Source of the DNA: Thermoplasmata archaeon
GTDB taxonomy: Archaea > Thermoplasmatota > Thermoplasmata > Lutacidiplasmatales > UBA184
DNA: 64,000 nucleotides
Assembly (NCBI GenBank): GCA_022750115.1
Contig: JAKIWI010000002.1
Location: 235,221-299,220, forward strand
Direction of reading: 5' to 3'
Positions 1 to 64,000 of this stretch are shown one piece after another. Under the pieces are notes generated by a model. The model made no database searches. It was not told the DNA's origin and was given only the letters and a program-made list of their open reading frames with translations. Position 1 is the stretch's first letter. Every line of letters starts with the position of its first letter. The position numbers and the translations under genes were made by a program.

Positions 1-1
1 G

Positions 2-562
2 AAGGGCTACCTCACGCTCAAGGAGCCGCCGACGAAGCGCGGCACCGCGATCGAGAAGTACCCGATCGACTGGTCGAAGACGACGGCGTGGGGCGCGGGC
101 GGCTACTACGCCCGGATTTTCTTCAACGTCAAGGGCCGCGAGCCCGAGGGGATCCTGCCGGCGGCCGAGATCCCGGCCATGATCGAGAAGCTGTCCCGCG
201 AGCTCGCCGAGGTGCAGCGGCCCGATGGCAAACCGCTCGCCCCCGACGTCAAGATCCCCGCAAAGATCTACAAACAGGTGCGCGGCGACGCGCCCGACCT
301 CATGATCTACTTCGGCGAACTTCGGTGGCGATCGGCGGGCACCATCGGCTACGGCGGCCTGTTCCTCGAAGAAAACGACACCGGGCCCGACGACTCCGTC
401 CACTCCTTCGACGGGGTCTTTGCCGTCCGGACGCCGGGAGCGGTCGGCTCGCACCACCTATCCCCCAAGGTCGGCATCGACATCGGTCCGACGATCCTGA
501 AGCGGATGGGCATCGATCCGGGGAAGGACGTTCAGGGAAAGCCCATCTCCGAGCTGCTGTAG
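2..562 (+). CDS. Type I phosphodiesterase/nucleotide pyrophosphatase-like protein (alkaline phosphatase superfamily), 5'-truncated by window edge
   Basis: Open frame 2 from the window edge (KGYLTLKEPPTKRGTAIEKYPIDWSKTTAWGAGGYYARIFFNVKGREPEG...) to tag at 560-562; collinear with the C-terminal third of the next gene (TTVWGAGGYYARLWFNIRGRDPQG). Confidence 0.8.
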   Translation, partial: KGYLTLKEPPTKRGTAIEKYPIDWSKTTAWGAGGYYARIFFNVKGREPEGILPAAEIPAMIEKLSRELAEVQRPDGKPLAPDVKIPAKIYKQVRGDAPDLMIYFGELRWRSAGTIGYGGLFLEENDTGPDDSVHSFDGVFAVRTPGAVGSHHLSPKVGIDIGPTILKRMGIDPGKDVQGKPISELL

Positions 563-602
563 GGGGGCGCACCGCGCAGCCTCGGCGGAGCGACACCGGT
601 CG

Positions 603-2033
603 ATGACGGACGCCCCGGGCAAGCGAATGGGCGCTCGCCGCCCCCTGATCTTCATCGGCCTCGATTCGGCGACGCCCGAGCACCTGTTCGGGATCTGCCT
701 CCCGAAGATGCCCAACGTCCAACGGCTCCTCGCGCGCGGGGTCCACTCGGTCCTACGGAGCACCGACCCGCCGATCTCCATTCCCTCGTGGCCGGTGATG
801 CTGACGGGCGTCGACCCCGGCACCCTCGGGCTCTACGGATTCCGCCACCGGAAAGACCACTCCTACACGGAGACGTACGGTCCAACCTCGAAATTGCCCG
901 TCCCGTCGGTCTGGGAGCTGTTCTCGTCGGCGGGAATGCGCGTGTGCTCCGTCGGCATGCCTCCCGGATACCCCCCACTGCACCTGAACGGACTCTCGAT
1001 CTCCGATTTCCTCACGCCGGCGGGCGCAACGGACTGGACCTATCCTCCCGAACTCGCGAAGGAACTCGAGGCACGGTTCGGGAAGTACCGCTTTGACGTC
1101 ACCTTCCGCGCCCTCGAGCGACCGCAACTCTACCGGGAAATCGTCCAGATGACCCAACAGCGGTGGGCGATTGCCGAGGAGCTCTACCAGCGCGAGCCGT
1201 GGGACGTCTTCGCCATCCACGAGATCGGCGTCGACCGGCTCCACCACGCTTTCACGAAGTACTTCGACCCGACGCATGCCGCCTTCGTCCCGGGCAACCC
1301 GTTCGAGCACGTCGTCGAGGAGTACTACGGGATCGTCGACGAGTGCATCGGGCGTCTCCTTGCCAGCGCTCCCGACGACGCGGTCGTCGTGATCGCCTCC
1401 GATCACGGCAGCATGCCGATGGCAGGGTGCTTTTGCATCAACGATTGGCTCGAGCGCCACGGCTACCTCACGTTCCGTACGCGCCCCACGGGTCCGACGC
1501 CCATCGAGAAGGCCGATGTCGATTGGTCGCGCACCACCGTCTGGGGGGCGGGAGGGTACTATGCTCGCCTCTGGTTCAACATTCGGGGACGGGACCCCCA
1601 GGGCGTCCTCGCCCCCGCCGAGGTTGCCGGAGTCCGAGGGAAGCTGCTCCGAGAGCTCGGGGCCCTCGTGGGACCGAACGGGGCGCCGATGCCTGTTGAG
1701 ATCCTGGACCCCCAGAGCCGATACGAGCACGTCGTCGGTGATCCACCCGACCTGATGGCCTACTTCGGGAATCTGAAGTGGCGCTCCGCCGGGTCGGTGG
1801 GACATCCGGAGCTCTTCCTCAAGGAGAACGACACCGGTCCGGACGATGCGGTCCACTCGTACGACGGAGTCCTGGCGATCCACGACCCGAAGGCGCCGGC
1901 CGGGACCGAACTCGAGCCCCAGGCGATCCGAGATGTGGCGCCGACCCTGCTCAGAATCGCGGGCCTGCCGATTCCCCCCCATGTCCAGGGTCGCTCGATA
2001 CTCGCGGGCGTGCCCGCGCTCGTTGAGAGTTGA
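603..2033 (+). CDS. Type I phosphodiesterase/nucleotide pyrophosphatase-like protein, alkaline phosphatase superfamily
   Basis: 476 aa ORF; N-terminal IFIGLDSATPEHL metal-site motif, PPISIPSWPVMLTGVDPG nucleophile loop, VVVIASDHGSM metal motif. Confidence 0.85.
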   Translation: MTDAPGKRMGARRPLIFIGLDSATPEHLFGICLPKMPNVQRLLARGVHSVLRSTDPPISIPSWPVMLTGVDPGTLGLYGFRHRKDHSYTETYGPTSKLPVPSVWELFSSAGMRVCSVGMPPGYPPLHLNGLSISDFLTPAGATDWTYPPELAKELEARFGKYRFDVTFRALERPQLYREIVQMTQQRWAIAEELYQREPWDVFAIHEIGVDRLHHAFTKYFDPTHAAFVPGNPFEHVVEEYYGIVDECIGRLLASAPDDAVVVIASDHGSMPMAGCFCINDWLERHGYLTFRTRPTGPTPIEKADVDWSRTTVWGAGGYYARLWFNIRGRDPQGVLAPAEVAGVRGKLLRELGALVGPNGAPMPVEILDPQSRYEHVVGDPPDLMAYFGNLKWRSAGSVGHPELFLKENDTGPDDAVHSYDGVLAIHDPKAPAGTELEPQAIRDVAPTLLRIAGLPIPPHVQGRSILAGVPALVES

Positions 2034-2155
2034 GGTTGGCGAGGGGCACTGCCCCACCGGAAATTTCGCCCATCTTCGCGGGAGTAGTTCCGGACCGAGG
2101 CCCGGCCATGTCACCGTTCACATCAAGCTAAACGCCGGGGCGCCGTGCCCCCTGC

Positions 2156-5100
2156 GTGTCCCCGCACCTCGTGCCGGGCCCATCGCGACTCTTCCTCGTG
2201 CTCGGGGTCGCCGTTCTGATCCTGATCCTAGTTTCGCCCGGACCCGTGAAGGGGGCGCCGGCGCCCGGCGGTGGGATTGGACCCGCGGCCAAAGGGTCCC
2301 CAGCCCACTCGACGACCTCCGCCGTACTGCTCGCGGCCGCGGCTGCCTCGATTCGGTCGGGCGCCGGGCCGAGGGCCAGCCGCGCCCTCGTCGGTCCGGC
2401 TGCTCTCCAGGGCGAGTGGACGAACCTCACCTACCCCGGCGAGTGGCCCACCGGCTACGCGGCGATGGCGTTCGACGTAGCCGACGGGTACCTGATCGAG
2501 GTCGGGTTGGGCTCCACGTGGAAGTTCGACGGCGCGGTGTGGGAGAACATCTCTCGGGGCCCACAGCCGCCGGCCGCTTCGGGCGCGAGTCTCGCCTACG
2601 ATCCTCGGGACGGGTACACTGTTTGGTTCGGCGGGCAGGCTCTCTACCAAGGCTCGCAGGAAAATCAGACCTGGGTCTTTCAACATGGGCTCTGGCTCGA
2701 GCTCAACCTGACGGTTGCGCCTCGCGGGCGGGCGTACGCCTCGCTCGTCTTCGATTCCTCGGATGACTATCTCCTCCTCACGGGCGGCAATGTTCGGCCG
2801 GACACCTGGGCCTTCGCGGCGGGGGCGTGGACCAACGTCACGGATCCTCTCGGTCCGGTTCCTCCCCCGCTCGGCTGGCAGGCGATGGCGGACGACAGTC
2901 GGGACGGGTATGTGGTGTACTTTGGCAGCTCCGGATGCCTGTGCGCAGAAACGTGGACCTATGCCGGGGGGGCGTGGCGCAACATCACCAGCCAGATCTC
3001 GCACGGCCCTGCGTACCGATTCAACTCGATGGTGACGTACGATGCGACCGACGGGGTTGTCGTGTTGATCGCGGGTCGGGATGAGAACGGCAGCATCCTC
3101 CCGCCCACGGACGGCTACTGGCAGTTCCATGGAGGGGTCTGGTCGAAGATGATCCACACGCCCCCCGACCCTAACGTGGTGGACCGGCGTCGTGAACAGG
3201 CGGCGTTCGACTCGCTTCGCGGGGTGGTCGATGTGTGGGGTGGCGGTGTCTTTTCGGGATCCGGTCCGGACTACATGGCCCAGTACGCCGACGGCAACTG
3301 GACCACCCTCGAGATTCCGGGCCAGCCGACCGCGAACAGCTTTCCGGCAATGGTCTACGACGCGCGCGATGGCTACGTGCTATTGTTCGACGGAGACGGG
3401 GTAGCGGGCATCAACGACACCTGGGAGTACCACCTCGGCCGCTGGAGCCCGATCCCGACCGCGATCGCCCCCTCGCCTCGCTACGGCGAGGCGATGGCCT
3501 ACGATGCCCGAGACGGGGAGGTCGTACTCTTCGGAGGGAACGGCGTGAATGGAGGCTACCTCAACGACACGTGGACGTACCGGGCCGACAACTGGACACT
3601 TCTCGCGAACGGGACCCGACCTGCCCCGGCCCCTCGGACCGGGCCCGGAATGACGTTCGACTCGGCAGACCACTACGTCGCGCTGTTCGGGGGGAGCTAC
3701 GACGACGGAACAAACCCGCCGCATTGGTATGCCGACACCTGGTCGTTCGTCGGCGGGAATTGGACGAACCGCACGGTCGGCATCGCCCCGTCCCCTCGGG
3801 AGGGAGCCACACTCTCGGACCTCCCCGGGGGTCGCGGAGTGTTGCTCTACGGCGGTGAGAACGGATGCAAGCTCAACTGCCCGAACTACTTCGAGTACTA
3901 CAACGACACCTGGGAATACGACAACGGCTCCTGGACGAACGCGACCTCCGGCCCGTCCCCCCCGGCCGTCGAGAGCGTCGGAATGGCACTGGTTCCGGGC
4001 ACGAACGAGACGCTGTTGTACGGGGGGGCGACCAACGGGGCCGGGAACACCGAGACCTGGACGTTCAACGGGACCGGCTGGACGCGGTGGAACGTCTCCG
4101 GACCTGACTTCTACTTCGACCGCGGAGGTTGCGCCATCGTCGACGACCGGCGAGACGGTATCGACTTGCTCTTCGGGGGCGGTTTCTACGTACCCGACGC
4201 CTCGGACTCCTGGGGATTCCAGCTGGTGCCCCTGGTGGCGAACGTCACGGTTGGGCCATCGGACGGGGTCGCCCCACTGCCGGTCGTCGCCCTGGCGAAC
4301 GTCTCGAGCGCAGCGGGTCTCGCGAACGAGAGCTGGAACTTCGGCGACGGATCGGCTTCGGTGGCCGGGCGGAACGCGAGCCACGTTTACTCATCGCCCG
4401 GTACGTACTGGACGCTCTTCTCCGCCACCGACGTCGCGAACGTCACCATCCACATCACGCGCGCGGTGGTGGTCGAGTCGAACCTCACGGCGCTCGCGAC
4501 GGTAAATCCGTCTTCGGGGTCGACGAACGATAGTTTCGCGTTCGCCGGGTTCGCGGGGGGCGGTTCGGGCCCGTATCGATTTTCTTGGACGTTCGGGGAC
4601 GGTTCGGGCGGAGCGAACGGGTCGGCCGCCAGCCATGCGTATGCTCACAATGGGACGTATTTTGCCCGCCTGACGGTCACCGATTCCCTCGGAAATCGAA
4701 CCTACGAGCACCTCTGGATCGCGGTGGGAGTGTCGCAGCCCCTCACCGTCGCCGCGCTCGCGAACGTCTCGGTCGGGGACGCCCCGCTCGAGGTCGCGTT
4801 CCGGAGCACGACCCAGGGAGGAACCGGCAACAACTCGTACCTCTGGCAATTCGGCGACGGCTCGAACAGCACCGCTCCGAATCCGGTGCACATCTTCCGA
4901 TCGGCCAGCACGTCTCTCGTGAAGTTGACCGTCCAAGACGGGTCGGGGGCCAACCGGAGCGCGCTGGTCGACATCGTGGTGAATCCTACGCTTCGTGTGG
5001 CGGTCCAGGTCGCACCTTCGAGCGGGCGGGTCGGCCTCAACGTGACGTTCCGGGCGATGATCTCCGGAGGGACGACCCCAAGCGCGGGTGTGTGGAACTT

Positions 5101-5956
5101 CGGGGACGGCAGTTTTGCCGCGGGACCGTTCACCAATCACACCTACTTGTCTCCCGGATCGTACTCGACACGGTTCCTGGCGACGGACGCGTCGAACACG
5201 ACCGTCCTATCCAACACGACGGTCGTTCTCGTCCACGGGCCGCCCCCCGCGTTACTGTCAGCGGTCGATATCCAGCCGGACCCTGTTCTCGTCGGGACCC
5301 GAGCGGTGTTCTCGTTGCAAGCCCCGGGCGCCGACCCGCCCCTATCGGTGCGTTGGACCGTTGGCTCGCTCTGGGGGTGCACCGACCTCGCGAACGTCAG
5401 CGTGACCTGCGACCCGCTCGTACCGGGATCGTTCTCGGTCTCGGCGAATGCGACGGACGGCGTCGGCCGCCAGACGAACGCCACAGCAACGTTTGTCGTG
5501 CAACCCTACCCGCTCCGCGCGACCTTGACGGCGTCGCCCTACGTCAGCTCCCTCGGCGACACGATCAGCTGGTCCGCGAACCTCTCGGGAGGCGAACCGC
5601 CGTACCTCCTCGCATGGCTCGACCTTCCTGCCGGGTGCAACCGCCCGGTGGGGGCGAATCTGGTGTGTCGTCCGCCGGTGGCGGGGACGTACCGTCTCAC
5701 CGTCGAGGTGAACGACTCCTCCGGCCAACTCGCCCCGGTGTTCGCGTCGGCGACGGCCGTCGTTCTCGGCCCGCAGGGCACTACGCCCGTCGGGGGCACC
5801 AAGCTGGGGGAGTTCTCGGCCGGATTCGTCTGGCTCTTGGTGATTGGTGCCGGCGCCGGCGGGGCCCTGGCCGGGATCGCGACCATGGTTTGGGTTCGCC
5901 GTCGGTCCGGCGGGAGGCCTCGGCCGCCACCGAGAATCGGCCCGGGTCAGTCGTAG
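2156..5956 (+). CDS. Large secreted kelch-propeller/PKD surface protein with C-terminal TM anchor
   Basis: 1266 aa; N-terminal hydrophobic signal (LFLVLGVAVLILILVSPG), repeated DARDGYVLLFDG / GGNGVNGGYLNDTWTYRADNW kelch-like units, WNFGDGSxSxxxNxSHxYxxPGTY PKD units, C-terminal WLLVIGAGAGGALAGIATMVWVRRR. GTG start. Confidence 0.85.
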   Translation: MSPHLVPGPSRLFLVLGVAVLILILVSPGPVKGAPAPGGGIGPAAKGSPAHSTTSAVLLAAAAASIRSGAGPRASRALVGPAALQGEWTNLTYPGEWPTGYAAMAFDVADGYLIEVGLGSTWKFDGAVWENISRGPQPPAASGASLAYDPRDGYTVWFGGQALYQGSQENQTWVFQHGLWLELNLTVAPRGRAYASLVFDSSDDYLLLTGGNVRPDTWAFAAGAWTNVTDPLGPVPPPLGWQAMADDSRDGYVVYFGSSGCLCAETWTYAGGAWRNITSQISHGPAYRFNSMVTYDATDGVVVLIAGRDENGSILPPTDGYWQFHGGVWSKMIHTPPDPNVVDRRREQAAFDSLRGVVDVWGGGVFSGSGPDYMAQYADGNWTTLEIPGQPTANSFPAMVYDARDGYVLLFDGDGVAGINDTWEYHLGRWSPIPTAIAPSPRYGEAMAYDARDGEVVLFGGNGVNGGYLNDTWTYRADNWTLLANGTRPAPAPRTGPGMTFDSADHYVALFGGSYDDGTNPPHWYADTWSFVGGNWTNRTVGIAPSPREGATLSDLPGGRGVLLYGGENGCKLNCPNYFEYYNDTWEYDNGSWTNATSGPSPPAVESVGMALVPGTNETLLYGGATNGAGNTETWTFNGTGWTRWNVSGPDFYFDRGGCAIVDDRRDGIDLLFGGGFYVPDASDSWGFQLVPLVANVTVGPSDGVAPLPVVALANVSSAAGLANESWNFGDGSASVAGRNASHVYSSPGTYWTLFSATDVANVTIHITRAVVVESNLTALATVNPSSGSTNDSFAFAGFAGGGSGPYRFSWTFGDGSGGANGSAASHAYAHNGTYFARLTVTDSLGNRTYEHLWIAVGVSQPLTVAALANVSVGDAPLEVAFRSTTQGGTGNNSYLWQFGDGSNSTAPNPVHIFRSASTSLVKLTVQDGSGANRSALVDIVVNPTLRVAVQVAPSSGRVGLNVTFRAMISGGTTPSAGVWNFGDGSFAAGPFTNHTYLSPGSYSTRFLATDASNTTVLSNTTVVLVHGPPPALLSAVDIQPDPVLVGTRAVFSLQAPGADPPLSVRWTVGSLWGCTDLANVSVTCDPLVPGSFSVSANATDGVGRQTNATATFVVQPYPLRATLTASPYVSSLGDTISWSANLSGGEPPYLLAWLDLPAGCNRPVGANLVCRPPVAGTYRLTVEVNDSSGQLAPVFASATAVVLGPQGTTPVGGTKLGEFSAGFVWLLVIGAGAGGALAGIATMVWVRRRSGGRPRPPPRIGPGQS

Positions 5957-7551
5957 CCCCAGGATTTCATCCGGGCGTCGTCGAGGGAGTCTCGCGCAAG
6001 CTCGCTCCCGTCTCCGACGTATCGTGCGATGTCCTCGCGTCCGAAGATCCCGAACACCGTGTGCCGCGCCGCGGTCGCCTCATGGCTCCCGAGGGGCTCC
6101 GGCAGCGTCGGGAGGCCGCGGTCACCCTCCGGCCAGTATCGCACGTCGCCGCTCGTGAGGTCGATCGTCCACTTTTCCCGACCGCGGTACGCCGCGATCT
6201 GCCGCCGGTTCCATAGTTCCTCCGTCCGAATTCCGAGCAGCGAGCGGTTCGGGTCCGATGCGGGGCCCCCCTCGGCCAGAATTGTCTCGCGATCCGGGGG
6301 GGAGACCGGGAACGGTACCGACGGCCGGCCCGCCGCATCGAACGCGGGGCGTCCGAGGGCGACCGATTTCATCCAGGAGGGAACGTCGCACAGCGTCACC
6401 CAGTGGTCGACGCGCTTGGGCCGGCCGGGCTCCGTCGGCCCCCAGACCCACAAGGGCACGCGGAGCACCGAGTCGCTCGCTCCGCACCCGTGGTAGACGT
6501 TACCGCCCTCGCCGAACGATTGGCCATGATCGCTCGTGACGAACACCCAGGTCCGGTCGAGCTCTCCCGCGGCCTCGAGCGCCGCGAGAAGTCGGCCGAC
6601 CTTTCGATCCGCCTCGGCGATCGCTCGGTGGTAGGCTGCCCGCACGCGGTCCCAGGGAACCCGGTCTTTCAGTCCCGGCACCGCGAGGAGATAGAACCGG
6701 GGAATCTGGGCGTACCCGCGCGCGGAGAAGCGGTCGCGGAACCCGCCCGCGAGCTCGGGGTACGGCTCGTGCCCATCGACGAAATTGAAGAATGCGTGGA
6801 ACGGCCGGTCGGCGGGGCGTCCGGCGAGCCAGCGCGACCAATCCTCGAGGAGGTAGTCTCCGCACACCTCGCGTTTGTACGCCGCTTCCTGGGCGAAGTT
6901 GAGCGTCGTGAGCGGTACGGCGAGGGCGGGCAGTCGCTCGAGGAGACGCCGGAATCTGGCGGAGTACAGGAACTGCGCGTGACCGAGGGTCCGATTGACC
7001 GTCGTCCGGTCTTCGTCCGAGCTGCCGATCCTCCGTCCGAACAGGGACTCGTACCCGGACTCGAGACCGTAGCCGCCGGTCAGGTGGGCCTCTTCCGAGA
7101 ACATCGCAGTCGCGTAGCCACGGCGCTTCAGCCACGTCGCGATCGTCTCCATCGGCGCGTCGCCGCGCTGGAACGTCCGCCGGCGGTGCACCCATGGGTA
7201 GGTGCCCGTCAGGATCGACATGTGCGAGGGGACGGTCCAGTTCCCCGGCGCGACGGCGTGGGTGAAGGTCGTCGCGCCACGCTGGACCAACCGGTCGAGC
7301 TCGGGGGTCGGCCCCGAACGCGGGTCACCGAGCGACGCGACGCTCGCCCACCGGACGCAGTCGAGCACGACGGTCACGAGGTTCGGCGGACGGGAGGGGT
7401 CCGCCGGCTCCGAAGCGCCCGTCGACGACCCACTCCCCGACGTCGGTTGATACCGGCCTCGCCACGATAAGCGAATCGCCGGCTCGGACGCCGGTCGTCC
7501 GTTACGCGGAGTTGCTCGCCGCGCCGTCGGCCGGTTCCGGGGGCCGACCAA
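5947..7551 (-). CDS. Sulfatase-fold (alkaline phosphatase superfamily) protein with Thr in the nucleophile position; N-terminal boundary uncertain
   Basis: PPNLVTVVLDCVRW, NWTVPSHMSILTGTYPWVH, VFVTSDHGQSFGEGG. The annotated ORF overlaps the neighbouring gene, so the true start is probably downstream of 7551. Confidence 0.8.
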   Translation of the reverse strand: MVGPRNRPTARRATPRNGRPASEPAIRLSWRGRYQPTSGSGSSTGASEPADPSRPPNLVTVVLDCVRWASVASLGDPRSGPTPELDRLVQRGATTFTHAVAPGNWTVPSHMSILTGTYPWVHRRRTFQRGDAPMETIATWLKRRGYATAMFSEEAHLTGGYGLESGYESLFGRRIGSSDEDRTTVNRTLGHAQFLYSARFRRLLERLPALAVPLTTLNFAQEAAYKREVCGDYLLEDWSRWLAGRPADRPFHAFFNFVDGHEPYPELAGGFRDRFSARGYAQIPRFYLLAVPGLKDRVPWDRVRAAYHRAIAEADRKVGRLLAALEAAGELDRTWVFVTSDHGQSFGEGGNVYHGCGASDSVLRVPLWVWGPTEPGRPKRVDHWVTLCDVPSWMKSVALGRPAFDAAGRPSVPFPVSPPDRETILAEGGPASDPNRSLLGIRTEELWNRRQIAAYRGREKWTIDLTSGDVRYWPEGDRGLPTLPEPLGSHEATAARHTVFGIFGREDIARYVGDGSELARDSLDDARMKSWGYD

Positions 7552-10500
7552 ACCGCCAGACCAGCACCGCGGCGACGACGAGGGCGACCAGCGCGATGAG
7601 AAGGACGTACCACCAGTCGATGGCGCCGCCGAGGTGGCCGGGGGTCTTCGTCGGCCCGGTCGGGACGTTCTGGACCGAGACGGTCCCGCTCGCGTTGTCC
7701 GACGCTCGGAGCGCGTCCGCGACGGTCGCCGTGACCGACCAGTTGCCCGTGGCGCTGGGCGTGCAAGTGATCATCGTCGAATTCGCGGACGAGCATCCAA
7801 CGGGGAGCCCCGCGTAGCTGTACGTCAGCCAGCCGGTGCCGCCGGACCCGACGACGGAGATCTGGACCGCCTCCCCGAGGTTCGCCAGGGACGGGGTCAC
7901 CGTGACGACGCCGAGCGTCGGCAGCGGGTGCACCTCGAGCTCGGCCATCCCGCGCGAGCTCTGGCCGAGTGCGTCGGTGACCGTCACGGTGATGTTCGAG
8001 GTCCCGGCCAGGGTCGGTGTGCACGCGAGCGTGGGGGCATCCGCCGAGGCGCATCCCACGGGGAGTCCGGAGTAGGCGTAGGAGAGCGGGGCGGTCCCGC
8101 CGCCCGCGACGACGGTCAGAGTCGTCGGGCGCGCTACATCGACCTCTGCCCGGTCGAGCGTGAGGCTCGTGACCGTCGGCTGGGGGTTGACGGTGAGGGT
8201 CGCGTTGTCGTAGGCGAGGTTCGAGAAGGCGTCCGCGACCGTCACTTCGATCACGTAGGTCCGGGCGGCGGCGGGGGTGCAGGTGAGGCGGGAGGCGTTC
8301 ACGCTCGGGCAGGTCGTCGGGAGGCCCGCGTAGGAGTACGAGTAGGGGCCGAGGCCCAGCTGGGGCGTGACCGAGATCGTCACGGCCAGCCCCGCATCCG
8401 TCGTCGCGGGCGTGATCGTGAACGCCCCCACCAGCGGTCGCGCCACGACCGTGAGGAGGACGCTCGCGGTCGCCTCCTGGGCCCCACCCGAGTCGGTGAC
8501 GGACGCGTGGACGGAGTAGGTCCCGGGCGACGTCGGGGAGCACGTAAGTTGCGGACTGTTGACGCTTCGGCAGCCCGTCGGGAGTCCGAAATATCGATAG
8601 GTGAGAGCACCCGAACCGTTGACGAACACCGTGAGGTGGGTTGGGGTGCCCGCGTCGACCGTGGCGGGGGACACGGCGAGCCGATTGAGGACGAACGTCG
8701 CCACGATGCCGATCACGGTCCCCGGGGCGTCGACGCGCACCGTGGCGCTCGTTTGCGAACCCGAGACGTTCGCGATCTGGAGTCCGCTGCTCCATTGCAC
8801 GAACGTCGTCATCGAACCGACGACGGTCGCCGAGAGATTGTAGACATTGTGCGTCAGGGAGAGCGTCGTACCGCTGGCGACGTTGACGCCGTTCACGGCG
8901 AGCGTCACAGCGCCGGGGCGCGTCGCGATGAACGTCACGGGGTAGAGCCTCAGAACGAACTTCGCGGTCACGACCCCGCCCGTGCCCGTCACGCTAAGGG
9001 TCCCACCGGAGTACGACACCGGCCCCGTCGTGAGGAATCCAACGAATCGGTATACTGTCGAAGCGAACGCCTTCAGTTCGTAGGTGGTGTTCGTGACGCT
9101 CGCGTTCGTTGTGTTCGCGCTGATGTTGACGAAATTGAACTGCATCGACCCGCCGGCCGGCGGTAGTAGGTCGAACGTCACCGACTCGTTCGGAAGCGGT
9201 CCGAACATCGCCGTCAGCGTGGCGGAGGAGTTGACGATCAGCTTCGTGATCGGGAACGCCGGGCGGATCACTTCGATCGCGGCGGGGTCCGAGACGCGCC
9301 AGTGCTGGAACGCGTACCCCCCCGCGGGGACCGCGTCCAGCGAGTAGGTGCCCCGGGTCAACGCGACCGTGGTGTTGTTCCCGACCGGAACCGAGGCGTT
9401 GATGGAGACCGATCCGCCGGCGGGAGGGAGGATCCGGATGGAGATGTTCGCCGCGAACGTCGCGTACAGGTACGACGTGCCGAGCACGACGTTCACCGTC
9501 AAGTTGCCCGACACGCCTGACGGGATTGCGACGGCGCCGGGCGCGGCCTCCCAGCCCAGGAACGACCAGCCCGGAGCGGCGGTCGCCTTCGCGAAATAGC
9601 TACCGGCCGGGCCCGTGAGGGATCCCATCGTGGTGTCGTTCGCCGGGAAGTACGGCAGGGTGGTGCCGTTGAGAACCACGGTCCCGTTCCCGTTGCCCGC
9701 GGCGACGATCGTCACGGTTCCGGAGTCGGCGAGCAACGTCGCGCTGACGTTCCCTGGGGCCCCGCCCGCGAAGACGACGAGCCAGTCCGCGGGGGCGGTG
9801 TTGTCCGGCAGGGTGACCGCGCCGGTCGCCGTCCAGTGGCCGAGTTGGAGACCCGAGGACGGAGCGACCATCAGCGCATAGGCGCCGGCGGCAAGGTCGA
9901 TCGTGCTTCCGTTGCCGATGGTGAGGGGGGCGACGGCCGTCGGCCCCACGCCGTTGGTGCCGAGCTCGAAGCTCGCGTTCCCCCCAAGCGACGCGAAGTG
10001 CACCGGAGAGTCGAGCGGGCTGCTGGTGAACGTAGCGAGCACGCTCCCTCCGCCGTTCGGGACGAGCGTCGTCGCCGCGCGGTTCGGGTTGCCCACCCCA
10101 ACGGTCCCCGTCGTTGTCCAGCCGGAGAAGTACTCGCCGGATGCGGGAACCGCGGAGATCGCGTACGCCCCGGCAGCGATCGCCGTCGAGGTCGGAGTTG
10201 TATAGTTCGAGTCGAGGAGGACCACGACCCCCGTGCCGCTGGTGACCCCGACCGTCACGTTGTGGTTCCCGTTGCCGCAGGCAGGGAACGCGAAGCCGTT
10301 CGACGGGAACTGGGGGAACCCGAGGAGTCCGGGCGTCGCAGGTCCCGCAAACTCGTTCTGCTTTCCGAAATCGGTCGACACCCCGGAGTAGTCGGTCGCC
10401 CCGAACTCGAGTCCCCCAGCTCCGCACGAGTAGCTGTACCACGGGTAGGTGCAGAATGCGGAACCCGAGCGGCCCGTGCACGACGCGTTGCTGAGGCTGA

Positions 10501-11608
10501 GGAGGCCGGCGGCGCCCCCGACGGTGCTCGCGAAGCGGAGTTCGCCCGCGCGGGCGGACGTCGCGCCGGCCGAGAAGACGGGTGGGCTGAGGACGATCGG
10601 AGCCGCCGTGTCGTTGACCCACGAGGTCGGGTCGTAGCTCGGGCACGGGACCGCGGGGTCTACCTTGGCCGGAGCCGGGCCGCCGGGTGAACAGCCGCCG
10701 AAGCTGGAGTTCGACACGACCGACGGGTTCGCGGCGCCGGCGAGCTCCACCCCGAAGGACACGGCCGGCACCTGGGCGGCGGCCGCCGCGAACGCATCGA
10801 GCGTCGTCGAGGTCGAGTAGGCGGGGGAGAGTGGCGTCCCTTGGTCGGAGATGCTGCGCACGTCCGACCGAAGTCCCGTCGAAGTATCGATGACCGTCAC
10901 CTGCTCGGAGGTCGCGGACCCGAGCCAGCCGACGGTGGTGATGTTGAGCGTGTCGCCGCCGCTGGGTGTGAGGTAGGTGCCGGCGGTCCCGCCGGAGACG
11001 CTCAGCGGTTGCTCGAAGCAAGCGTCCTCCGTAGAGGTCGCGGGGTCGATCGCGTAGCCGACGACCGCACCCGTCCAGTTGTTCGCGACGGTGGCACTGG
11101 TCGAGTTCGCGTACGAGGAATCCGGTTGGAAGCGGACCTCGAGGAAGCACTGCGACATCCAGGCGTGCGGGTCGGAGAGCACCAGCCCGAGCCAGATCGC
11201 GCGGTAGAGGTCCGACTGGTTCGCCGTGGGGATCCGGTCGACCGGGAGCGTCAGGGACACGGTGACATTTCCGGCGCTCCCGGCGAGGTTCGAGTAGAAT
11301 CCCGCGACCGCCTGGTCTCGCCCGAAACAGCCGGCAGGGTACGGCTGCACCCCGGCGAACTCGGGGTAGGGGCCATCGCACGGGGTCGAGGGCGGCGTGG
11401 AGGGGCGTGCTGCGAGTGGGGGGAGAATGACGGGGGCCGTGGCCGGTTCGGCCATCGCGTGGGCACGGGGCAGCCCCGCCCGGGGCGGGGAGGCGAACGC
11501 CCCTGGGACGAGCACCGACGGGACGAGGAGCACCAGGACCACCGCGAGCGCGATCGAAATGGTGGCCCACGGGCGGGGGCGGACCTTCACGGCGCGAACC
11601 TCCGACAC
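7502..11608 (-). CDS. Giant secreted surface protein: N-terminal domain, InlB-B-like repeats, four tandem Ig-like repeats, C-terminal TM anchor
   Basis: 1368 aa; signal ISIALAVVLVLLVPSVLVPG; repeated xFxGWxxxGxV units; four GLPxxCxSxxxxxLxCxP units; C-terminal WWYVLLIALVALVVAAVLVWRFGR. Confidence 0.85.
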   Translation of the reverse strand: MSEVRAVKVRPRPWATISIALAVVLVLLVPSVLVPGAFASPPRAGLPRAHAMAEPATAPVILPPLAARPSTPPSTPCDGPYPEFAGVQPYPAGCFGRDQAVAGFYSNLAGSAGNVTVSLTLPVDRIPTANQSDLYRAIWLGLVLSDPHAWMSQCFLEVRFQPDSSYANSTSATVANNWTGAVVGYAIDPATSTEDACFEQPLSVSGGTAGTYLTPSGGDTLNITTVGWLGSATSEQVTVIDTSTGLRSDVRSISDQGTPLSPAYSTSTTLDAFAAAAAQVPAVSFGVELAGAANPSVVSNSSFGGCSPGGPAPAKVDPAVPCPSYDPTSWVNDTAAPIVLSPPVFSAGATSARAGELRFASTVGGAAGLLSLSNASCTGRSGSAFCTYPWYSYSCGAGGLEFGATDYSGVSTDFGKQNEFAGPATPGLLGFPQFPSNGFAFPACGNGNHNVTVGVTSGTGVVVLLDSNYTTPTSTAIAAGAYAISAVPASGEYFSGWTTTGTVGVGNPNRAATTLVPNGGGSVLATFTSSPLDSPVHFASLGGNASFELGTNGVGPTAVAPLTIGNGSTIDLAAGAYALMVAPSSGLQLGHWTATGAVTLPDNTAPADWLVVFAGGAPGNVSATLLADSGTVTIVAAGNGNGTVVLNGTTLPYFPANDTTMGSLTGPAGSYFAKATAAPGWSFLGWEAAPGAVAIPSGVSGNLTVNVVLGTSYLYATFAANISIRILPPAGGSVSINASVPVGNNTTVALTRGTYSLDAVPAGGYAFQHWRVSDPAAIEVIRPAFPITKLIVNSSATLTAMFGPLPNESVTFDLLPPAGGSMQFNFVNISANTTNASVTNTTYELKAFASTVYRFVGFLTTGPVSYSGGTLSVTGTGGVVTAKFVLRLYPVTFIATRPGAVTLAVNGVNVASGTTLSLTHNVYNLSATVVGSMTTFVQWSSGLQIANVSGSQTSATVRVDAPGTVIGIVATFVLNRLAVSPATVDAGTPTHLTVFVNGSGALTYRYFGLPTGCRSVNSPQLTCSPTSPGTYSVHASVTDSGGAQEATASVLLTVVARPLVGAFTITPATTDAGLAVTISVTPQLGLGPYSYSYAGLPTTCPSVNASRLTCTPAAARTYVIEVTVADAFSNLAYDNATLTVNPQPTVTSLTLDRAEVDVARPTTLTVVAGGGTAPLSYAYSGLPVGCASADAPTLACTPTLAGTSNITVTVTDALGQSSRGMAELEVHPLPTLGVVTVTPSLANLGEAVQISVVGSGGTGWLTYSYAGLPVGCSSANSTMITCTPSATGNWSVTATVADALRASDNASGTVSVQNVPTGPTKTPGHLGGAIDWWYVLLIALVALVVAAVLVWRFGRPPEPADGAASNSA
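7640..8640 (-). repeat. Four tandem ~86-residue Ig-like protein repeats (within the 7502-11608 gene)
   Basis: The codon for the Cys of the GLPxGC motif recurs at 7793, 8051, 8309 and 8570 (spacing 258, 258, 261 nt); peptides YSYAGLPVGCSSANSTMITCTPSATGNW, YAYSGLPVGCASADAPTLACTPTLAGT, YSYAGLPTTCPSVNASRLTCTPAAART, YRYFGLPTGCRSVNSPQLTCSPTSPGT. Confidence 0.8.
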
Positions 11609-11697
11609 TTCCTACCGCGCGCCCGTCCCGGACCGGCGTCGCGCCGATGGGATTCTCTGTTCTCCCGGTACATAGGCCTTCTCGAACCGATTCGATG

Positions 11698-14205
11698 TCA
11701 AGTCGCAGCGCCGGCAGCGAGGGCCGACGCCGACGGCCTAGGTTCGGTCGGCAGCTGCCCCGCCCCCGGGAGGAGCAGCACGGTCCAGGTCCCCGAGGTT
11801 CCGAGGACGCGCGCCCCGAACTCCCCTTCGAGGTAGGCGATCTCGTTTGGCAGCAGGTTCGCGACCGCTCCCTCCTGGGAGTTGGATGCTGAGTACAGCA
11901 CGAACCGGACGGTCCAGTTCGCCCAGACGGTGTCGGTCACGATCAGCGGTGGGATCCCGCTGACGAGGTTCGAGGCCGTCGGAGTCTGGAAGTTGAACGA
12001 CAGCAACAACTGCGACGCGCCGTTGCCCGGCGCGGCGACCACGAACCCGGCATGTGCCGGAACACCGGGATGGTTGTACTGCGTGATCGACCGAAGGGCG
12101 TTGGCCGGTGTCACGACCGCGTTCGTGGCGAGCACGGACCCGAACTTCCCGGGTTGCAGCTCGAACGTCCCGGCGGCGGTGCCGCGCTGGAAACGGGCGG
12201 TACCCGCCGACGGGCCGGTCAAGTTGGCGCCCAGGGAAACGATCTGATATCCCGGTTCGGAGACCACCGAGAGCGCCAGCGAAGCCTCGGGGATCCCGGA
12301 GTACGCGAAGCCGGTGACGGTGAGCCGGAACCCGACCCCCGAGTACGTGAGCGCGAAGGAGGCCGCCGTCACCGGGGCGAGCCGAACGGTCGCGCCGGAG
12401 AGGATCGATTCGTTGGTGATGGTCCCGTTGTGGACCACGCGGACGGTGATGTTGGCGAGCGGGATCGCGGCGACGGGCGTGTACACGCCGAAGTACGCGG
12501 GCTGGTACTCGAACGAGCCGTTCCCCGCCGAGATGTTCGTGCCGAGCGCCGTCACCGCCACGAGGTCGTTCGTCGCGGCGTAGCGGCTGGTCATCGCGAA
12601 GTACGCGGTCTCCTCGTCGACGAGGTGCGTGGGGTCGAACGTGTAGCGCGCGGCGAGGTTCGGGAAGTAGGCGTCGCGCACGAGGATCGCGCGCGTCCAT
12701 TTCGCGACGCCGGGCACCGTCAGCACGCTTCCCGGGAGTTGGGAGGCGCGGATCGTCGCGAGGGCGCCCAGGAACGTGGTGTCGTGTCCGACCTTGGTCG
12801 TCTCCGATTCATCGACGGGGAGCGACGGTAGGCTCACCGTGTCCGCGACGATCACCGCGGCGATCCCGACGATGGCGAGGAGGGCGATGGCCCCCGGCGG
12901 GTCGGGGGAGGACGACCCGAGGCGCCATCGGTGCGCCAGGGCCGCAGGAGGCGAGGGGGCCGGTGTGGCATTCGCCGCCCGCTCGCGAAGCTCGGTCATC
13001 ACGCGGTCGACCGTGAGCCCGATCGAGAGCCCGATGGGGGCGATCAGGAAGTAGCTGAACCGGGCGTAGTCGGTGACGACGGCGAGCTCCCACCCCACGG
13101 CTGCGAGCGCCATCGGGCCAAGCCCAAGGGAGAGGGTGATGATCGTACCGAGCGTGAGCCGGCTCTTCCAGAACAACCGAATTCCGACCGCGTAGATCGC
13201 GAGCGCCCCGATGAGGACCCACAGGAGCGGGACGGCGTCACCCGGAGCGACTTTGAGCCCCCGGAAGAACGGGTGGGTGAGGAGGTTGAAGATCGATGCG
13301 ATGCCGTTCCGGACGTAGGCGAACGCCCCGCTGTGGAAGTAGTTCGGGTGGGGGATCTTGAGGAACGAGGTGAACACGTAGAAGCCACCCACCGCGGAGA
13401 GGAGCACCCCGATCCCGCCGAGGCCCCCCCGGCTCCGGTAGATCTCGCGCGGTAGGACTCGGATCGAGATCGCGAGGACGAGCGCGATGCCGCCGACCGC
13501 GACGAGCACGGTACCGACGAGGCTGTGCGTGAGGAGCGCTGCGGCGGCGCATGTCCAGAACAGGAAAACGTGGCGGGGGCGTCGGGAACGGATGAATCGG
13601 ACGAGAAAGCCGAGACAGAGATTGAAGAAGACCAGGCCGAAGAGGTTCGGGTAGAACCCCCAGAAGAACATCGGGAGGAACGTTGGATTGAACAGGATCA
13701 GCGCGTCGGCGAGGATCGCCGTCGAGCGCCGTCGCGTCAGTCCTCGGGCGAGGAAGTAGTAGGAAAGACCGAGGAGCACGGCGACGACCCCGACGTAGGC
13801 GCGCGCTCCGTTGATCGGTCCCCCCGTGACCCGGATCAAGAATCCGAGGAGCGGGAACAGGAGCGGCGGGTACTGGCCCGGGATGATCCACGACGGGTAG
13901 GGCAGCCCGACGTAGGCGTAGGCGGTGGAGGTCCACTGCCCGGGGTCCCCGCCGGCGGGGATCTGCTTCGCGAGCATGGTATACTCGAGCAGCGCGGCCA
14001 ACAGCAGGCCGAGGCCGAGCGCGGCGAGAATCGCGGGTCGCTCCGAGAGGCCCGGAGTCAGCAGACCGCTCGGATTGCCGGACGGGCCTTTGACGGGCGG
14101 GAAGATCCGGTCCTCGACGCGGTGCACGAACGAGCGCACTTGCGCGAGCGGGGTCGGGGGTCCGGTCGGCGCCGAGGTCGGGGGGCTCGTCGGAGGGCTC
14201 GCCAT
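11698..14205 (-). CDS. Polytopic membrane protein, GT-C-like/PTPS_related-like, with large C-terminal extracytoplasmic domain (paralog A)
   Basis: 835 aa; many TM segments, GGDPGQW near first TM, FFWGFYPNLFGLVFFNL, VVTDYARFSYFLIAPIG; soluble C-terminal half with NxS/T sequons. Confidence 0.75.
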   Translation of the reverse strand: MASPPTSPPTSAPTGPPTPLAQVRSFVHRVEDRIFPPVKGPSGNPSGLLTPGLSERPAILAALGLGLLLAALLEYTMLAKQIPAGGDPGQWTSTAYAYVGLPYPSWIIPGQYPPLLFPLLGFLIRVTGGPINGARAYVGVVAVLLGLSYYFLARGLTRRRSTAILADALILFNPTFLPMFFWGFYPNLFGLVFFNLCLGFLVRFIRSRRPRHVFLFWTCAAAALLTHSLVGTVLVAVGGIALVLAISIRVLPREIYRSRGGLGGIGVLLSAVGGFYVFTSFLKIPHPNYFHSGAFAYVRNGIASIFNLLTHPFFRGLKVAPGDAVPLLWVLIGALAIYAVGIRLFWKSRLTLGTIITLSLGLGPMALAAVGWELAVVTDYARFSYFLIAPIGLSIGLTVDRVMTELRERAANATPAPSPPAALAHRWRLGSSSPDPPGAIALLAIVGIAAVIVADTVSLPSLPVDESETTKVGHDTTFLGALATIRASQLPGSVLTVPGVAKWTRAILVRDAYFPNLAARYTFDPTHLVDEETAYFAMTSRYAATNDLVAVTALGTNISAGNGSFEYQPAYFGVYTPVAAIPLANITVRVVHNGTITNESILSGATVRLAPVTAASFALTYSGVGFRLTVTGFAYSGIPEASLALSVVSEPGYQIVSLGANLTGPSAGTARFQRGTAAGTFELQPGKFGSVLATNAVVTPANALRSITQYNHPGVPAHAGFVVAAPGNGASQLLLSFNFQTPTASNLVSGIPPLIVTDTVWANWTVRFVLYSASNSQEGAVANLLPNEIAYLEGEFGARVLGTSGTWTVLLLPGAGQLPTEPRPSASALAAGAAT

Positions 14206-14214
14206 GGGTGGGCG

Positions 14215-15726
14215 CTAGATGTAGCCCCAGGACCGAAGCCGGTCCTCGACGTCCGTCGGGACCGCGGAGGCCGGTCCGGCCAGGATGCGTCGACCGATCT
14301 CCCGCACGCCCTCGGCGAGCGGTGCGAGCTCCGGGCCCTTCGACGACCAGAGGTCGTGCGCTTCCGCGGGGTCGTCGTGGGCGTGGAACGCCCTCAGGTC
14401 CCCGCGCACCGGGTCGTGGATCACCTTGAACTCGCCGTCGTAGCCGGCGACGAGCAGCCGGTCGATCGCCTCGCGGCGGGCCGTGGCCGTCCGCTGGCGG
14501 TCGGCGTCGTGGACGAGCCCGTCGGACATCGCGAACACCGGCTCGGCGCGTGGGGTCTCGAGAAGGTCCTGGAGCGGGATGGGGTGCGAGGGCCGTTCGG
14601 GTGGAACGACCCCGGCTTCGCGGAGGAGCGTCGGGTAGACATCGATGAGGCTCACCCAGCTGTGTCCGACCTTGCCAGCGTCCCGGCGGTCGGCGTAGCG
14701 GACGTACATCGGGACGCGGAGCTCCGGTTCGTCGACGCCGACGATGTGGAACATCGCGTCGTGCTCGCCGAACGCCTGCCCGTGGTCGCCGGTGAGGATC
14801 ATCGTGGTGTTTTCCCACCGTCCCGAGTCCTGGAACGCGCGGACGATGCCCTCGATCCTCTGGTCGAGCGACCGGACCATCGTCCGATAGAGCTCGTGCA
14901 GGAGGACGAGCTCCGGGTCGGTCGGCTTCCAAGCGCCGCTGACCCAGCCGAGGCGGTCCTGCCGGGTCCGCGCGTACGACCACCACGCGCGCAGCGTGCG
15001 GACCACGTCGGGTTCGGCGAGATACGGCTCGTGGGCGTCCAGCAAATTCACGAAGCAGTAGACCGGCCGGTCGCGGGGCGCCTCGCGGATCCATCGGGCC
15101 GCGGTCGGCTCGACCCAGTGGGCGAGCCGCGGTCGCGCGCCGAACGACGGATGTCGGATCCGCATCGCGAGCCGCGTCGCGAAATCCCACATCGCCGGAG
15201 CCCGAGCGAGGCCGTACGCGGTCCAGTACGAGATCGAAGCGAGCCGCTTGCGCAGCGTGTTCTCCGCGGTCGCCAGCCGGTGCGCCTCGGTCTCCGAACC
15301 CTGCGGGGGTTGGTCGGCGACGCCGATCCGATTGAACAGGGAGACGCCCCAGGCGCTGCGGTCCATCCCGTGGACGAGGCCCAGATCGGAGCTGATGAGG
15401 CCGTTCGCCGAGATGGAGAGCGTTGTGTACCCCGCTCCGCGCAGGAGCGGTCCGAGCCCTTCCCCCGATTCGGCGAGCTTGAGGAGACCCTTCGCGTGAA
15501 CCCCGTGCTCCCACGGGTAGAGCCCGGTGAACATGCTCGCGTGCGAGGGGACCGTCCAGTGGGCGACGCTCGCGGCGTTCGGGAAGTAGACCGAATCGCG
15601 AAGCAGCCGCTCGGTGAACGGCATCGGGCCGACCGCCGATGAGCCTCCGGGGAAATCCCACGCCCGGACGCAATCGAGCACGAGGAGCAGAAGGTTCGGC
15701 TTTTCCGAACCGGAGGGAGCGGCCAT
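14215..15726 (-). CDS. Sulfatase-fold protein (alkaline phosphatase superfamily), Thr nucleophile variant
   Basis: 503 aa; KPNLLLLVLDCVRAWDFPGG, HWTVPSHASMFTGLYPWEHG, TGDHGQAFGEHD, C-terminal VEDRLRSWGYI. Confidence 0.85.
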   Translation of the reverse strand: MAAPSGSEKPNLLLLVLDCVRAWDFPGGSSAVGPMPFTERLLRDSVYFPNAASVAHWTVPSHASMFTGLYPWEHGVHAKGLLKLAESGEGLGPLLRGAGYTTLSISANGLISSDLGLVHGMDRSAWGVSLFNRIGVADQPPQGSETEAHRLATAENTLRKRLASISYWTAYGLARAPAMWDFATRLAMRIRHPSFGARPRLAHWVEPTAARWIREAPRDRPVYCFVNLLDAHEPYLAEPDVVRTLRAWWSYARTRQDRLGWVSGAWKPTDPELVLLHELYRTMVRSLDQRIEGIVRAFQDSGRWENTTMILTGDHGQAFGEHDAMFHIVGVDEPELRVPMYVRYADRRDAGKVGHSWVSLIDVYPTLLREAGVVPPERPSHPIPLQDLLETPRAEPVFAMSDGLVHDADRQRTATARREAIDRLLVAGYDGEFKVIHDPVRGDLRAFHAHDDPAEAHDLWSSKGPELAPLAEGVREIGRRILAGPASAVPTDVEDRLRSWGYI

Positions 15727-15871
15727 CGCTTTCCCGACCCGCCTCCCTTCTTAAAGGCTGACCGAGGGAGGCGCTCGTCGCTCGACGGCCGACCACCCCG
15801 CGCGGCGCATTTGCGACGCCGTCCCATCGCCGCAACGACTTTACGGTGGTCCGGTTCGACGCTCCGTCCCG

Positions 15872-17749
15872 ATGTCGACTCGCCCGAGGGCCCGCCCCGG
15901 CCCACACCGACTCCGCGTCGGGGTCTCCGCCCTCGGATTCCTGGGGCTGTTCGTCCTCGTGATCGTCGTGAGCTCCGGCTTTTCGGGCTCGGCGGGACGC
16001 ACGGTCCCCGCGACCCACCGCGTCAGCACGGCCGCGACGCTCGCTCCGGCGGCGGGACCGTCTGCCCTCTCTCCGTGGACCAACCTCACGTCGGGCCTCA
16101 CCAACCAGCCGGCCGGCCGATTCTCGGGCGCAGCGACTTGGGACGCGAACGACTCCGAGGTCGTCCTGTTCGGGGGAATCCCGGGCGGGGGTGGTGCGCT
16201 CCGGACGACGTGGACGTTCGCGAACGGATCGTGGAAGGCGGGGACGCCCCACTCGCTCACGACGGCCAACTCGCCCTCGGCACGCTGGGGGGCGGCCCTC
16301 GCCTACGACGCTTCGGACCGCTACGTCGTTCTGTTTGGGGGCCGAAGCATTCAGGGGGGTCTGCTGAGCGACACGTGGACGTTCTCCGCGGGCACCTGGA
16401 CGAACGTCACCAATTCGACCGTCGGCGCGCCGCCCGGGCGGGCCAACGCGAGCATCGCCTACGATCCAGCGGTCTCCGCCGTCGTGATGTTCGGTGGGCG
16501 GTCTCCGACGAGCCTGTTCAACGACACGTGGGAGTACCACTCGGCGCGTTGGACCTCCGTCGGCGCCAGCGTCCCGACTCCCACGAACACGCCGTCGCAT
16601 CGGAGCGGAGCCTCCCTCGCTTTCCTGAGCTCCGCGAACGCGCTCGTGTTGTTCGGCGGGACCGGGTTCCAATTCGGAACCTACTCCCCCCTCTCCGACA
16701 CGTGGCTGTTCCAGACCACGGGTTGGCAGAGCATCGTGCCACCGCACATGCCGACGGCCCGCGCCATGGCCGCGCTCGCGCCGCTACCGAACGGAACGAT
16801 CCTGCTGTACGGCGGCGTGGGGGCCGGCGGCCCGGTCGCGGACACGTGGCTCTTCGATGGAGCCGATTGGAAGAACGTCTCGACCTCGGTGGGCGCCGCC
16901 CCATCCGCGCGGTCGGCCTCCGCGGTCGCTCCCGTCACCCTCTCGGGCACGAACGGCTACATCCTCCTGTTCGGCGGGAACGGGCCGACCTCGACGTATT
17001 CGGACACGTGGGAGGTCGGGGCGAGCTTGCTCGAGCTGACGGGAGGGATCGCGCGCCCCGCCGCTCTCGACGTGAACCAGAGCACCAACCTTTCGATCGT
17101 CGGCTTCGGTCCGTCGGCCCCGCTGACCTACTCGTGGAGCTCGATGCCGAGCGGCTGCACTTCGACCGCCACGGCCGTGGGCGCTCGGCTCGCCTGCGTT
17201 CCTCCCGCCCCCGGGAACTTCACCGCGATCGTCTCGATGAACGGGACTGGAGCGGGATCCCCGGTCACCGCGTCGATCCCGTTCGTCGTGAACGCCCTGC
17301 CTGCGATCTCGGCGATCCGGGTCAGCCCGTTCCCCGCCGTGCTCGGCAACGGCTTCCTGACGCTCACCGTCCTCGCCCACGGCGGGACCGGCGGACTCCA
17401 CTTCTCCTACGCTGGACTCCCACCGGGCTGCTCCACCACCGACGCCTCGTTCCTGCGCTGTGCCCCCTCTGCGGTCGGCACCTGGACCGTGACGGTCGCG
17501 GCCAACGACTCGACCGGGGCGAGCGGGTCGGCGAACGCGACCGTGGTCGTGGCGGCGTCCGCGCCCGCGCCCCCGAACCACCTGCTGGCGAAACTCACGA
17601 GCCCGCTCGCGATCGCGACCGGCGTCATCGGGGTCGGGGTCGTGCTGCTCATCGTGTTCGCACTGCAGCGCCGACGTCGTCTCGCGGCGCGGGGATCAGC
17701 ACCCGCCGAGGAGCCCGCCGAGCCGAAGGCCCCGCCCCCCGTTCGCTAG
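15872..17749 (+). CDS. Secreted kelch-repeat surface protein with Ig-like domains and C-terminal TM anchor
   Basis: 625 aa; signal VGVSALGFLGLFVLVIVVSSGF; kelch units (YVVLFGGRSIQGGLLSDTWTFSAGTWTNV); SYAGLPPGCSTTDASFLRCAPSAVGTW; C-terminal IATGVIGVGVVLLIVFALQRRRR. Confidence 0.85.
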   Translation: MSTRPRARPGPHRLRVGVSALGFLGLFVLVIVVSSGFSGSAGRTVPATHRVSTAATLAPAAGPSALSPWTNLTSGLTNQPAGRFSGAATWDANDSEVVLFGGIPGGGGALRTTWTFANGSWKAGTPHSLTTANSPSARWGAALAYDASDRYVVLFGGRSIQGGLLSDTWTFSAGTWTNVTNSTVGAPPGRANASIAYDPAVSAVVMFGGRSPTSLFNDTWEYHSARWTSVGASVPTPTNTPSHRSGASLAFLSSANALVLFGGTGFQFGTYSPLSDTWLFQTTGWQSIVPPHMPTARAMAALAPLPNGTILLYGGVGAGGPVADTWLFDGADWKNVSTSVGAAPSARSASAVAPVTLSGTNGYILLFGGNGPTSTYSDTWEVGASLLELTGGIARPAALDVNQSTNLSIVGFGPSAPLTYSWSSMPSGCTSTATAVGARLACVPPAPGNFTAIVSMNGTGAGSPVTASIPFVVNALPAISAIRVSPFPAVLGNGFLTLTVLAHGGTGGLHFSYAGLPPGCSTTDASFLRCAPSAVGTWTVTVAANDSTGASGSANATVVVAASAPAPPNHLLAKLTSPLAIATGVIGVGVVLLIVFALQRRRRLAARGSAPAEEPAEPKAPPPVR

Positions 17750-18951
17750 GGCCGCTTCGTCCGGAGTTCGGAGGGCGGTCCGCCCCCGCTCGCCGGGGAG
17801 CTGGAGGATCGCGAGGTCGCGGTGGGACCTGAGACCCCGGGGGGAGTCGGAGGCTCGCGGCGGGCCACCAGCACGACGGCGAGCCCGATCCCCACCGCCC
17901 CGAGGGCGATGACGCCGTTCGCCAACGAGGTCCAGCTCGGCGGTGCGATGTTCGGGCCGGCGGCGGCCGTGGCGTTGACGACCTTGACCTTCAGGACGTA
18001 GAGCAGAAGGGTCACCGACTCGTAGTCCCAGATGTGCATGAGGATCGTCTGCGGCGTGATCGTGCCCGGGATCAGGACGGTCAGGCAGAACGTCGAAGGT
18101 CCCCCGAGCGGGTTGCGGGTCGTGTTCGCGACGAAGTCGTCGAACGGCTTGGCGGTCTCGGCATGCAGCGAGAACGTCCGCGCTTGGATCGGCCCTGTCA
18201 GACAGGCGGTGACCGAGGCCGGCGGGAGTACGGCCCTCGGAGAGAGGCTCTGCAGGAACGCGACCTGGGCGGGGTGGATCGCCGCGGAGGTGGTCGGTCC
18301 CCAACCGCTCGATGTCACGGCCCCGTCCGCGGTCCGGAGCGTCCAGTTCCATTGGACGACCACGGAGGCGGTGCCGAACGGCTCGGAACTCATCAGAGCA
18401 ACGAGTTCGCTGTTGAGGTTCGACGGATGGGTCCCGTTGAACGAGGTCGTGTTGCGGAGGGTGAACCCGGTGGGCGCCGCGGCGGCGGTCGCGCCGCTCG
18501 CCAGCGTGAGATTGTGGCCGGGCAGGAACATGATGATCGGAGCGGGCACGGCGGGAAACGACGCCACGAGGCCGGGGACGTAGACGGTGGCCGAGGGGGT
18601 CGGGGTGGTCGTCTGGAGCGCGACCCGATAGGTCACCTGGAGCAGCGAGCCGGGCGCGAACTGACCGACGGGGGAGGTGATGTTCAGTTCGATGATGTCG
18701 TTGATCGACGTATTGGCGCGCGGGAGCGGCGCCGCGGGATGCGCGCCGGGCATCGCCAGAGTGGGCGGCGGGGCCGGTCCAGCGCGGAGCAGGGGGACCA
18801 AGGTGAGGAGGAGCAACGCCACCGCGATCGCGGCGAAGACAACCCGCCTCGGCAAGGTTCTGGACCTATTCCGGAACCGACTTGAGGGTACCCCATCGGG
18901 CCGGCGTCGGCAGTCCCCCCGTCGGATTCGGAATCCCAGACGGCCACCCAT
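17746..18951 (-). CDS. Secreted/membrane-anchored protein of unknown function
   Basis: 401 aa; N-terminal hydrophobic VVFAAIAVALLLLTLVPLL and C-terminal LANGVIALGAVGIGLAVVLVARRE; multiple NxS/T. Confidence 0.65.
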   Translation of the reverse strand: MGGRLGFRIRRGDCRRRPDGVPSSRFRNRSRTLPRRVVFAAIAVALLLLTLVPLLRAGPAPPPTLAMPGAHPAAPLPRANTSINDIIELNITSPVGQFAPGSLLQVTYRVALQTTTPTPSATVYVPGLVASFPAVPAPIIMFLPGHNLTLASGATAAAAPTGFTLRNTTSFNGTHPSNLNSELVALMSSEPFGTASVVVQWNWTLRTADGAVTSSGWGPTTSAAIHPAQVAFLQSLSPRAVLPPASVTACLTGPIQARTFSLHAETAKPFDDFVANTTRNPLGGPSTFCLTVLIPGTITPQTILMHIWDYESVTLLLYVLKVKVVNATAAAGPNIAPPSWTSLANGVIALGAVGIGLAVVLVARREPPTPPGVSGPTATSRSSSSPASGGGPPSELRTKRP

Positions 18952-19095
18952 CCTTTATGGCGCCTCCCGTCTGGGCGGCGCCACCATGCCGGGCGGGGTC
19001 GGGAGGGCGGCGCATTCGCACGACGGCACGCCCCCAGCCAGCCCCAGGTACTGCCGGCGTCCTGGCGATCCCGTTGACCTGGGAGCACCCACGGG

Positions 19096-21648
19096 ATGAC
19101 GGCGGTTGCGTCCCCGCGAACGCCCGTGGCCGCCCCGCCCGCGCCGGCGCCGGCGGCAGCGCCCCCGGCGGCTGCGCCCCCGGCGGTGCCGGTTCGAGTC
19201 GCTGCACGCGCGCCCGCCCGCCGGCGCGGACGCCTCCACCGAATTGAGGGCGCGCTGTTTCCGGTTCGGGGGAGCGAGCATCAGAATCCTCAGGGAGTCC
19301 CCGAGCCCGGCAAGCCCGAGCTCCTCGCGTACCTGGTCTCCCTCGCGATCGGGGCGATCGGCGCGATCGCCATCCTGATCGCGATGGCCCCCTACGCCCT
19401 GCCGTCGGGCGGCGACCCGGGAGAATGGATCACCTCGTCCTATCCGTACGTGGGATTGCCGTACCCGACGTGGATCGTGCCGGGGCAGTATCCGCCCCTC
19501 TTGTTCCCCCTGCTGGGGAGCCTGGTTCGACTGCTCGGCCCGGTCCAGGCCGGTCGCGGCTTCGTCGTGCTGATGGCGATCCTCCTCGGACTCAGCTCGT
19601 ACTTCCTCGCCCGGTCGGTCGTCCGCTCGCGCTCGGTCGCCCTCGCCGCCGAGGGATTCGTCGTCCTGAGCCCCACGCTGATCCAGATGTTCTTCTGGGG
19701 CGGCTACCCGAACCTGCTCGGGTTGGTGTTCTTCAACCTGAGCTTGGGATTCTTCCTGCGGTTCGTCCGCTCCGCCCAGCCCACCCACGCCTTCCTGTTC
19801 TGGGTCGCGACCGCCGCGACCGTCCTCACGCACTCGCTCGTCGCCACGATCCTCGGCGGCACTCTCCTCGTCGTCTTCGTGTTCGTCGTCTGGCAGCGCT
19901 GGCTGCCCCGGACGTTCTACCGAAGTCGGGCCGCGCTCGCCGGCCTGGGGGTGTTCGTCGCCTCGGTCGGGGGGTTCTACCTGCTGACGCGCTTGGCCGG
20001 CGTTCCCCACCCGCAGTACCTGCAGACGAGCGCGTTCGCCTACGTGAAGAGCGGGATCGTCGGGATCTACTCCGTCATCGTCAACCCGTACGTCCCCGGA
20101 TTCCGCCCGAGCGTGGTGGAGGCGGAGATCGCCTCGTTCGTCATCGCCGGGCTCATCCTGTTCGTCCTCGTCGGTCTCCGACTGCTCGCGCCGGCGCGGC
20201 TCACACTCGGGCTCCTGCTCGTTCTCGCGATGTTCGGGACCGTCATCGGCGGGGCGATCGTCGGCTGGGAGCTGTCCGTCGTGACGGACTACCTACGGTT
20301 CGGCTACTTCCTCGTCGTGCCGCTCGGCCTCGGCCTCGCCCTGATCGTCGACGAACTCGTCCATGCGTCGCCGAGATGGTTCGCGAACTCCCGTCGGGAA
20401 CTCCGGCACACCAGCCGGGCCGCGGTCGGCGCGGCGCCGAGCGTGGAAAAGCTTCCTCCGCTCCATCCGCCGAGCGGGCCGGGACGATGGACCACCTTCG
20501 GCATCGCCGCGTTCGCCATTTTCATCGTCGCGCTGGTGCTGAGCGCGGGACTCGTGACGTACCCGAGCCTCGCGACGCAGGAGCAGCTCTACTCCGCCTC
20601 GTTCCACGACACGTCGTTCCTCTCGGCCCTGCACGACATCCGCGACTCGGGGGTTGCGGGGAACGTCTTTACGGTCGGGGGCGCCGCGAAGTGGACGCGC
20701 GCGATCCTCGACCGGAACGCCTACACGCCCTTCATCGCGACGCGCTATACCTTCGACCCGACGCACCTCGACTACGAGGAACTCGCCTACTTCGCGATGG
20801 TCGCGCACGACACCGTCACGAACAGCCTCGTGGCCGCGACGATCGCCGGGGCGAACGCGACGTTCGACAACGTCACGCCCGACTATCAGGCGTCGTACTT
20901 CGGCGTGTTCACGCCGGTCGCGACGATCCTTCCGCAGATTTTCAACGTCTCGGTCTCGAACCGAACGACGACGCTCATCGAGTCGGTCACGGGGAACCCG
21001 CACATCCTTCCTCCCACGGATGGTCGGCCGGATATGACCCTCGTCTACCCCGAGACGGGGTTCAACCTCTCCATCGGCATCTCGCTCGCCACGGGACTCC
21101 CGACGGCCCAGTACACCATCCAGGTCATCGCCGCCCCGGGATGGATCGTCCAATCGCTCCGCGGAAACGTGACCGGTCCCTCGGTCGGGATCGGGGCGAC
21201 GACGTTCCGGCTGGGGGCGACCGCGGGCGACGACCTTCTCAACCCGGCGGGTCTTTCGGGGGGGCTCCTCACCTACCTGAACGCGACGCCGGCGAACGTG
21301 TTCGACACGCACCCGCAGCTGTCCAACCACCAGGCGCTCGTCTCGCGCCAGGGGTTTCTCGTCTACGGAGGGCCGCGCGGCACGTCGGTGCTCAACCTGA
21401 CGTTGACGTTCACGACGCCCGGGGCGCAGAACCTGGTCAACAACCTCCCGCCGTTCGTCGACACACCCGACGTCTGGCAGAACTGGTCGATCCGGTTCGT
21501 GCTCCTGACGAACCAATCGCAGTTCCTCAGCAACCACCCGAGCGCGATCTTCTGGGATGTCCCCTATCTCGAAGGAGAGTTCGGCGCGAAGGTCCTCAGC
21601 GTCGAGGGGAGCTGGACCGTGCTCCTCCTCCCGGCGAGCGAGAGCTGA
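19096..21648 (+). CDS. Polytopic GT-C-like/PTPS_related-like membrane protein (paralog B)
   Basis: 850 aa; SGGDPGEW, FFWGGYPNLLGLVFFNLSLGF, VVTDYLRFGYFLVVPLG; C-terminus YLEGEFGAKVLSVEGSWTVLLLPASES closely matches paralog A (YLEGEFGARVLGTSGTWTVLLLPGAG). Confidence 0.75.
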   Translation: MTAVASPRTPVAAPPAPAPAAAPPAAAPPAVPVRVAARAPARRRGRLHRIEGALFPVRGSEHQNPQGVPEPGKPELLAYLVSLAIGAIGAIAILIAMAPYALPSGGDPGEWITSSYPYVGLPYPTWIVPGQYPPLLFPLLGSLVRLLGPVQAGRGFVVLMAILLGLSSYFLARSVVRSRSVALAAEGFVVLSPTLIQMFFWGGYPNLLGLVFFNLSLGFFLRFVRSAQPTHAFLFWVATAATVLTHSLVATILGGTLLVVFVFVVWQRWLPRTFYRSRAALAGLGVFVASVGGFYLLTRLAGVPHPQYLQTSAFAYVKSGIVGIYSVIVNPYVPGFRPSVVEAEIASFVIAGLILFVLVGLRLLAPARLTLGLLLVLAMFGTVIGGAIVGWELSVVTDYLRFGYFLVVPLGLGLALIVDELVHASPRWFANSRRELRHTSRAAVGAAPSVEKLPPLHPPSGPGRWTTFGIAAFAIFIVALVLSAGLVTYPSLATQEQLYSASFHDTSFLSALHDIRDSGVAGNVFTVGGAAKWTRAILDRNAYTPFIATRYTFDPTHLDYEELAYFAMVAHDTVTNSLVAATIAGANATFDNVTPDYQASYFGVFTPVATILPQIFNVSVSNRTTTLIESVTGNPHILPPTDGRPDMTLVYPETGFNLSIGISLATGLPTAQYTIQVIAAPGWIVQSLRGNVTGPSVGIGATTFRLGATAGDDLLNPAGLSGGLLTYLNATPANVFDTHPQLSNHQALVSRQGFLVYGGPRGTSVLNLTLTFTTPGAQNLVNNLPPFVDTPDVWQNWSIRFVLLTNQSQFLSNHPSAIFWDVPYLEGEFGAKVLSVEGSWTVLLLPASES

Positions 21649-21650
21649 CC

Positions 21651-21670
21651 TCGGCGGGTTCCCCCGCCGA
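21651..21670. terminator. Perfect 8-bp stem/4-nt loop hairpin between convergent genes
   Basis: tcggcggg-ttcc-cccgccga located between stops at 21648 (+) and 21679 (-). Confidence 0.4.
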
Positions 21671-21678
21671 CGAATTCG

Positions 21679-24045
21679 CTACGGTCCCTGGAGGACGATC
21701 CACTCCGTGTTGGAGTAGACGGTCACGAAGTGGAACGTCGTCGCGAGGAAATCGACCGTCTGGGTGTAGGCGACGGTCGCCGGTAGGAACAGGAACCGGA
21801 TCGAGAGCGCCTCCAGGAACCCGCTCGTGTCGAGAACGCTGGGCAGGACGACCGCCGGGTTCGACGCCGACGGGACCGTCAGGGCGATCGAGAACGAGAG
21901 CGGGGCGACGGGGTTCGGATTCGCGAACCCGTAGGCGAGGGTGCCGGATCCGTTCGTGACGTTCGTGCTCTCGCTCCGGGGCGCGGGCGAAGTGGCGCCG
22001 GTGAGGTCCACCGTCGCGTTGGACGGAAGCGCTCCCAGGTGGGTGGAGACGTCCCATCCGATCTTCCCCGCCGAGCTCGTAAGGCTCGTGACCGACCCGA
22101 TGTGAAGGGCGGCGACGCGGGTCGGCGGTGAGGCGAGCGTCAGGTTGAACCCGAGCACGCTCGCCCCGGCCGAGGGCGTGACGGTGTAGTTCACCCAGAG
22201 CGTCGGCGAGCCGATCGCGAGTGTCGTCGTCTGGACGGTGGTCGCACACGCGTTCGTCTCCCGGACCTGTCCGGCGCCGCTCGGTGTCGGCACCTCGAGC
22301 GTGGGCGGAGCTCCGGAGCTCGCGGGCGACCAGCCAGTGCATGTCCCGCCGGTGGCGTCCACCATCTCCGACGCCGGGAGGACCCGCAGCATCGGCACCG
22401 GCACGCCGAGCACGAGCGCGGAGACCATCGGCGCCTGGCTGACGGACGTCGTGGCGTACCCCGAGTAGGAGGCGACGAGCAGGTTGTTCGTGACTCCCGA
22501 GGCGCTGTTCATCGCGAAGTACGCCTCCTGGGCGTCCGCGATCTGCCAGTTCTCGTAGAGGAGCCACGTCGGACCAGGGTCGAAGGCGCCGCGGTCCGTG
22601 AGCGCTTCGATCCACCGGGCGGTCCCTTCGACGGTGAGTACGGAGCCCCCGGTCGGGTTCGTCGAGAGGTAGGAGGCAGCCGCGAGGAACGATGCGTCGT
22701 GGGTCGAGCCCGCGTCGCCGTGCTCGGCGAGCGCGACCGTCGGGATCGTCACGTTCACCAGGAGAGCGGCCAGGCCGAGCACGACGATGCCGACCGCGAG
22801 GAGGCGGAACGGAGCGGGCCGCAGCAAGCGGAACCGGGAAAGCGGGACCGCCGGGGTCGGGGTGGGATCGGCCGCGGCCGGCATCGCCACGAGCGCCCGG
22901 GGCAACAGCGCCTCGAGGCTCGTGATCGCGAGGAGCGAGAGGGGGAGGGGGAGGAAGTAGACGAAGCGCGTGTAATCGGTCGCGACGTGGGCGAAGTAGC
23001 CCCCGACGGGCGCGAGCAGTACGACGCCCGACCACGCTCCCGCGACCAGGGACGGAGTCCCCCACCGGTCGGGGCGGCGCGCCGCGGCCCAAGCGACGAA
23101 CAGGAGGACCCCGACGCCGGCGACGCCGAGGATCGCGGCCGCCGCGCGCGCCGAGAGGTCGAGCTCGGGGCCCATCGGGAAGAACGCGGGCGACTTCGTG
23201 AGCGGGACGAACACGGTGCCGAGCCCGGAGAGGGTGAACGCGGGCGGGTCGGCGTAGAGGTAGTTGATGCGCGGGATGCCGAGCGCGTTGAGCGCCTCGC
23301 TGTAGACCGCGTCCGTCACGATGACGATCGCGAGCCCGGCGAGCAGCCCCCGCGCGAGGACCGAGCGCCACGGCAGCCGCCGGAGCGCGATCGACCCGAC
23401 GAAGGCGAGGACGACCGTCGCGACCAGGAGGTCGAACGTCAGCGTGTGGGCGAGGTAGGTCAACGCGACGAACCCGCCGAGGGCGACGCCCCGCCACGTC
23501 CCCGGACGCCGAAGGTACAGCACGAGCGTCGCGATGGCGAGGTCGAACAGACAGAACGCGAGGAAGTTCGGATAGCCACCCCAGAACAGCATCGAAATGA
23601 CCGTGCCGTTCAACAGGCCGAGCCCGACGAGGGCGACCCGGAACTCGGTCCGCGCGATCGTTGCTCGGGCGAGGTACCAGAGGCTCAGGCCGTAGGCGCC
23701 GAGGACGAGGCCGCCGAACGCGAACCCCGTTTGGAGGGGCGAACCCGTCGCGAGCCGGAGCGCGCCGAGGATCGGGAACAGGAGCGGAGGATAGAGGAAC
23801 GGAGACCCGACGGCGTAGGCGGGCGGGTGGGCGAGGCCGACCCAGCCGTACGAGCGCTGAATCCAGTCGCCCGGGTCGACGCCCGGAGGGACCGGGAAGA
23901 ACGCGTAGTAGTACTCGAGGACGCCGACGGCGACGACGAGGAGGGTCAGGACCGCCGCGGTCTCGAGCGGGTCGGGCCAACGCGGGAGGTGCGGGGAGGG
24001 TTCGGACGGGGCGGTCCCCTCCACGAGGCGGGCGACCCCGCGCAC
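21679..24045 (-). CDS. Polytopic GT-C-like/PTPS_related-like membrane protein (paralog C)
   Basis: 788 aa; GVDPGDW, LFWGGYPNFLAFCLFDLAIA, VATDYTRFVYFLPLPLS; same architecture as paralogs A and B. Confidence 0.7.
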   Translation of the reverse strand: MRGVARLVEGTAPSEPSPHLPRWPDPLETAAVLTLLVVAVGVLEYYYAFFPVPPGVDPGDWIQRSYGWVGLAHPPAYAVGSPFLYPPLLFPILGALRLATGSPLQTGFAFGGLVLGAYGLSLWYLARATIARTEFRVALVGLGLLNGTVISMLFWGGYPNFLAFCLFDLAIATLVLYLRRPGTWRGVALGGFVALTYLAHTLTFDLLVATVVLAFVGSIALRRLPWRSVLARGLLAGLAIVIVTDAVYSEALNALGIPRINYLYADPPAFTLSGLGTVFVPLTKSPAFFPMGPELDLSARAAAAILGVAGVGVLLFVAWAAARRPDRWGTPSLVAGAWSGVVLLAPVGGYFAHVATDYTRFVYFLPLPLSLLAITSLEALLPRALVAMPAAADPTPTPAVPLSRFRLLRPAPFRLLAVGIVVLGLAALLVNVTIPTVALAEHGDAGSTHDASFLAAASYLSTNPTGGSVLTVEGTARWIEALTDRGAFDPGPTWLLYENWQIADAQEAYFAMNSASGVTNNLLVASYSGYATTSVSQAPMVSALVLGVPVPMLRVLPASEMVDATGGTCTGWSPASSGAPPTLEVPTPSGAGQVRETNACATTVQTTTLAIGSPTLWVNYTVTPSAGASVLGFNLTLASPPTRVAALHIGSVTSLTSSAGKIGWDVSTHLGALPSNATVDLTGATSPAPRSESTNVTNGSGTLAYGFANPNPVAPLSFSIALTVPSASNPAVVLPSVLDTSGFLEALSIRFLFLPATVAYTQTVDFLATTFHFVTVYSNTEWIVLQGP

Positions 24046-24073
24046 GTCACTTGAGGTTTGCTCGGCCGTCGCA

Positions 24074-24610
24074 CTACGCCGACCAGGTCCCGTGCGCGTC
24101 GAGATTCGCCCACTCGACTCCCGACGGGCTCCACACGACGAGGTCGAGCGCCTGACCGGCGTACGACGTGAGGTCGATCTGGAACGAGCCGCCGGTCGAG
24201 AGGCTGCAGCCCGTCCCCGTGACGTTCGTGCACCAGATCGGCGTGAGGTTCTGGGGCGACGGCACTCCGGTGAGTTGGTCGGCGCTGAGGACCTCGAGGT
24301 AGACGCCGGTGCATCCGCCGGGCGCCGACAATTGGCATGCCGAGATGCTGAGCGTGGCCGATACCGACGCGGAGCTCACGGTCCCGGCGCCGTCCTCGTC
24401 GGACTGGGAGTCGGGCGCGAGCTGGAACGGGAAGACGACCGCGCTCGCGATCCCCGGCTCCACTTGGAGGTCGGTGGCGTGGGCGACCGGAAGATTCGGC
24501 GGCGCGACCCCCGGGGCGGTGAGCATCGCGAGCCACGCCGTGGCCACGAGCGCGGCGGCGGCCGCGACGGCGAAGATCAGGATTCGTTGCCGGCGCGGCC
24601 GAATGGTCAT
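24074..24610 (-). CDS. Small secreted/anchored protein of unknown function
   Basis: ORF trimmed to MTIRPRRQRILIFAVAAAAALVATAWLAML (ATG at 24610, GGAG about 9 nt upstream); 28 nt gap to same-strand paralog C. Confidence 0.55.
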   Translation of the reverse strand: MTIRPRRQRILIFAVAAAAALVATAWLAMLTAPGVAPPNLPVAHATDLQVEPGIASAVVFPFQLAPDSQSDEDGAGTVSSASVSATLSISACQLSAPGGCTGVYLEVLSADQLTGVPSPQNLTPIWCTNVTGTGCSLSTGGSFQIDLTSYAGQALDLVVWSPSGVEWANLDAHGTWSA

Positions 24611-24685
24611 CGAAGTCTCCGTGCTGCGGCGATGCCTGCGTTCCGCGCGGGCGGGCGGCTCGCCGCCCCTCCAGGAGCCGCGACT

Positions 24686-24695
24686 CGATATATCG
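24686..24695. promoter_or_regulatory. Palindromic TATA-like element cgatatatcg in divergent intergenic region
   Basis: Perfect palindrome, strongly AT-rich against the background, between divergent genes at 24610 (-) and ~24784/24910 (+). Confidence 0.4.
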
Positions 24696-24783
24696 TCCCT
24701 CTCGCGCGCCCCGTGCCGTCGGAGTCGGCGCATCGCAGAGGCCGAGGCGATTCCGCGCTCACGTCAGCCTCATTACCGTCGGT

Positions 24784-26433
24784 GTGCCAGAGCCGACGGA
24801 GAGGCGTTCGGTTGGACGGTTCGGCAACCCAAACCCTCGGCCTTCCAGGTCCGGCCAGTCGAAGCGCCGCAGAATCCGGCTCGCGACTCCCGCCGCGAGG
24901 ACGCCGATCGTGAGCGCCCCTCGGGCACCCGATGTCCTCGTGGTGGTCCTCGACTGCGGACGCGCCGACGACTTCCCCGGTGGGTCGCACGCCGTCACGA
25001 ACATGCCGTTCGCCGACCGCCTGCGGCGGGAGAGCCTCTGGTTCCCCCGCGCCGTCACCCCGGCGCCGTGGACGGTCCCGTCGCACGCCAGCCTCTACAC
25101 CGGCCTCTACCCATGGGAGCACGGCGCCCACGCGAAGGGGACGCTGAAGCTCGCCGAGGGGATCCCGAGGCTCCCGGCGATCCTGCACCAGCGGGGCTAC
25201 CGGACGTTCTCGCTCTCGGCCAATCACCTGCTCTCCCCGAACCTCGGTTTTTCCGACGGATTCGACCGGCTCGCGTGGGCTGGCTGGTGGGAGCCGTACT
25301 ACCGCACCACCGGCACCGGCCGCCCACCGCACTCGGTGGGGGATGCCGGGGATTCCGGTGGGGTAGGGCTGGACCGGATCCAGCACGGGGCCGCGTGGCA
25401 AGCGGTGAAACTGACGTCCCGGATCGTCTACCGGTTCCCGTTCGTCACCGATGCCGCGGGCCGACTCACCCAGCAGCTCCGTTTCCCCACCCAACCCGAG
25501 CAGCCCGGCGTCGCCTCATGGGTCGAGCCGACGCTCGACCGCTGGCTGCGCGACACACCGGCCGATCAACCGACCTTCACCTTCGTCAACCTGCTCGAGA
25601 CCCACGAGCCCTACTACCCGACGGCCCGATGGGGCGAGGGTGCGCGGCGCTGGTTCCGAGCGGCCCGCACCCGGCAGGACCACATCGCCTGGCTCGCCGG
25701 CGCTTGGCGGCCGACGGCGGACGACTACCGGAGGCTCCACGAACTGTGCCGCGACATGCTCTCCCAGGCCGATCGCCGGCTCGCATCGATCGCCGAGGTG
25801 CTGAAGCGCCACGACCGCTGGGACGACACCACCGTGGTGGTCACCAGCGACCACGGCCAAGCGTTCGGAGAGCACGACCTCCTGTTCCACATGCTCCGTC
25901 TCGAGGAGCCGCTCGTTCGGATCCCCTTGTGGGTTCGACGGCCTCGCCGCCCGGAGCTGACCGGACCCGCCACGGGCTGGGCCAGCCTGGTCGACGTCGC
26001 TCCGACCCTCCTCGAGGATTCGGGAGGGACCGGCGGGTTCGTCTCGTCGGGCCTGCCGCTCGGCCATCTGCGGGACCATGAGCGGGACGTCCCGGTGCTG
26101 ACCGCCGCCGACGGGCTCGTCTGGAAGACGATCATCCCCGAGCACGAGCGCGGGCGCGTCTCGGAGCAGCGGAAGCGGGCGTTCGACCGGGTCCTCGTGG
26201 CGGCGTACAGCGGCGACACGAAGGTCGTCTACGACGCGGCCGACGACCGGGTGCGCGCGTTCGACATCGAATCCGACCCGGGCGAGCTCCGGGACCTGTG
26301 GCCGGAGCGGTCGACCGCGCTCTCGGCCCTCGCGGCGGAGGCGAAGTCGGTGGCCGGGCGGATGCTGCACGGCCCCGAGGCGCCGATCCCGGATGACGTC
26401 GAGGAGCGCCTGCGGTCGTGGGGTTACATCTAG
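24784..26433 (+). CDS. Sulfatase-fold protein (alkaline phosphatase superfamily), Thr nucleophile variant; start may be GTG at 24910
   Basis: PDVLVVVLDCGRADDFPGG, PWTVPSHASLYTGLYPWEHG, VVTSDHGQAFGEHD, VEERLRSWGYI; start at 24910 would give about 507 aa, matching the 503-aa paralog. Confidence 0.85.
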   Translation: MPEPTERRSVGRFGNPNPRPSRSGQSKRRRIRLATPAARTPIVSAPRAPDVLVVVLDCGRADDFPGGSHAVTNMPFADRLRRESLWFPRAVTPAPWTVPSHASLYTGLYPWEHGAHAKGTLKLAEGIPRLPAILHQRGYRTFSLSANHLLSPNLGFSDGFDRLAWAGWWEPYYRTTGTGRPPHSVGDAGDSGGVGLDRIQHGAAWQAVKLTSRIVYRFPFVTDAAGRLTQQLRFPTQPEQPGVASWVEPTLDRWLRDTPADQPTFTFVNLLETHEPYYPTARWGEGARRWFRAARTRQDHIAWLAGAWRPTADDYRRLHELCRDMLSQADRRLASIAEVLKRHDRWDDTTVVVTSDHGQAFGEHDLLFHMLRLEEPLVRIPLWVRRPRRPELTGPATGWASLVDVAPTLLEDSGGTGGFVSSGLPLGHLRDHERDVPVLTAADGLVWKTIIPEHERGRVSEQRKRAFDRVLVAAYSGDTKVVYDAADDRVRAFDIESDPGELRDLWPERSTALSALAAEAKSVAGRMLHGPEAPIPDDVEERLRSWGYI

Positions 26434-26515
26434 CGACCCCCCACGGGCCGTCGCTCCCCCGCGGAGGTCCCGATACAGGACAACACGTATTACCCCCTCC
26501 GAATAGCGACGTCCG

Positions 26516-27448
26516 GTGATGCGCATTCGGCGGGCGACCGGGGTCTTGTTCGCGGTGCTCGTCGCCGCCGGATTCATTCTCACGGCGTGGGGTTCGGCGG
26601 GGCTCGCGACTCGGCCGGCCACGGCCCTTGGCGCCCTAGCGCCCACGACGGCGCCGTCGTTCCCGACGCCGATCCGCCACGTATTCGTCCTGATGTTCGA
26701 GAACACCGAGCTCGGTGATGCGATGCGGAACGGCTCGTACGAGCGCTACCTCGCCAGTCACTACTCGTTCGCGGGCCAGTACTATTCGCTCGAACACTAC
26801 TCGTTGCCGAACTACCTCGCCGTGACCTCCGGCACCCCGACGAACCTGTTCCAGGTCGAGAACGTCACGAACCTCGCCGACCTGCTCGGCACCGCCGGAC
26901 TCACCTGGAAGGGGGAGGAGGAGAGCATGCCGCATGCGTGCGATTCGGTCGACAGCGGCGGCTACGACCACTTCCACGACCCGTGGGTGATGTACGGCGA
27001 CCTCGTGAACCGCCCGACGCGCTGCGCGAGCCACGTCGTCAACTTCACCGCGTTGAACTCGTCCCAGTCCTCCGGCGTCTACCCCAACTACAACCTCGTC
27101 GTCCCCAACCGCACCCACGACGGCCACGACACGAACGCGAGCGTCGCCGACAGCTGGCTTCGCTCGTTCCTCTCGCCGCTCGTCAACGCCTCCATCTTCC
27201 GGACGTCGGTGTTCTTCATCACCTACGACGAGGGAACCACCAACCTCGGGGAGAGCAACTCGACCACCGGCGGGGGCCACGTCTACTTCGCCGCGGTCTC
27301 GCCGTACTCGATCACGGGATTCAACTCGACCCAGCAGTACTCCGATTACAACGTCCTCACAACGACCGAGTGGTTGCTCGGTCTGGGGCACACGGGCCAC
27401 CACGACAATTGGGCGACCTACCCGCCGATGAAGGACCTTTTCACGTAG
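26516..27448 (+). CDS. Secreted phosphoesterase family protein (phospholipase C/acid phosphatase-like)
   Basis: 310 aa; signal peptide; HVFVLMFENTELGDAM, YYSLEHYSLPNYLAVTSG, FFITYDEGTTN. Confidence 0.75.
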   Translation: MMRIRRATGVLFAVLVAAGFILTAWGSAGLATRPATALGALAPTTAPSFPTPIRHVFVLMFENTELGDAMRNGSYERYLASHYSFAGQYYSLEHYSLPNYLAVTSGTPTNLFQVENVTNLADLLGTAGLTWKGEEESMPHACDSVDSGGYDHFHDPWVMYGDLVNRPTRCASHVVNFTALNSSQSSGVYPNYNLVVPNRTHDGHDTNASVADSWLRSFLSPLVNASIFRTSVFFITYDEGTTNLGESNSTTGGGHVYFAAVSPYSITGFNSTQQYSDYNVLTTTEWLLGLGHTGHHDNWATYPPMKDLFT

Positions 27449-27532
27449 ACCCGCACGACGGGAACGTAGCGGAAGATCCGGGGGCAGTCGCCCGGACGGT
27501 CGACCCCAACTCGGGCAAACTTCTGTGGTAGC

Positions 27533-28954
27533 CTACGAGGCGGGCGCTCCGGCCACCGGACCGGAGGCGGCCGCGAGCGGGGCGAACCGGGCGAGGAAAT
27601 GACGCAGGCGCTCGGGCGCCTCCACCATTCGGACGCCCGTGATCGAGCTCCGACGCTCCCACACACGTCGAACGACGTCGGCGACGTAGGCCAAGTGGGC
27701 CGAGGAGTAGACGCGGCGCGGGATCGCGAGCCGCACGAGCTCGAGGGGAGCGTGCCCGTCGGAAGCGTCATCGCCGAACATCACGGCGCCGACCTCGACG
27801 GTGCGGACGGCGCCTTCCCGGTAGAGCTCGACGACGAGCGCCTGGCCCGGCAGGTCGACTGCCGGCAGGTTTGGAAGGAACCGCCTCACGTCGAGGTAGA
27901 TCCCATGCCCGCCGGGAGGGTGGACGAAGGGGATCCCCTCGGCTTCGAGGAGCGCGGCGAGGTAGCGCACCTGCCCGACCCGATGCGTGAGGTAGTCGAG
28001 CTCGCACGCCTCCTGGAGCCCGATCGAGGCGGCCTCGAGGTCCCGGCGGGCCAGACCACCGTAGGTCGGGAACCCCTCGAACAGGATCAGTTGCTCTTTC
28101 AGGCGGGCGGCGAGCGCACCATCCCGTGTCGCGACGAACCCGCCGATGTTGACGAGGCCGTCCTTCTTCGCGCTCATCGTCGCTCCCTCGGCGAGGTCGA
28201 ACATCGTCCGACCGATCTCGCGGATCGAGGTGCTGGCGAACGCCGGCTCCCGCTCCCGGATGAAGAACGCGTTCTCGGCCCATCGGCACATGTCGAAGTA
28301 CAGCGGAACGCCCGCGGCCCGGCAGACCTCGCGGACCTCGGTGAGGTTGGCGAGCGAGACGGGTTGCCCACCGCCGGTGTTGTTGGTGAGCGTGACCATC
28401 ACGACCGGCACCTCCCCCGGTGTCGCCTCCGTCAGGAGTCGCCGGAGACGGGGGACGTCGACGTTTCCCTTGAACGGATGCAGGCTCGCGAGGTCGTAGG
28501 CCTCGTCGATGGCGAGGTTCACCGCCTTGGCGCCGTTCCGCTCGATGTGCGCCTTCGTCGTGTCAAAGTGCATGTTGTTCGGGATCGTCGTCCCCGGACG
28601 CGCGAGGAGGCTGAACAGGAGGTTCTCGGCCGCGCGTCCCTGATGGGCCGGGATGACGTGCGGGAAGCCGGTGATCCCGCGCACCGTCTCCTCGAAATGA
28701 GTGAAGTTACGGCTCCCCGCGTAGGACTCATCGCCCACCATGAGCCCGGCCCACTGGCGGTCGCTCATCGCGGAGGTGCCCGAGTCGGTGAGCAGGTCGA
28801 TGTAGACCTCGTCCGAGCGGAGCTGGAACAGGTTGTAGCCGGAACGTCGGAGGGCGGCTTCCCGTTCCTCGATCGACGGCAGCCGGATCGACTCGACGAC
28901 CTTGACCTTGTACGGTTCGACCGGCGGCCGCGACTCGCGTGGAGTCGGCGCCAA
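27533..28954 (-). CDS. tnaA: Tryptophanase (PLP-dependent beta-eliminating lyase)
   Basis: 473 aa; TMSAKKDGLVNIGGF PLP-Lys motif, EGFPTYGGLARRDLEA, PPGGHGIYLD, IPRRVYSSAHL; HFDTT (Asp) and VEVG (Val) match tryptophanase rather than tyrosine phenol-lyase residues. Confidence 0.85.
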   Translation of the reverse strand: MAPTPRESRPPVEPYKVKVVESIRLPSIEEREAALRRSGYNLFQLRSDEVYIDLLTDSGTSAMSDRQWAGLMVGDESYAGSRNFTHFEETVRGITGFPHVIPAHQGRAAENLLFSLLARPGTTIPNNMHFDTTKAHIERNGAKAVNLAIDEAYDLASLHPFKGNVDVPRLRRLLTEATPGEVPVVMVTLTNNTGGGQPVSLANLTEVREVCRAAGVPLYFDMCRWAENAFFIREREPAFASTSIREIGRTMFDLAEGATMSAKKDGLVNIGGFVATRDGALAARLKEQLILFEGFPTYGGLARRDLEAASIGLQEACELDYLTHRVGQVRYLAALLEAEGIPFVHPPGGHGIYLDVRRFLPNLPAVDLPGQALVVELYREGAVRTVEVGAVMFGDDASDGHAPLELVRLAIPRRVYSSAHLAYVADVVRRVWERRSSITGVRMVEAPERLRHFLARFAPLAAASGPVAGAPAS

Positions 28955-28975
28955 CGGGTCGAGGACCGAGACCCG

Positions 28976-28986
28976 CGTTATAAACC
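28976..28986 (-). promoter_or_regulatory. TATA-like box for tnaA (ggtttataacg)
   Basis: Reverse-strand GGTTTATAACG centred about 27 nt upstream of the start codon at 28954; spacing expected for a leaderless archaeal transcript. Confidence 0.6.
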
Positions 28987-29385
28987 TCAGTCCGCGCCCT
29001 CACGGCGCTTCGGCTTGCGGCGGGCTTTGGACTTCGACGCGGAGCTCGTGCGGCGCAAGGTCGGGCGGATGCGGGCCCGCCGTCCAACGGGCCGCGCCTT
29101 GAGCCGCACGACCGCCGGCTCCGCCATCGGGTTCGTGAGGACGAGCGTGTAGTCCCCGGGGCTCTCGGGGTCGAACAGGATCTTCGCGCGGCCGGCCAGC
29201 CGGACCCGCTGGACGATCGTGCCGGCGCGGTGGCCGAGCATTACGATGAAGCTGCGGCCGGGTCGCTCGTTCTCGAGCGCCATCTCGAACTCGCAGGCGC
29301 TCGAGTCGAGATGCACGTCGAGCCGGATCCCCCCGCCCGGCTCGAGCACGAGGAACTTCGGAAGGTCGCGGAGACCGATCGCCAA
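28987..29385 (-). CDS. Small protein of unknown function with predicted beta-rich body and Lys/Arg-rich C-terminal tail
   Basis: 132 aa ORF (TTG start); tail RRARIRPTLRRTSSASKSKARRKPKRREGAD. Confidence 0.5.
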   Translation of the reverse strand: MAIGLRDLPKFLVLEPGGGIRLDVHLDSSACEFEMALENERPGRSFIVMLGHRAGTIVQRVRLAGRAKILFDPESPGDYTLVLTNPMAEPAVVRLKARPVGRRARIRPTLRRTSSASKSKARRKPKRREGAD

Positions 29386-29490
29386 ACTTGCTCCAACGTA
29401 ATCACTTCGTCAAAGCAGAAAACCCTTGACCGTCGGTTCCGCACCGTTCCCAGCGCGGACGTTATCAGGCACGACAGTTCGTCGCGGCCG

Positions 29491-29931
29491 ATGGCGGCAG
29501 TTCGTACGGCGGAGGCGGTCTGGGAACACGACCTGGCAAAGGGAAGCGGGCGCGTGAAGGGCCTGAGCGGAGCGCTTCCGGAGATGCCCGTCAGCTGGGC
29601 CGCGCGGACCGAGATGGCGTCCGGCGGCAAGACGAGCCCCGAGGAGCTCCTCGCGGCGGCGCACGCCAGCTGCTTTTCGATGGCCCTCGCGGCCGGCCTC
29701 GGCCGCGGCGGAACCCCGCCGGAGCGCCTCTCCGTCTCGGCGAGCGTGACGTTCGACAAGGTCGGGGACGCCTGGAAGGTCACGACGAGCAAGCTCGTCG
29801 TGCACGGCAAGGTCCCGGGCTCGACGCAGGAGATGTTCGCCGCCGCCGCGAAAGCGGCGAGCGAAGGTTGCCCGATCTCGGGCGCCCTCCACGGCAACGT
29901 CGCGATCAGCGTCGAGGCGAAGCTCGACTAG
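29491..29931 (+). CDS. OsmC/Ohr family peroxiredoxin-like protein
   Basis: 146 aa from ATG 29491; GKTSPEELLAAAHASCFSMALAAGL and GCPISGAL motifs of the OsmC family; TATA-like gttatc about 28 nt upstream. Confidence 0.85.
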   Translation: MAAVRTAEAVWEHDLAKGSGRVKGLSGALPEMPVSWAARTEMASGGKTSPEELLAAAHASCFSMALAAGLGRGGTPPERLSVSASVTFDKVGDAWKVTTSKLVVHGKVPGSTQEMFAAAAKAASEGCPISGALHGNVAISVEAKLD

Positions 29932-29961
29932 GACCGACGCCGCCCGGTCCGATCGACCGGG

Positions 29962-30927
29962 TCAGCTCTGCGGCGCGGAAGCGGCCGCGGAGCCCGCGGG
30001 AGCCGGTCCTTCGGTGACGCGGACGACGGTCCGGACCTCGCTGCTCCCGCGCACCAGCACGACGTCGACGGCCCCGCCGATCGGCACCTGACTGAGCGCG
30101 ACCAAGAGGTCCCGGAGCTGGGCGATCGCTTTCGGCCCGATGCGGACGACGATGTCCCCGGCCCGCACGCCGGCGAGTCCCGCCGGTCCGCCGTCGACCA
30201 CTTCGACGACCATCACGCCCGTGGGCTTCGCACCCGGTCCATCGCCATCGAGCCGCGTGACGGCCTGGATGCCGAGCCACGGCCGGACGACGCGTCCGCG
30301 CTCGAGAAGCTGGTCGACGACCCACCGCGTCGTGTTCGAGGGGATCGCAAATCCGACGCCTTGCGCGAACGGGACGATCGCCGTGTTCACGCCGATCACC
30401 CTTCCGTTGAGGTCGGCGAGGGGGCCCCCGCTGTTGCCGGGGTTGATCGCGGCGTCCGTCTGGACGAGTCCCTCCAGCACGTGGGTCGCCCACGGGAGTG
30501 GGCGACCGACGGCGCTGACCACGCCCAGCGAAACGGACGGGGAACCCGGGAGTCCCAGCGAGTTGCCGATCGCAAGGGCGAATTGGCCGACGCGGAGCCG
30601 GTCGGAATCGGCGAACGTCACGGCGGGCGGTCCCTTTCGGACGACCCGGAGCAGCGCGAGGTCGGTCAGCGGGTCGACGCCGACCAGTTCCCCCGAGACG
30701 ACCGCCCCGTCCGCGAACGTGACGGTGATCTGACCGGGTTCCTTGACCACGTGGTAGTTCGTGACGACGTGGCCCCGGTCGTCCACCACGAACCCGGTCC
30801 CGGAGGCGACCTCTTCGCCCATCCGCCGGTGGCGGCGGCGTTCCGTCGAGCGGAGCACGCGAACCACGCTCGGCGTGAGCGCCGCCACGGCGGCGACGAG
30901 CTCCTCCTGCTGGGCCGCGAGCGCCAA
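29962..30927 (-). CDS. HtrA/DegP-like trypsin-family serine protease with PDZ domain
   Basis: VVTNYHVV (His), DLALLRV (Asp), INPGNSGGPL (Ser); PDZ GVMVVEVVDGGPAGLAGVRAGDIVVRIG. Confidence 0.9.
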   Translation of the reverse strand: MALAAQQEELVAAVAALTPSVVRVLRSTERRRHRRMGEEVASGTGFVVDDRGHVVTNYHVVKEPGQITVTFADGAVVSGELVGVDPLTDLALLRVVRKGPPAVTFADSDRLRVGQFALAIGNSLGLPGSPSVSLGVVSAVGRPLPWATHVLEGLVQTDAAINPGNSGGPLADLNGRVIGVNTAIVPFAQGVGFAIPSNTTRWVVDQLLERGRVVRPWLGIQAVTRLDGDGPGAKPTGVMVVEVVDGGPAGLAGVRAGDIVVRIGPKAIAQLRDLLVALSQVPIGGAVDVVLVRGSSEVRTVVRVTEGPAPAGSAAASAPQS

Positions 30928-31038
30928 GGTTTCGAGATCGGCTCGCCTACCGGCCGGGCCACGGAAAAGGTACCCCCGGAGACGGCGTCGGTTGCGGCGC
31001 CGGCTCCGGGGTCGTCGGGAACGGCAGGTCCATCGTCC

Positions 31039-31287
31039 CTACTGGGCGAGCAGGGCGTCGAGCTTCGCCCGGATCTCCGCCTCGTTCTTGCTCCCTTGGC
31101 GTCCGCCTTCCCAGCGGGCGTCGACGAGCTTGACGAGAAGGTCGGCGAGCTCGTCCATCCACGGCCCTTCCTTCGCGTCGAATCGCTTCTTGATCTTGTC
31201 ACGGAGGAGCTCGTTGTACGCCTTGTACGCGCTCCACACCCACGGTCCGTAGCTCGGCCCTTCGTCGGATCCTTCGTCGTGCGTCAT
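31039..31287 (-). CDS. Hypothetical small protein
   Basis: 82 aa ORF MTHDEGSDEGPSYGPWVWSAYKAYNELLRDKIKKRFDAKEG...; normal composition, downstream of a good start. Confidence 0.45.
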   Translation of the reverse strand: MTHDEGSDEGPSYGPWVWSAYKAYNELLRDKIKKRFDAKEGPWMDELADLLVKLVDARWEGGRQGSKNEAEIRAKLDALLAQ

Positions 31288-31556
31288 GTTGTTTTCCTGC
31301 GCCGGACTTGCCAGCGAAGATCCTCACCGCTCGGAGGGGATATTGAGCGGACAACGCCGGCTCCAGTCACACCCTGCTCGGCCGAGACCGGGAGTCGCCG
31401 CCCGGACGAGCACGCTCCGCGGAGGGGCTCTCCACCCCCCGCACGGTCGCGAGAACGGGAGTCGTCGTCGAGGCCGGCAACCAGCGGGGAGGCTTCCCCA
31501 CGGCTGAGACGAGAGAGGGGAGTTAATGAGGGGACCCGGCTCCGCTATCCGCACCC

Positions 31557-34085
31557 ATGCGGACGAGGTGGGGTCTCGGTCTCCTCGCAATCCTCGCCGT
31601 TGCGGCGCTTTTGATCGTGCCGGCCGCGAGCGCGTCCTACCGCATCTCGGCGGCCAGCCCGTCGCTCCCGTCCGCTCCGACCTCGGTCGCGACGGGAGCG
31701 CAACTCCTCGCGGGCGCCCAGGCGTCCCTCCAAGCCCGAGCCCTGAACGCGAGCGCTCCGTCGGGATGGACGAACGTTACACCGGCGGGCGGTCCGGGTG
31801 CACGGACTCATGCGGATCTCGTCTACGATGCGGCGATGGGGGCTGTGCTGCTGTTCGGTGGCCGGTCGTCGGTATTCCTCAACGACACGTGGACCTACTC
31901 GGCCGGCCACTGGACTCCGTTGCACGGTCCTCGCGCTCCGGGCCCGCGCCAGGCCGCGGCGATGGCCTACGACGACGCGACGGGGACCGTCCTCCTGTTC
32001 GGCGGGTTCAACGGCGGCTACCTGGCGGACACCTGGTCGTTCGCGCAGGGCAACTGGACGCGCTTGCATCCGGCGACGAGCCCGGCGGCGCGCGCCGACG
32101 CGGGGATCGCCTTCGACCCGAAGACCGGGTCGGTGATCCTGTTCGGCGGCGCCTCTCCTTCGCTGCGGAACGATACGTGGCAGTTCTTCGGCGGCACATG
32201 GTCCTCGATCGCCAGCGCCCATGCCCCCTCGCCGCGGTCCGACCTGACGCTCGTCGAGGATCCCGAGGCGGGCGGCGTCGTCCTGTTCGGCGGCGAGGCA
32301 ACGCGCTCCCAGAACGACACGTGGCTGTTGCAGGCGGGCTCCTGGGCGAACCTCTCGGGCGCCGTCGCGCCGTCGCCGCGCTCCGGCTCGGTGGCGAGCT
32401 ACGACTCCGTCGACGGGTACGTCGTGCTGTTCGGCGGTGCGACCGGACCTTCGGCGAACCAGACCTGGCAGTTCCGCGCCCACGTTTGGACCGAGTTGTT
32501 CCCCCCGCAAGCTCCTCCGACCCGATCCTTCGCCGGCGCCGCATTCGACCCCGTCGCGGGCGCGGCGTTGCTGTTCGGCGGCGGCACGGGGGCGAACACG
32601 TTCTCGGACCTCTGGGCCTACCGCGCCGCGCCGGCGACCTTCTCCTGGCTCAACGTGACGACGGCGAACGCGCCCGCCGCGCGCACCCAGGCCGCGTTTG
32701 CCTACGACCCCGCCGACGGCTACGTGCTCCTCTTCGGCGGCGAGAACCACCAGGCGAACAACGCGTCCGTCCCGTTCTTCCACGACACCTGGAGCTATCG
32801 CGGCGGGGTCTGGGCGAAGCTCCTCGTCGGAACCTCCCCCTCGGCCCGCCGCGGCGCGATGATGGAGTATGACCCGCACCTCGGCGCGATGGTCCTGTTC
32901 GGTGGCTCGAACACCACGAGCTACCTGAACGACACGTGGAAGTTCCGCGGGGGGACGTGGACGCACCTCGTCACCTCCATCGCCCCCCCTCCGCGCCGGA
33001 GCGGTTCCTTCGCCTGGGATCCCTCGACCGCCTCGATGGTGCTGTACGGGGGCCACAACGGCACGGGCGGCGGCCGCAATGGATGGTACGGCATCTACAA
33101 CGACACCTGGGAGTACCGCTCGACCGGTTGGACTCGGGTGAGCGGCTCCCCGTCCCCCGAGCCGCGCGCCGAAGCGCTGCTCGCCTACGACCCGACCGAG
33201 GCGCAGTTGGTACTGTTCGGAGGATACGAGCAGAACCACTCGCACCCGTGGGAGGAGGAGCTGAACAGCACGTGGACGTTCCATGACGGCCGCTGGACGA
33301 ACCTGACCGCCCTCCTCGGGGGCCGGGCTCCTCTGCACCGGGACGGAGCTGGGTTCGTGTACGACCCGGCGGCGGGCGCCCTCTATCTGTTCGGGGGCGA
33401 CGACAACACGCCGAACCCGATCAACACGACGTGGACGTTCGCGTTCGACCGATGGACCGAGGTCTGCAACTGCCACGCGACGCTCTGGACGGCGGACCAT
33501 GCGACCTACGACGCGGCCGACGGCTACATCGTGACGCCGGCGGGCCACGCGGCGCTCCTCTCCACCGTGATCTTCGCTCCCCTGGCGTTCGTGAGCGCAT
33601 CGGCGACGCCGAACCCGGTCGACGCCAACCACACCACGTTCCTGACGGCGTGGTCGGGAGGGGGTTCGGGTCCGCTGTCGATCGCCTGGGATCTCGGCGG
33701 CGGCCGTCTCGCTTCGGGGACCGGCGTGTCCGCGGTGTTCTCCCTGCCGGGCTCCGTCCGAGTGACGGTCTGGGCGAACGGCTCGGGCGTCGGCGTCGTC
33801 GCCGCGAATCTCACCATCACGGTCGATCCAGCTCTCGGCGCGGCGCTCCGGGTCACTCCGAAACACGTCTCCCTCGGTTCGCCCATCACAGCGAATGCCT
33901 CGTACTCGGGTGGGACCGGCCCGTATTCTTGGTCGTTCTCGGGGCTTCCGGCGGGATGCCCGCCGCCCTCGACCCTCGTCTTTTCGTGCACCCCGAGCGC
34001 GACCGGGAATTTCACGATCGATTTCCGGGTCGTCGATGCGACCGGCGCCAATGCGAGCGCGTCCGCGACCGTAACGGTCAGCTAG
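31557..34085 (+). CDS. Secreted kelch-repeat surface protein (kelch-1), lacks the C-terminal TM anchor
   Basis: 842 aa; signal LLAILAVAALLIVPAASA; repeated VLLFGGxxxxxLNDTWxxxxGxW units; ends at ASATVTVS immediately after an Ig-like domain. Confidence 0.85.
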   Translation: MRTRWGLGLLAILAVAALLIVPAASASYRISAASPSLPSAPTSVATGAQLLAGAQASLQARALNASAPSGWTNVTPAGGPGARTHADLVYDAAMGAVLLFGGRSSVFLNDTWTYSAGHWTPLHGPRAPGPRQAAAMAYDDATGTVLLFGGFNGGYLADTWSFAQGNWTRLHPATSPAARADAGIAFDPKTGSVILFGGASPSLRNDTWQFFGGTWSSIASAHAPSPRSDLTLVEDPEAGGVVLFGGEATRSQNDTWLLQAGSWANLSGAVAPSPRSGSVASYDSVDGYVVLFGGATGPSANQTWQFRAHVWTELFPPQAPPTRSFAGAAFDPVAGAALLFGGGTGANTFSDLWAYRAAPATFSWLNVTTANAPAARTQAAFAYDPADGYVLLFGGENHQANNASVPFFHDTWSYRGGVWAKLLVGTSPSARRGAMMEYDPHLGAMVLFGGSNTTSYLNDTWKFRGGTWTHLVTSIAPPPRRSGSFAWDPSTASMVLYGGHNGTGGGRNGWYGIYNDTWEYRSTGWTRVSGSPSPEPRAEALLAYDPTEAQLVLFGGYEQNHSHPWEEELNSTWTFHDGRWTNLTALLGGRAPLHRDGAGFVYDPAAGALYLFGGDDNTPNPINTTWTFAFDRWTEVCNCHATLWTADHATYDAADGYIVTPAGHAALLSTVIFAPLAFVSASATPNPVDANHTTFLTAWSGGGSGPLSIAWDLGGGRLASGTGVSAVFSLPGSVRVTVWANGSGVGVVAANLTITVDPALGAALRVTPKHVSLGSPITANASYSGGTGPYSWSFSGLPAGCPPPSTLVFSCTPSATGNFTIDFRVVDATGANASASATVTVS

Positions 34086-36492
34086 TTCCCGGAGAGCGAC
34101 GTCACCGACGGGCCGCGCGCGCCCGGGCGCGGACCTTCGCCGAGCGACGGGCGGTCGAGAGGCTCGACGGTCGGTGGACCGGCGGGGGATCCGGCGTGCC
34201 GCGCCACACGGCCACGCTTCCCACCGCACCGAGTAGGCCGAGCCCGCTGCCCGCGATCAGGTCCGGCAGCGACACGCGATGTTGGGTCGAGCCAAGCCCG
34301 GACGCCGGACTGAGCGAGTCCGACGTGCCCACGACCTTGGTTCCGCCCTTCGGGGCGAATCCGCCGGGATGGGAGGTGCCGGGAGTCCCGCCGATCGGCG
34401 GGGTGGAGTTCGCCGTCGTGTTGTTTCCGTCGCCGGACCCCGTATCGTTCCCCGAGTCGTTCGTGCCGGTCTGATTCGTCCCGTTCGTCGCGGAGGCGTT
34501 CTCCGTGACGAGGGCGACCCCGTATCCGCCGAGGTGGACGACGTTGCTCGGACCGGGGACGGTCGCCAACGACGAGCGGTCCAGTTCCACGACGTGGGTG
34601 ACCGGGTCCGCCGTCTCGACATAGGAGCGGTTGTCCAGGATCTCGACGGAGCGGACCGTCATGTTGCGCCCCGCCACGCTCACCGGGATCGTCACCGGCA
34701 ACGCCGCGCGGTTGACCAGAAGGACATGGACCGTCGAGGCGTTCCCGGTCGCAAGGGAGCCGACGACGCCGGTGGCGTCCGTGTCGACCGCGAGCGGCGT
34801 GGCACCGGCCGGCGTTGCGCTCGCCCAAAGCGAGAGAGCCCAGTACGGCGCGTAGCGGGTGTCGTTGTCGCTCGTCCCCTCGCTCGTCAGCCCGAACCCC
34901 CAGCCGCCGATCGGCTGGGTCACGGTGGCGTTCTGCTGGAGCGCGGACGTGAGCGTGAAGTAGACGAAATCGGAGACGTTCTGCGCCGAGGCGTTGAGAA
35001 GCGTCGAGACCAGCCAGGCCGCGCCGAGGAGCGTCTGCTGGCGGGGGTCCGACCCGGTCGCGGCGTTGCCCGGGCTCCCGCCGACCCCGTTCAGGTTCGA
35101 CTCCGTCACCAGGACGGGAACGTGGTTCCCTGTCGCGTTGAACCAGTCGGACGCCGCGACCGACGGAGGCAGGAAGTTCAGGTCGGAGATGCTCGCCGTC
35201 GCGTGGAACAGGCTTGCGTCGGCCGTACCGGTTCCCGGCTCGGTGCCCGGGGCGCAGTAGCTGTTGTTGACGACGCAGATGCCGGCCGCGGGATAGTAAT
35301 GGAACGAGAGGTAGCCGACCCCCTGGGTCTGGGCCGCGAACTCCGCGGCGTAGGTCCGGTTCGTCATCACGTCGGAGCCGACGAGGGCGGTCGGGTCGTA
35401 GGCGTGGATCGTGTGGGCGGCGAGGTTGAACAGGGCGATGTAACGCCCGACGATCGTCGCGTTCACGAGGGGCATCTCGTTGCCGAAGTTCCAGTACCGG
35501 ACCGGTTCGTGGCTCGATGTCGTGTGGTTCAGGACCGCGTCGAGGTAGGAGACGAGGGCCGCGTTCGTCGGGAAGTAGCCGGTCGAGCCGGCGAACGGTA
35601 CCATGAGGCTTTGGTCGAGCGGCATCCCGCCCGGCAGGATGTTGCCATCGCCCCACGAGCCGGCAGGGAGCGACACGAGGAGGTGCGCGCCGAGGCTGCC
35701 CGCGAGCCCGGCGGCGGCGTCGAACCCGGTGAAGTTGAACCTCGGAACGCCCGTCGCGGAGTTCCAGCTCGCCTGGGTCCCGATCGACGCGATGCCGACT
35801 CGAACGACGTCGAGACCCAGGGGGGCGGCGAGGGAGCGGTAGTCCGGATCCGTTACGACCGCGAGCCCACCGGCGAGCCCCGGCCCCTGGAGAAAGACGC
35901 CGGCTTCCGTCGGCCGGGCCGGTGCGGGAGCATTGGCGTGGACCGTGACGGGGAGAATCGGCTCGCTGGTCCCGACGACCTGGTAGAGGTCGGGCATGAC
36001 GGTCGTTTGCCGGGTGAGCGTGCCGTACTGGAGGTTCTCGGTCCAGTTCGCGGTGTCGTTCCCGCCGTTCCGCCAGACCGACCACTGCCAGAGCGAGAGG
36101 GTCGGGAGGTTGTCCGAACCGCCCGGGATCTGGTCGGGGAACGCCCAGTTCGGAACCGGGTTCGTCACGAGCCGCACGTTCACGCCGGGGAACACGCTAT
36201 TGGCGTCCAGGACGATCCAGTAGCTCCGGCCGTGCGCCGATGCCTCACCCGAGCTCGTGGAGTCCGAGATGTTCGCGAACTGCCCTGCGCCGAGCGAAAA
36301 ACTCCCCGACGTCCCGTCCGTCAGAAGGAGGTCGTCGATCACGCCCCCACGCGCCGCCGTCGTGACGGACGCCGGGTGAGCCGGAGCGCTCGACGGCGCC
36401 CCTGGGTGCTCGGAGAACGCCACCCCGCTCGCCAGCACCACGAGGAGAACCCCAACGGCGATGAGCCATCGGGGGAACAACATCGGTGTCAC
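34082..36492 (-). CDS. Secreted clan GH-A-like glycoside hydrolase (GH-1) with C-terminal TM segment
   Basis: 796 aa; signal LIAVGVLLVVLASGVAF; YWNFGNEMP (putative acid/base Glu), VLVTESNLN (putative nucleophile Glu); C-terminal LPDLIAGSGLGLLGAVGSVAVW. Confidence 0.65.
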
Positions 36493-36715
36493 GAATCCAA
36501 AGACCGACCTCGGGTGCGCCCGGGGTGAGCCTCAGCGTTCCGTATTACGTATCAATGTGTATAAGGACCTACGTGCCCGGAGCCGACACGTCGCCCCTCG
36601 GCGCGCCGGGGGTCCGGCCGTTGGCGCGTCTCACGGACGGCGCGAGGGACCGACGGGAGCTCGCCGGGAATCATCCCCGGGGGTGTAATAAGCTGGGGCG
36701 GACCGGCGGCGGCCG

Positions 36716-39559
36716 ATGGCGGGAGCGACTAGAGTCTCCGGGCGCCGTTGGCGGCGTGGTCGCGCGGCCGGTCTCGGGGCGGCGCTCCTCAGCTTCGGAA
36801 TCCTGAGCGTCCTGCTCCTCGTCGGCGCGCCGGCGTCCGCTGCCCCGGCGGTCGTGCCGGGGTCTCCCCTTCGGGATTCACCTGCCGTCGGGCTCTCGTC
36901 CGCCGATCACCCGAACACCGCGAAGAGCTCGGCCATCGGCTCCGGACCTCCGACGAACGGATGGACCCTACTCTCCGGAACGGCGGGTCCGTCCGCCCGC
37001 AGCGGCGCGGCGGTCGCGTTCGACCCGCTCCTCGGCGAGGATGTCCTGTTCGGAGGTCGGAGTGGAGTCCCGCTCGGTGACACATGGGCCCTTCGCGGCA
37101 CGAACTGGACCCGGCTGACCGAGACTACCGCCCCCAGCCCCCGGAATGGTGCGGCAATGGCCTGGGACCCCGTCGGCGGATACCTGCTCCTGTTCGGAGG
37201 GTTCAGCGCCATGGGGTATCAGTCCGACAGCTGGGAGTTCGTCTCCGGTCATTGGGCGCTGCTCGCGCCCTCGATGGAACCCTCCCCGCGGGCGGACGCG
37301 GCCCTCGCCCTGGATCCGACGGGCGGTCGTTTGGTTCTGTTCGGCGGGACAAACGGCGGGCCGCTCGGGGACACGTGGGCGTTCTCCGCCGGAAACTGGA
37401 CGCCAGTGAACACCACTTCCAGCCCGTCACCCCGCTCCGACGCCGTCTTCACCGACGACCCGGAGGCGGGCGCCGCCGTGCTGTTCTCGGGGCGGGATTC
37501 GGGTCCACTCAACGACACCTGGGAGTTTCACGACGGCGGGTGGACCGAAGTGACTCCGACAAGCTCGCCGGGAAGCCGCGCTGGCGCAGCGGGGGCGTTC
37601 GACATCACGGACGGCTACCTCGTCGTGTACGGAGGAAACGGCAGCGGACGGCTCGCGGACACCTGGTCGTTCCGGAATTCTACTTGGAGCGCGCTCGCAC
37701 CGCCGTTCCACCCCCCCGCGTTTTCCGACGCAGCCGTCACGTTCGACCCAACCTCCGGTTCGCTCATCGCGTTCGGCGGATACTCGAATTCGACGGTCCT
37801 CGGAGCTACGTGGGGCTTCCGTGCGGCTCCGAATGGTAGCTCGAAGTACAACTGGAGCGAGGTCCACTCCACGCGCGAACCCACCGACCGGACCCAGGCG
37901 GGATTCGCCTTCGACGCCGCTGACGGCGCCGTCGTGATGTTCGGGGGCCAAAACCAGTCCGGGACGAGCAATGCCACCGACTACTACAACGACACCTGGA
38001 CGTACCGCGCGGGCGTCTGGACGCAGCACAACCTGACGCCGTCGCCAAGTCCGCGACGCGGGACCATGCTGACCTACGACCCTGCAGTCGGGGCGCTGGT
38101 CCTGTTCGGCGGATCGAACGGGTCGAGCTACTTCAACGATACTTGGACCTACCGCCACGGTGTTTGGACGCCAATCCCGACGGCGGTCGCCCCCACGCCC
38201 CGGCGCAGTGCCGGATTCGCCTTCGACCCGCAGCTGGGCGGGATCTTGTTGTTCGGCGGCCACAACGCCTCCGGCGGAGCCCGCGGGTTCTACACGGTGT
38301 TCAACGACACCTGGCTTTGGACCGCTGCCGGGTGGAGCCAGATCTCCGGCGGTTCGTCGCCCGAACCCCGGGCGGAGCCTCTCATGACCTTCGACCCGAC
38401 GGACGGTTTCCTGTTGCTCTATGGGGGCTACCATCAGAACGGCACGGCGTTCGATGAGCAGGAGCTCGACAGCACGTGGGTGTTCGAGAACCGTACCTGG
38501 ACGAACATCACGGCCCGGGTGGGAATCCCGCCGTCCCCGCGCGATGGCTCCGGATTCGTGTTCGACCCGGCGACCGGCTACATCCTTGCCTTCGCCGGCG
38601 ACGACAACCGACTCACCGCGGTCCCGAGCATCTGGGAGTTTCAACTGGGCCACTGGAAGTTGAATTGCAACAACTGCGCCGCCCCGACCTGGGCGGCCGA
38701 TCACGCGGTCTACGACGAGGCGGACGGCTACTTGATCACCCAAGGCTCGCAGAAGGGCGTTCCGCCGGTGGGAGAAGGTCCGCGCCTCCAGTCCCTCGCT
38801 CCGGACGCAGGTCCGCCGGGAAAGCCCCAACGAACCTGGGCGTGGAACGCCACCCCATTTCTGAGCGTCACGGCGTCCCCCATCGCTACGGATCTGGGAC
38901 GACCGGTCGCCCTCACAGGATGGCTGGGGGCCGGCACTCCTCCTTGGAGCCTCACGTGGGCTGTTCACGGTCGCCCGAGCGTTTCCGGCCCGGTCGACGT
39001 GGCCACATTCTCCTCGGTGGGGACGATCAAGATCTTCGCGAACGCTAGCGCTCCCGGCAGCAACCAGACTCGGTCGACCCTGACGGTCGTCGTAAACTCT
39101 ACTCCGAGGGCCTCCCTGCTCCTGACTCCGTCGTTCACCCCTGAGGGGTCGCCGGTGACCATCACGATCGGCGGGCGTCTCGGGACCAGTCCGTTGGCCC
39201 TACTGTTGGCCGGACTTCCCCCTGGGTGTCCTGCGAGCGGGAGCCAGAGTCTCGTGTGCTCCCCGAGCAGCCCCGGCGTCTACAACGTGACGCTCAACGT
39301 GACCGACCAACTCGGCGCGGTCGGCTGGTCGAACGCAACGCTCGTCGTGAACGCGACGGTGGTTACCGGGCCGGGGCGATTTGCCTCGCTCGAGACCTAC
39401 GTGGCCTTGTTCGGCCCGGCCGCCATCGCCGTCCCGACCGCCATCTACCTGGTGCTCCGGTTCCGGCATGCTCCGCCGAAGCGCGGAGCTCCGGCCGCCG
39501 TGCCACCGCCGACCCCGCCGGCGACCTCTCCCCCGAGCCCGCCGTCGGGCTCCGACTGA
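36716..39559 (+). CDS. Secreted kelch-repeat surface protein (kelch-2) with C-terminal TM anchor
   Basis: 947 aa, collinear paralog of kelch-1 (SSPEPRAEPLMTFDPTDGFLLLYGGY; CNNCAAPTWAADHAVYDEADGYLIT); C-terminal YVALFGPAAIAVPTAIYLVLRFRH. Confidence 0.85.
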   Translation: MAGATRVSGRRWRRGRAAGLGAALLSFGILSVLLLVGAPASAAPAVVPGSPLRDSPAVGLSSADHPNTAKSSAIGSGPPTNGWTLLSGTAGPSARSGAAVAFDPLLGEDVLFGGRSGVPLGDTWALRGTNWTRLTETTAPSPRNGAAMAWDPVGGYLLLFGGFSAMGYQSDSWEFVSGHWALLAPSMEPSPRADAALALDPTGGRLVLFGGTNGGPLGDTWAFSAGNWTPVNTTSSPSPRSDAVFTDDPEAGAAVLFSGRDSGPLNDTWEFHDGGWTEVTPTSSPGSRAGAAGAFDITDGYLVVYGGNGSGRLADTWSFRNSTWSALAPPFHPPAFSDAAVTFDPTSGSLIAFGGYSNSTVLGATWGFRAAPNGSSKYNWSEVHSTREPTDRTQAGFAFDAADGAVVMFGGQNQSGTSNATDYYNDTWTYRAGVWTQHNLTPSPSPRRGTMLTYDPAVGALVLFGGSNGSSYFNDTWTYRHGVWTPIPTAVAPTPRRSAGFAFDPQLGGILLFGGHNASGGARGFYTVFNDTWLWTAAGWSQISGGSSPEPRAEPLMTFDPTDGFLLLYGGYHQNGTAFDEQELDSTWVFENRTWTNITARVGIPPSPRDGSGFVFDPATGYILAFAGDDNRLTAVPSIWEFQLGHWKLNCNNCAAPTWAADHAVYDEADGYLITQGSQKGVPPVGEGPRLQSLAPDAGPPGKPQRTWAWNATPFLSVTASPIATDLGRPVALTGWLGAGTPPWSLTWAVHGRPSVSGPVDVATFSSVGTIKIFANASAPGSNQTRSTLTVVVNSTPRASLLLTPSFTPEGSPVTITIGGRLGTSPLALLLAGLPPGCPASGSQSLVCSPSSPGVYNVTLNVTDQLGAVGWSNATLVVNATVVTGPGRFASLETYVALFGPAAIAVPTAIYLVLRFRHAPPKRGAPAAVPPPTPPATSPPSPPSGSD

Positions 39560-39581
39560 GTGGTTTTCCGTCGCTAGACGC

Positions 39582-39601
39582 CGGGAATTCTGCGATTCCC
39601 G
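39582..39601. other. Inverted repeat (7-bp stem, 6-nt loop) between kelch-2 and GH-2
   Basis: cgggaat-tctgcg-attcccg, 22 nt after the kelch-2 stop and immediately upstream of the GH-2 TATA-like box. Confidence 0.4.
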
Positions 39602-39607
39602 ACACGA

Positions 39608-39617
39608 CGTATATCAA
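39608..39617 (+). promoter_or_regulatory. TATA-like box (cgtatatcaa) upstream of GH-2
   Basis: AT-rich element centred about 28 nt upstream of ATG 39641. Confidence 0.5.
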
Positions 39618-39640
39618 CCGGAAGTCATCAGGAATCGGGG

Positions 39641-41839
39641 ATGCGAGCTAAAGCATCACTCGGCAGGCGAACGCCAGGCTATCCGCTCTCACTCCGCCCG
39701 CTCGTCGGCGCGGCCGTTTTCGTCGGGGCCGTCCTGATCCTAACGGCGCTGCTCCCGAACTCGGTGGGCGCCAACGAACGGGCCGAAGCGGGGGTCGGCT
39801 CGTCGCTCTTGCCGCCGCTCGTGCTCACCGACAATTCGCTCCTCTCCACGGTCTTCGGATTGGGGACGGTCAAGATCTCCGACGGGGTCCACCTGCTCCC
39901 CCCCTCGTCTGGCGTCCGGTCCTACGATCTCGTGATCGGGGTCGTGGCGCCGATCTCCTCCCTTTCGGCGACGGTGGAGACGAACCCCCTCCTCCAGTGG
40001 TCGAACCCGATGCAGAAGCCGGGCGGGGCGGACAATCTCCCGCCGTTCCAATTGTGGACCTGGTCCGTCACGACGGGCGGCGTGAACGACACGGCCAACT
40101 GGACCGTGATGGCCTACTCGCACTTCCTCAAGCGGACGGTCGGCTGGGCCGACCAGACGTTCGTGATCCGCGGGACGACGCAGCCGGTCGAGCCCGTCAC
40201 CGTTCCGGCGACGCTGCCCACCGGCGACTCGACCCCCCAGGTTGGGCTGTTCCTCCAGTACCCGGGGGCCCCGAACTCCTCGATCCCGACCACGAACCCA
40301 GCGTACCGCTCGTTGATCACGAGCCTCGACCCCGGGATGATCCGACTTTCGCTGTCCGGCATCCAAACCTACGCGTACTGGAGCAAGGTCACCCTCTCGC
40401 CGGTGTTCAACTTCACGGCGTTCGATGCCAGTGTAAACTTCTCCAACGCGGTCGGCGCGACCGTTGTCCTCTCCCTCCCCGTCGGGACCTGGGGGGACGG
40501 CAACTTCCTCCCGTACGGGATGCCGGTCAACACCAGCATGCCGTTGACGTTCCTGGGGAACACCGGGTACTTCCCCACCGCCGCCTCGTACCAGCGGTTC
40601 GTGGACGTCCTCGTCGCGCACGTCGTGGCGTACCACGAGACGATCCCCTACTGGTCGATCGGGAACGAGCAGCCGCTTCCGAACGCGACGATCGCCGGGA
40701 TGTTCGTCAAGATGTTCAACGTCGCCGAGAAGGAGATCCACGCGCAACTTCCGCGGGCGCGGGTCGGTTCCGACGTGCTGACCAACCGCACGTTCCTCCC
40801 GCAGTTCTCGACGACGATGCACAACGTCGGGTTCCTCTCCTACCACTTCTACCCCGCCGTGGGCTACTGCGTCGCGAACGGCACGTTCTGCCCGCCCGCG
40901 GGCGGTTTCAACGGCACGGTCGACCCCAACCTGTTCCGCCCGATCGCGGAACTGTACGGCGACTCCGTGTTCTACGCGCCCCACCTCGCCCAGGAACTCT
41001 GGTACAACGCGACGCACAACTGGCTCCCGGTCTTCGATGCGGAGTCGAACCTCAACGCTGTCGGGGGAGCCCACACGTCGTGGGTCGGCACCGACGCGCG
41101 CGACCAGTCGCTGTTCGGCGCCGCGTGGCTGGTCGCTGCGCTGCTCCAGAGCGCGTCGGAGAACGTCTCGTCGCTCACCTACTTCACCGCGACCGACCCG
41201 TCGAACTCGTTCCCGACGACGATCACGTCCCCCTACGGGGGTTGGGGCTTCGGACTCGCGCGACCGGGCCCGGTGACGGGCTACCTCCACTATGCGCCGT
41301 ACTGGGCCCTGAAGCTGTGGGCCAACAACGTGCCGGCCGGCTCCCGCGGGGCCGTCCTCCCGACGAACGACCGGACCGTCCTCCAGGCCTACGCCGACCA
41401 GTCGGCCAGCGGGCTCAACGTCATCCTCGTGAACCTTGCGGCGGTCCCGGTCCAGGTACCGGTCACGCTCAGCGCATCGGGCTACGTCTCGCACGCGACG
41501 CACATCCTCGACTCGCGCTCCTACGTGCAGACGTTCAACGCGTCCTCCCAACGCGAGCACTTGTGGCGCTCCGGCGTCACGCAGAACATCTCGAAGGTCC
41601 CGTCCCTGACCGTGACCATCGATGGGTACGGTGTCGCGGTCGTTCAGTTCGTGAAGTCCACGGGGAAGGGACCGATGATCGCGTCGAACAATTCGAGCGC
41701 CAGTGCGTTGTGCGTCGCGGCGAGCGGGCTGCCGACGAACGTGGCCGCCGACCAGGTCGACAACGACGCGCTCGGGGTCTGGGCGACGCCGCCGTTCGGG
41801 GTCGCCTCGCTCATCGCCGCCCGCTCGGTTCCCGCGTAG
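39641..41839 (+). CDS. Secreted clan GH-A-like glycoside hydrolase (GH-2), no C-terminal TM segment seen
   Basis: 732 aa; N-terminal hydrophobic segment VGAAVFVGAVLILTALL; YWSIGNEQP, VFDAESNLNAVGG; collinear with GH-1 (GGWGFGL, LVNLAAVPVQVPVTL, ILDSRSYVQT). Confidence 0.65.
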   Translation: MRAKASLGRRTPGYPLSLRPLVGAAVFVGAVLILTALLPNSVGANERAEAGVGSSLLPPLVLTDNSLLSTVFGLGTVKISDGVHLLPPSSGVRSYDLVIGVVAPISSLSATVETNPLLQWSNPMQKPGGADNLPPFQLWTWSVTTGGVNDTANWTVMAYSHFLKRTVGWADQTFVIRGTTQPVEPVTVPATLPTGDSTPQVGLFLQYPGAPNSSIPTTNPAYRSLITSLDPGMIRLSLSGIQTYAYWSKVTLSPVFNFTAFDASVNFSNAVGATVVLSLPVGTWGDGNFLPYGMPVNTSMPLTFLGNTGYFPTAASYQRFVDVLVAHVVAYHETIPYWSIGNEQPLPNATIAGMFVKMFNVAEKEIHAQLPRARVGSDVLTNRTFLPQFSTTMHNVGFLSYHFYPAVGYCVANGTFCPPAGGFNGTVDPNLFRPIAELYGDSVFYAPHLAQELWYNATHNWLPVFDAESNLNAVGGAHTSWVGTDARDQSLFGAAWLVAALLQSASENVSSLTYFTATDPSNSFPTTITSPYGGWGFGLARPGPVTGYLHYAPYWALKLWANNVPAGSRGAVLPTNDRTVLQAYADQSASGLNVILVNLAAVPVQVPVTLSASGYVSHATHILDSRSYVQTFNASSQREHLWRSGVTQNISKVPSLTVTIDGYGVAVVQFVKSTGKGPMIASNNSSASALCVAASGLPTNVAADQVDNDALGVWATPPFGVASLIAARSVPA

Positions 41840-41897
41840 GCCGAACGGGCGCCCACGGCTCGGGCTGAAATCCGGACCCGCTCCGCCGATCGGTTCG

Positions 41898-42497
41898 TTA
41901 GCTCGCGAACCCGCGTGGCTCCGGCGCGCGTGTGAAACTCAGAAGGCCCGGCTCTTCGGGGTGCGAAGGCCCGAGGGCGTCGAGGGCGTGGCGGAGCAGC
42001 GAACGGGCCGCGTCCTCGACCTTCGCGTCGCCGTCAGATTCGCCGGAGGGGTCCGTGGTCACCGTCAATCGCCCGCGTCGGATCCCCAAACGGACCTGTC
42101 CTCGGGTCCCCTGGACCGACCAGACGAGCCAAGGACCGTCGGAGGGCTCGTAGAGGCCCAGCCACCGGAGCGGTCCGAACCACCGACCGGCAAGACGGCC
42201 GAACAGTTCGGTCCGCGAGGCCCCCGGAGCCAGTTCGACCGAAGCGAACGGACGTGTCCGCGGTCGCGCGGCCGGACCCGGCAGGTCGGGGCGGTCGATG
42301 AGCTGATAGCCGTCGGACTCGCGCCGCACGACCCCGTGCCGCTCGAGTCGGCGCAGGGATCGCACGAGCGACTCCGGGTGGGCGTCGAGCGCGCGCTTGA
42401 GGCCGTTGAAGGCGACCCGCCCGGGGCGCTCCATCAGGAACTCGACGACGCGGTCGTCGAGCGGCCCCTCCTCGGCCCGGTCGTCCCAGCTTCGCAT
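41898..42497 (-). CDS. Winged-helix DNA-binding domain protein
   Basis: 199 aa from ATG 42497: PLDDRVVEFLMERPGRVAFNGLKRALDAHPESLVRSLRRLERHGVVRRESDGYQL. Confidence 0.65.
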   Translation of the reverse strand: MRSWDDRAEEGPLDDRVVEFLMERPGRVAFNGLKRALDAHPESLVRSLRRLERHGVVRRESDGYQLIDRPDLPGPAARPRTRPFASVELAPGASRTELFGRLAGRWFGPLRWLGLYEPSDGPWLVWSVQGTRGQVRLGIRRGRLTVTTDPSGESDGDAKVEDAARSLLRHALDALGPSHPEEPGLLSFTRAPEPRGFAS

Positions 42498-42633
42498 CGA
42501 CTCCCCATCCGGGTACGGGGGTATAGAGCGGTGGTTACCCCGAGGTAGGCGGCCGCGCGTCCGGATGGAGCCGATTCTCAGTCGGCCGATTGGGGGGGAA
42601 GGTGGATAACCCTCCGACACGATGCACCGGCAG

Positions 42634-44763
42634 ATGTCGATGCCGACCGGCTCGCGGCGAGCATGGCTCCTCACCCCCCGCCGCGTGAGCGGGCTTCGCG
42701 TGGCGCTCGTGCTCGCGACAGCGGCCGCCGCCCTCGCCGTGACGTTCCTCGTCCCCCCGCTGCACCTGCAAGCCTCGTCCGCTCTCCAGTCCGTCCGCGT
42801 GACGATCCTCGACAAGCCGGACGCGGGCATTCCGGCGGCTTCGCTGGGATCGTCCCTCTCGCTGGGGGTCTCCGCCGCCCCCGCGACGATTTGCGCGTTC
42901 GGGATCTCGAGTTGTCCCGCCGGCGTCGCGGAAACACGGGTCACCCTGAGCGCCGGCGCCCAGACGGCGCCGACCCCGTTCTGGCCGAACGTCCAGGTCG
43001 CCTTCGTCATCGAGACGACCGCGTACGACGGCTTCTACTACCACTACTACGGCTATCCCGGGTCCGACAAGTGCGCCGACGGCGGAGGGGCGGACAATCC
43101 GCCCTGCGAGGAGTCGAACGGTGGTCCGTTCTTCCTCGCCCACTCCCAGGAGATCGCGAACGAGATCTCCTCGGCGAACCCCCACTCGAACGTCAGCTTC
43201 GCCATGGTCGACTTCTTCGGCACCGACTGCGGCGACTGGAACGACTGCGGGGACTCCTCGAAGTACAGCGTCGACATCCCGCAGTTCGTCCCGGCGGCCG
43301 ACTTCGGGACCGCCGTCCAGGAGGCGGTCGCGAGCAATGCGTTCGGCGGCGGCTACATCACGATCGTCGGCCTCGACGACAACTTCCTCCACAGCCCGTC
43401 GATCACCGCGATGTACGGCGCGATCATCGGCAGCAACCTCGACTGGTCGGCGAACACGCACCACGTGGTGGTCCTCATCGGGTCGACGGCGCCGCGCGAC
43501 CCGTCGTACGTCGAGAACTACAAGGTGAGCCCGTTCGACCTGTGCTGCGGCGGCACCCAGACGAACGGCTGGACGTGCGAGCCGTCGTTCATCTTCGCGG
43601 ACGGCGTGATGCCGAACTGCGAGGGATGGGTCCACTCGCAGGACGGGAACCCGAACGACTCGATCGCCGCGCTCGCGCATACGACCCACAACTGCGTCGA
43701 TTCCATCGGCCACACCTGCACCGTCGACACGATCGACCTCTGGGATACAGCGACCGACCCACTTTCGGCCGGCTGGCCGACGGGCCACGGCGCGGGGAGC
43801 GGTCCGGGCGGCACCGCCGTCCTCGCGAACACCGAGCACGTCATCAGCGCGGGCTGCGACCTCGCCGCCGCGACGGGAGGGACGTGGGATGGGCCGTCGT
43901 TCGCCTCGTGCCCGAACGGGCAGGCCGGCACCCTCGCCTACGTTCCGCACGGCCCGATTCCGACGCCCAACACCCAGAACCCGACGCTGTTCGCGGCCCT
44001 CCGAGGCATCGGCTTCGGGCCGGTCTACCAGACGCTCGTCGCGAACGGCTCGAACGCGCCGATGTTCAATTACGCGCCGTACGGCGGCATCCGGCTCTCT
44101 GCGACGCCCCAGTTCGCCACCTCGTGCGAGACCAGCGACGGACGGGACGTGCTGGGCTGCCAGCAGACGCCCTACGTCCGGACCATCGGTACCATTCCGA
44201 CCCTGAGCTGGAACTTCTCGACGATCCCGAAGTACAACGCGATGTACGTCGGGGACACCTGGAGCACCTCCTTCGACGTGATCTCGCAGAACGGTCAGAC
44301 GGGCGTGGTCCCCGTCGACGCGTGTACGACGTCGCAGTGCAAAGCGTCGGGCAGCACGTCGGTCAACGGCATCTACACGTGGGCGTACTACGTGCCGCGG
44401 GCGAACGGCTCCGCGGTCCATCAGTCGTTCCCGGTTGCCACCGTGAACGTGGAGCTCACGGCGACGGGAGTCGTCGGGACCGGACCGCCGCCACCGTTCC
44501 CGCCCGGTCCTCCGGGCGTCCCGATCCCGGTCGCCCCGAACATCCCGATCGCCTCGCCCATCGCGACGGGCTCCACCGTCGGCATCGCGAGCCTCTCGCT
44601 CAACGCGGCCGCCGCCGGCTTCCTCGGCGCGGGGTTCGTCCGGGTGTCGATGAAGAACCGGCCCATCGCCATGCAGATCGCGGCCATGGGCGGCAAAGGA
44701 CAGGGCTCGAAGTTCGACAAGGCCGTCCGCGAGGGCGGCTCGAGCATCGGGAAGTTCGAGTAG
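42634..44763 (+). CDS. Cysteine-rich secreted protein with possible vWA-like fold, TM segment and cytoplasmic tail
   Basis: ORF open from 42622; ATG 42634 lies about 29 nt after a gtggataacc element. 18 Cys counted in the extracellular part; TM AAAAGFLGAGFVRV followed by tail MKNRPIAMQIAAMGG... Confidence 0.7.
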   Translation: MSMPTGSRRAWLLTPRRVSGLRVALVLATAAAALAVTFLVPPLHLQASSALQSVRVTILDKPDAGIPAASLGSSLSLGVSAAPATICAFGISSCPAGVAETRVTLSAGAQTAPTPFWPNVQVAFVIETTAYDGFYYHYYGYPGSDKCADGGGADNPPCEESNGGPFFLAHSQEIANEISSANPHSNVSFAMVDFFGTDCGDWNDCGDSSKYSVDIPQFVPAADFGTAVQEAVASNAFGGGYITIVGLDDNFLHSPSITAMYGAIIGSNLDWSANTHHVVVLIGSTAPRDPSYVENYKVSPFDLCCGGTQTNGWTCEPSFIFADGVMPNCEGWVHSQDGNPNDSIAALAHTTHNCVDSIGHTCTVDTIDLWDTATDPLSAGWPTGHGAGSGPGGTAVLANTEHVISAGCDLAAATGGTWDGPSFASCPNGQAGTLAYVPHGPIPTPNTQNPTLFAALRGIGFGPVYQTLVANGSNAPMFNYAPYGGIRLSATPQFATSCETSDGRDVLGCQQTPYVRTIGTIPTLSWNFSTIPKYNAMYVGDTWSTSFDVISQNGQTGVVPVDACTTSQCKASGSTSVNGIYTWAYYVPRANGSAVHQSFPVATVNVELTATGVVGTGPPPPFPPGPPGVPIPVAPNIPIASPIATGSTVGIASLSLNAAAAGFLGAGFVRVSMKNRPIAMQIAAMGGKGQGSKFDKAVREGGSSIGKFE

Positions 44764-44770
44764 ACGTCGC

Positions 44771-46480
44771 CTAGAACTCGCCGAGCGAGCGCTGCACGCG
44801 CTTTCGCTCCGACGGTGGCAGCACCTTCGGCTTCTCCACCGCGACTGGGGTAGATTCCTCGGAAACGGTCGCCTCCTCGGGCGCGTTCTGCGGCGAATCG
44901 AACAGCGCCCGGATCCCCGCCGCATCCGGCTCGACGTGCGCGAGGAATCCGACTTCTTCGGGAGTCAGACGGAGCTCCCGCACGATCGCTCGCCGGAGCT
45001 CGAAGACTCTTCCCTCGCGAACTCCGGGGGTTCCGAACACCCGCTCGAGGAACGGGAGAGTGAGGTCAACCCCTTTTCGACGGGACAGATGGAGATGTTC
45101 GCCCGCCTTGTCGAGCGTCGAGGTGCGAAGCGCCCGCGTCGCGCGCGAGCGGCCCATCTCCCCGAGGAACGCGGGGAACGGGGCATGTCCGATCCGGACT
45201 CCGCCCGCCGCGGCGATCGCGACGGCCGTGCCCCCGCTCATCTGTTCGCCGGCGTAGCTCCAGAGCCCGTAGACCCGGAATCGGCGAGCCCGCGAGAGGT
45301 TGCGCTCCGCGCGCGCGACGGCGGCCAACCCTGCCGAGACGCCGGCCGGGGTCCGGGCCAGGCGGACCGCACCCTCCTCGAACCAAGGGAGCAGGTCGTC
45401 GGGATTCGCATCGACCCGGTTCTGGAGCTCCACGGAGCGGTAGAATCGCGGAGCGGCGAGCACCTCCTCGACGAACTCCCCGATCTCGCTCCCCACATCC
45501 CGGACCCCGAGGACCGTCTCCTGCGCGGGTCCGGGAGAGAGCGGAGCGATGGCTTCGAGGTCGTTCACCGCCCCCCGGAGGTCGCCCCGGCTTCGCCGGA
45601 CGATCGCCTCGAGCGCGCGAGGCCCGACCGAGATCGAGTACCGGGCGGCCACCTCGCGGAGAAACGCGGTCAAGTCCCTGTCCCCCAGCCGGTCGAACGA
45701 CAGACGGAGCACCCCGTTGCGGAACACCGGAGAGTAGCGGGTCAGCGGAGATTCGTCGTTCACGGTGAGCACGAGCGGCTGGCGGGTCTCGCGGACGAGG
45801 CGTGCGATCGCCCCCAGGCCACCGCGGTCGCCCGTATCGACCGGCCGCGCGCTCCCGCGCCAGTCGGCGACATCCGCCTGCGCCGCCGGGATCTTGTTGA
45901 AGGCCGCACGGCCCGGGGTTGCCGGGACGTCGTTCCAATGGCCGAACACGGGCGGTCGGCCGGTCTCGCCGAGCCCCCAACCCCGGTTCAGCGCGTCGAC
46001 CGACGCGTAGCGACCCCGGAGGAAATCTCGAAGGGACAGCGGGGACGGCTTGCGCTTCGCCTCCTCCGTGGCGCGTCCCGTCAGGCAGTCCGCCTCATCG
46101 AGCAGGATGAGGCTTCGACCGCCCTCTCCCTGCGCCCGGTAGGTGCCGGTGTTGCCGAGCGTATGCGAGAGCGAGGCCCGTCCGGCCACCAGGTCGATCG
46201 CTCCCTGGTTCCGCGCGTCGGAGGCGTTCATCTCGACGACCGTCCAGCCGAACTCCGCGGCGACGGCGAGGGCCGCCGTGGTTTTGCCGACTCCGGGCGG
46301 TCCGGCGAGCACGGCCGCGCGGCGGAGCGGCGGCGTGGTGGACGTGGCCCAGGCACTTCCCCAATCGCGCAGCCGCGAAACGCTCGCGGGATTCCCCCGG
46401 ATGTCGGCCAGGCGTTTCGGTCGCGTCCGCTCGGCGAGCGGAAGGCGCTCGTCCGAGGTGGGCGTCTCGGTGCGGGCCAC
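44771..46480 (-). CDS. rfcL: Replication factor C large subunit-like AAA+ clamp loader
   Basis: LPLAERTRPKRLADIRGN, LAGPPGVGKTTAALAVAAEFGW (Walker A), LILLDEADCLTG (Walker B), C-terminal KVLPPSERKRVQRSLGEF (PIP-box-like). Start chosen as GTG 46480; the longer ORF reaches 46765. Confidence 0.85.
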   Translation of the reverse strand: MARTETPTSDERLPLAERTRPKRLADIRGNPASVSRLRDWGSAWATSTTPPLRRAAVLAGPPGVGKTTAALAVAAEFGWTVVEMNASDARNQGAIDLVAGRASLSHTLGNTGTYRAQGEGGRSLILLDEADCLTGRATEEAKRKPSPLSLRDFLRGRYASVDALNRGWGLGETGRPPVFGHWNDVPATPGRAAFNKIPAAQADVADWRGSARPVDTGDRGGLGAIARLVRETRQPLVLTVNDESPLTRYSPVFRNGVLRLSFDRLGDRDLTAFLREVAARYSISVGPRALEAIVRRSRGDLRGAVNDLEAIAPLSPGPAQETVLGVRDVGSEIGEFVEEVLAAPRFYRSVELQNRVDANPDDLLPWFEEGAVRLARTPAGVSAGLAAVARAERNLSRARRFRVYGLWSYAGEQMSGGTAVAIAAAGGVRIGHAPFPAFLGEMGRSRATRALRTSTLDKAGEHLHLSRRKGVDLTLPFLERVFGTPGVREGRVFELRRAIVRELRLTPEEVGFLAHVEPDAAGIRALFDSPQNAPEEATVSEESTPVAVEKPKVLPPSERKRVQRSLGEF

Positions 46481-46610
46481 GGGAGTGCGAACCACGCGTC
46501 CGCAAAAGGGGCTCGGGCCGATTCGCCCCGCGTCGTACCCCGGGAGGTCGGGAGATGACGGAATCGCCGCCCGCGGTTCGCCGGCCGAGGAGGTCAAGTG
46601 AACCCGATCC

Positions 46611-47447
46611 ATGGACCGGCCTCCGCGCGAGCCCATGGCGATGGATTCTCGGCCGGGCTCGGCGACCACCGTCGCGTTCTCGACCGGCCCCACGTCGATC
46701 CCGGCGGACGCTACCCGACTGGCGTTCCTCCGAGCAACTCTCGCATCCGCAATCGAGCGAGGCATTCGTCACTTCGACCTCAGTGAATCACCGTCTCCCG
46801 AAGCCGCATTGGCCGTCACCCGCCTCGCCGCGGGGGCGCACTGGCCCGCTCTCACGCTGTTCGTGACGGGTCGGCGAGACCCATCGCTGGCCAATGGCGC
46901 CGTCCCCGGTCCTCACATGGTCCGCCTGCGGGGGGTCGGGGACGTCGCCGAAGCTTCGCCGCCGGGGGCCCGTTCGGAGGAAGGGGTGCGATTCCCGGAC
47001 CTCGAGGGTGCGGAGAGATTCGCCTCGCTGGAGGTGCAGCAGGGCGCCGGATGGATCTCGTTCCCGGGAAGCCTGATTGAGGCGCGGCGAGTCGCGGGCC
47101 TGGTCGCCTCCCTGACGAAACTGGGTGGTCGCGTGCTCGTGACCAATCCGCACGCCGACGGTCGACTCGGCGGCCCGGGAGAGGGTCTTTCCTCGACAGC
47201 GACCGCCGGTGCCCCGACACCGCTGGCTTCGCTCGAACGCGCCTACGCACCGGTGCTCCGGCTCGGTTTCCTCACATCGGGAGGACGTCGGACGCTCCCC
47301 CAGGCTGCCGTCGCGTTCGTCCTCGCGCTCCCCGCGATCCCCTCGGTCCGATTTGCGGACGTGCGTCAGCTGGTCGAGTTCGGCGATCCGTCGAGGCTCC
47401 TGCCGATCGTCCCCGCTGAGATGGCCCGCCTGCTCGGGCCCCCGTAA
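46611..47447 (+). CDS. Diverged aldo/keto reductase-fold-like protein (tentative)
   Basis: 278 aa; FLRATLASAIERGIRHFDLSES resembles the AKR N-terminal strand/helix and AAVAFVLALPAIPSVRFADVRQLVEF the AKR C-terminal part; catalytic motifs not clear; gaggaggt upstream. Confidence 0.4.
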   Translation: MDRPPREPMAMDSRPGSATTVAFSTGPTSIPADATRLAFLRATLASAIERGIRHFDLSESPSPEAALAVTRLAAGAHWPALTLFVTGRRDPSLANGAVPGPHMVRLRGVGDVAEASPPGARSEEGVRFPDLEGAERFASLEVQQGAGWISFPGSLIEARRVAGLVASLTKLGGRVLVTNPHADGRLGGPGEGLSSTATAGAPTPLASLERAYAPVLRLGFLTSGGRRTLPQAAVAFVLALPAIPSVRFADVRQLVEFGDPSRLLPIVPAEMARLLGPP

Positions 47448-47642
47448 GTCGCGGATCTCGCCGAACGCCGCCGAGAGCCCTGAGCCAGACGACGCGTTCG
47501 CAGCCGTAGCGCTTCGTGACGGACTCCGTCCGTGCGAGCCGACCACTACCCTGGGTTGGGCCTCGAGGCACCGGACTCTCCGGCCCGACTCCCGCCCCCG
47601 AAACCGCCCAAGTTCAAGTACGGGCGCGATGGTGTAGAGACG

Positions 47643-48149
47643 ATGATTCAGCCGGGCGACATCGCTCCCGACTTCGAGGGCATCTCCACCCGGGGCAGCG
47701 GATTCCGGCTCTCGTCGCTCCCGAGCGGACCGGTCATCCTCTACTTCTATCCGAGAGCGGGCAGTCTCGGCTGCACGTACGAGTCGATCGGCTTCGCGAA
47801 GGCGTTTCCGGCGCTCCACGAGCGGGGCGTGTCGATCGTCGGGGTCAGCGTCGACTCGCTGAGCGACCAGCGGAAGTTCCTCGAGACGTGTTCGCTTCCC
47901 TTTCCGCTCGTGGCGGACAGCGACCAGGCGATCGCTCGCCGGTTTGGCGTGCTGGGGGCGTTCGGCCACTCCCGGCGCGTCACCTTCCTGCTGGACGAGA
48001 GCCGTCGGGTGCTGCAGGTCGTCGACTCGATCCGACCGGGCGTTCACGTAACCGCCGCTCGGCGGACCTTCCTCGGACCGCCGGCTGGGCCGGCCCTACC
48101 TCCGACGGAGAATCGCCGCAGCGAGAGGGAACCCGGTCCGTCGCCCTAG
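47643..48149 (+). CDS. Peroxiredoxin (AhpC/TSA/Bcp-like)
   Basis: From ATG 47643: MIQPGDIAPDFEGIS...VILYFYPRAGSLGCTYESIGFAKAF...VSIVGVSVDSLSDQRKF. Confidence 0.8.
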   Translation: MIQPGDIAPDFEGISTRGSGFRLSSLPSGPVILYFYPRAGSLGCTYESIGFAKAFPALHERGVSIVGVSVDSLSDQRKFLETCSLPFPLVADSDQAIARRFGVLGAFGHSRRVTFLLDESRRVLQVVDSIRPGVHVTAARRTFLGPPAGPALPPTENRRSEREPGPSP

Positions 48150-48209
48150 CCGAGTTTGTGGTACTCCGAAGTTACAAGGGTTCACCCGACCCCCACGAAT
48201 GGGAAGTCG

Positions 48210-48225
48210 CCCGTCTTAGGACGGG
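48210..48225 (+). promoter_or_regulatory. 6-bp stem/4-nt loop hairpin abutting the ribosome-binding site of the downstream small ORF
   Basis: cccgtc-ttag-gacggg, followed by aggaacgaacATG (start 48236). Confidence 0.4.
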
Positions 48226-48235
48226 AGGAACGAAC

Positions 48236-48394
48236 ATGGGCTGTGGAAAGTGGAAGGTGGCGTGCGCGGACGGATTCGAGGTTGTGTCGGGCGACCAGCA
48301 CGAGCTGGTCTCGCTCGTGCAGTGGCACGGCAAGCACAAGCACAACGAGGACTTCACGCAAGAGGCCGTCATGAAGATGGCCAAGCACCCCTAG
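48236..48394 (+). CDS. Small DUF1059-like protein
   Basis: 52 aa MGCGKWKVACADGFEVVSGDQHELVSLVQWHGKHKHNEDFTQEAVMKMAKHP; gggagga Shine-Dalgarno-like sequence upstream. Confidence 0.6.
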   Translation: MGCGKWKVACADGFEVVSGDQHELVSLVQWHGKHKHNEDFTQEAVMKMAKHP

Positions 48395-48433
48395 CGGGGC
48401 GCGGCGTTTTCGACCGCGACAACCCCTTCTCCG

Positions 48434-48466
48434 CCGAGGCGGGCCGGGAGAATCCGGCCCCCTCGG
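48434..48466. terminator. Strong 13-bp stem (single C bulge) with 6-nt loop in convergent intergenic region; terminator or structured RNA
   Basis: ccgagg(c)gggccgg-gagaat-ccggccccctcgg. Confidence 0.45.
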
Positions 48467-48583
48467 AGGCTTGTTGCACACGACTCGCGTCACTTCCTCC
48501 CGCCGAAGGGCACGCGGGTTTCCCAGGGGGGCAAAGGGGGAGAACGAAGCCTCCGCTCCCCCCCGAACCGGTTGGTCTCCGGC

Positions 48584-50029
48584 CTACCGGACCCGGTGCT
48601 GCCTCCGCGCGAGGGCCACCACGAGCAGGATGCTGCCGATCGCCGTCGCCACCATCACACCCAGGATGAGGGCGGCCGAGGGCTCCCACGGAGCTGGGGC
48701 CGGCCGCGTCGGTGTCCCCAGCTCATGGATCGAGCGCTGCGCGGCCGCGGGCGACATCGGGCTCGCCGTGACGGACTCCCCCGGACTCGGGCTCGCTTTC
48801 TCCGACGTGGCGAATCGGTGCGACGGGGAGTAGACGCTCGCTCCCTTCGCCTCGACCGACTGGGATGCCGGGGCGGAGGCGGGCCGCTCGGGGACCGCCG
48901 CGACCAGCCCGTTCGTCGCGTTCGGGTTCGCGCTCGGGAGGACCACCAGGCCGTTCGCGGCCAAGTAGGTGCTCGAGCCGGTCGCGTTGGTACACGCGAT
49001 CACGTCGTCGGTCTCCGCGGATCCGTCGGGATAGCGGACGACCGTCGTACCGGCGACGCGGCAGGCGAGGGCGACGGGCGCGGTGGCGTTCGCCGAGGCC
49101 GAGCCCGACTGGGACGCAGCCGCGGTTCGGCCGTTCGGCGCCAGATAGTGCACGGTCTCGGCCCACGCCGCGGTTCCCACGAACGTCGCGTTCGAGGATG
49201 CGTTCCATGACTTTCCGACGAACAAGGGACCCTCGACCAACGGGAGGGCGGGCGAGAACGTCGCGGTGAGGTTCTCGATCATCCACGCGCTCGCCTGGAT
49301 CGAGCCGCTCGTGTAGCGGACCGACATGTCCCCGGCCGCGTCGCGAGTTACGTTGGGGAACTGGCTCGCGGCGAGCGAGATGTTGACGCCTTCCGCGAAC
49401 TCGACATGTTCGTCAGAGAGCGCGAGCGACCCGTTCGACCCGGTCGAGAAGTTCAGGAACGCAACGGCGACCTGGAGCACCGCGACCGAGGCGGCCAACG
49501 AGATGTTCCGCGGGGCGATCGGGATCGACGCGTTCGCCGAGTAGTTGCCGGGCTGCGGGAACGTCCCCGACGCAGCGAGGGCAACGTGCTCGGCCCGAAG
49601 CTCGGCCGCCGAGATCTGAACGTGCCGGACCGACGGCGAGGGGGTGGTCGCGTTGACGATGACATACGTCGCGTACTCGAGCCCCACCGATTCGTCCAGC
49701 GCCACGTAGGCGCCCGAACTCGTGAGGTTCCCGCCCGTCAGGTTCTGGCTGTTGTTGTAGGCGCCGACGTACTGGACGGAGGCGGAGAAGTTGGCGACGG
49801 CGCCCCACGCCCAACTCTCGCTCGGTCCGGTCGACGACGCCGTCGCGACCGTAAGAGGCGAGCTCGTGGAACGGACGGGCGTCGAGGCGAGAACCGGACC
49901 GGGCACGGCCAGGATCGCCACCGCCAACGCCACCCCCAGGAGCCAGAGGGCCCGTCGCGGGGCGGCGGGTCGGTGCGGCGGTTCGTTCGGGCGGGGCGGT
50001 GCGGTCGTTGCGGGCTTTGCTGGTGCCAT
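48584..50029 (-). CDS. Secreted N-glycosylation-sequon-rich protein with C-terminal TM anchor
   Basis: 481 aa; signal ALWLLGVALAVAILAVPGPVLA; C-terminal AALILGVMVATAIGSILLVVALARR. Confidence 0.75.
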   Translation of the reverse strand: MAPAKPATTAPPRPNEPPHRPAAPRRALWLLGVALAVAILAVPGPVLASTPVRSTSSPLTVATASSTGPSESWAWGAVANFSASVQYVGAYNNSQNLTGGNLTSSGAYVALDESVGLEYATYVIVNATTPSPSVRHVQISAAELRAEHVALAASGTFPQPGNYSANASIPIAPRNISLAASVAVLQVAVAFLNFSTGSNGSLALSDEHVEFAEGVNISLAASQFPNVTRDAAGDMSVRYTSGSIQASAWMIENLTATFSPALPLVEGPLFVGKSWNASSNATFVGTAAWAETVHYLAPNGRTAAASQSGSASANATAPVALACRVAGTTVVRYPDGSAETDDVIACTNATGSSTYLAANGLVVLPSANPNATNGLVAAVPERPASAPASQSVEAKGASVYSPSHRFATSEKASPSPGESVTASPMSPAAAQRSIHELGTPTRPAPAPWEPSAALILGVMVATAIGSILLVVALARRQHRVR

Positions 50030-50138
50030 GGGCGCCTCGAGGGGGACTACGAGGGGCGGAGACCATCCCTCCCGGCGCAGGAGTCGACCGGGCGATTGTT
50101 TCTGCGGGGTTTATCTATCCGGGGCGAGAGCGAAACTC

Positions 50139-50951
50139 GTGCGTCCGCCGCCGAGCGTCGAAGACCCGATCTCGGCGATCTTCGACTTATCCGACCGGGT
50201 CGCCCAGCTCGCTCCGACCGTCCGCCGAATGTACCGATACACCGCGACGATCCTCGTGCTCTGGATCCTCATCATGGGGTTCGTCACCCTCGTCGCGCTC
50301 GGCGGCAACCTCACGCTCGCCATCCTGTCGGTTCTCGGTCTGATCGCGGGCGTCATCGCGCTGTCGTTGCTCCGGGAGACGGACGGGTTCTTCCGGAACT
50401 TCGTCCTCCGCCACCGTGCGATCCGATTGCTCCGGGAGGCCGACCCGATCGTCCATGTGCCGGCCGGTCGGACCCCGATCGAGCGACTCGCCCGCTACCT
50501 GGCCCAGGCGAGCCCCGCGATCGAGGCGTGGTTGAAGGAGCACCCGGAAGCGCTGCGGTACCGGGCGGAGTTCGCCGCGCGCGGCGCTCCGGTCCAGTTC
50601 GAGCTGCTCATCGAGCGGCCCGGGAGCGCCCTCTGGCGATGGTTCGGGTGGGGCGACGCGGGGTTCGCGGTCCTGGCGAGGCTCGGACCGGAGGCCCCGA
50701 CGACCGCGGACCTCCAGCGACTTGCCGCCGATGCGCAGGCGGTCACCGGACGTCTTTCCGCTCCCCCGGTTCGACTGATCCTCCTGCGGACCGGATCGGT
50801 CCCGCTTCCCGAAGACGTGTACGAGTGGGCCGTCGGGCGGCCCGCGTTCCTCTCGCGCGGCTTCGCGCGCTACCGAGTCAGTACCGAGATCATCACCGAG
50901 GGCACCGACGGAACCTACGACTTCGTCCCCTACGTCTTGGGCGTGCCCTGA
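50139..50951 (+). CDS. Membrane protein of unknown function (two N-terminal TM helices)
   Basis: GTG 50139: VRPPPSVEDPISAIFDLSDRVAQLAPTVRRMYRYTATILVLWILIMGFVTLVALGGNLTLAILSVLGLIAGVIAL. Confidence 0.65.
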   Translation: MRPPPSVEDPISAIFDLSDRVAQLAPTVRRMYRYTATILVLWILIMGFVTLVALGGNLTLAILSVLGLIAGVIALSLLRETDGFFRNFVLRHRAIRLLREADPIVHVPAGRTPIERLARYLAQASPAIEAWLKEHPEALRYRAEFAARGAPVQFELLIERPGSALWRWFGWGDAGFAVLARLGPEAPTTADLQRLAADAQAVTGRLSAPPVRLILLRTGSVPLPEDVYEWAVGRPAFLSRGFARYRVSTEIITEGTDGTYDFVPYVLGVP

Positions 50952-50964
50952 TCGTCGAAGACGC

Positions 50965-51378
50965 TCAGCCGAGCCATTCGGGCGGCCGAACGTATCGGTA
51001 GTGCTCGGAAAGTTCTCGACCGTACAGCTCCCGGTACAGTCGGTGGTAGCGGCGCAGATGCTCCGCGCCGGTCGGAGTGATCCGGATATCGTAGCCGTGC
51101 TCGCCGTGGCGGACCTCGGCGAACCCCTCCTCGCGAAGGTACTCGAGCACCTTGTCGGTCATGTGCGAGTTGGAGCGGATCGCGTGGAGGATCTCTTCCT
51201 TGGTGACGTGGCCCGGCGACCTCACGAGCGCTTCGCGGACCCGGTCGGGGAGGTCGGGCTGTTCGAGGTCGAGGTTCAGCTCGCCGAACAATCGAGACAG
51301 CGCGATGTAGGCGTAGACCCGGTAGCCCTTGTACCGGCGCTCCGACCCCCCGGGGTCGCGGTCGTCCCGGCCCGGCAC
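50965..51378 (-). CDS. Winged-helix DNA-binding protein
   Basis: 137 aa: VREALVRSPGHVTKEEILHAIRSNSHMTDKVLEYLREEGFAEVRHGEHGYDIRITPTGAEHLRRY. Confidence 0.7.
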   Translation of the reverse strand: MPGRDDRDPGGSERRYKGYRVYAYIALSRLFGELNLDLEQPDLPDRVREALVRSPGHVTKEEILHAIRSNSHMTDKVLEYLREEGFAEVRHGEHGYDIRITPTGAEHLRRYHRLYRELYGRELSEHYRYVRPPEWLG

Positions 51379-51514
51379 GATTCCGACAGCTTCGGACCGG
51401 GTAGATAGTCCCTCCGGGGCGCGCTCGCTCGCGCGGCCGAGAGAATCGACCCCGCCGAGGGCGGCGGGGAGACCTCATACCCCGCAGGGCGTCGGCCGGC
51501 GGGAGCTCGCGCCG

Positions 51515-52147
51515 GTGACCGTCGGTTTCCTGATCGCCGTCGTCGTGAGCGTGTTCGCGATCGTCGACCCGATCGGCACCCTGCCGTTCTTCGTGGCCCT
51601 GACCGACGGGTACACGAAGGCGGACCGGGCGATCGTGCTGCAGCGGGCGGTTCTCGTCCTCGGGTCGATCCTGTCCGTGTTCGCGATCGCCGGCCGGTTC
51701 TTGTTCGCCGCGTTCGGCTTCACCCTCGCCGCGTTCGAGATCGCAGGCGGGATCCTGCTGTTCATCGTCGCGTTCGACATGTTGAATGGTCGGATCACGA
51801 ACACCCGTCTGGGTGCGCAGGACGAGGCCGACGCCCTGGCGCGCCGCGACGAGATCTCGGTGGTTCCCCTCGGCATCCCGCTCCTCGCCGGGCCCGGCGC
51901 GATCTCGACGGTGATGATCTACGTTGGGTCCGCGGGGACCGACCTGTTCTCGATCCTCTCGGTCTTCGTCGCGATCGGCGTCGCGACCGGGGCGACGTTC
52001 GTCATCCTGCACTACGGCCAGGGGATCCTGCGCGCGCTCGGCCGGGTCGGCGCGATGGCGATCACGCGCGTCCTCGGACTTCTGCTCGCCGCCGTCGGCG
52101 TCCAGTTCGTTCTGTCGGGGCTGCTCGCGGCGCTACCGTTTGCGTGA
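51515..52147 (+). CDS. MarC family integral membrane protein
   Basis: GTG 51515: FAIVDPIGTLPFFVALT..., NTRLGAQDEADALARRDEISVVPLGIPLLAGPGAISTVM, GVQFVLSGL. Confidence 0.85.
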   Translation: MTVGFLIAVVVSVFAIVDPIGTLPFFVALTDGYTKADRAIVLQRAVLVLGSILSVFAIAGRFLFAAFGFTLAAFEIAGGILLFIVAFDMLNGRITNTRLGAQDEADALARRDEISVVPLGIPLLAGPGAISTVMIYVGSAGTDLFSILSVFVAIGVATGATFVILHYGQGILRALGRVGAMAITRVLGLLLAAVGVQFVLSGLLAALPFA

Positions 52148-52831
52148 CGTTCGGCCGCGCGGGCTGCGGGGTGGGGCTTTCCGCTTCGCCGGAGCCCGAG
52201 CGCGCGCCGGACGAGCGGCGACGCGCTTCGCGGGCTTGACGGGCGTGGGCCGCGGCGGGAGCAGGGCGATGACCGCGCTCGACGGTGTCCGTGGGTTCCG
52301 CTCGGCGGACCAGACCTTTTCGCCGGCCCGAATGGGAACGGGCAGGTCGTTCTCAGCCGGGGGAAATCCGCACTCGTAGGCGTCGGTGTAGGCGCAGTAC
52401 GGGTTGAACGCGCGGTTGAAATCGAGCTCGTAGTCGTCGGCCTCGTTTAGTTCGAGCGTGAGGTAGCGGCCGGCCCCGTACGTCTCGCGGCCGCTCGTAC
52501 CGTCCCGGAACGGAACGAACACCGAGGTCCCGACTCCCTCGCCCGCGTGGAACACCTTGAGCCGCAGTGCGCGGCCGCCCACGGAGAACACGAGGTCGCC
52601 GACCCAACGCATCGCGGACTGGCCGTCGCGATTGGTGCGGAGGTACGCCTCCTTGGGTTCCGGAATCCGTTCGAGCTTCGCACGAACTCGCAGACGCTCG
52701 TTCGGCGGAAAGTACTCGAGTCCTCGGAAATCGTAGATCGAGCCCTGCACGAACGGCGACTCGGGATGGCGAGCCATGAACTCGTCCTTCATCGCTCGTT
52801 CCGTCTTCAGCTCGGTTGTGTAGGTGTTCAT
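52133..52831 (-). CDS. DUF1684 family protein
   Basis: YDFRGLEYFPPNERLRVRA, FVPFRDGTSGRETYGAGRYL, FNRAFNPYCAYTDAYECGFPPAENDLPVPIRAGEK motifs. Confidence 0.8.
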   Translation of the reverse strand: MNTYTTELKTERAMKDEFMARHPESPFVQGSIYDFRGLEYFPPNERLRVRAKLERIPEPKEAYLRTNRDGQSAMRWVGDLVFSVGGRALRLKVFHAGEGVGTSVFVPFRDGTSGRETYGAGRYLTLELNEADDYELDFNRAFNPYCAYTDAYECGFPPAENDLPVPIRAGEKVWSAERNPRTPSSAVIALLPPRPTPVKPAKRVAARPARARAPAKRKAPPRSPRGRTSRKR

Positions 52832-53817
52832 CCGGACCCGTTCCTCCGCGCCGCCGACCCGCGGTGTCTCTTAACTTTCCTGCCCGACGGCATCAGGCGC
52901 TCCGGATAACTCGCGCTGACCACGTAGTTCGGCATGTCGACGGCTTCGGTGATCCGGAGCTCGCCGGCGACGCTCGCCAGGACGTAGCCCGCCTTGGCGG
53001 GGACCCCTCGACGCTCGAACTCCACGAGGAGTCCTTCCAGCGCCACGACGGCGGCCGCGCCGGGGTCTGGTCCGACTCCGAGGCACGCGATCTGGGGGCC
53101 TGGGTGGCCGGCGGGCGCGGGGGAGCGGAGGTGCGGCATCGCGCGTGCGCCCCCTCGGTGGAGGGCGACCTCCAGCTCGACCTCCGCGGCGACCTCGATC
53201 CCGGTCCCGCAGACCTCGCCGTCGCCCTGCGCAGCATGCGGGTCGCCCAGCGAGAGGAGCGCGCCGTCGACCTCGACGGGCAACGAAAGGGTCGAGCCGG
53301 CTCCGACGAGTCGATGGTCGAGATTGCCCCCGGTCCGGCGGGGCGGGATCATCGGATGCGGGCCGGAGAGCGGGGCGAGACCGACCCACCCGAGCGTCGG
53401 CCGCAGCGGAATCCGGACTGGAGGGACAAATCCGGCGATCGGCGAAGCCATCGCGGCTCCCACGCGCCAGTGTTGGAGTTCGTCGTCGAACCGACCACGG
53501 AGGAGGCCAAAGTCACGAAACACCCCCGACCAGCCCCAGGGCCCGGGGCGAATCCTTCGGATGTGGACGTCAACGCAGTCTCCCGGATGCGCACCGATGA
53601 CCTCGATCGGACCGGTGGCCGCATCGACCCGAGCGAGGTCGATGGAGCCGAGGTCGGATGTCGCCGAAGTCGGTCCGAGCTGGCCGGTGGACGAATCGAG
53701 AAGCTGGACTCGGAGCCGGTCGCCGGAGCGTACTCGAGCCACGGGAGACGCGTCGGGGCTCCATTGAGTCTGCTGGACTCCGGGATCGCGGCCGTCCAGT
53801 CGAATCGTTCGGCCCAC
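52828..53817 (-). CDS. Acetamidase/formamidase family protein
   Basis: 329 aa; PGDCVDVHIRRIRPG, GGNLDHRLVGAGSTLSLPVEVDGALLSLGDPHAAQGDGEVCGTGIE. Confidence 0.85.
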   Translation of the reverse strand: MGRTIRLDGRDPGVQQTQWSPDASPVARVRSGDRLRVQLLDSSTGQLGPTSATSDLGSIDLARVDAATGPIEVIGAHPGDCVDVHIRRIRPGPWGWSGVFRDFGLLRGRFDDELQHWRVGAAMASPIAGFVPPVRIPLRPTLGWVGLAPLSGPHPMIPPRRTGGNLDHRLVGAGSTLSLPVEVDGALLSLGDPHAAQGDGEVCGTGIEVAAEVELEVALHRGGARAMPHLRSPAPAGHPGPQIACLGVGPDPGAAAVVALEGLLVEFERRGVPAKAGYVLASVAGELRITEAVDMPNYVVSASYPERLMPSGRKVKRHRGSAARRNGSG

Positions 53818-53941
53818 GCCCGGTCAACGGACTCCGGCACTTCAGCCCGAGGGATGCGACGCCCCAACGTGGGAACGCCGAGATTGGGACGCAGGCTTAT
53901 CTTCCGAGCCCTCCGTCGTACGTACCCCCGGGGGCGCAAGA

Positions 53942-56347
53942 ATGGCCAGGTCGTCGAGGTGGGCGGCGTGGTCGCGTGCGCTGGGGCAGATGGGCCTCGC
54001 GACGCTCCTGATCCTCTCTCTCGTCGCACCCGCCGGCTTCGCCCAGGGAGCCGCATCCGCGGACCGCGCCTCGCACGCGCTGACGTCCCAGCACGCGGCG
54101 GTTGTCGTTCATCCCCCAGGGCTCAAGGTCTCCGACCGGGTCCTGGCCGGCGCGCGGCCCGCCATCGGAACGGAGTACTACACGCAGGAGGGGGCCACGA
54201 TCTCCCAGTTGAACGATAGCGCCGCCACGGGCGTGGCTCGCATGGTGGAATTCGTTCGGCTCGTGAGCAGCCCGTACTCGACCGCGTACGAGCTGAACGG
54301 CCTGTCCAACTCGGCCGACTGGTGGCAGATTGTGGTGGCGGACAACTGGCCCGGTTGCAATTCGGGGTTCGAGGAGGCGACGGAGGTCTGGGACAGCCTC
54401 GGGAACTCGGCGGCCATCACCTGCGATTCCACTCTGACGCTCTCGGCCGGCGACCTCGTGGAGTTCTCGATCTACTTCTCGGGCGGGAACGGCTGCATGG
54501 CGCTACGCGACGTCACCACGTCGTCCTCGACCCACGCGCTGTGCCAATCGCAGCCCGACTCCGGCGGGACGAAGTGGCAGTTCCTGACGTCGACATCGGA
54601 CGGGAACGGCTACTACACCGGGCCCATGACCGAGGTCATCAACCAGAGCGCGACCTCGTGTCCCGACAACACGCTGATGCCGCGGGTCGCCTACGAGTAC
54701 GCCAACGACACGTTCGTCACCAACTATGTGGCCTGGTCGGACGAGTTCGTCTACCAGGGGAGCGCCTGTTACCAGACAGGTGAACCTGGCCAGGCGATCT
54801 CGCCCGGTGATCCCACGAGCTACTACGCGGACACCGCGTCCGGGACTTCGTACGGTCCGCACTGGGTCGATGGCCAGAACTACTCGCTGTTGAATCCGTC
54901 CTACGGATTCCGCTTCGAGACCGACCCGACGCCGATCCACTCGATCTCGATCGTCGGGACCCCCCCGAACCCCGTCGCCGGGCAGCTCGTGACGTTCAAC
55001 GCCACCGTCTCGGGCGGAGTGGCGGCGTACCAGATCCTCTGGAAGCTGAACGGAGTCCGCCAATCGCTCGCGAACGTTTCCTGGACCTGGACCGCTGGCC
55101 TGGCCGGCACGTACAATGTGGTCGCGTACGCGATCGACCAGCAGAGCGACGTCTCCGGCCCCTCGAACACGGTCCGGATCACGGTGCCCGGACCCCTTCA
55201 CGTGAGCGGGGTGAACGCCACCCCGGTCACCGGAACCGATGCCGGCCTTCCGGCGACGTTCTCGATCGTGATCTCGGGCGGGTACGGCTACTGGGTCGTC
55301 AACTGGTCCGGGTTGCCAGCGGGCTGCCTGGCGGCGAACCAAAGCACCATCCCCTGTACGCCAACTACGCCGGGGACCGTGAATATCTCCGCCTCGGTCC
55401 GCGACGGCAACGGATCGATGGTCACCACCGGCGTCCTCTCCTACCGGGTGTTCTCCCCGCTCCGCGTCGGGCTCACTTCGAGCGCGGCCGCGATCGACAT
55501 CGGCCAGTGGGTGACGGTCGTCGCCAACGTCTCGGGCGGCTCGGGTGGCACGAACCTGTACTGGTCGACGGTCGCCGGATGCGTCGTGCAGGGCAGCAAA
55601 TTCAACTGCACCCCGGTCGTCGTCGCCCCGCTCATCGTCGACCTCTCGGTCACCGACAGCGCCGGGGCGAGCGTTCCGGTAGGGGCGGTGGTGTCCGTGA
55701 ACCCCACGCTCACCGTCGCGACCCCCGCGCCGCGCGTGCTGGCGGACGTCGGGGTCGAGTTCACCGCAAGGGTCACCGTCAGCGGAGGAACGACGCCGTT
55801 CACCTACCTCTGGTCGGGACTCCCGGTCGGCTGTTCCGTCACCGGACCGGTGGCGAACTGCTCCCTCGCGTCCGCGGTGACGTACGAGGCGACCGCGCAG
55901 GTGCGCGACGCTGCGGGCGAGTCCATCATCAGCGGCACGATCGAGATCGTCGGTGCCTCGGCCCCCCAAGTCGCGCTGAACTCCACCGGGAGCCCGGTCG
56001 TCGTCGGGGACTCCGTGACGTTCACCGCCGCCACGCACGGGGGAACGGCGCCGTTCTCCTACCGGTGGACCGGCCTCCCGTCCGGCTGCGTGGCCCGCAA
56101 CAGCCCGAGCATCAGCTGCGCGCCCACCGACACCGGGAACTACACTGTATCCGTGACGGCGTCCGACTCGGCGAACGGCACCGCCACCTCAACGACGACC
56201 CTAGCAGTCCAGCCGGCGTCGGGTCCGGGCGGTCCGGACAACAGCACCGGCACGTCCATCGGCTCGGGGCTGGTCTGGCTGCTCGTTCTGCTCGGGATCG
56301 CGGCGGCGGTCGCCGTCGCGGTGGTCGTGGCGCGCCGGCGCCGTTAG
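53942..56347 (+). CDS. Secreted surface protein: unknown N-terminal domain plus Ig/PKD-like repeats and C-terminal TM anchor
   Basis: 801 aa; signal LATLLILSLVAPAGFAQG; three or four GLPxGC-type units; C-terminal SGLVWLLVLLGIAAAVAVAVVVARRRR. Confidence 0.8.
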   Translation: MARSSRWAAWSRALGQMGLATLLILSLVAPAGFAQGAASADRASHALTSQHAAVVVHPPGLKVSDRVLAGARPAIGTEYYTQEGATISQLNDSAATGVARMVEFVRLVSSPYSTAYELNGLSNSADWWQIVVADNWPGCNSGFEEATEVWDSLGNSAAITCDSTLTLSAGDLVEFSIYFSGGNGCMALRDVTTSSSTHALCQSQPDSGGTKWQFLTSTSDGNGYYTGPMTEVINQSATSCPDNTLMPRVAYEYANDTFVTNYVAWSDEFVYQGSACYQTGEPGQAISPGDPTSYYADTASGTSYGPHWVDGQNYSLLNPSYGFRFETDPTPIHSISIVGTPPNPVAGQLVTFNATVSGGVAAYQILWKLNGVRQSLANVSWTWTAGLAGTYNVVAYAIDQQSDVSGPSNTVRITVPGPLHVSGVNATPVTGTDAGLPATFSIVISGGYGYWVVNWSGLPAGCLAANQSTIPCTPTTPGTVNISASVRDGNGSMVTTGVLSYRVFSPLRVGLTSSAAAIDIGQWVTVVANVSGGSGGTNLYWSTVAGCVVQGSKFNCTPVVVAPLIVDLSVTDSAGASVPVGAVVSVNPTLTVATPAPRVLADVGVEFTARVTVSGGTTPFTYLWSGLPVGCSVTGPVANCSLASAVTYEATAQVRDAAGESIISGTIEIVGASAPQVALNSTGSPVVVGDSVTFTAATHGGTAPFSYRWTGLPSGCVARNSPSISCAPTDTGNYTVSVTASDSANGTATSTTTLAVQPASGPGGPDNSTGTSIGSGLVWLLVLLGIAAAVAVAVVVARRRR

Positions 56348-56751
56348 AGATAGCCGAACTGGCGCTTGGCGAAGTCGCTCATCTTCTCCGGGGTCCAGGG
56401 CGGCTCCCAGACGAAATCGACGGTCGCCTTCGCGACGTTGGGGACCTTCTCGATCGTCGCCTTGATCTCGTCCGCCAGGACGCCCGCGACCGGGCAACCC
56501 GGAGCGGTCAGGGTCATGTGGAGAACAACGTCGTCGGCGGCGCCCCATTCGAACCCGTAGATGAGTCCGAGGTCCACGATGTTCATCGGGATCTCGGGGT
56601 CGTAGATCTTCTTCAGTTCCTTCATCATCTGGGCCTCGGCGTCGGCGTGGGGACCGGCGGCGGGGGCGGGAGTCGCGCTCGCGGCCGCCGGAGCGGGGGT
56701 CGCGCTGGCGGTGGCCGGAGCGGGAGGAGTAGTGGATTCGGCCTCGCTCAT
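56344..56751 (-). CDS. MIP18/DUF59 family Fe-S assembly-like protein with Ala/Pro-rich N-terminal tail
   Basis: From ATG 56751: ELKKIYDPEIPMNIVDLGLIYGFEW...HMTLTAPGCPVAGVLADEIK...VDFVWEPPWTPEKMSDFAKRQFGYL. Confidence 0.85.
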   Translation of the reverse strand: MSEAESTTPPAPATASATPAPAAASATPAPAAGPHADAEAQMMKELKKIYDPEIPMNIVDLGLIYGFEWGAADDVVLHMTLTAPGCPVAGVLADEIKATIEKVPNVAKATVDFVWEPPWTPEKMSDFAKRQFGYL

Positions 56752-56774
56752 GGACTTGGAATTCCGAGCAGCAG

Positions 56775-56781
56775 TATAAGG
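56775..56781 (-). promoter_or_regulatory. TATA-like box (ccttata) for the MIP18 family gene
   Basis: Centred about 26 nt upstream of ATG 56751 on the minus strand. Confidence 0.5.
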
Positions 56782-56825
56782 TCGACCCAGCGGCGATGGT
56801 CGAACGGTAAGCCGGACGGGCAACC

Positions 56826-56832
56826 TGTTATG
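56826..56832 (+). promoter_or_regulatory. TATA-like box (tgttatg) for mptA
   Basis: Centred about 27 nt upstream of GTG 56856. Confidence 0.5.
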
Positions 56833-56855
56833 CGGCTCGGTCCGTCCGCCGCGCC

Positions 56856-57761
56856 GTGAAGGACGTCCACGCGATGGCCCCCGCCCACGGACGACTCGAG
56901 CTGCACCGGGTCGGCGTCCGCGGCGTCAAGAAGCCGCTCGTGGTCCAACGTCCGGACCGCTCCGTCACGCTCACGGCGTCGTTCGCCGTGGCGGTCGACC
57001 TCCCCTCGACCCGGAAGGGCTCGGACCTCTCGCGGAACGCCGAGCTCCTCGCCGAGGTCGTAGATTGGACGGCGCAGCGCCCGGTCGAAAGCCTCGAATC
57101 GGCCTGTTCGACGATCGCACGGGAGCTCCTCGTCCGCCACCCGTACGCGAAGGACGCCGAGGTCCGGGCCGAAGCCGATTACTTCGCCCGTCGGGGAATC
57201 TCGCCGACGCGCCAAAGCCTCGAGGACTTCCGGTTGTATGCCGAGGCCGTTGCCCGTCGGGAGGGACCAGATTCCATCTCGCTCGCGCGGACGATCGGAG
57301 CCGAGGCGGTCGGCATGACGGCGTGCCCGTGTGCGATGGAGACCGCGCGCGAGAAGCTCACGAAAGAGTTCCCGCTCCTCGCCGACCCGTCACTGAAGGA
57401 CCTCCCGATCGTCACGCACAACCAGCGCAACCGGACCCGGCTCGACCTCGAGCTCCCCGAGGGGGTCGACGTCGAGGTCGACGACATCCTGTCGACAATC
57501 GAGAGCGCGCAGTCGTCCCCCACCTACGCGATCTTGAAGCGGGGGGATGAGGCCGACGTTGTCCTCACCGCCCACCGCCATCCGAAGTTCGTCGAGGATG
57601 TGATGCGAGACCTCCTGGCCTCGCTCCCGGCGCGGTTCCCCGCCCTCCCGGACTCGGTCGGGGTGCGGGTGGTCACGGTCAGCGAGGAGTCGATCCACAA
57701 GTACGACGTCACGTCCTCGCACCGGACCGTCCTCGGCGACCTTCGCGCGCCGCCCGGCTGA
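56856..57761 (+). CDS. mptA: GTP cyclohydrolase MptA/FolE2 (type IB)
   Basis: 301 aa; GVRGVKKPLVV, SKNAEL-like region, EAVGMTACPCAMETAREKL signature, ITHNQRNRTRLDLE-like segment. Confidence 0.9.
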   Translation: MKDVHAMAPAHGRLELHRVGVRGVKKPLVVQRPDRSVTLTASFAVAVDLPSTRKGSDLSRNAELLAEVVDWTAQRPVESLESACSTIARELLVRHPYAKDAEVRAEADYFARRGISPTRQSLEDFRLYAEAVARREGPDSISLARTIGAEAVGMTACPCAMETAREKLTKEFPLLADPSLKDLPIVTHNQRNRTRLDLELPEGVDVEVDDILSTIESAQSSPTYAILKRGDEADVVLTAHRHPKFVEDVMRDLLASLPARFPALPDSVGVRVVTVSEESIHKYDVTSSHRTVLGDLRAPPG

Positions 57762-57779
57762 GACGACGGAGCGCCTCCG

Positions 57780-59087
57780 ATGCGCTACGCGCTCGACGGG
57801 ATCCGTCGCCGGCCAGCTCGTTCTGCCCTGACCGCGCTGGGCATCGGACTCGCCACCGGACTCGTGACCGTACTCCTCGCCCTGTCCGCGGGGGTCCAGG
57901 GGAGCGCGGCGCGCCTCGCCACGGCGAGCGGCGTCGACCTGATCGCGACGAGCGCCAACACTTCACTGAGCGCGACCACCTTCCCGCCGCTCACCGACGC
58001 CCACGGCATCCCGCCCGGATTCGCTCGGGCCGACCCGAACGTCGCGACCGCGAGTCCGTGGCTCGTCGCTTCGTTCGTCTACGCGAACAGTTCCCTGTAC
58101 TTGGCGGCCAACGCGTCGCCGAACGGCACCGGCATCCCCTCCGGTTGGGGCCCGGCCAGCGGAGAGGCCGTCGGCTGGATCCCCGGAGCTAATGCCGGGC
58201 TCGAGACGCCCTCCGTGGCCATGGGTCCCGGGTTCTCCAGCTCCGGCGACCCCCACTATGCGAACGGGACGTACGCTGGGCCGTTCACGCACGAGGTCGT
58301 GCTCGACGGCGGCCTGGCGGGCGTCCTGAACGCGACCGTTGGCAGCGTCGTGTACAGCAGCGTGCAACCGCTTGCCTCCCCTGCCGGGGCTCTCGCGTGG
58401 TTCGCCAATGCCACGCCGTTCCGGGTCGTCGGAATTTCGGGTCCGTTCTTCCTCATCCCGTCGGCGCTGCTCGGATTCTTCTATCTCTCGGAGGCGCAGT
58501 CGGTCGACGGCGCGACCGCGGTCCATAACGACGAAGCGTCGGTCGTCCTCGTCCACCTCCACGACCCGTCGAACCCCGCGGCGGACCAGAGCTCGCTCAA
58601 GGCGGCGTTCCCGAGCCTCACGGTGTTCACGCTCGGCAACATTCTCGGCGCCGTCCAGTCGGTCGTCGACCTCTACCGCACGTTCGGGACCCTGATCGGG
58701 CTCGTGGCGCTCGTGGTCGCGGCCTTGTTCACAACGACGGTCCTCACGATGTCGGTCGACGACCGGAGCCGGGAACTCGCCACGCTCCGCGCCATCGGGT
58801 TCCCCCGGGCGACGATCGGCCGCTACGTGCTCGAAGAGGCCGCCGTGCTCGCGGGACTCGGACTCGTCGTCGGCCTGGTCGGTGGCTACGTCGGCGCTTA
58901 CCTACTCAACCGGTTCCTCGTGGGCCTCCTGGCGGGACTCCCCGCCGGGTTTTCGTTCGTCGCGTTCGACGGCGCCGTAGTCGCGAGTGCCGTGGTGGAG
59001 GTCGCCGTCATCGGCCTCCTCGCTGCGATCCTGCCTGCCGCGCAGGCGATGCGCCTGCCAATCGCCGAGGAGCTCCGAGCGCCATGA
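57780..59087 (+). CDS. ABC transporter permease, FtsX/MacB-like
   Basis: 435 aa; N-terminal RRPARSALTALGIGLATGLV; C-terminal three TM helices with DDRSRELATLRAIGFPRATIGRYVLEEA. Confidence 0.85.
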   Translation: MRYALDGIRRRPARSALTALGIGLATGLVTVLLALSAGVQGSAARLATASGVDLIATSANTSLSATTFPPLTDAHGIPPGFARADPNVATASPWLVASFVYANSSLYLAANASPNGTGIPSGWGPASGEAVGWIPGANAGLETPSVAMGPGFSSSGDPHYANGTYAGPFTHEVVLDGGLAGVLNATVGSVVYSSVQPLASPAGALAWFANATPFRVVGISGPFFLIPSALLGFFYLSEAQSVDGATAVHNDEASVVLVHLHDPSNPAADQSSLKAAFPSLTVFTLGNILGAVQSVVDLYRTFGTLIGLVALVVAALFTTTVLTMSVDDRSRELATLRAIGFPRATIGRYVLEEAAVLAGLGLVVGLVGGYVGAYLLNRFLVGLLAGLPAGFSFVAFDGAVVASAVVEVAVIGLLAAILPAAQAMRLPIAEELRAP

Positions 59088-60328
59088 GATGGCGTCCTCG
59101 ACTTTCCCACACGGGTCTTCAGGACCTCCTCGCCGTCGCAGCGATTGCCACCGCCGTCGCTCTTCCGGTCGTTCTCCTCTCGGTGGGCGGGGGAGTCTCG
59201 GCGCACGAAAGGGCCGCGCTCGAGAGCGCGGGGTTCGAGATCACCGTCTCGGCGTCCGGGACGCACGGCATCGGGGGCGCGCACGCTCTGGGCGACCGGA
59301 TCGACCGACTCGCCAACGTCTCGGCAGCTTCCCCTGTGCTCAGCCAGGCGATCGATGTGCGGGGTCCGACGGGGCTCACCGAGCCGGCCCTGGCGGAGGG
59401 AGTCCTTCCCGCCCCATTCCTGACGACGTTGGGGCCGGCGGCCCGGGGCGCGTTCCCGACCCACCTCGACCTGGGCGACCCGATGGACGCGGCGCATTTC
59501 GCCAACGGGACCTACTCCGGCCCGTCGGCCCAGAAGATCCTCCTCGCGGCCCCGATCGCGGCCGCGCTCGGAGCGAGCGTCGGGGACGCCGTCACGATTC
59601 AGGGCGGTACGAATGCGTCGAACGCCGCGCACTTCGTCGTGACCGGTGAGTTCGGTACCCCCTCCGGTCCCCTCGGACCGGTCGCCGGTTTCGCGGTCAT
59701 CCTGCCCCTCTCGGACCTGCAGCTCTTGACCGGGAGCGCGCGGGTGAACGGGACGACGGGCGCGTTGATCGACGCGGCCGATACCGTCGAAGTCTCGCTC
59801 ACGGGTGCCACCGCCACCGACGCCTCGGCCGTGAGCCGAACGGCCAACGAGATCCGCGCCCTCGTTCCGTACTACGGGGTCTCGACACTGTCCGACGAGG
59901 TCGTCCAGCTCGACCAGGCGAACTCCGTACTGACGGGATTCTACCTCGCGCTCTCCGCGACGGCGATCATCATCGGTCTTCTGTTCCTCACGCTCGTCTT
60001 GCTGCGCCGCGTCGAGTCCGAGCGACGCGCGATCGGGATCCGACGGGCGATCGGGATCCCCCGCGCGTGGATCGTGGGGGGACTCGTCGCGCGATGCGCC
60101 GTGTTGGCGTCGACCGGCGTTGTGCTGGGAGTCTTCGGCGGATATCTCACGATCGCGATCTTGCAGCAGTACGGGACGGGCGAGGTGCCGGCGATCGCCG
60201 CGCTGGCCGTATTCAATCCCCGTATCCTGTTCGAACTTGGGGCGGGTACGGTCGCGCTCTGTCTCGCCTCGAGTGCCGTGGCGGCGCGGGCGGCCCTGCG
60301 CCTCCCGCTCTCGGAGGCGCTGCGGTGA
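59084..60328 (+). CDS. ABC transporter permease, FtsX/MacB-like
   Basis: 414 aa; VLLRRVESERRAIGIRRAIGIPRAWIVGGLV; ATGA overlap with upstream permease. Confidence 0.85.
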   Translation: MRWRPRLSHTGLQDLLAVAAIATAVALPVVLLSVGGGVSAHERAALESAGFEITVSASGTHGIGGAHALGDRIDRLANVSAASPVLSQAIDVRGPTGLTEPALAEGVLPAPFLTTLGPAARGAFPTHLDLGDPMDAAHFANGTYSGPSAQKILLAAPIAAALGASVGDAVTIQGGTNASNAAHFVVTGEFGTPSGPLGPVAGFAVILPLSDLQLLTGSARVNGTTGALIDAADTVEVSLTGATATDASAVSRTANEIRALVPYYGVSTLSDEVVQLDQANSVLTGFYLALSATAIIIGLLFLTLVLLRRVESERRAIGIRRAIGIPRAWIVGGLVARCAVLASTGVVLGVFGGYLTIAILQQYGTGEVPAIAALAVFNPRILFELGAGTVALCLASSAVAARAALRLPLSEALR

Positions 60329-61026
60329 GAGAGGTGCGCGCCCCGGCCCTCGCGCTCCGCGGGATCCGCCGCGTGTACGGCGTGGGTCCCGTTGCCGTGC
60401 GGGCGCTCGATGGAGTCGACCTGGAACTCGCTCCGGGCGAGTTCGTCAGCGTCGAAGGACCGTCCGGGTGCGGGAAGACGACACTCCTCAACCTCCTCGG
60501 GCTGCTCGACCAACCGACCGATGGGTCCCTCGAGTGGAACGGCCGGCCGGTCGGGCGCCTTCCGGAGCGCGAGCGGGCCCGCCGCCGACTGACCGGGGTC
60601 GGCTTCATCTTTCAACGGTTCTACCTTCTCCCGACGTTGACGGCAGAGGAGAACATCGAGCTCCCGATGCGGGGAGCGCGCCTACCCGCACCGGTCCGCG
60701 CGGCACGCACCAAGGAGTTGCTCGCGGCCGTCGGCCTCGCCGACCGAGCGCGGTCGAAACCCCACCAGCTCTCGGGCGGCGAGGAGCAGCGCGTGGCGAT
60801 CGCGCGCGCGCTCGCAAACGAGCCCGGTCTGCTCTTGGCGGACGAGCCGACGGGCGAGCTCGACCGGGCCAACACGGAGTCGGTGCTCGACCTCCTGGTC
60901 GACGCCCAGCGTCGGACGGGCGCGACGGTCGTCTTGGTCACGCACAACCCGGCGGTGGCCCGCCGGGCGCATCGCCACCTGACGATGGCGGACGGCCGGA
61001 TCGTCGCGGACACTCGGGAGGCATGA
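60325..61026 (+). CDS. ABC transporter ATP-binding protein (LolD/MacB type)
   Basis: GTG 60325; VEGPSGCGKTTLLNLLGLLDQPTDG (Walker A), LSGGEEQRVAIARAL (signature), LLLADEPTGELD (Walker B), LVTHN. Confidence 0.92.
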   Translation: MREVRAPALALRGIRRVYGVGPVAVRALDGVDLELAPGEFVSVEGPSGCGKTTLLNLLGLLDQPTDGSLEWNGRPVGRLPERERARRRLTGVGFIFQRFYLLPTLTAEENIELPMRGARLPAPVRAARTKELLAAVGLADRARSKPHQLSGGEEQRVAIARALANEPGLLLADEPTGELDRANTESVLDLLVDAQRRTGATVVLVTHNPAVARRAHRHLTMADGRIVADTREA

Positions 61027-61027
61027 C

Positions 61028-62806
61028 GTGGCCCGCATCGCCATTCTCCTGCGCGACCGCTGCCACCCCACCGAGTGCCAGTGGGAATGCCAGGCCTACT
61101 GCCCGCCGGTGCGGATGGGGCAGGAATGCATCGTCGAGGGCGGCGACGGGAAACCGATCATCTCCGAGACGCTCTGCATCGGCTGCGGGATCTGCGTTCA
61201 CAAGTGCCCCTTCGACGCGATCAAGATCCTGAACACCCCCGAGGCGGACGAGAGCGAGATCGTCCACCGGTACGGCTACAACGGCTTTCGATTGTACCGG
61301 CTGCCGAACCCACCGACGAAGGGGATCACGGGGATCCTCGGCCCGAACGGCACCGGCAAGTCGACGGCCCTGCGAGTGCTCGCGGGCACCGAGGTGCCGA
61401 ACCTCGGTCAGTACGGGACGAAGGCGAGTTGGGACGCCGTGCTCGCCCGCTACCGGGGTACCGCGCTCCACGCGCACTTCGAGAAGATCGCCCGCGGGAC
61501 GCTGCGGACGGCGTTCAAGCCGCAGTACGTGGACCAGTTCTCCGAGGAGCCGGGAACGGCGGAGGAGTTCCTGGTCCGCACGGGAGCGGATCCAGCAAAG
61601 GCGCTCAAGTCGGTCGGACTCGAACACAAGTCGGGCCGTCCGCTCCGCGAACTCTCCGGCGGCGAGCTCCAGCTGCTCGCCATCGCTCGGACGATCGGAA
61701 CCGACGCCGACCTCTACCTCATCGACGAGCCGTCGAGTTATCTCGACATCGTGCACCGCCTCGAGGTTGCCCGTCTCCTTCGGCGACTCGGGGAATCCAA
61801 GAGCATCGTCGTCGTCGAGCACGACCTCGCGCTGCTCGACTACCTCGCCGACCAGGCGCACCTCGTCTACGGGGAGGAGGCCGCGTTCGGGGTCATTTCC
61901 CACCCGATCGCGATGCGCAGTGCGATCAACACCTACCTCGGCGGCTACCTGAAGGACGAGAACGTCCGGTTCCGGACCGAGCCGGTCCGGTTCGTGGCCC
62001 ACCCGCCGAAACTGGCCGCGCGGCGCAACGTGCTCGTCGCGTTCTCCCCGCTCGAAAAGTCGTTCTCGTCCTTCCACCTCTCGGTCGGTGCGGGCGAGCT
62101 CGCGAAAGGCGAGACGGTCGGGATCGTCGGGCCGAACGCGACGGGGAAGACGACGTTCGTCCGGATGCTCGCGGGCGTCGAGCCACCGACGGCGGGCGTA
62201 CCGCCGGCCGGCGTCACCGTCAGCTACAAACCGCAGTACCTAAAGGCGACGAGCAAGGCGAGCCTGCGCGAGCGCGTCGACGCGCTCCGAGGCGATCCGA
62301 CCTTCGATGTCGGGCTGTTCGAGCGCGACCTCGTCCCGGGCCTGCACCTCGACGGACTGCTCGATGTGGCCCTCCCGGATCTGTCGGGCGGGGAATTGCA
62401 GCGCGCCGCCGTTGCCCTCGCCCTCGCGCGCCCGGCGACGCTCTACCTCCTCGATGAGCCCTCCGCCTACCTCGACGCGGACGAGCGGATCGCGATGGCG
62501 AAGTTGATCCGTCGACAAGTGGAGCGGCAGGCCGTGAGCGCGCTGGTGGTCGACCACGACGTGTACTTCCTCGACCTCGCTTGCGACTCCTTGATGGTCT
62601 TCCGCTCGGAGGGCGCGGAGCGAGAACGCGGCTTTGGATCCGGTCCTTACTCGATGCGCGAGGGAATGAACCAACTTCTGAAGGACGTCCAAGTTACCTT
62701 CCGACGCGACGCGGAGACGCTCCGACCCCGGATCAATCGGGAGGGTTCGGTGCTCGACCGCGAACAGCGGGAGCACGGCGAGTACTACTACGAACTCGCT
62801 TCCTGA
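61028..62806 (+). CDS. abcE1: ABCE1/RLI ribosome recycling ATPase
   Basis: 592 aa; N-terminal CxxxxCxxxCxxxCP and CIGCGICVHKCPF Fe-S clusters, two ABC cassettes (GPNGTGKST, GPNATGKTT; LSGGELQ twice). Confidence 0.95.
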   Translation: MARIAILLRDRCHPTECQWECQAYCPPVRMGQECIVEGGDGKPIISETLCIGCGICVHKCPFDAIKILNTPEADESEIVHRYGYNGFRLYRLPNPPTKGITGILGPNGTGKSTALRVLAGTEVPNLGQYGTKASWDAVLARYRGTALHAHFEKIARGTLRTAFKPQYVDQFSEEPGTAEEFLVRTGADPAKALKSVGLEHKSGRPLRELSGGELQLLAIARTIGTDADLYLIDEPSSYLDIVHRLEVARLLRRLGESKSIVVVEHDLALLDYLADQAHLVYGEEAAFGVISHPIAMRSAINTYLGGYLKDENVRFRTEPVRFVAHPPKLAARRNVLVAFSPLEKSFSSFHLSVGAGELAKGETVGIVGPNATGKTTFVRMLAGVEPPTAGVPPAGVTVSYKPQYLKATSKASLRERVDALRGDPTFDVGLFERDLVPGLHLDGLLDVALPDLSGGELQRAAVALALARPATLYLLDEPSAYLDADERIAMAKLIRRQVERQAVSALVVDHDVYFLDLACDSLMVFRSEGAERERGFGSGPYSMREGMNQLLKDVQVTFRRDAETLRPRINREGSVLDREQREHGEYYYELAS

Positions 62807-62973
62807 CGTGGGCAATGCCCTTTCCGGAGGCTTTCATGGCTATAGGGCACCGCACGGGGGAGGTCTTGACCGATCCTGCCGTCCCGAACTCTCCCACAGG
62901 TTCTGGAACGCTGGGCCGACCCTCTCAGTCGGGGCATGGGAGGCCAAGCACGTGACTCCCACTTTCAGGCTCA

Positions 62974-64000
62974 ATGTCGGTTGGTGATGTCGTGCGAGTC
63001 CGCGGTTATCAGAAGCGACTTGCTGTTGCGGCTGATTTCGGAGTCCTCACCATTTTGCTCGTTACCGCTTTATCGGTAACTTCGAACGCAGCGGGTTCCA
63101 TCAGGACCGCCCACACCGCGCCCCACGCGCCTAACTCGCAGTTGAGTGCGCCAGGTTCCCTAATAGATCAGGTGTTCACTCACCCACAGTCCCCCGAACC
63201 GACGCACGTCGGCCGCCCATCGTCGATTGTCCTGCCCGCCCCCTCCCACATTGCATACACGGTAGACCCTCTGAACGGCTCGCTCCGACAAGGGCGCCAC
63301 GCGTCGACTCTACCCACCGCACCGACTGGATTGGCCTTCGACGGCGCGACAAACCAGCTCCTTCTCGGAGACGCAGGAGGGAGCAACGTTTTTTCATTGA
63401 ATGGGACCACGGGCCGATTGATCGAGGCCATATCGGATTTCCCAACCTCCACCGGCTCAGACCCAGAGGCACTCGTAATCGATCCGATTCACAGTATGCT
63501 TTGGGTCGCGAACCAGGGGGCCGGAATCACGGAAATCAGTCTCAAAAACGACACTCTGGTCAAACGTATTCCTCTTGTCGCTGGGGCGGATGGCATCACG
63601 TACGACCCGGTCAACCGGCTCGTATACGCAGTCGGTTTCGATGGGAACCTGACCGTAGTCAACACGACGACCCAAATGGTCGTGGGAACGCAGGCGGTCG
63701 GAGCGGGGTGCGCGCAGTCGCTCGCGTTTGACCCGGCGTCGAACTCGATTTACGTTGGTGGGGGAGGATGCGGCGGCGGCGCGCTAGTAGTTAACCCAAT
63801 CAATCTGAGCATCGCGGCTCGAATCCCGTCGCCGTGGAGCGCGGGCCTAGACTCGTACGCCGTGAGTTATGACCCGTTTGCAAACGTGATGGTCCTCCCG
63901 AGCGAGACTTCCGGGAATGTCAGTTTTGTTAACGCGACCACCAACACCCTGCTTGCCTCTGTTACCGTCGCTTCAACACTGGGCTTCGAAATGAGCGTGG
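62974..64000 (+). CDS. Secreted YncE/NHL-like beta-propeller protein, 3'-truncated by window edge
   Basis: Manual translation from ATG 62974: MSVGDVVRVRGYQKRLAVAADFGVLTILLVTALSVTSNAAG...LVIDPIHSMLWVANQGAGITEISLKNDTLVKRIPLVAGADGITYDPVNRLVYAVGFDGNLTVVNTTTQMVV..., no stop to 64000; missed by the ORF track because it runs off the end. Confidence 0.75.
   Translation, partial: MSVGDVVRVRGYQKRLAVAADFGVLTILLVTALSVTSNAAGSIRTAHTAPHAPNSQLSAPGSLIDQVFTHPQSPEPTHVGRPSSIVLPAPSHIAYTVDPLNGSLRQGRHASTLPTAPTGLAFDGATNQLLLGDAGGSNVFSLNGTTGRLIEAISDFPTSTGSDPEALVIDPIHSMLWVANQGAGITEISLKNDTLVKRIPLVAGADGITYDPVNRLVYAVGFDGNLTVVNTTTQMVVGTQAVGAGCAQSLAFDPASNSIYVGGGGCGGGALVVNPINLSIAARIPSPWSAGLDSYAVSYDPFANVMVLPSETSGNVSFVNATTNTLLASVTVASTLGFEMSV

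Follow-up and report, generated by a model that had tools for sequence, protein, structure and literature searches.

Among the described systems closest to the locus reported here, PslG is a GH39 endo-beta-glucanase whose gene belongs to the Psl biosynthesis cluster; a hydrolase and a lyase are likewise found in the Pel and alginate clusters (PMC11912335). In polysaccharide utilisation loci of the SusC/D type, a surface binding protein adjoins an exported hydrolase. We compared these systems, together with GH39 beta-xylosidases and the kelch/PKD surface proteins of the same archaeal family, with a locus of two kelch genes (K1 and K2) and two putative hydrolase genes (G1 and G2) lying within a 64,000-nucleotide stretch of DNA (the window) from a Thermoplasmata archaeon. 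The source genome comprises 2.1 Mb in 27 contigs at ~69% GC. Thermoplasmata archaeon AcS5-116, the one named relative recovered, has been placed in the Lutacidiplasmatales from acidic forest soils (~69% GC, 2.1 Mb; PMC9287336), an order to which the source genome probably also belongs. In a literature search outside which many journals fell, we found no description of the enzyme family or of kelch-hydrolase pairing in these archaea.

The original prediction was of a kelch gene and a glycosidase gene present as a pair twice in tandem, with one of the glycosidase genes inverted. As a description of gene content this was confirmed (Table 1). All four genes are long open frames that form two sets of collinear paralogues, K1 and K2 sharing 41% identity over 814 aa (E 0.0) and G1 and G2 sharing 41% over 636 aa (E 3e-151), with DNA similarity of ~65% at the level of the genes. 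G1 is indeed inverted relative to G2, and the C-terminal blocks that had been quoted for K1 and K2 were found in both proteins. The end of G1 had been placed at 34082, but a stop codon lies inside 34082-36492 and position 34082 ends another frame. With G1 ending at 34102, the two convergent genes K1 and G1 do not overlap, and 16 bp lie between them. K2 and G2 are co-directional, with a gap of 81 bp, and the region between the divergent G1 and K2 genes could contain promoters for both. A scan for bacterial sigma-70 promoters found none, as expected for a bacterial consensus in an archaeal host.

Table 1. Positions in the window (or, where stated, in related sequences) of the four genes, predicted catalytic codons and surrounding features.
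Feature	Position	Strand	Remarks
K1	31557..34085	+	secreted kelch protein, 842 aa
G1	34102..36492	-	GH39-like (clan GH-A-like) hydrolase, predicted exported, 796 aa
K2	36716..39559	+	secreted kelch protein, 947 aa
G2	39641..41839	+	GH39-like hydrolase, predicted exported, 732 aa, paralogue of G1
Intergenic region G1/K2	36493..36715	.	223 bp, between divergent genes
G1 E339 codon	35476..35478	-	predicted acid/base (YWNFGNEMPL); invariant in 18 homologues, aligned with GH39 NE
G1 E464 codon	35101..35103	-	predicted nucleophile (VLVTESNLN); invariant in 18 homologues, aligned with GH39 TEW strand
G2 E343 codon	40667..40669	+	predicted acid/base, equivalent of G1 E339
G2 E468 codon	41042..41044	+	predicted nucleophile, equivalent of G1 E464
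K1 Cys motif	33465..33527	+	CNCHATLWTADHATYDAADGY; K2 counterpart CNNCAAPTWAADHAVYDEADGY
Surface-glycan-type cluster	7502..26433	.	collinear with the GH-pair clusters of G010 and G106
Three long membrane proteins	11698-14205, 19096-21648, 21679-24045		788-850 aa; two match PF10131 (PTPS_related)
177-181-aa membrane protein	window 24074-24610; L027 11402-11947; L061 5578-6111		no Pfam family; 44-46% identity
Sulfatase-superfamily lineage	window 5947-7377, 14215-15726, 24940-26433; L027, L030, L059, L061, L065, L067, L069		

The family of G1 and G2 was visible in profiles rather than in single sequences. Single-sequence searches of Pfam, NCBIfam and the PDB with G1 and G2 gave no useful match; the GH39 model PF01229 matched none of 18 family members at E values up to 5 and nothing in the source genome (G000), and the only Pfam matches of the 18 members were weak ones to GH42 in two of them (best E 0.014). 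When a profile of the 18 homologues was run against the PDB, GH39 beta-xylosidases ranked first, weakly (4m29, E 0.14) and with the NE motif aligned. For the clan GH-A comparison by profile we used a small archaeal GH42 set and a GH39 set drawn from annotated plasmids and archaeal PF01229 loci. Profile-profile alignment with GH39 gave a probability of 95.3 before fragments were removed and 97.1 (P 5.1e-11, 434 columns) against the 19 full-length sequences; the bacterial-plasmid and archaeal subsets gave 95.9 and 86.3, respectively. A reversed alignment scored 0.1, 20 column-shuffles scored 0.6 or less, and profiles of sulfatases, GT2, kelch, GT-C-like membrane proteins and GH42 all scored below 1. 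GH42, considered as an alternative GH-A family, was thus not matched, in a comparison made with a small archaeal alignment.

In the GH39 alignment, YWNFGNEMPL of G1 corresponds to the NE motif, SFHYYP to H-x-Y, and VLVTESN to the TEW nucleophile strand. N338-E339, H398, Y400, C406, C413 and E464 (G1 numbering) are invariant in 18/18 homologues, so that a putative acid/base Glu preceded by Asn and a putative nucleophile Glu occur in the clan GH-A pattern, at positions that would belong to strands 4 and 7. The earlier assignment of these proteins to a clan GH-A-like group therefore agrees with the profile result. We conclude from these alignments that G1 and G2 represent a previously unassigned family of putative glycosidases that is distantly related to GH39, and a retaining catalytic mechanism would be expected. 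The (beta/alpha)8 barrel is predicted by homology to GH39, as the AlphaFold model of G1 (built from four sequences; pLDDT 39, pTM 0.36) was unusable and was discarded. Barrel and C-terminal domain of the beta-xylosidases (PDB 4m29/4ekj) align over these ~430 columns at ~16% identity, with the catalytic NE and E matching. Unlike those enzymes, the G1/G2 family has an N-terminal beta domain of ~130 aa, an export signal, a linker and a membrane anchor, together with a GxWGDGN block of its own. G1 consists of an N-terminal signal, this beta domain, the predicted barrel with its C-terminal domain, and a Gly/Asn/Ser/Thr-rich linker followed by a hydrophobic segment and an Arg-rich tail; G2 lacks the linker and the anchor.

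Kelch propellers had been proposed for K1 and K2, and the results agreed with this identity. PF24681, PF13415 and PF13418 matched both proteins far above the Pfam cut-offs, and both also have PKD/Ig-like domains; AlphaFold modelled four-stranded blades over residues 70-640 of K1 (pLDDT ~70-88); and Foldseek searches with this model returned kelch propellers, the best being the LZTR1 kelch domain (TM 0.76 by target length). K1 has an N-terminal hydrophobic signal, ~12 kelch blades (aa 70-640) and therefore two propellers, a C-x-C module and two PKD/Ig-like domains, and is predicted to lack a C-terminal membrane anchor. The overall pTM of the model was only 0.43, and the arrangement of one propeller relative to the other is not fixed by it. 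K2 has the same layout plus a C-terminal membrane segment (~aa 896-917) and a Pro-rich tail. Export signals were predicted for the kelch and hydrolase proteins, as were hydrophobic membrane segments at the C-termini of K2 and G1. Kelch repeats, PKD domains, signal and C-terminal anchor are common to this type and to other kelch/PKD surface proteins of the archaeal family, from which it differs in its ~12 blades and C-terminal Cys motif. In its exact form (CNxC...W.ADHA.YD.ADGY) the motif occurred in K1 and K2 only, among the kelch proteins compared, and a C-x(2)-C pair is kept at this site in their four nearest relatives. Otherwise, K1 and K2 are ordinary two-propeller secreted kelch/PKD proteins of a very large family, which in the source genome accounts for more than 150 K1-similar stretches and 53 PF24681 matches.

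The genes surrounding the enzyme in related genomes pointed to the assembly of a surface glycan. The hydrolase gene lies within a polysaccharide assembly locus in G010, G106, G102, G090, G030, G115, G075 and G077, and glycosyltransferases, PGM/PMM, a Wzx-type flippase or a sugar nucleotidyltransferase are encoded near it in G030, G012, G115, G077 and G102. A sulfatase-superfamily gene was found within 10 kb of 9/17 enzyme loci where 0.52 were expected (P 4e-10, a value overstated by the orthology of some loci, G010 with G106 and G102 with G090; ~6 arrangements are independent). The enzyme loci of G086 and G102:C46 had no adjacent glycan-assembly gene. In G010 and G106 the hydrolase pair is inside a cluster with the gene order of window positions 7502-24610 (identities in G106 of 46-69%), and the gene for the 177-181-aa membrane protein lies between the two enzymes. 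The window has this gene (178 aa) within its own cluster, which further encodes a PKD protein, three long membrane proteins, sulfatase-fold enzymes and a kelch protein; here the enzymes do not adjoin it and are found 5-15 kb further on. Long membrane proteins, several of them matching PF10131, are among the neighbours of most enzyme loci. We take PF10131 to be of GT-C type, and the three long membrane proteins of the window are possibly GT-C glycosyltransferases. Their C-termini are alike, with WTVLLLP in two and EWIVLQGP in the third.

In the sulfatase-superfamily lineage the C-terminus is conserved and closes with R(L/M)(R/K)SWGY[ICDL]; the active-site motif, where read, was W-T-[VIL]-P-S-H-x-S-L. 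Literal sulfate chemistry was rejected for these proteins, and phosphodiesterase or phosphotransferase chemistry appears likelier, because Thr stands where sulfatases have the formylglycine Cys. Near an isolated enzyme gene of G102, L060 7205-8062 encodes a protein with an Ice-binding-like domain (PF11999, E 7.5e-64). Downstream of the quartet in the window, a plus-strand gene at 42634-44763 encodes an exported 709-aa protein of no Pfam family, and a small minus-strand regulator-like gene lies between the two.

The reading that we prefer, at a probability of about one half, is that G1 and G2 are GH39-like hydrolases acting on the cell's own surface glycan, with the kelch proteins binding or organising the same layer. 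We favour processing of the cell's own glycan because the enzyme loci of relatives have genes for surface-glycan assembly around them. The substrate would be beta-linked sugars in the surface polysaccharide or in a protein-linked glycan. G1 would be tethered to the membrane and G2 released or sorted differently, and together they may cut or trim the glycan during its export, assembly or turnover, while K1 and K2, as two-propeller surface proteins, would bind or organise that glycan layer. PslG provides a parallel in that the enzyme genes of both systems belong to, or lie close to, a locus for surface-polysaccharide assembly, the enzymes being likened through the GH39 family only (PMC11912335); G1 and G2 differ in being archaeal, in occurring as two paralogues per locus, and in having kelch and sulfatase-fold neighbours. 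Against this reading, the window quartet is separated from the glycan cluster by 5-15 kb, and unrelated genes (for a lyase, OsmC and an HtrA-like protease) intervene. Moreover, coat synthesis in general cannot depend on the enzymes, because only 13/103 genomes of the taxonomic family carry them. A wider proposal, in which a new clan GH-A family of acid-soil Thermoplasmatota (Lutacidiplasmatales-like) supplies tethered and free enzymes that, with two-propeller kelch lectins, remodel an undescribed surface glycan whose assembly genes lie around them, is put forward tentatively.

To our knowledge, almost nothing is known of the surface glycans of uncultivated Thermoplasmatota, and an enzyme family that marks glycan-assembly loci would offer a handle for locating them. 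G1 and G2 are also candidates for a new family of enzymes that work in acid, and they offer a case in which the incorporation of hydrolases into an archaeal coat-assembly system can be tested. For us the interest lies less in the duplication itself than in an unassigned GH-A-like family that is restricted to one lineage and linked to archaeal surface-glycan loci.

The original prediction had instead been of a surface unit for glycan capture and cleavage. Understood as foraging, in which kelch propellers would capture soil polysaccharide and the hydrolases would cut it for uptake, this is doubtful. Enzymes and propellers are predicted to be exported and partly membrane-tethered, they adjoin more often than by chance, and members of the order have been portrayed as organoheterotrophs that are likely to use carbohydrates (PMC9287336). 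However, the genomic setting of the enzyme in relatives is one of glycan assembly and not of sugar uptake. Unlike SusC/D-type loci, the relatives of the kelch-hydrolase locus carry synthesis genes. A Pfam scan of window proteins brought up no SusC/D-type genes, and the proteins scanned, which represent part of the window's genes, included no sugar importer or regulator beside a hydrolase. For storage glucans, the accessible part of the paper on the order names GH57, GH15 and GH133, not the family of G1 and G2 (PMC9287336). The kelch family is also large and generic, and most kelch neighbours of the enzyme are not orthologues of K1 or K2.

Where kelch proteins are so numerous, a nearby kelch gene is weak evidence as such. 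Linkage of the two families in other genomes had been set beforehand as a test, and a kelch gene was found within 2.5 kb of 5/8 enzyme loci, compared with 0.40 expected from kelch density (P 1e-5, likewise overstated by the orthologous loci). At least four arrangements with kelch are independent (window; G010/G106; G030; G102/G090). The remaining 3/8 testable loci had no kelch gene at this distance, and strong K1/K2-type kelch proteins were present in 4/13 enzyme-bearing genomes, neither of which fits an obligate unit; the linkage is real but loose. All four genomes with such kelch proteins carry the enzyme (full-length relatives in three genomes other than the source, at 479-588 bits), a co-occurrence that is suggestive, the genomes concerned being related. 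It is unlikely, in view of linkage above chance in these several arrangements, that the genes are fortuitous neighbours in a variable region of surface-protein genes, with no functional partnership. Such an origin would nevertheless suit the abundance of kelch genes, the architecture of the kelch neighbours, which changes from genome to genome, and the G086 hydrolase pair, which is kelch-free and adjoined by a PQQ propeller. It would also suit a conserved housekeeping block of five genes (82 aa, HtrA-like protease, OsmC, 132 aa, lyase), which abuts the window quartet and also borders the G086 pair. Finally, that G1 and G2 are non-catalytic or non-hydrolytic GH-A-like surface proteins, or transglycosylases or phosphorylases, is highly improbable, since neither the predicted catalytic Glu residues nor the Asn before the acid/base varies among the 18 homologues, even if the similarity to GH39 is very remote and distinctive conserved features (GxWGDGNxLPxGMP and the two invariant Cys) lie near the predicted active site.

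Within the class, the enzyme family was confined to the taxonomic family of the source organism: no other taxonomic family had it among 400 genomes drawn from the class, and no relatives were found in viral contigs or plasmids. Adjacent enzyme pairs occur at five loci (window, G010, G086, G102 and G106), and each of the five combines one enzyme predicted to be anchored with one predicted to be unanchored. The anchored member has a linker rich in Gly, Asn, Ser and Thr, a hydrophobic segment at the C-terminus and a basic tail, all of which its partner lacks. In a tree of 22 homologues, G1 joined further anchored enzymes and G2 clustered with another pair, at moderate support (SH-aLRT 85-89). Sisterhood of G1 and G2 was absent from the best tree, yet was not rejected (AU p 0.21), and K1 and K2 were mutual best hits, yet only 3-4 points nearer to each other than to their best relatives. 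Recent tandem duplication of a cassette was therefore set aside as unsupported: the tandem pairs stand as a description of the locus rather than as an established history. The enzyme pairs may instead go back to paralogue lineages of some age, a recent duplication in place being the less likely origin.

The unanchored enzymes close with a short stretch made up of hydrophobic residues, Ala-Ala, Pro and, in many cases, Arg, such as GVASLIAARSVPA and GILVAATAPSRRA. This ending is found at the C-terminus of G2 (~41797-41836) and also in L027, L028, L036, L057, L058, L060 and L061, and it is possible that it functions as a sorting signal.
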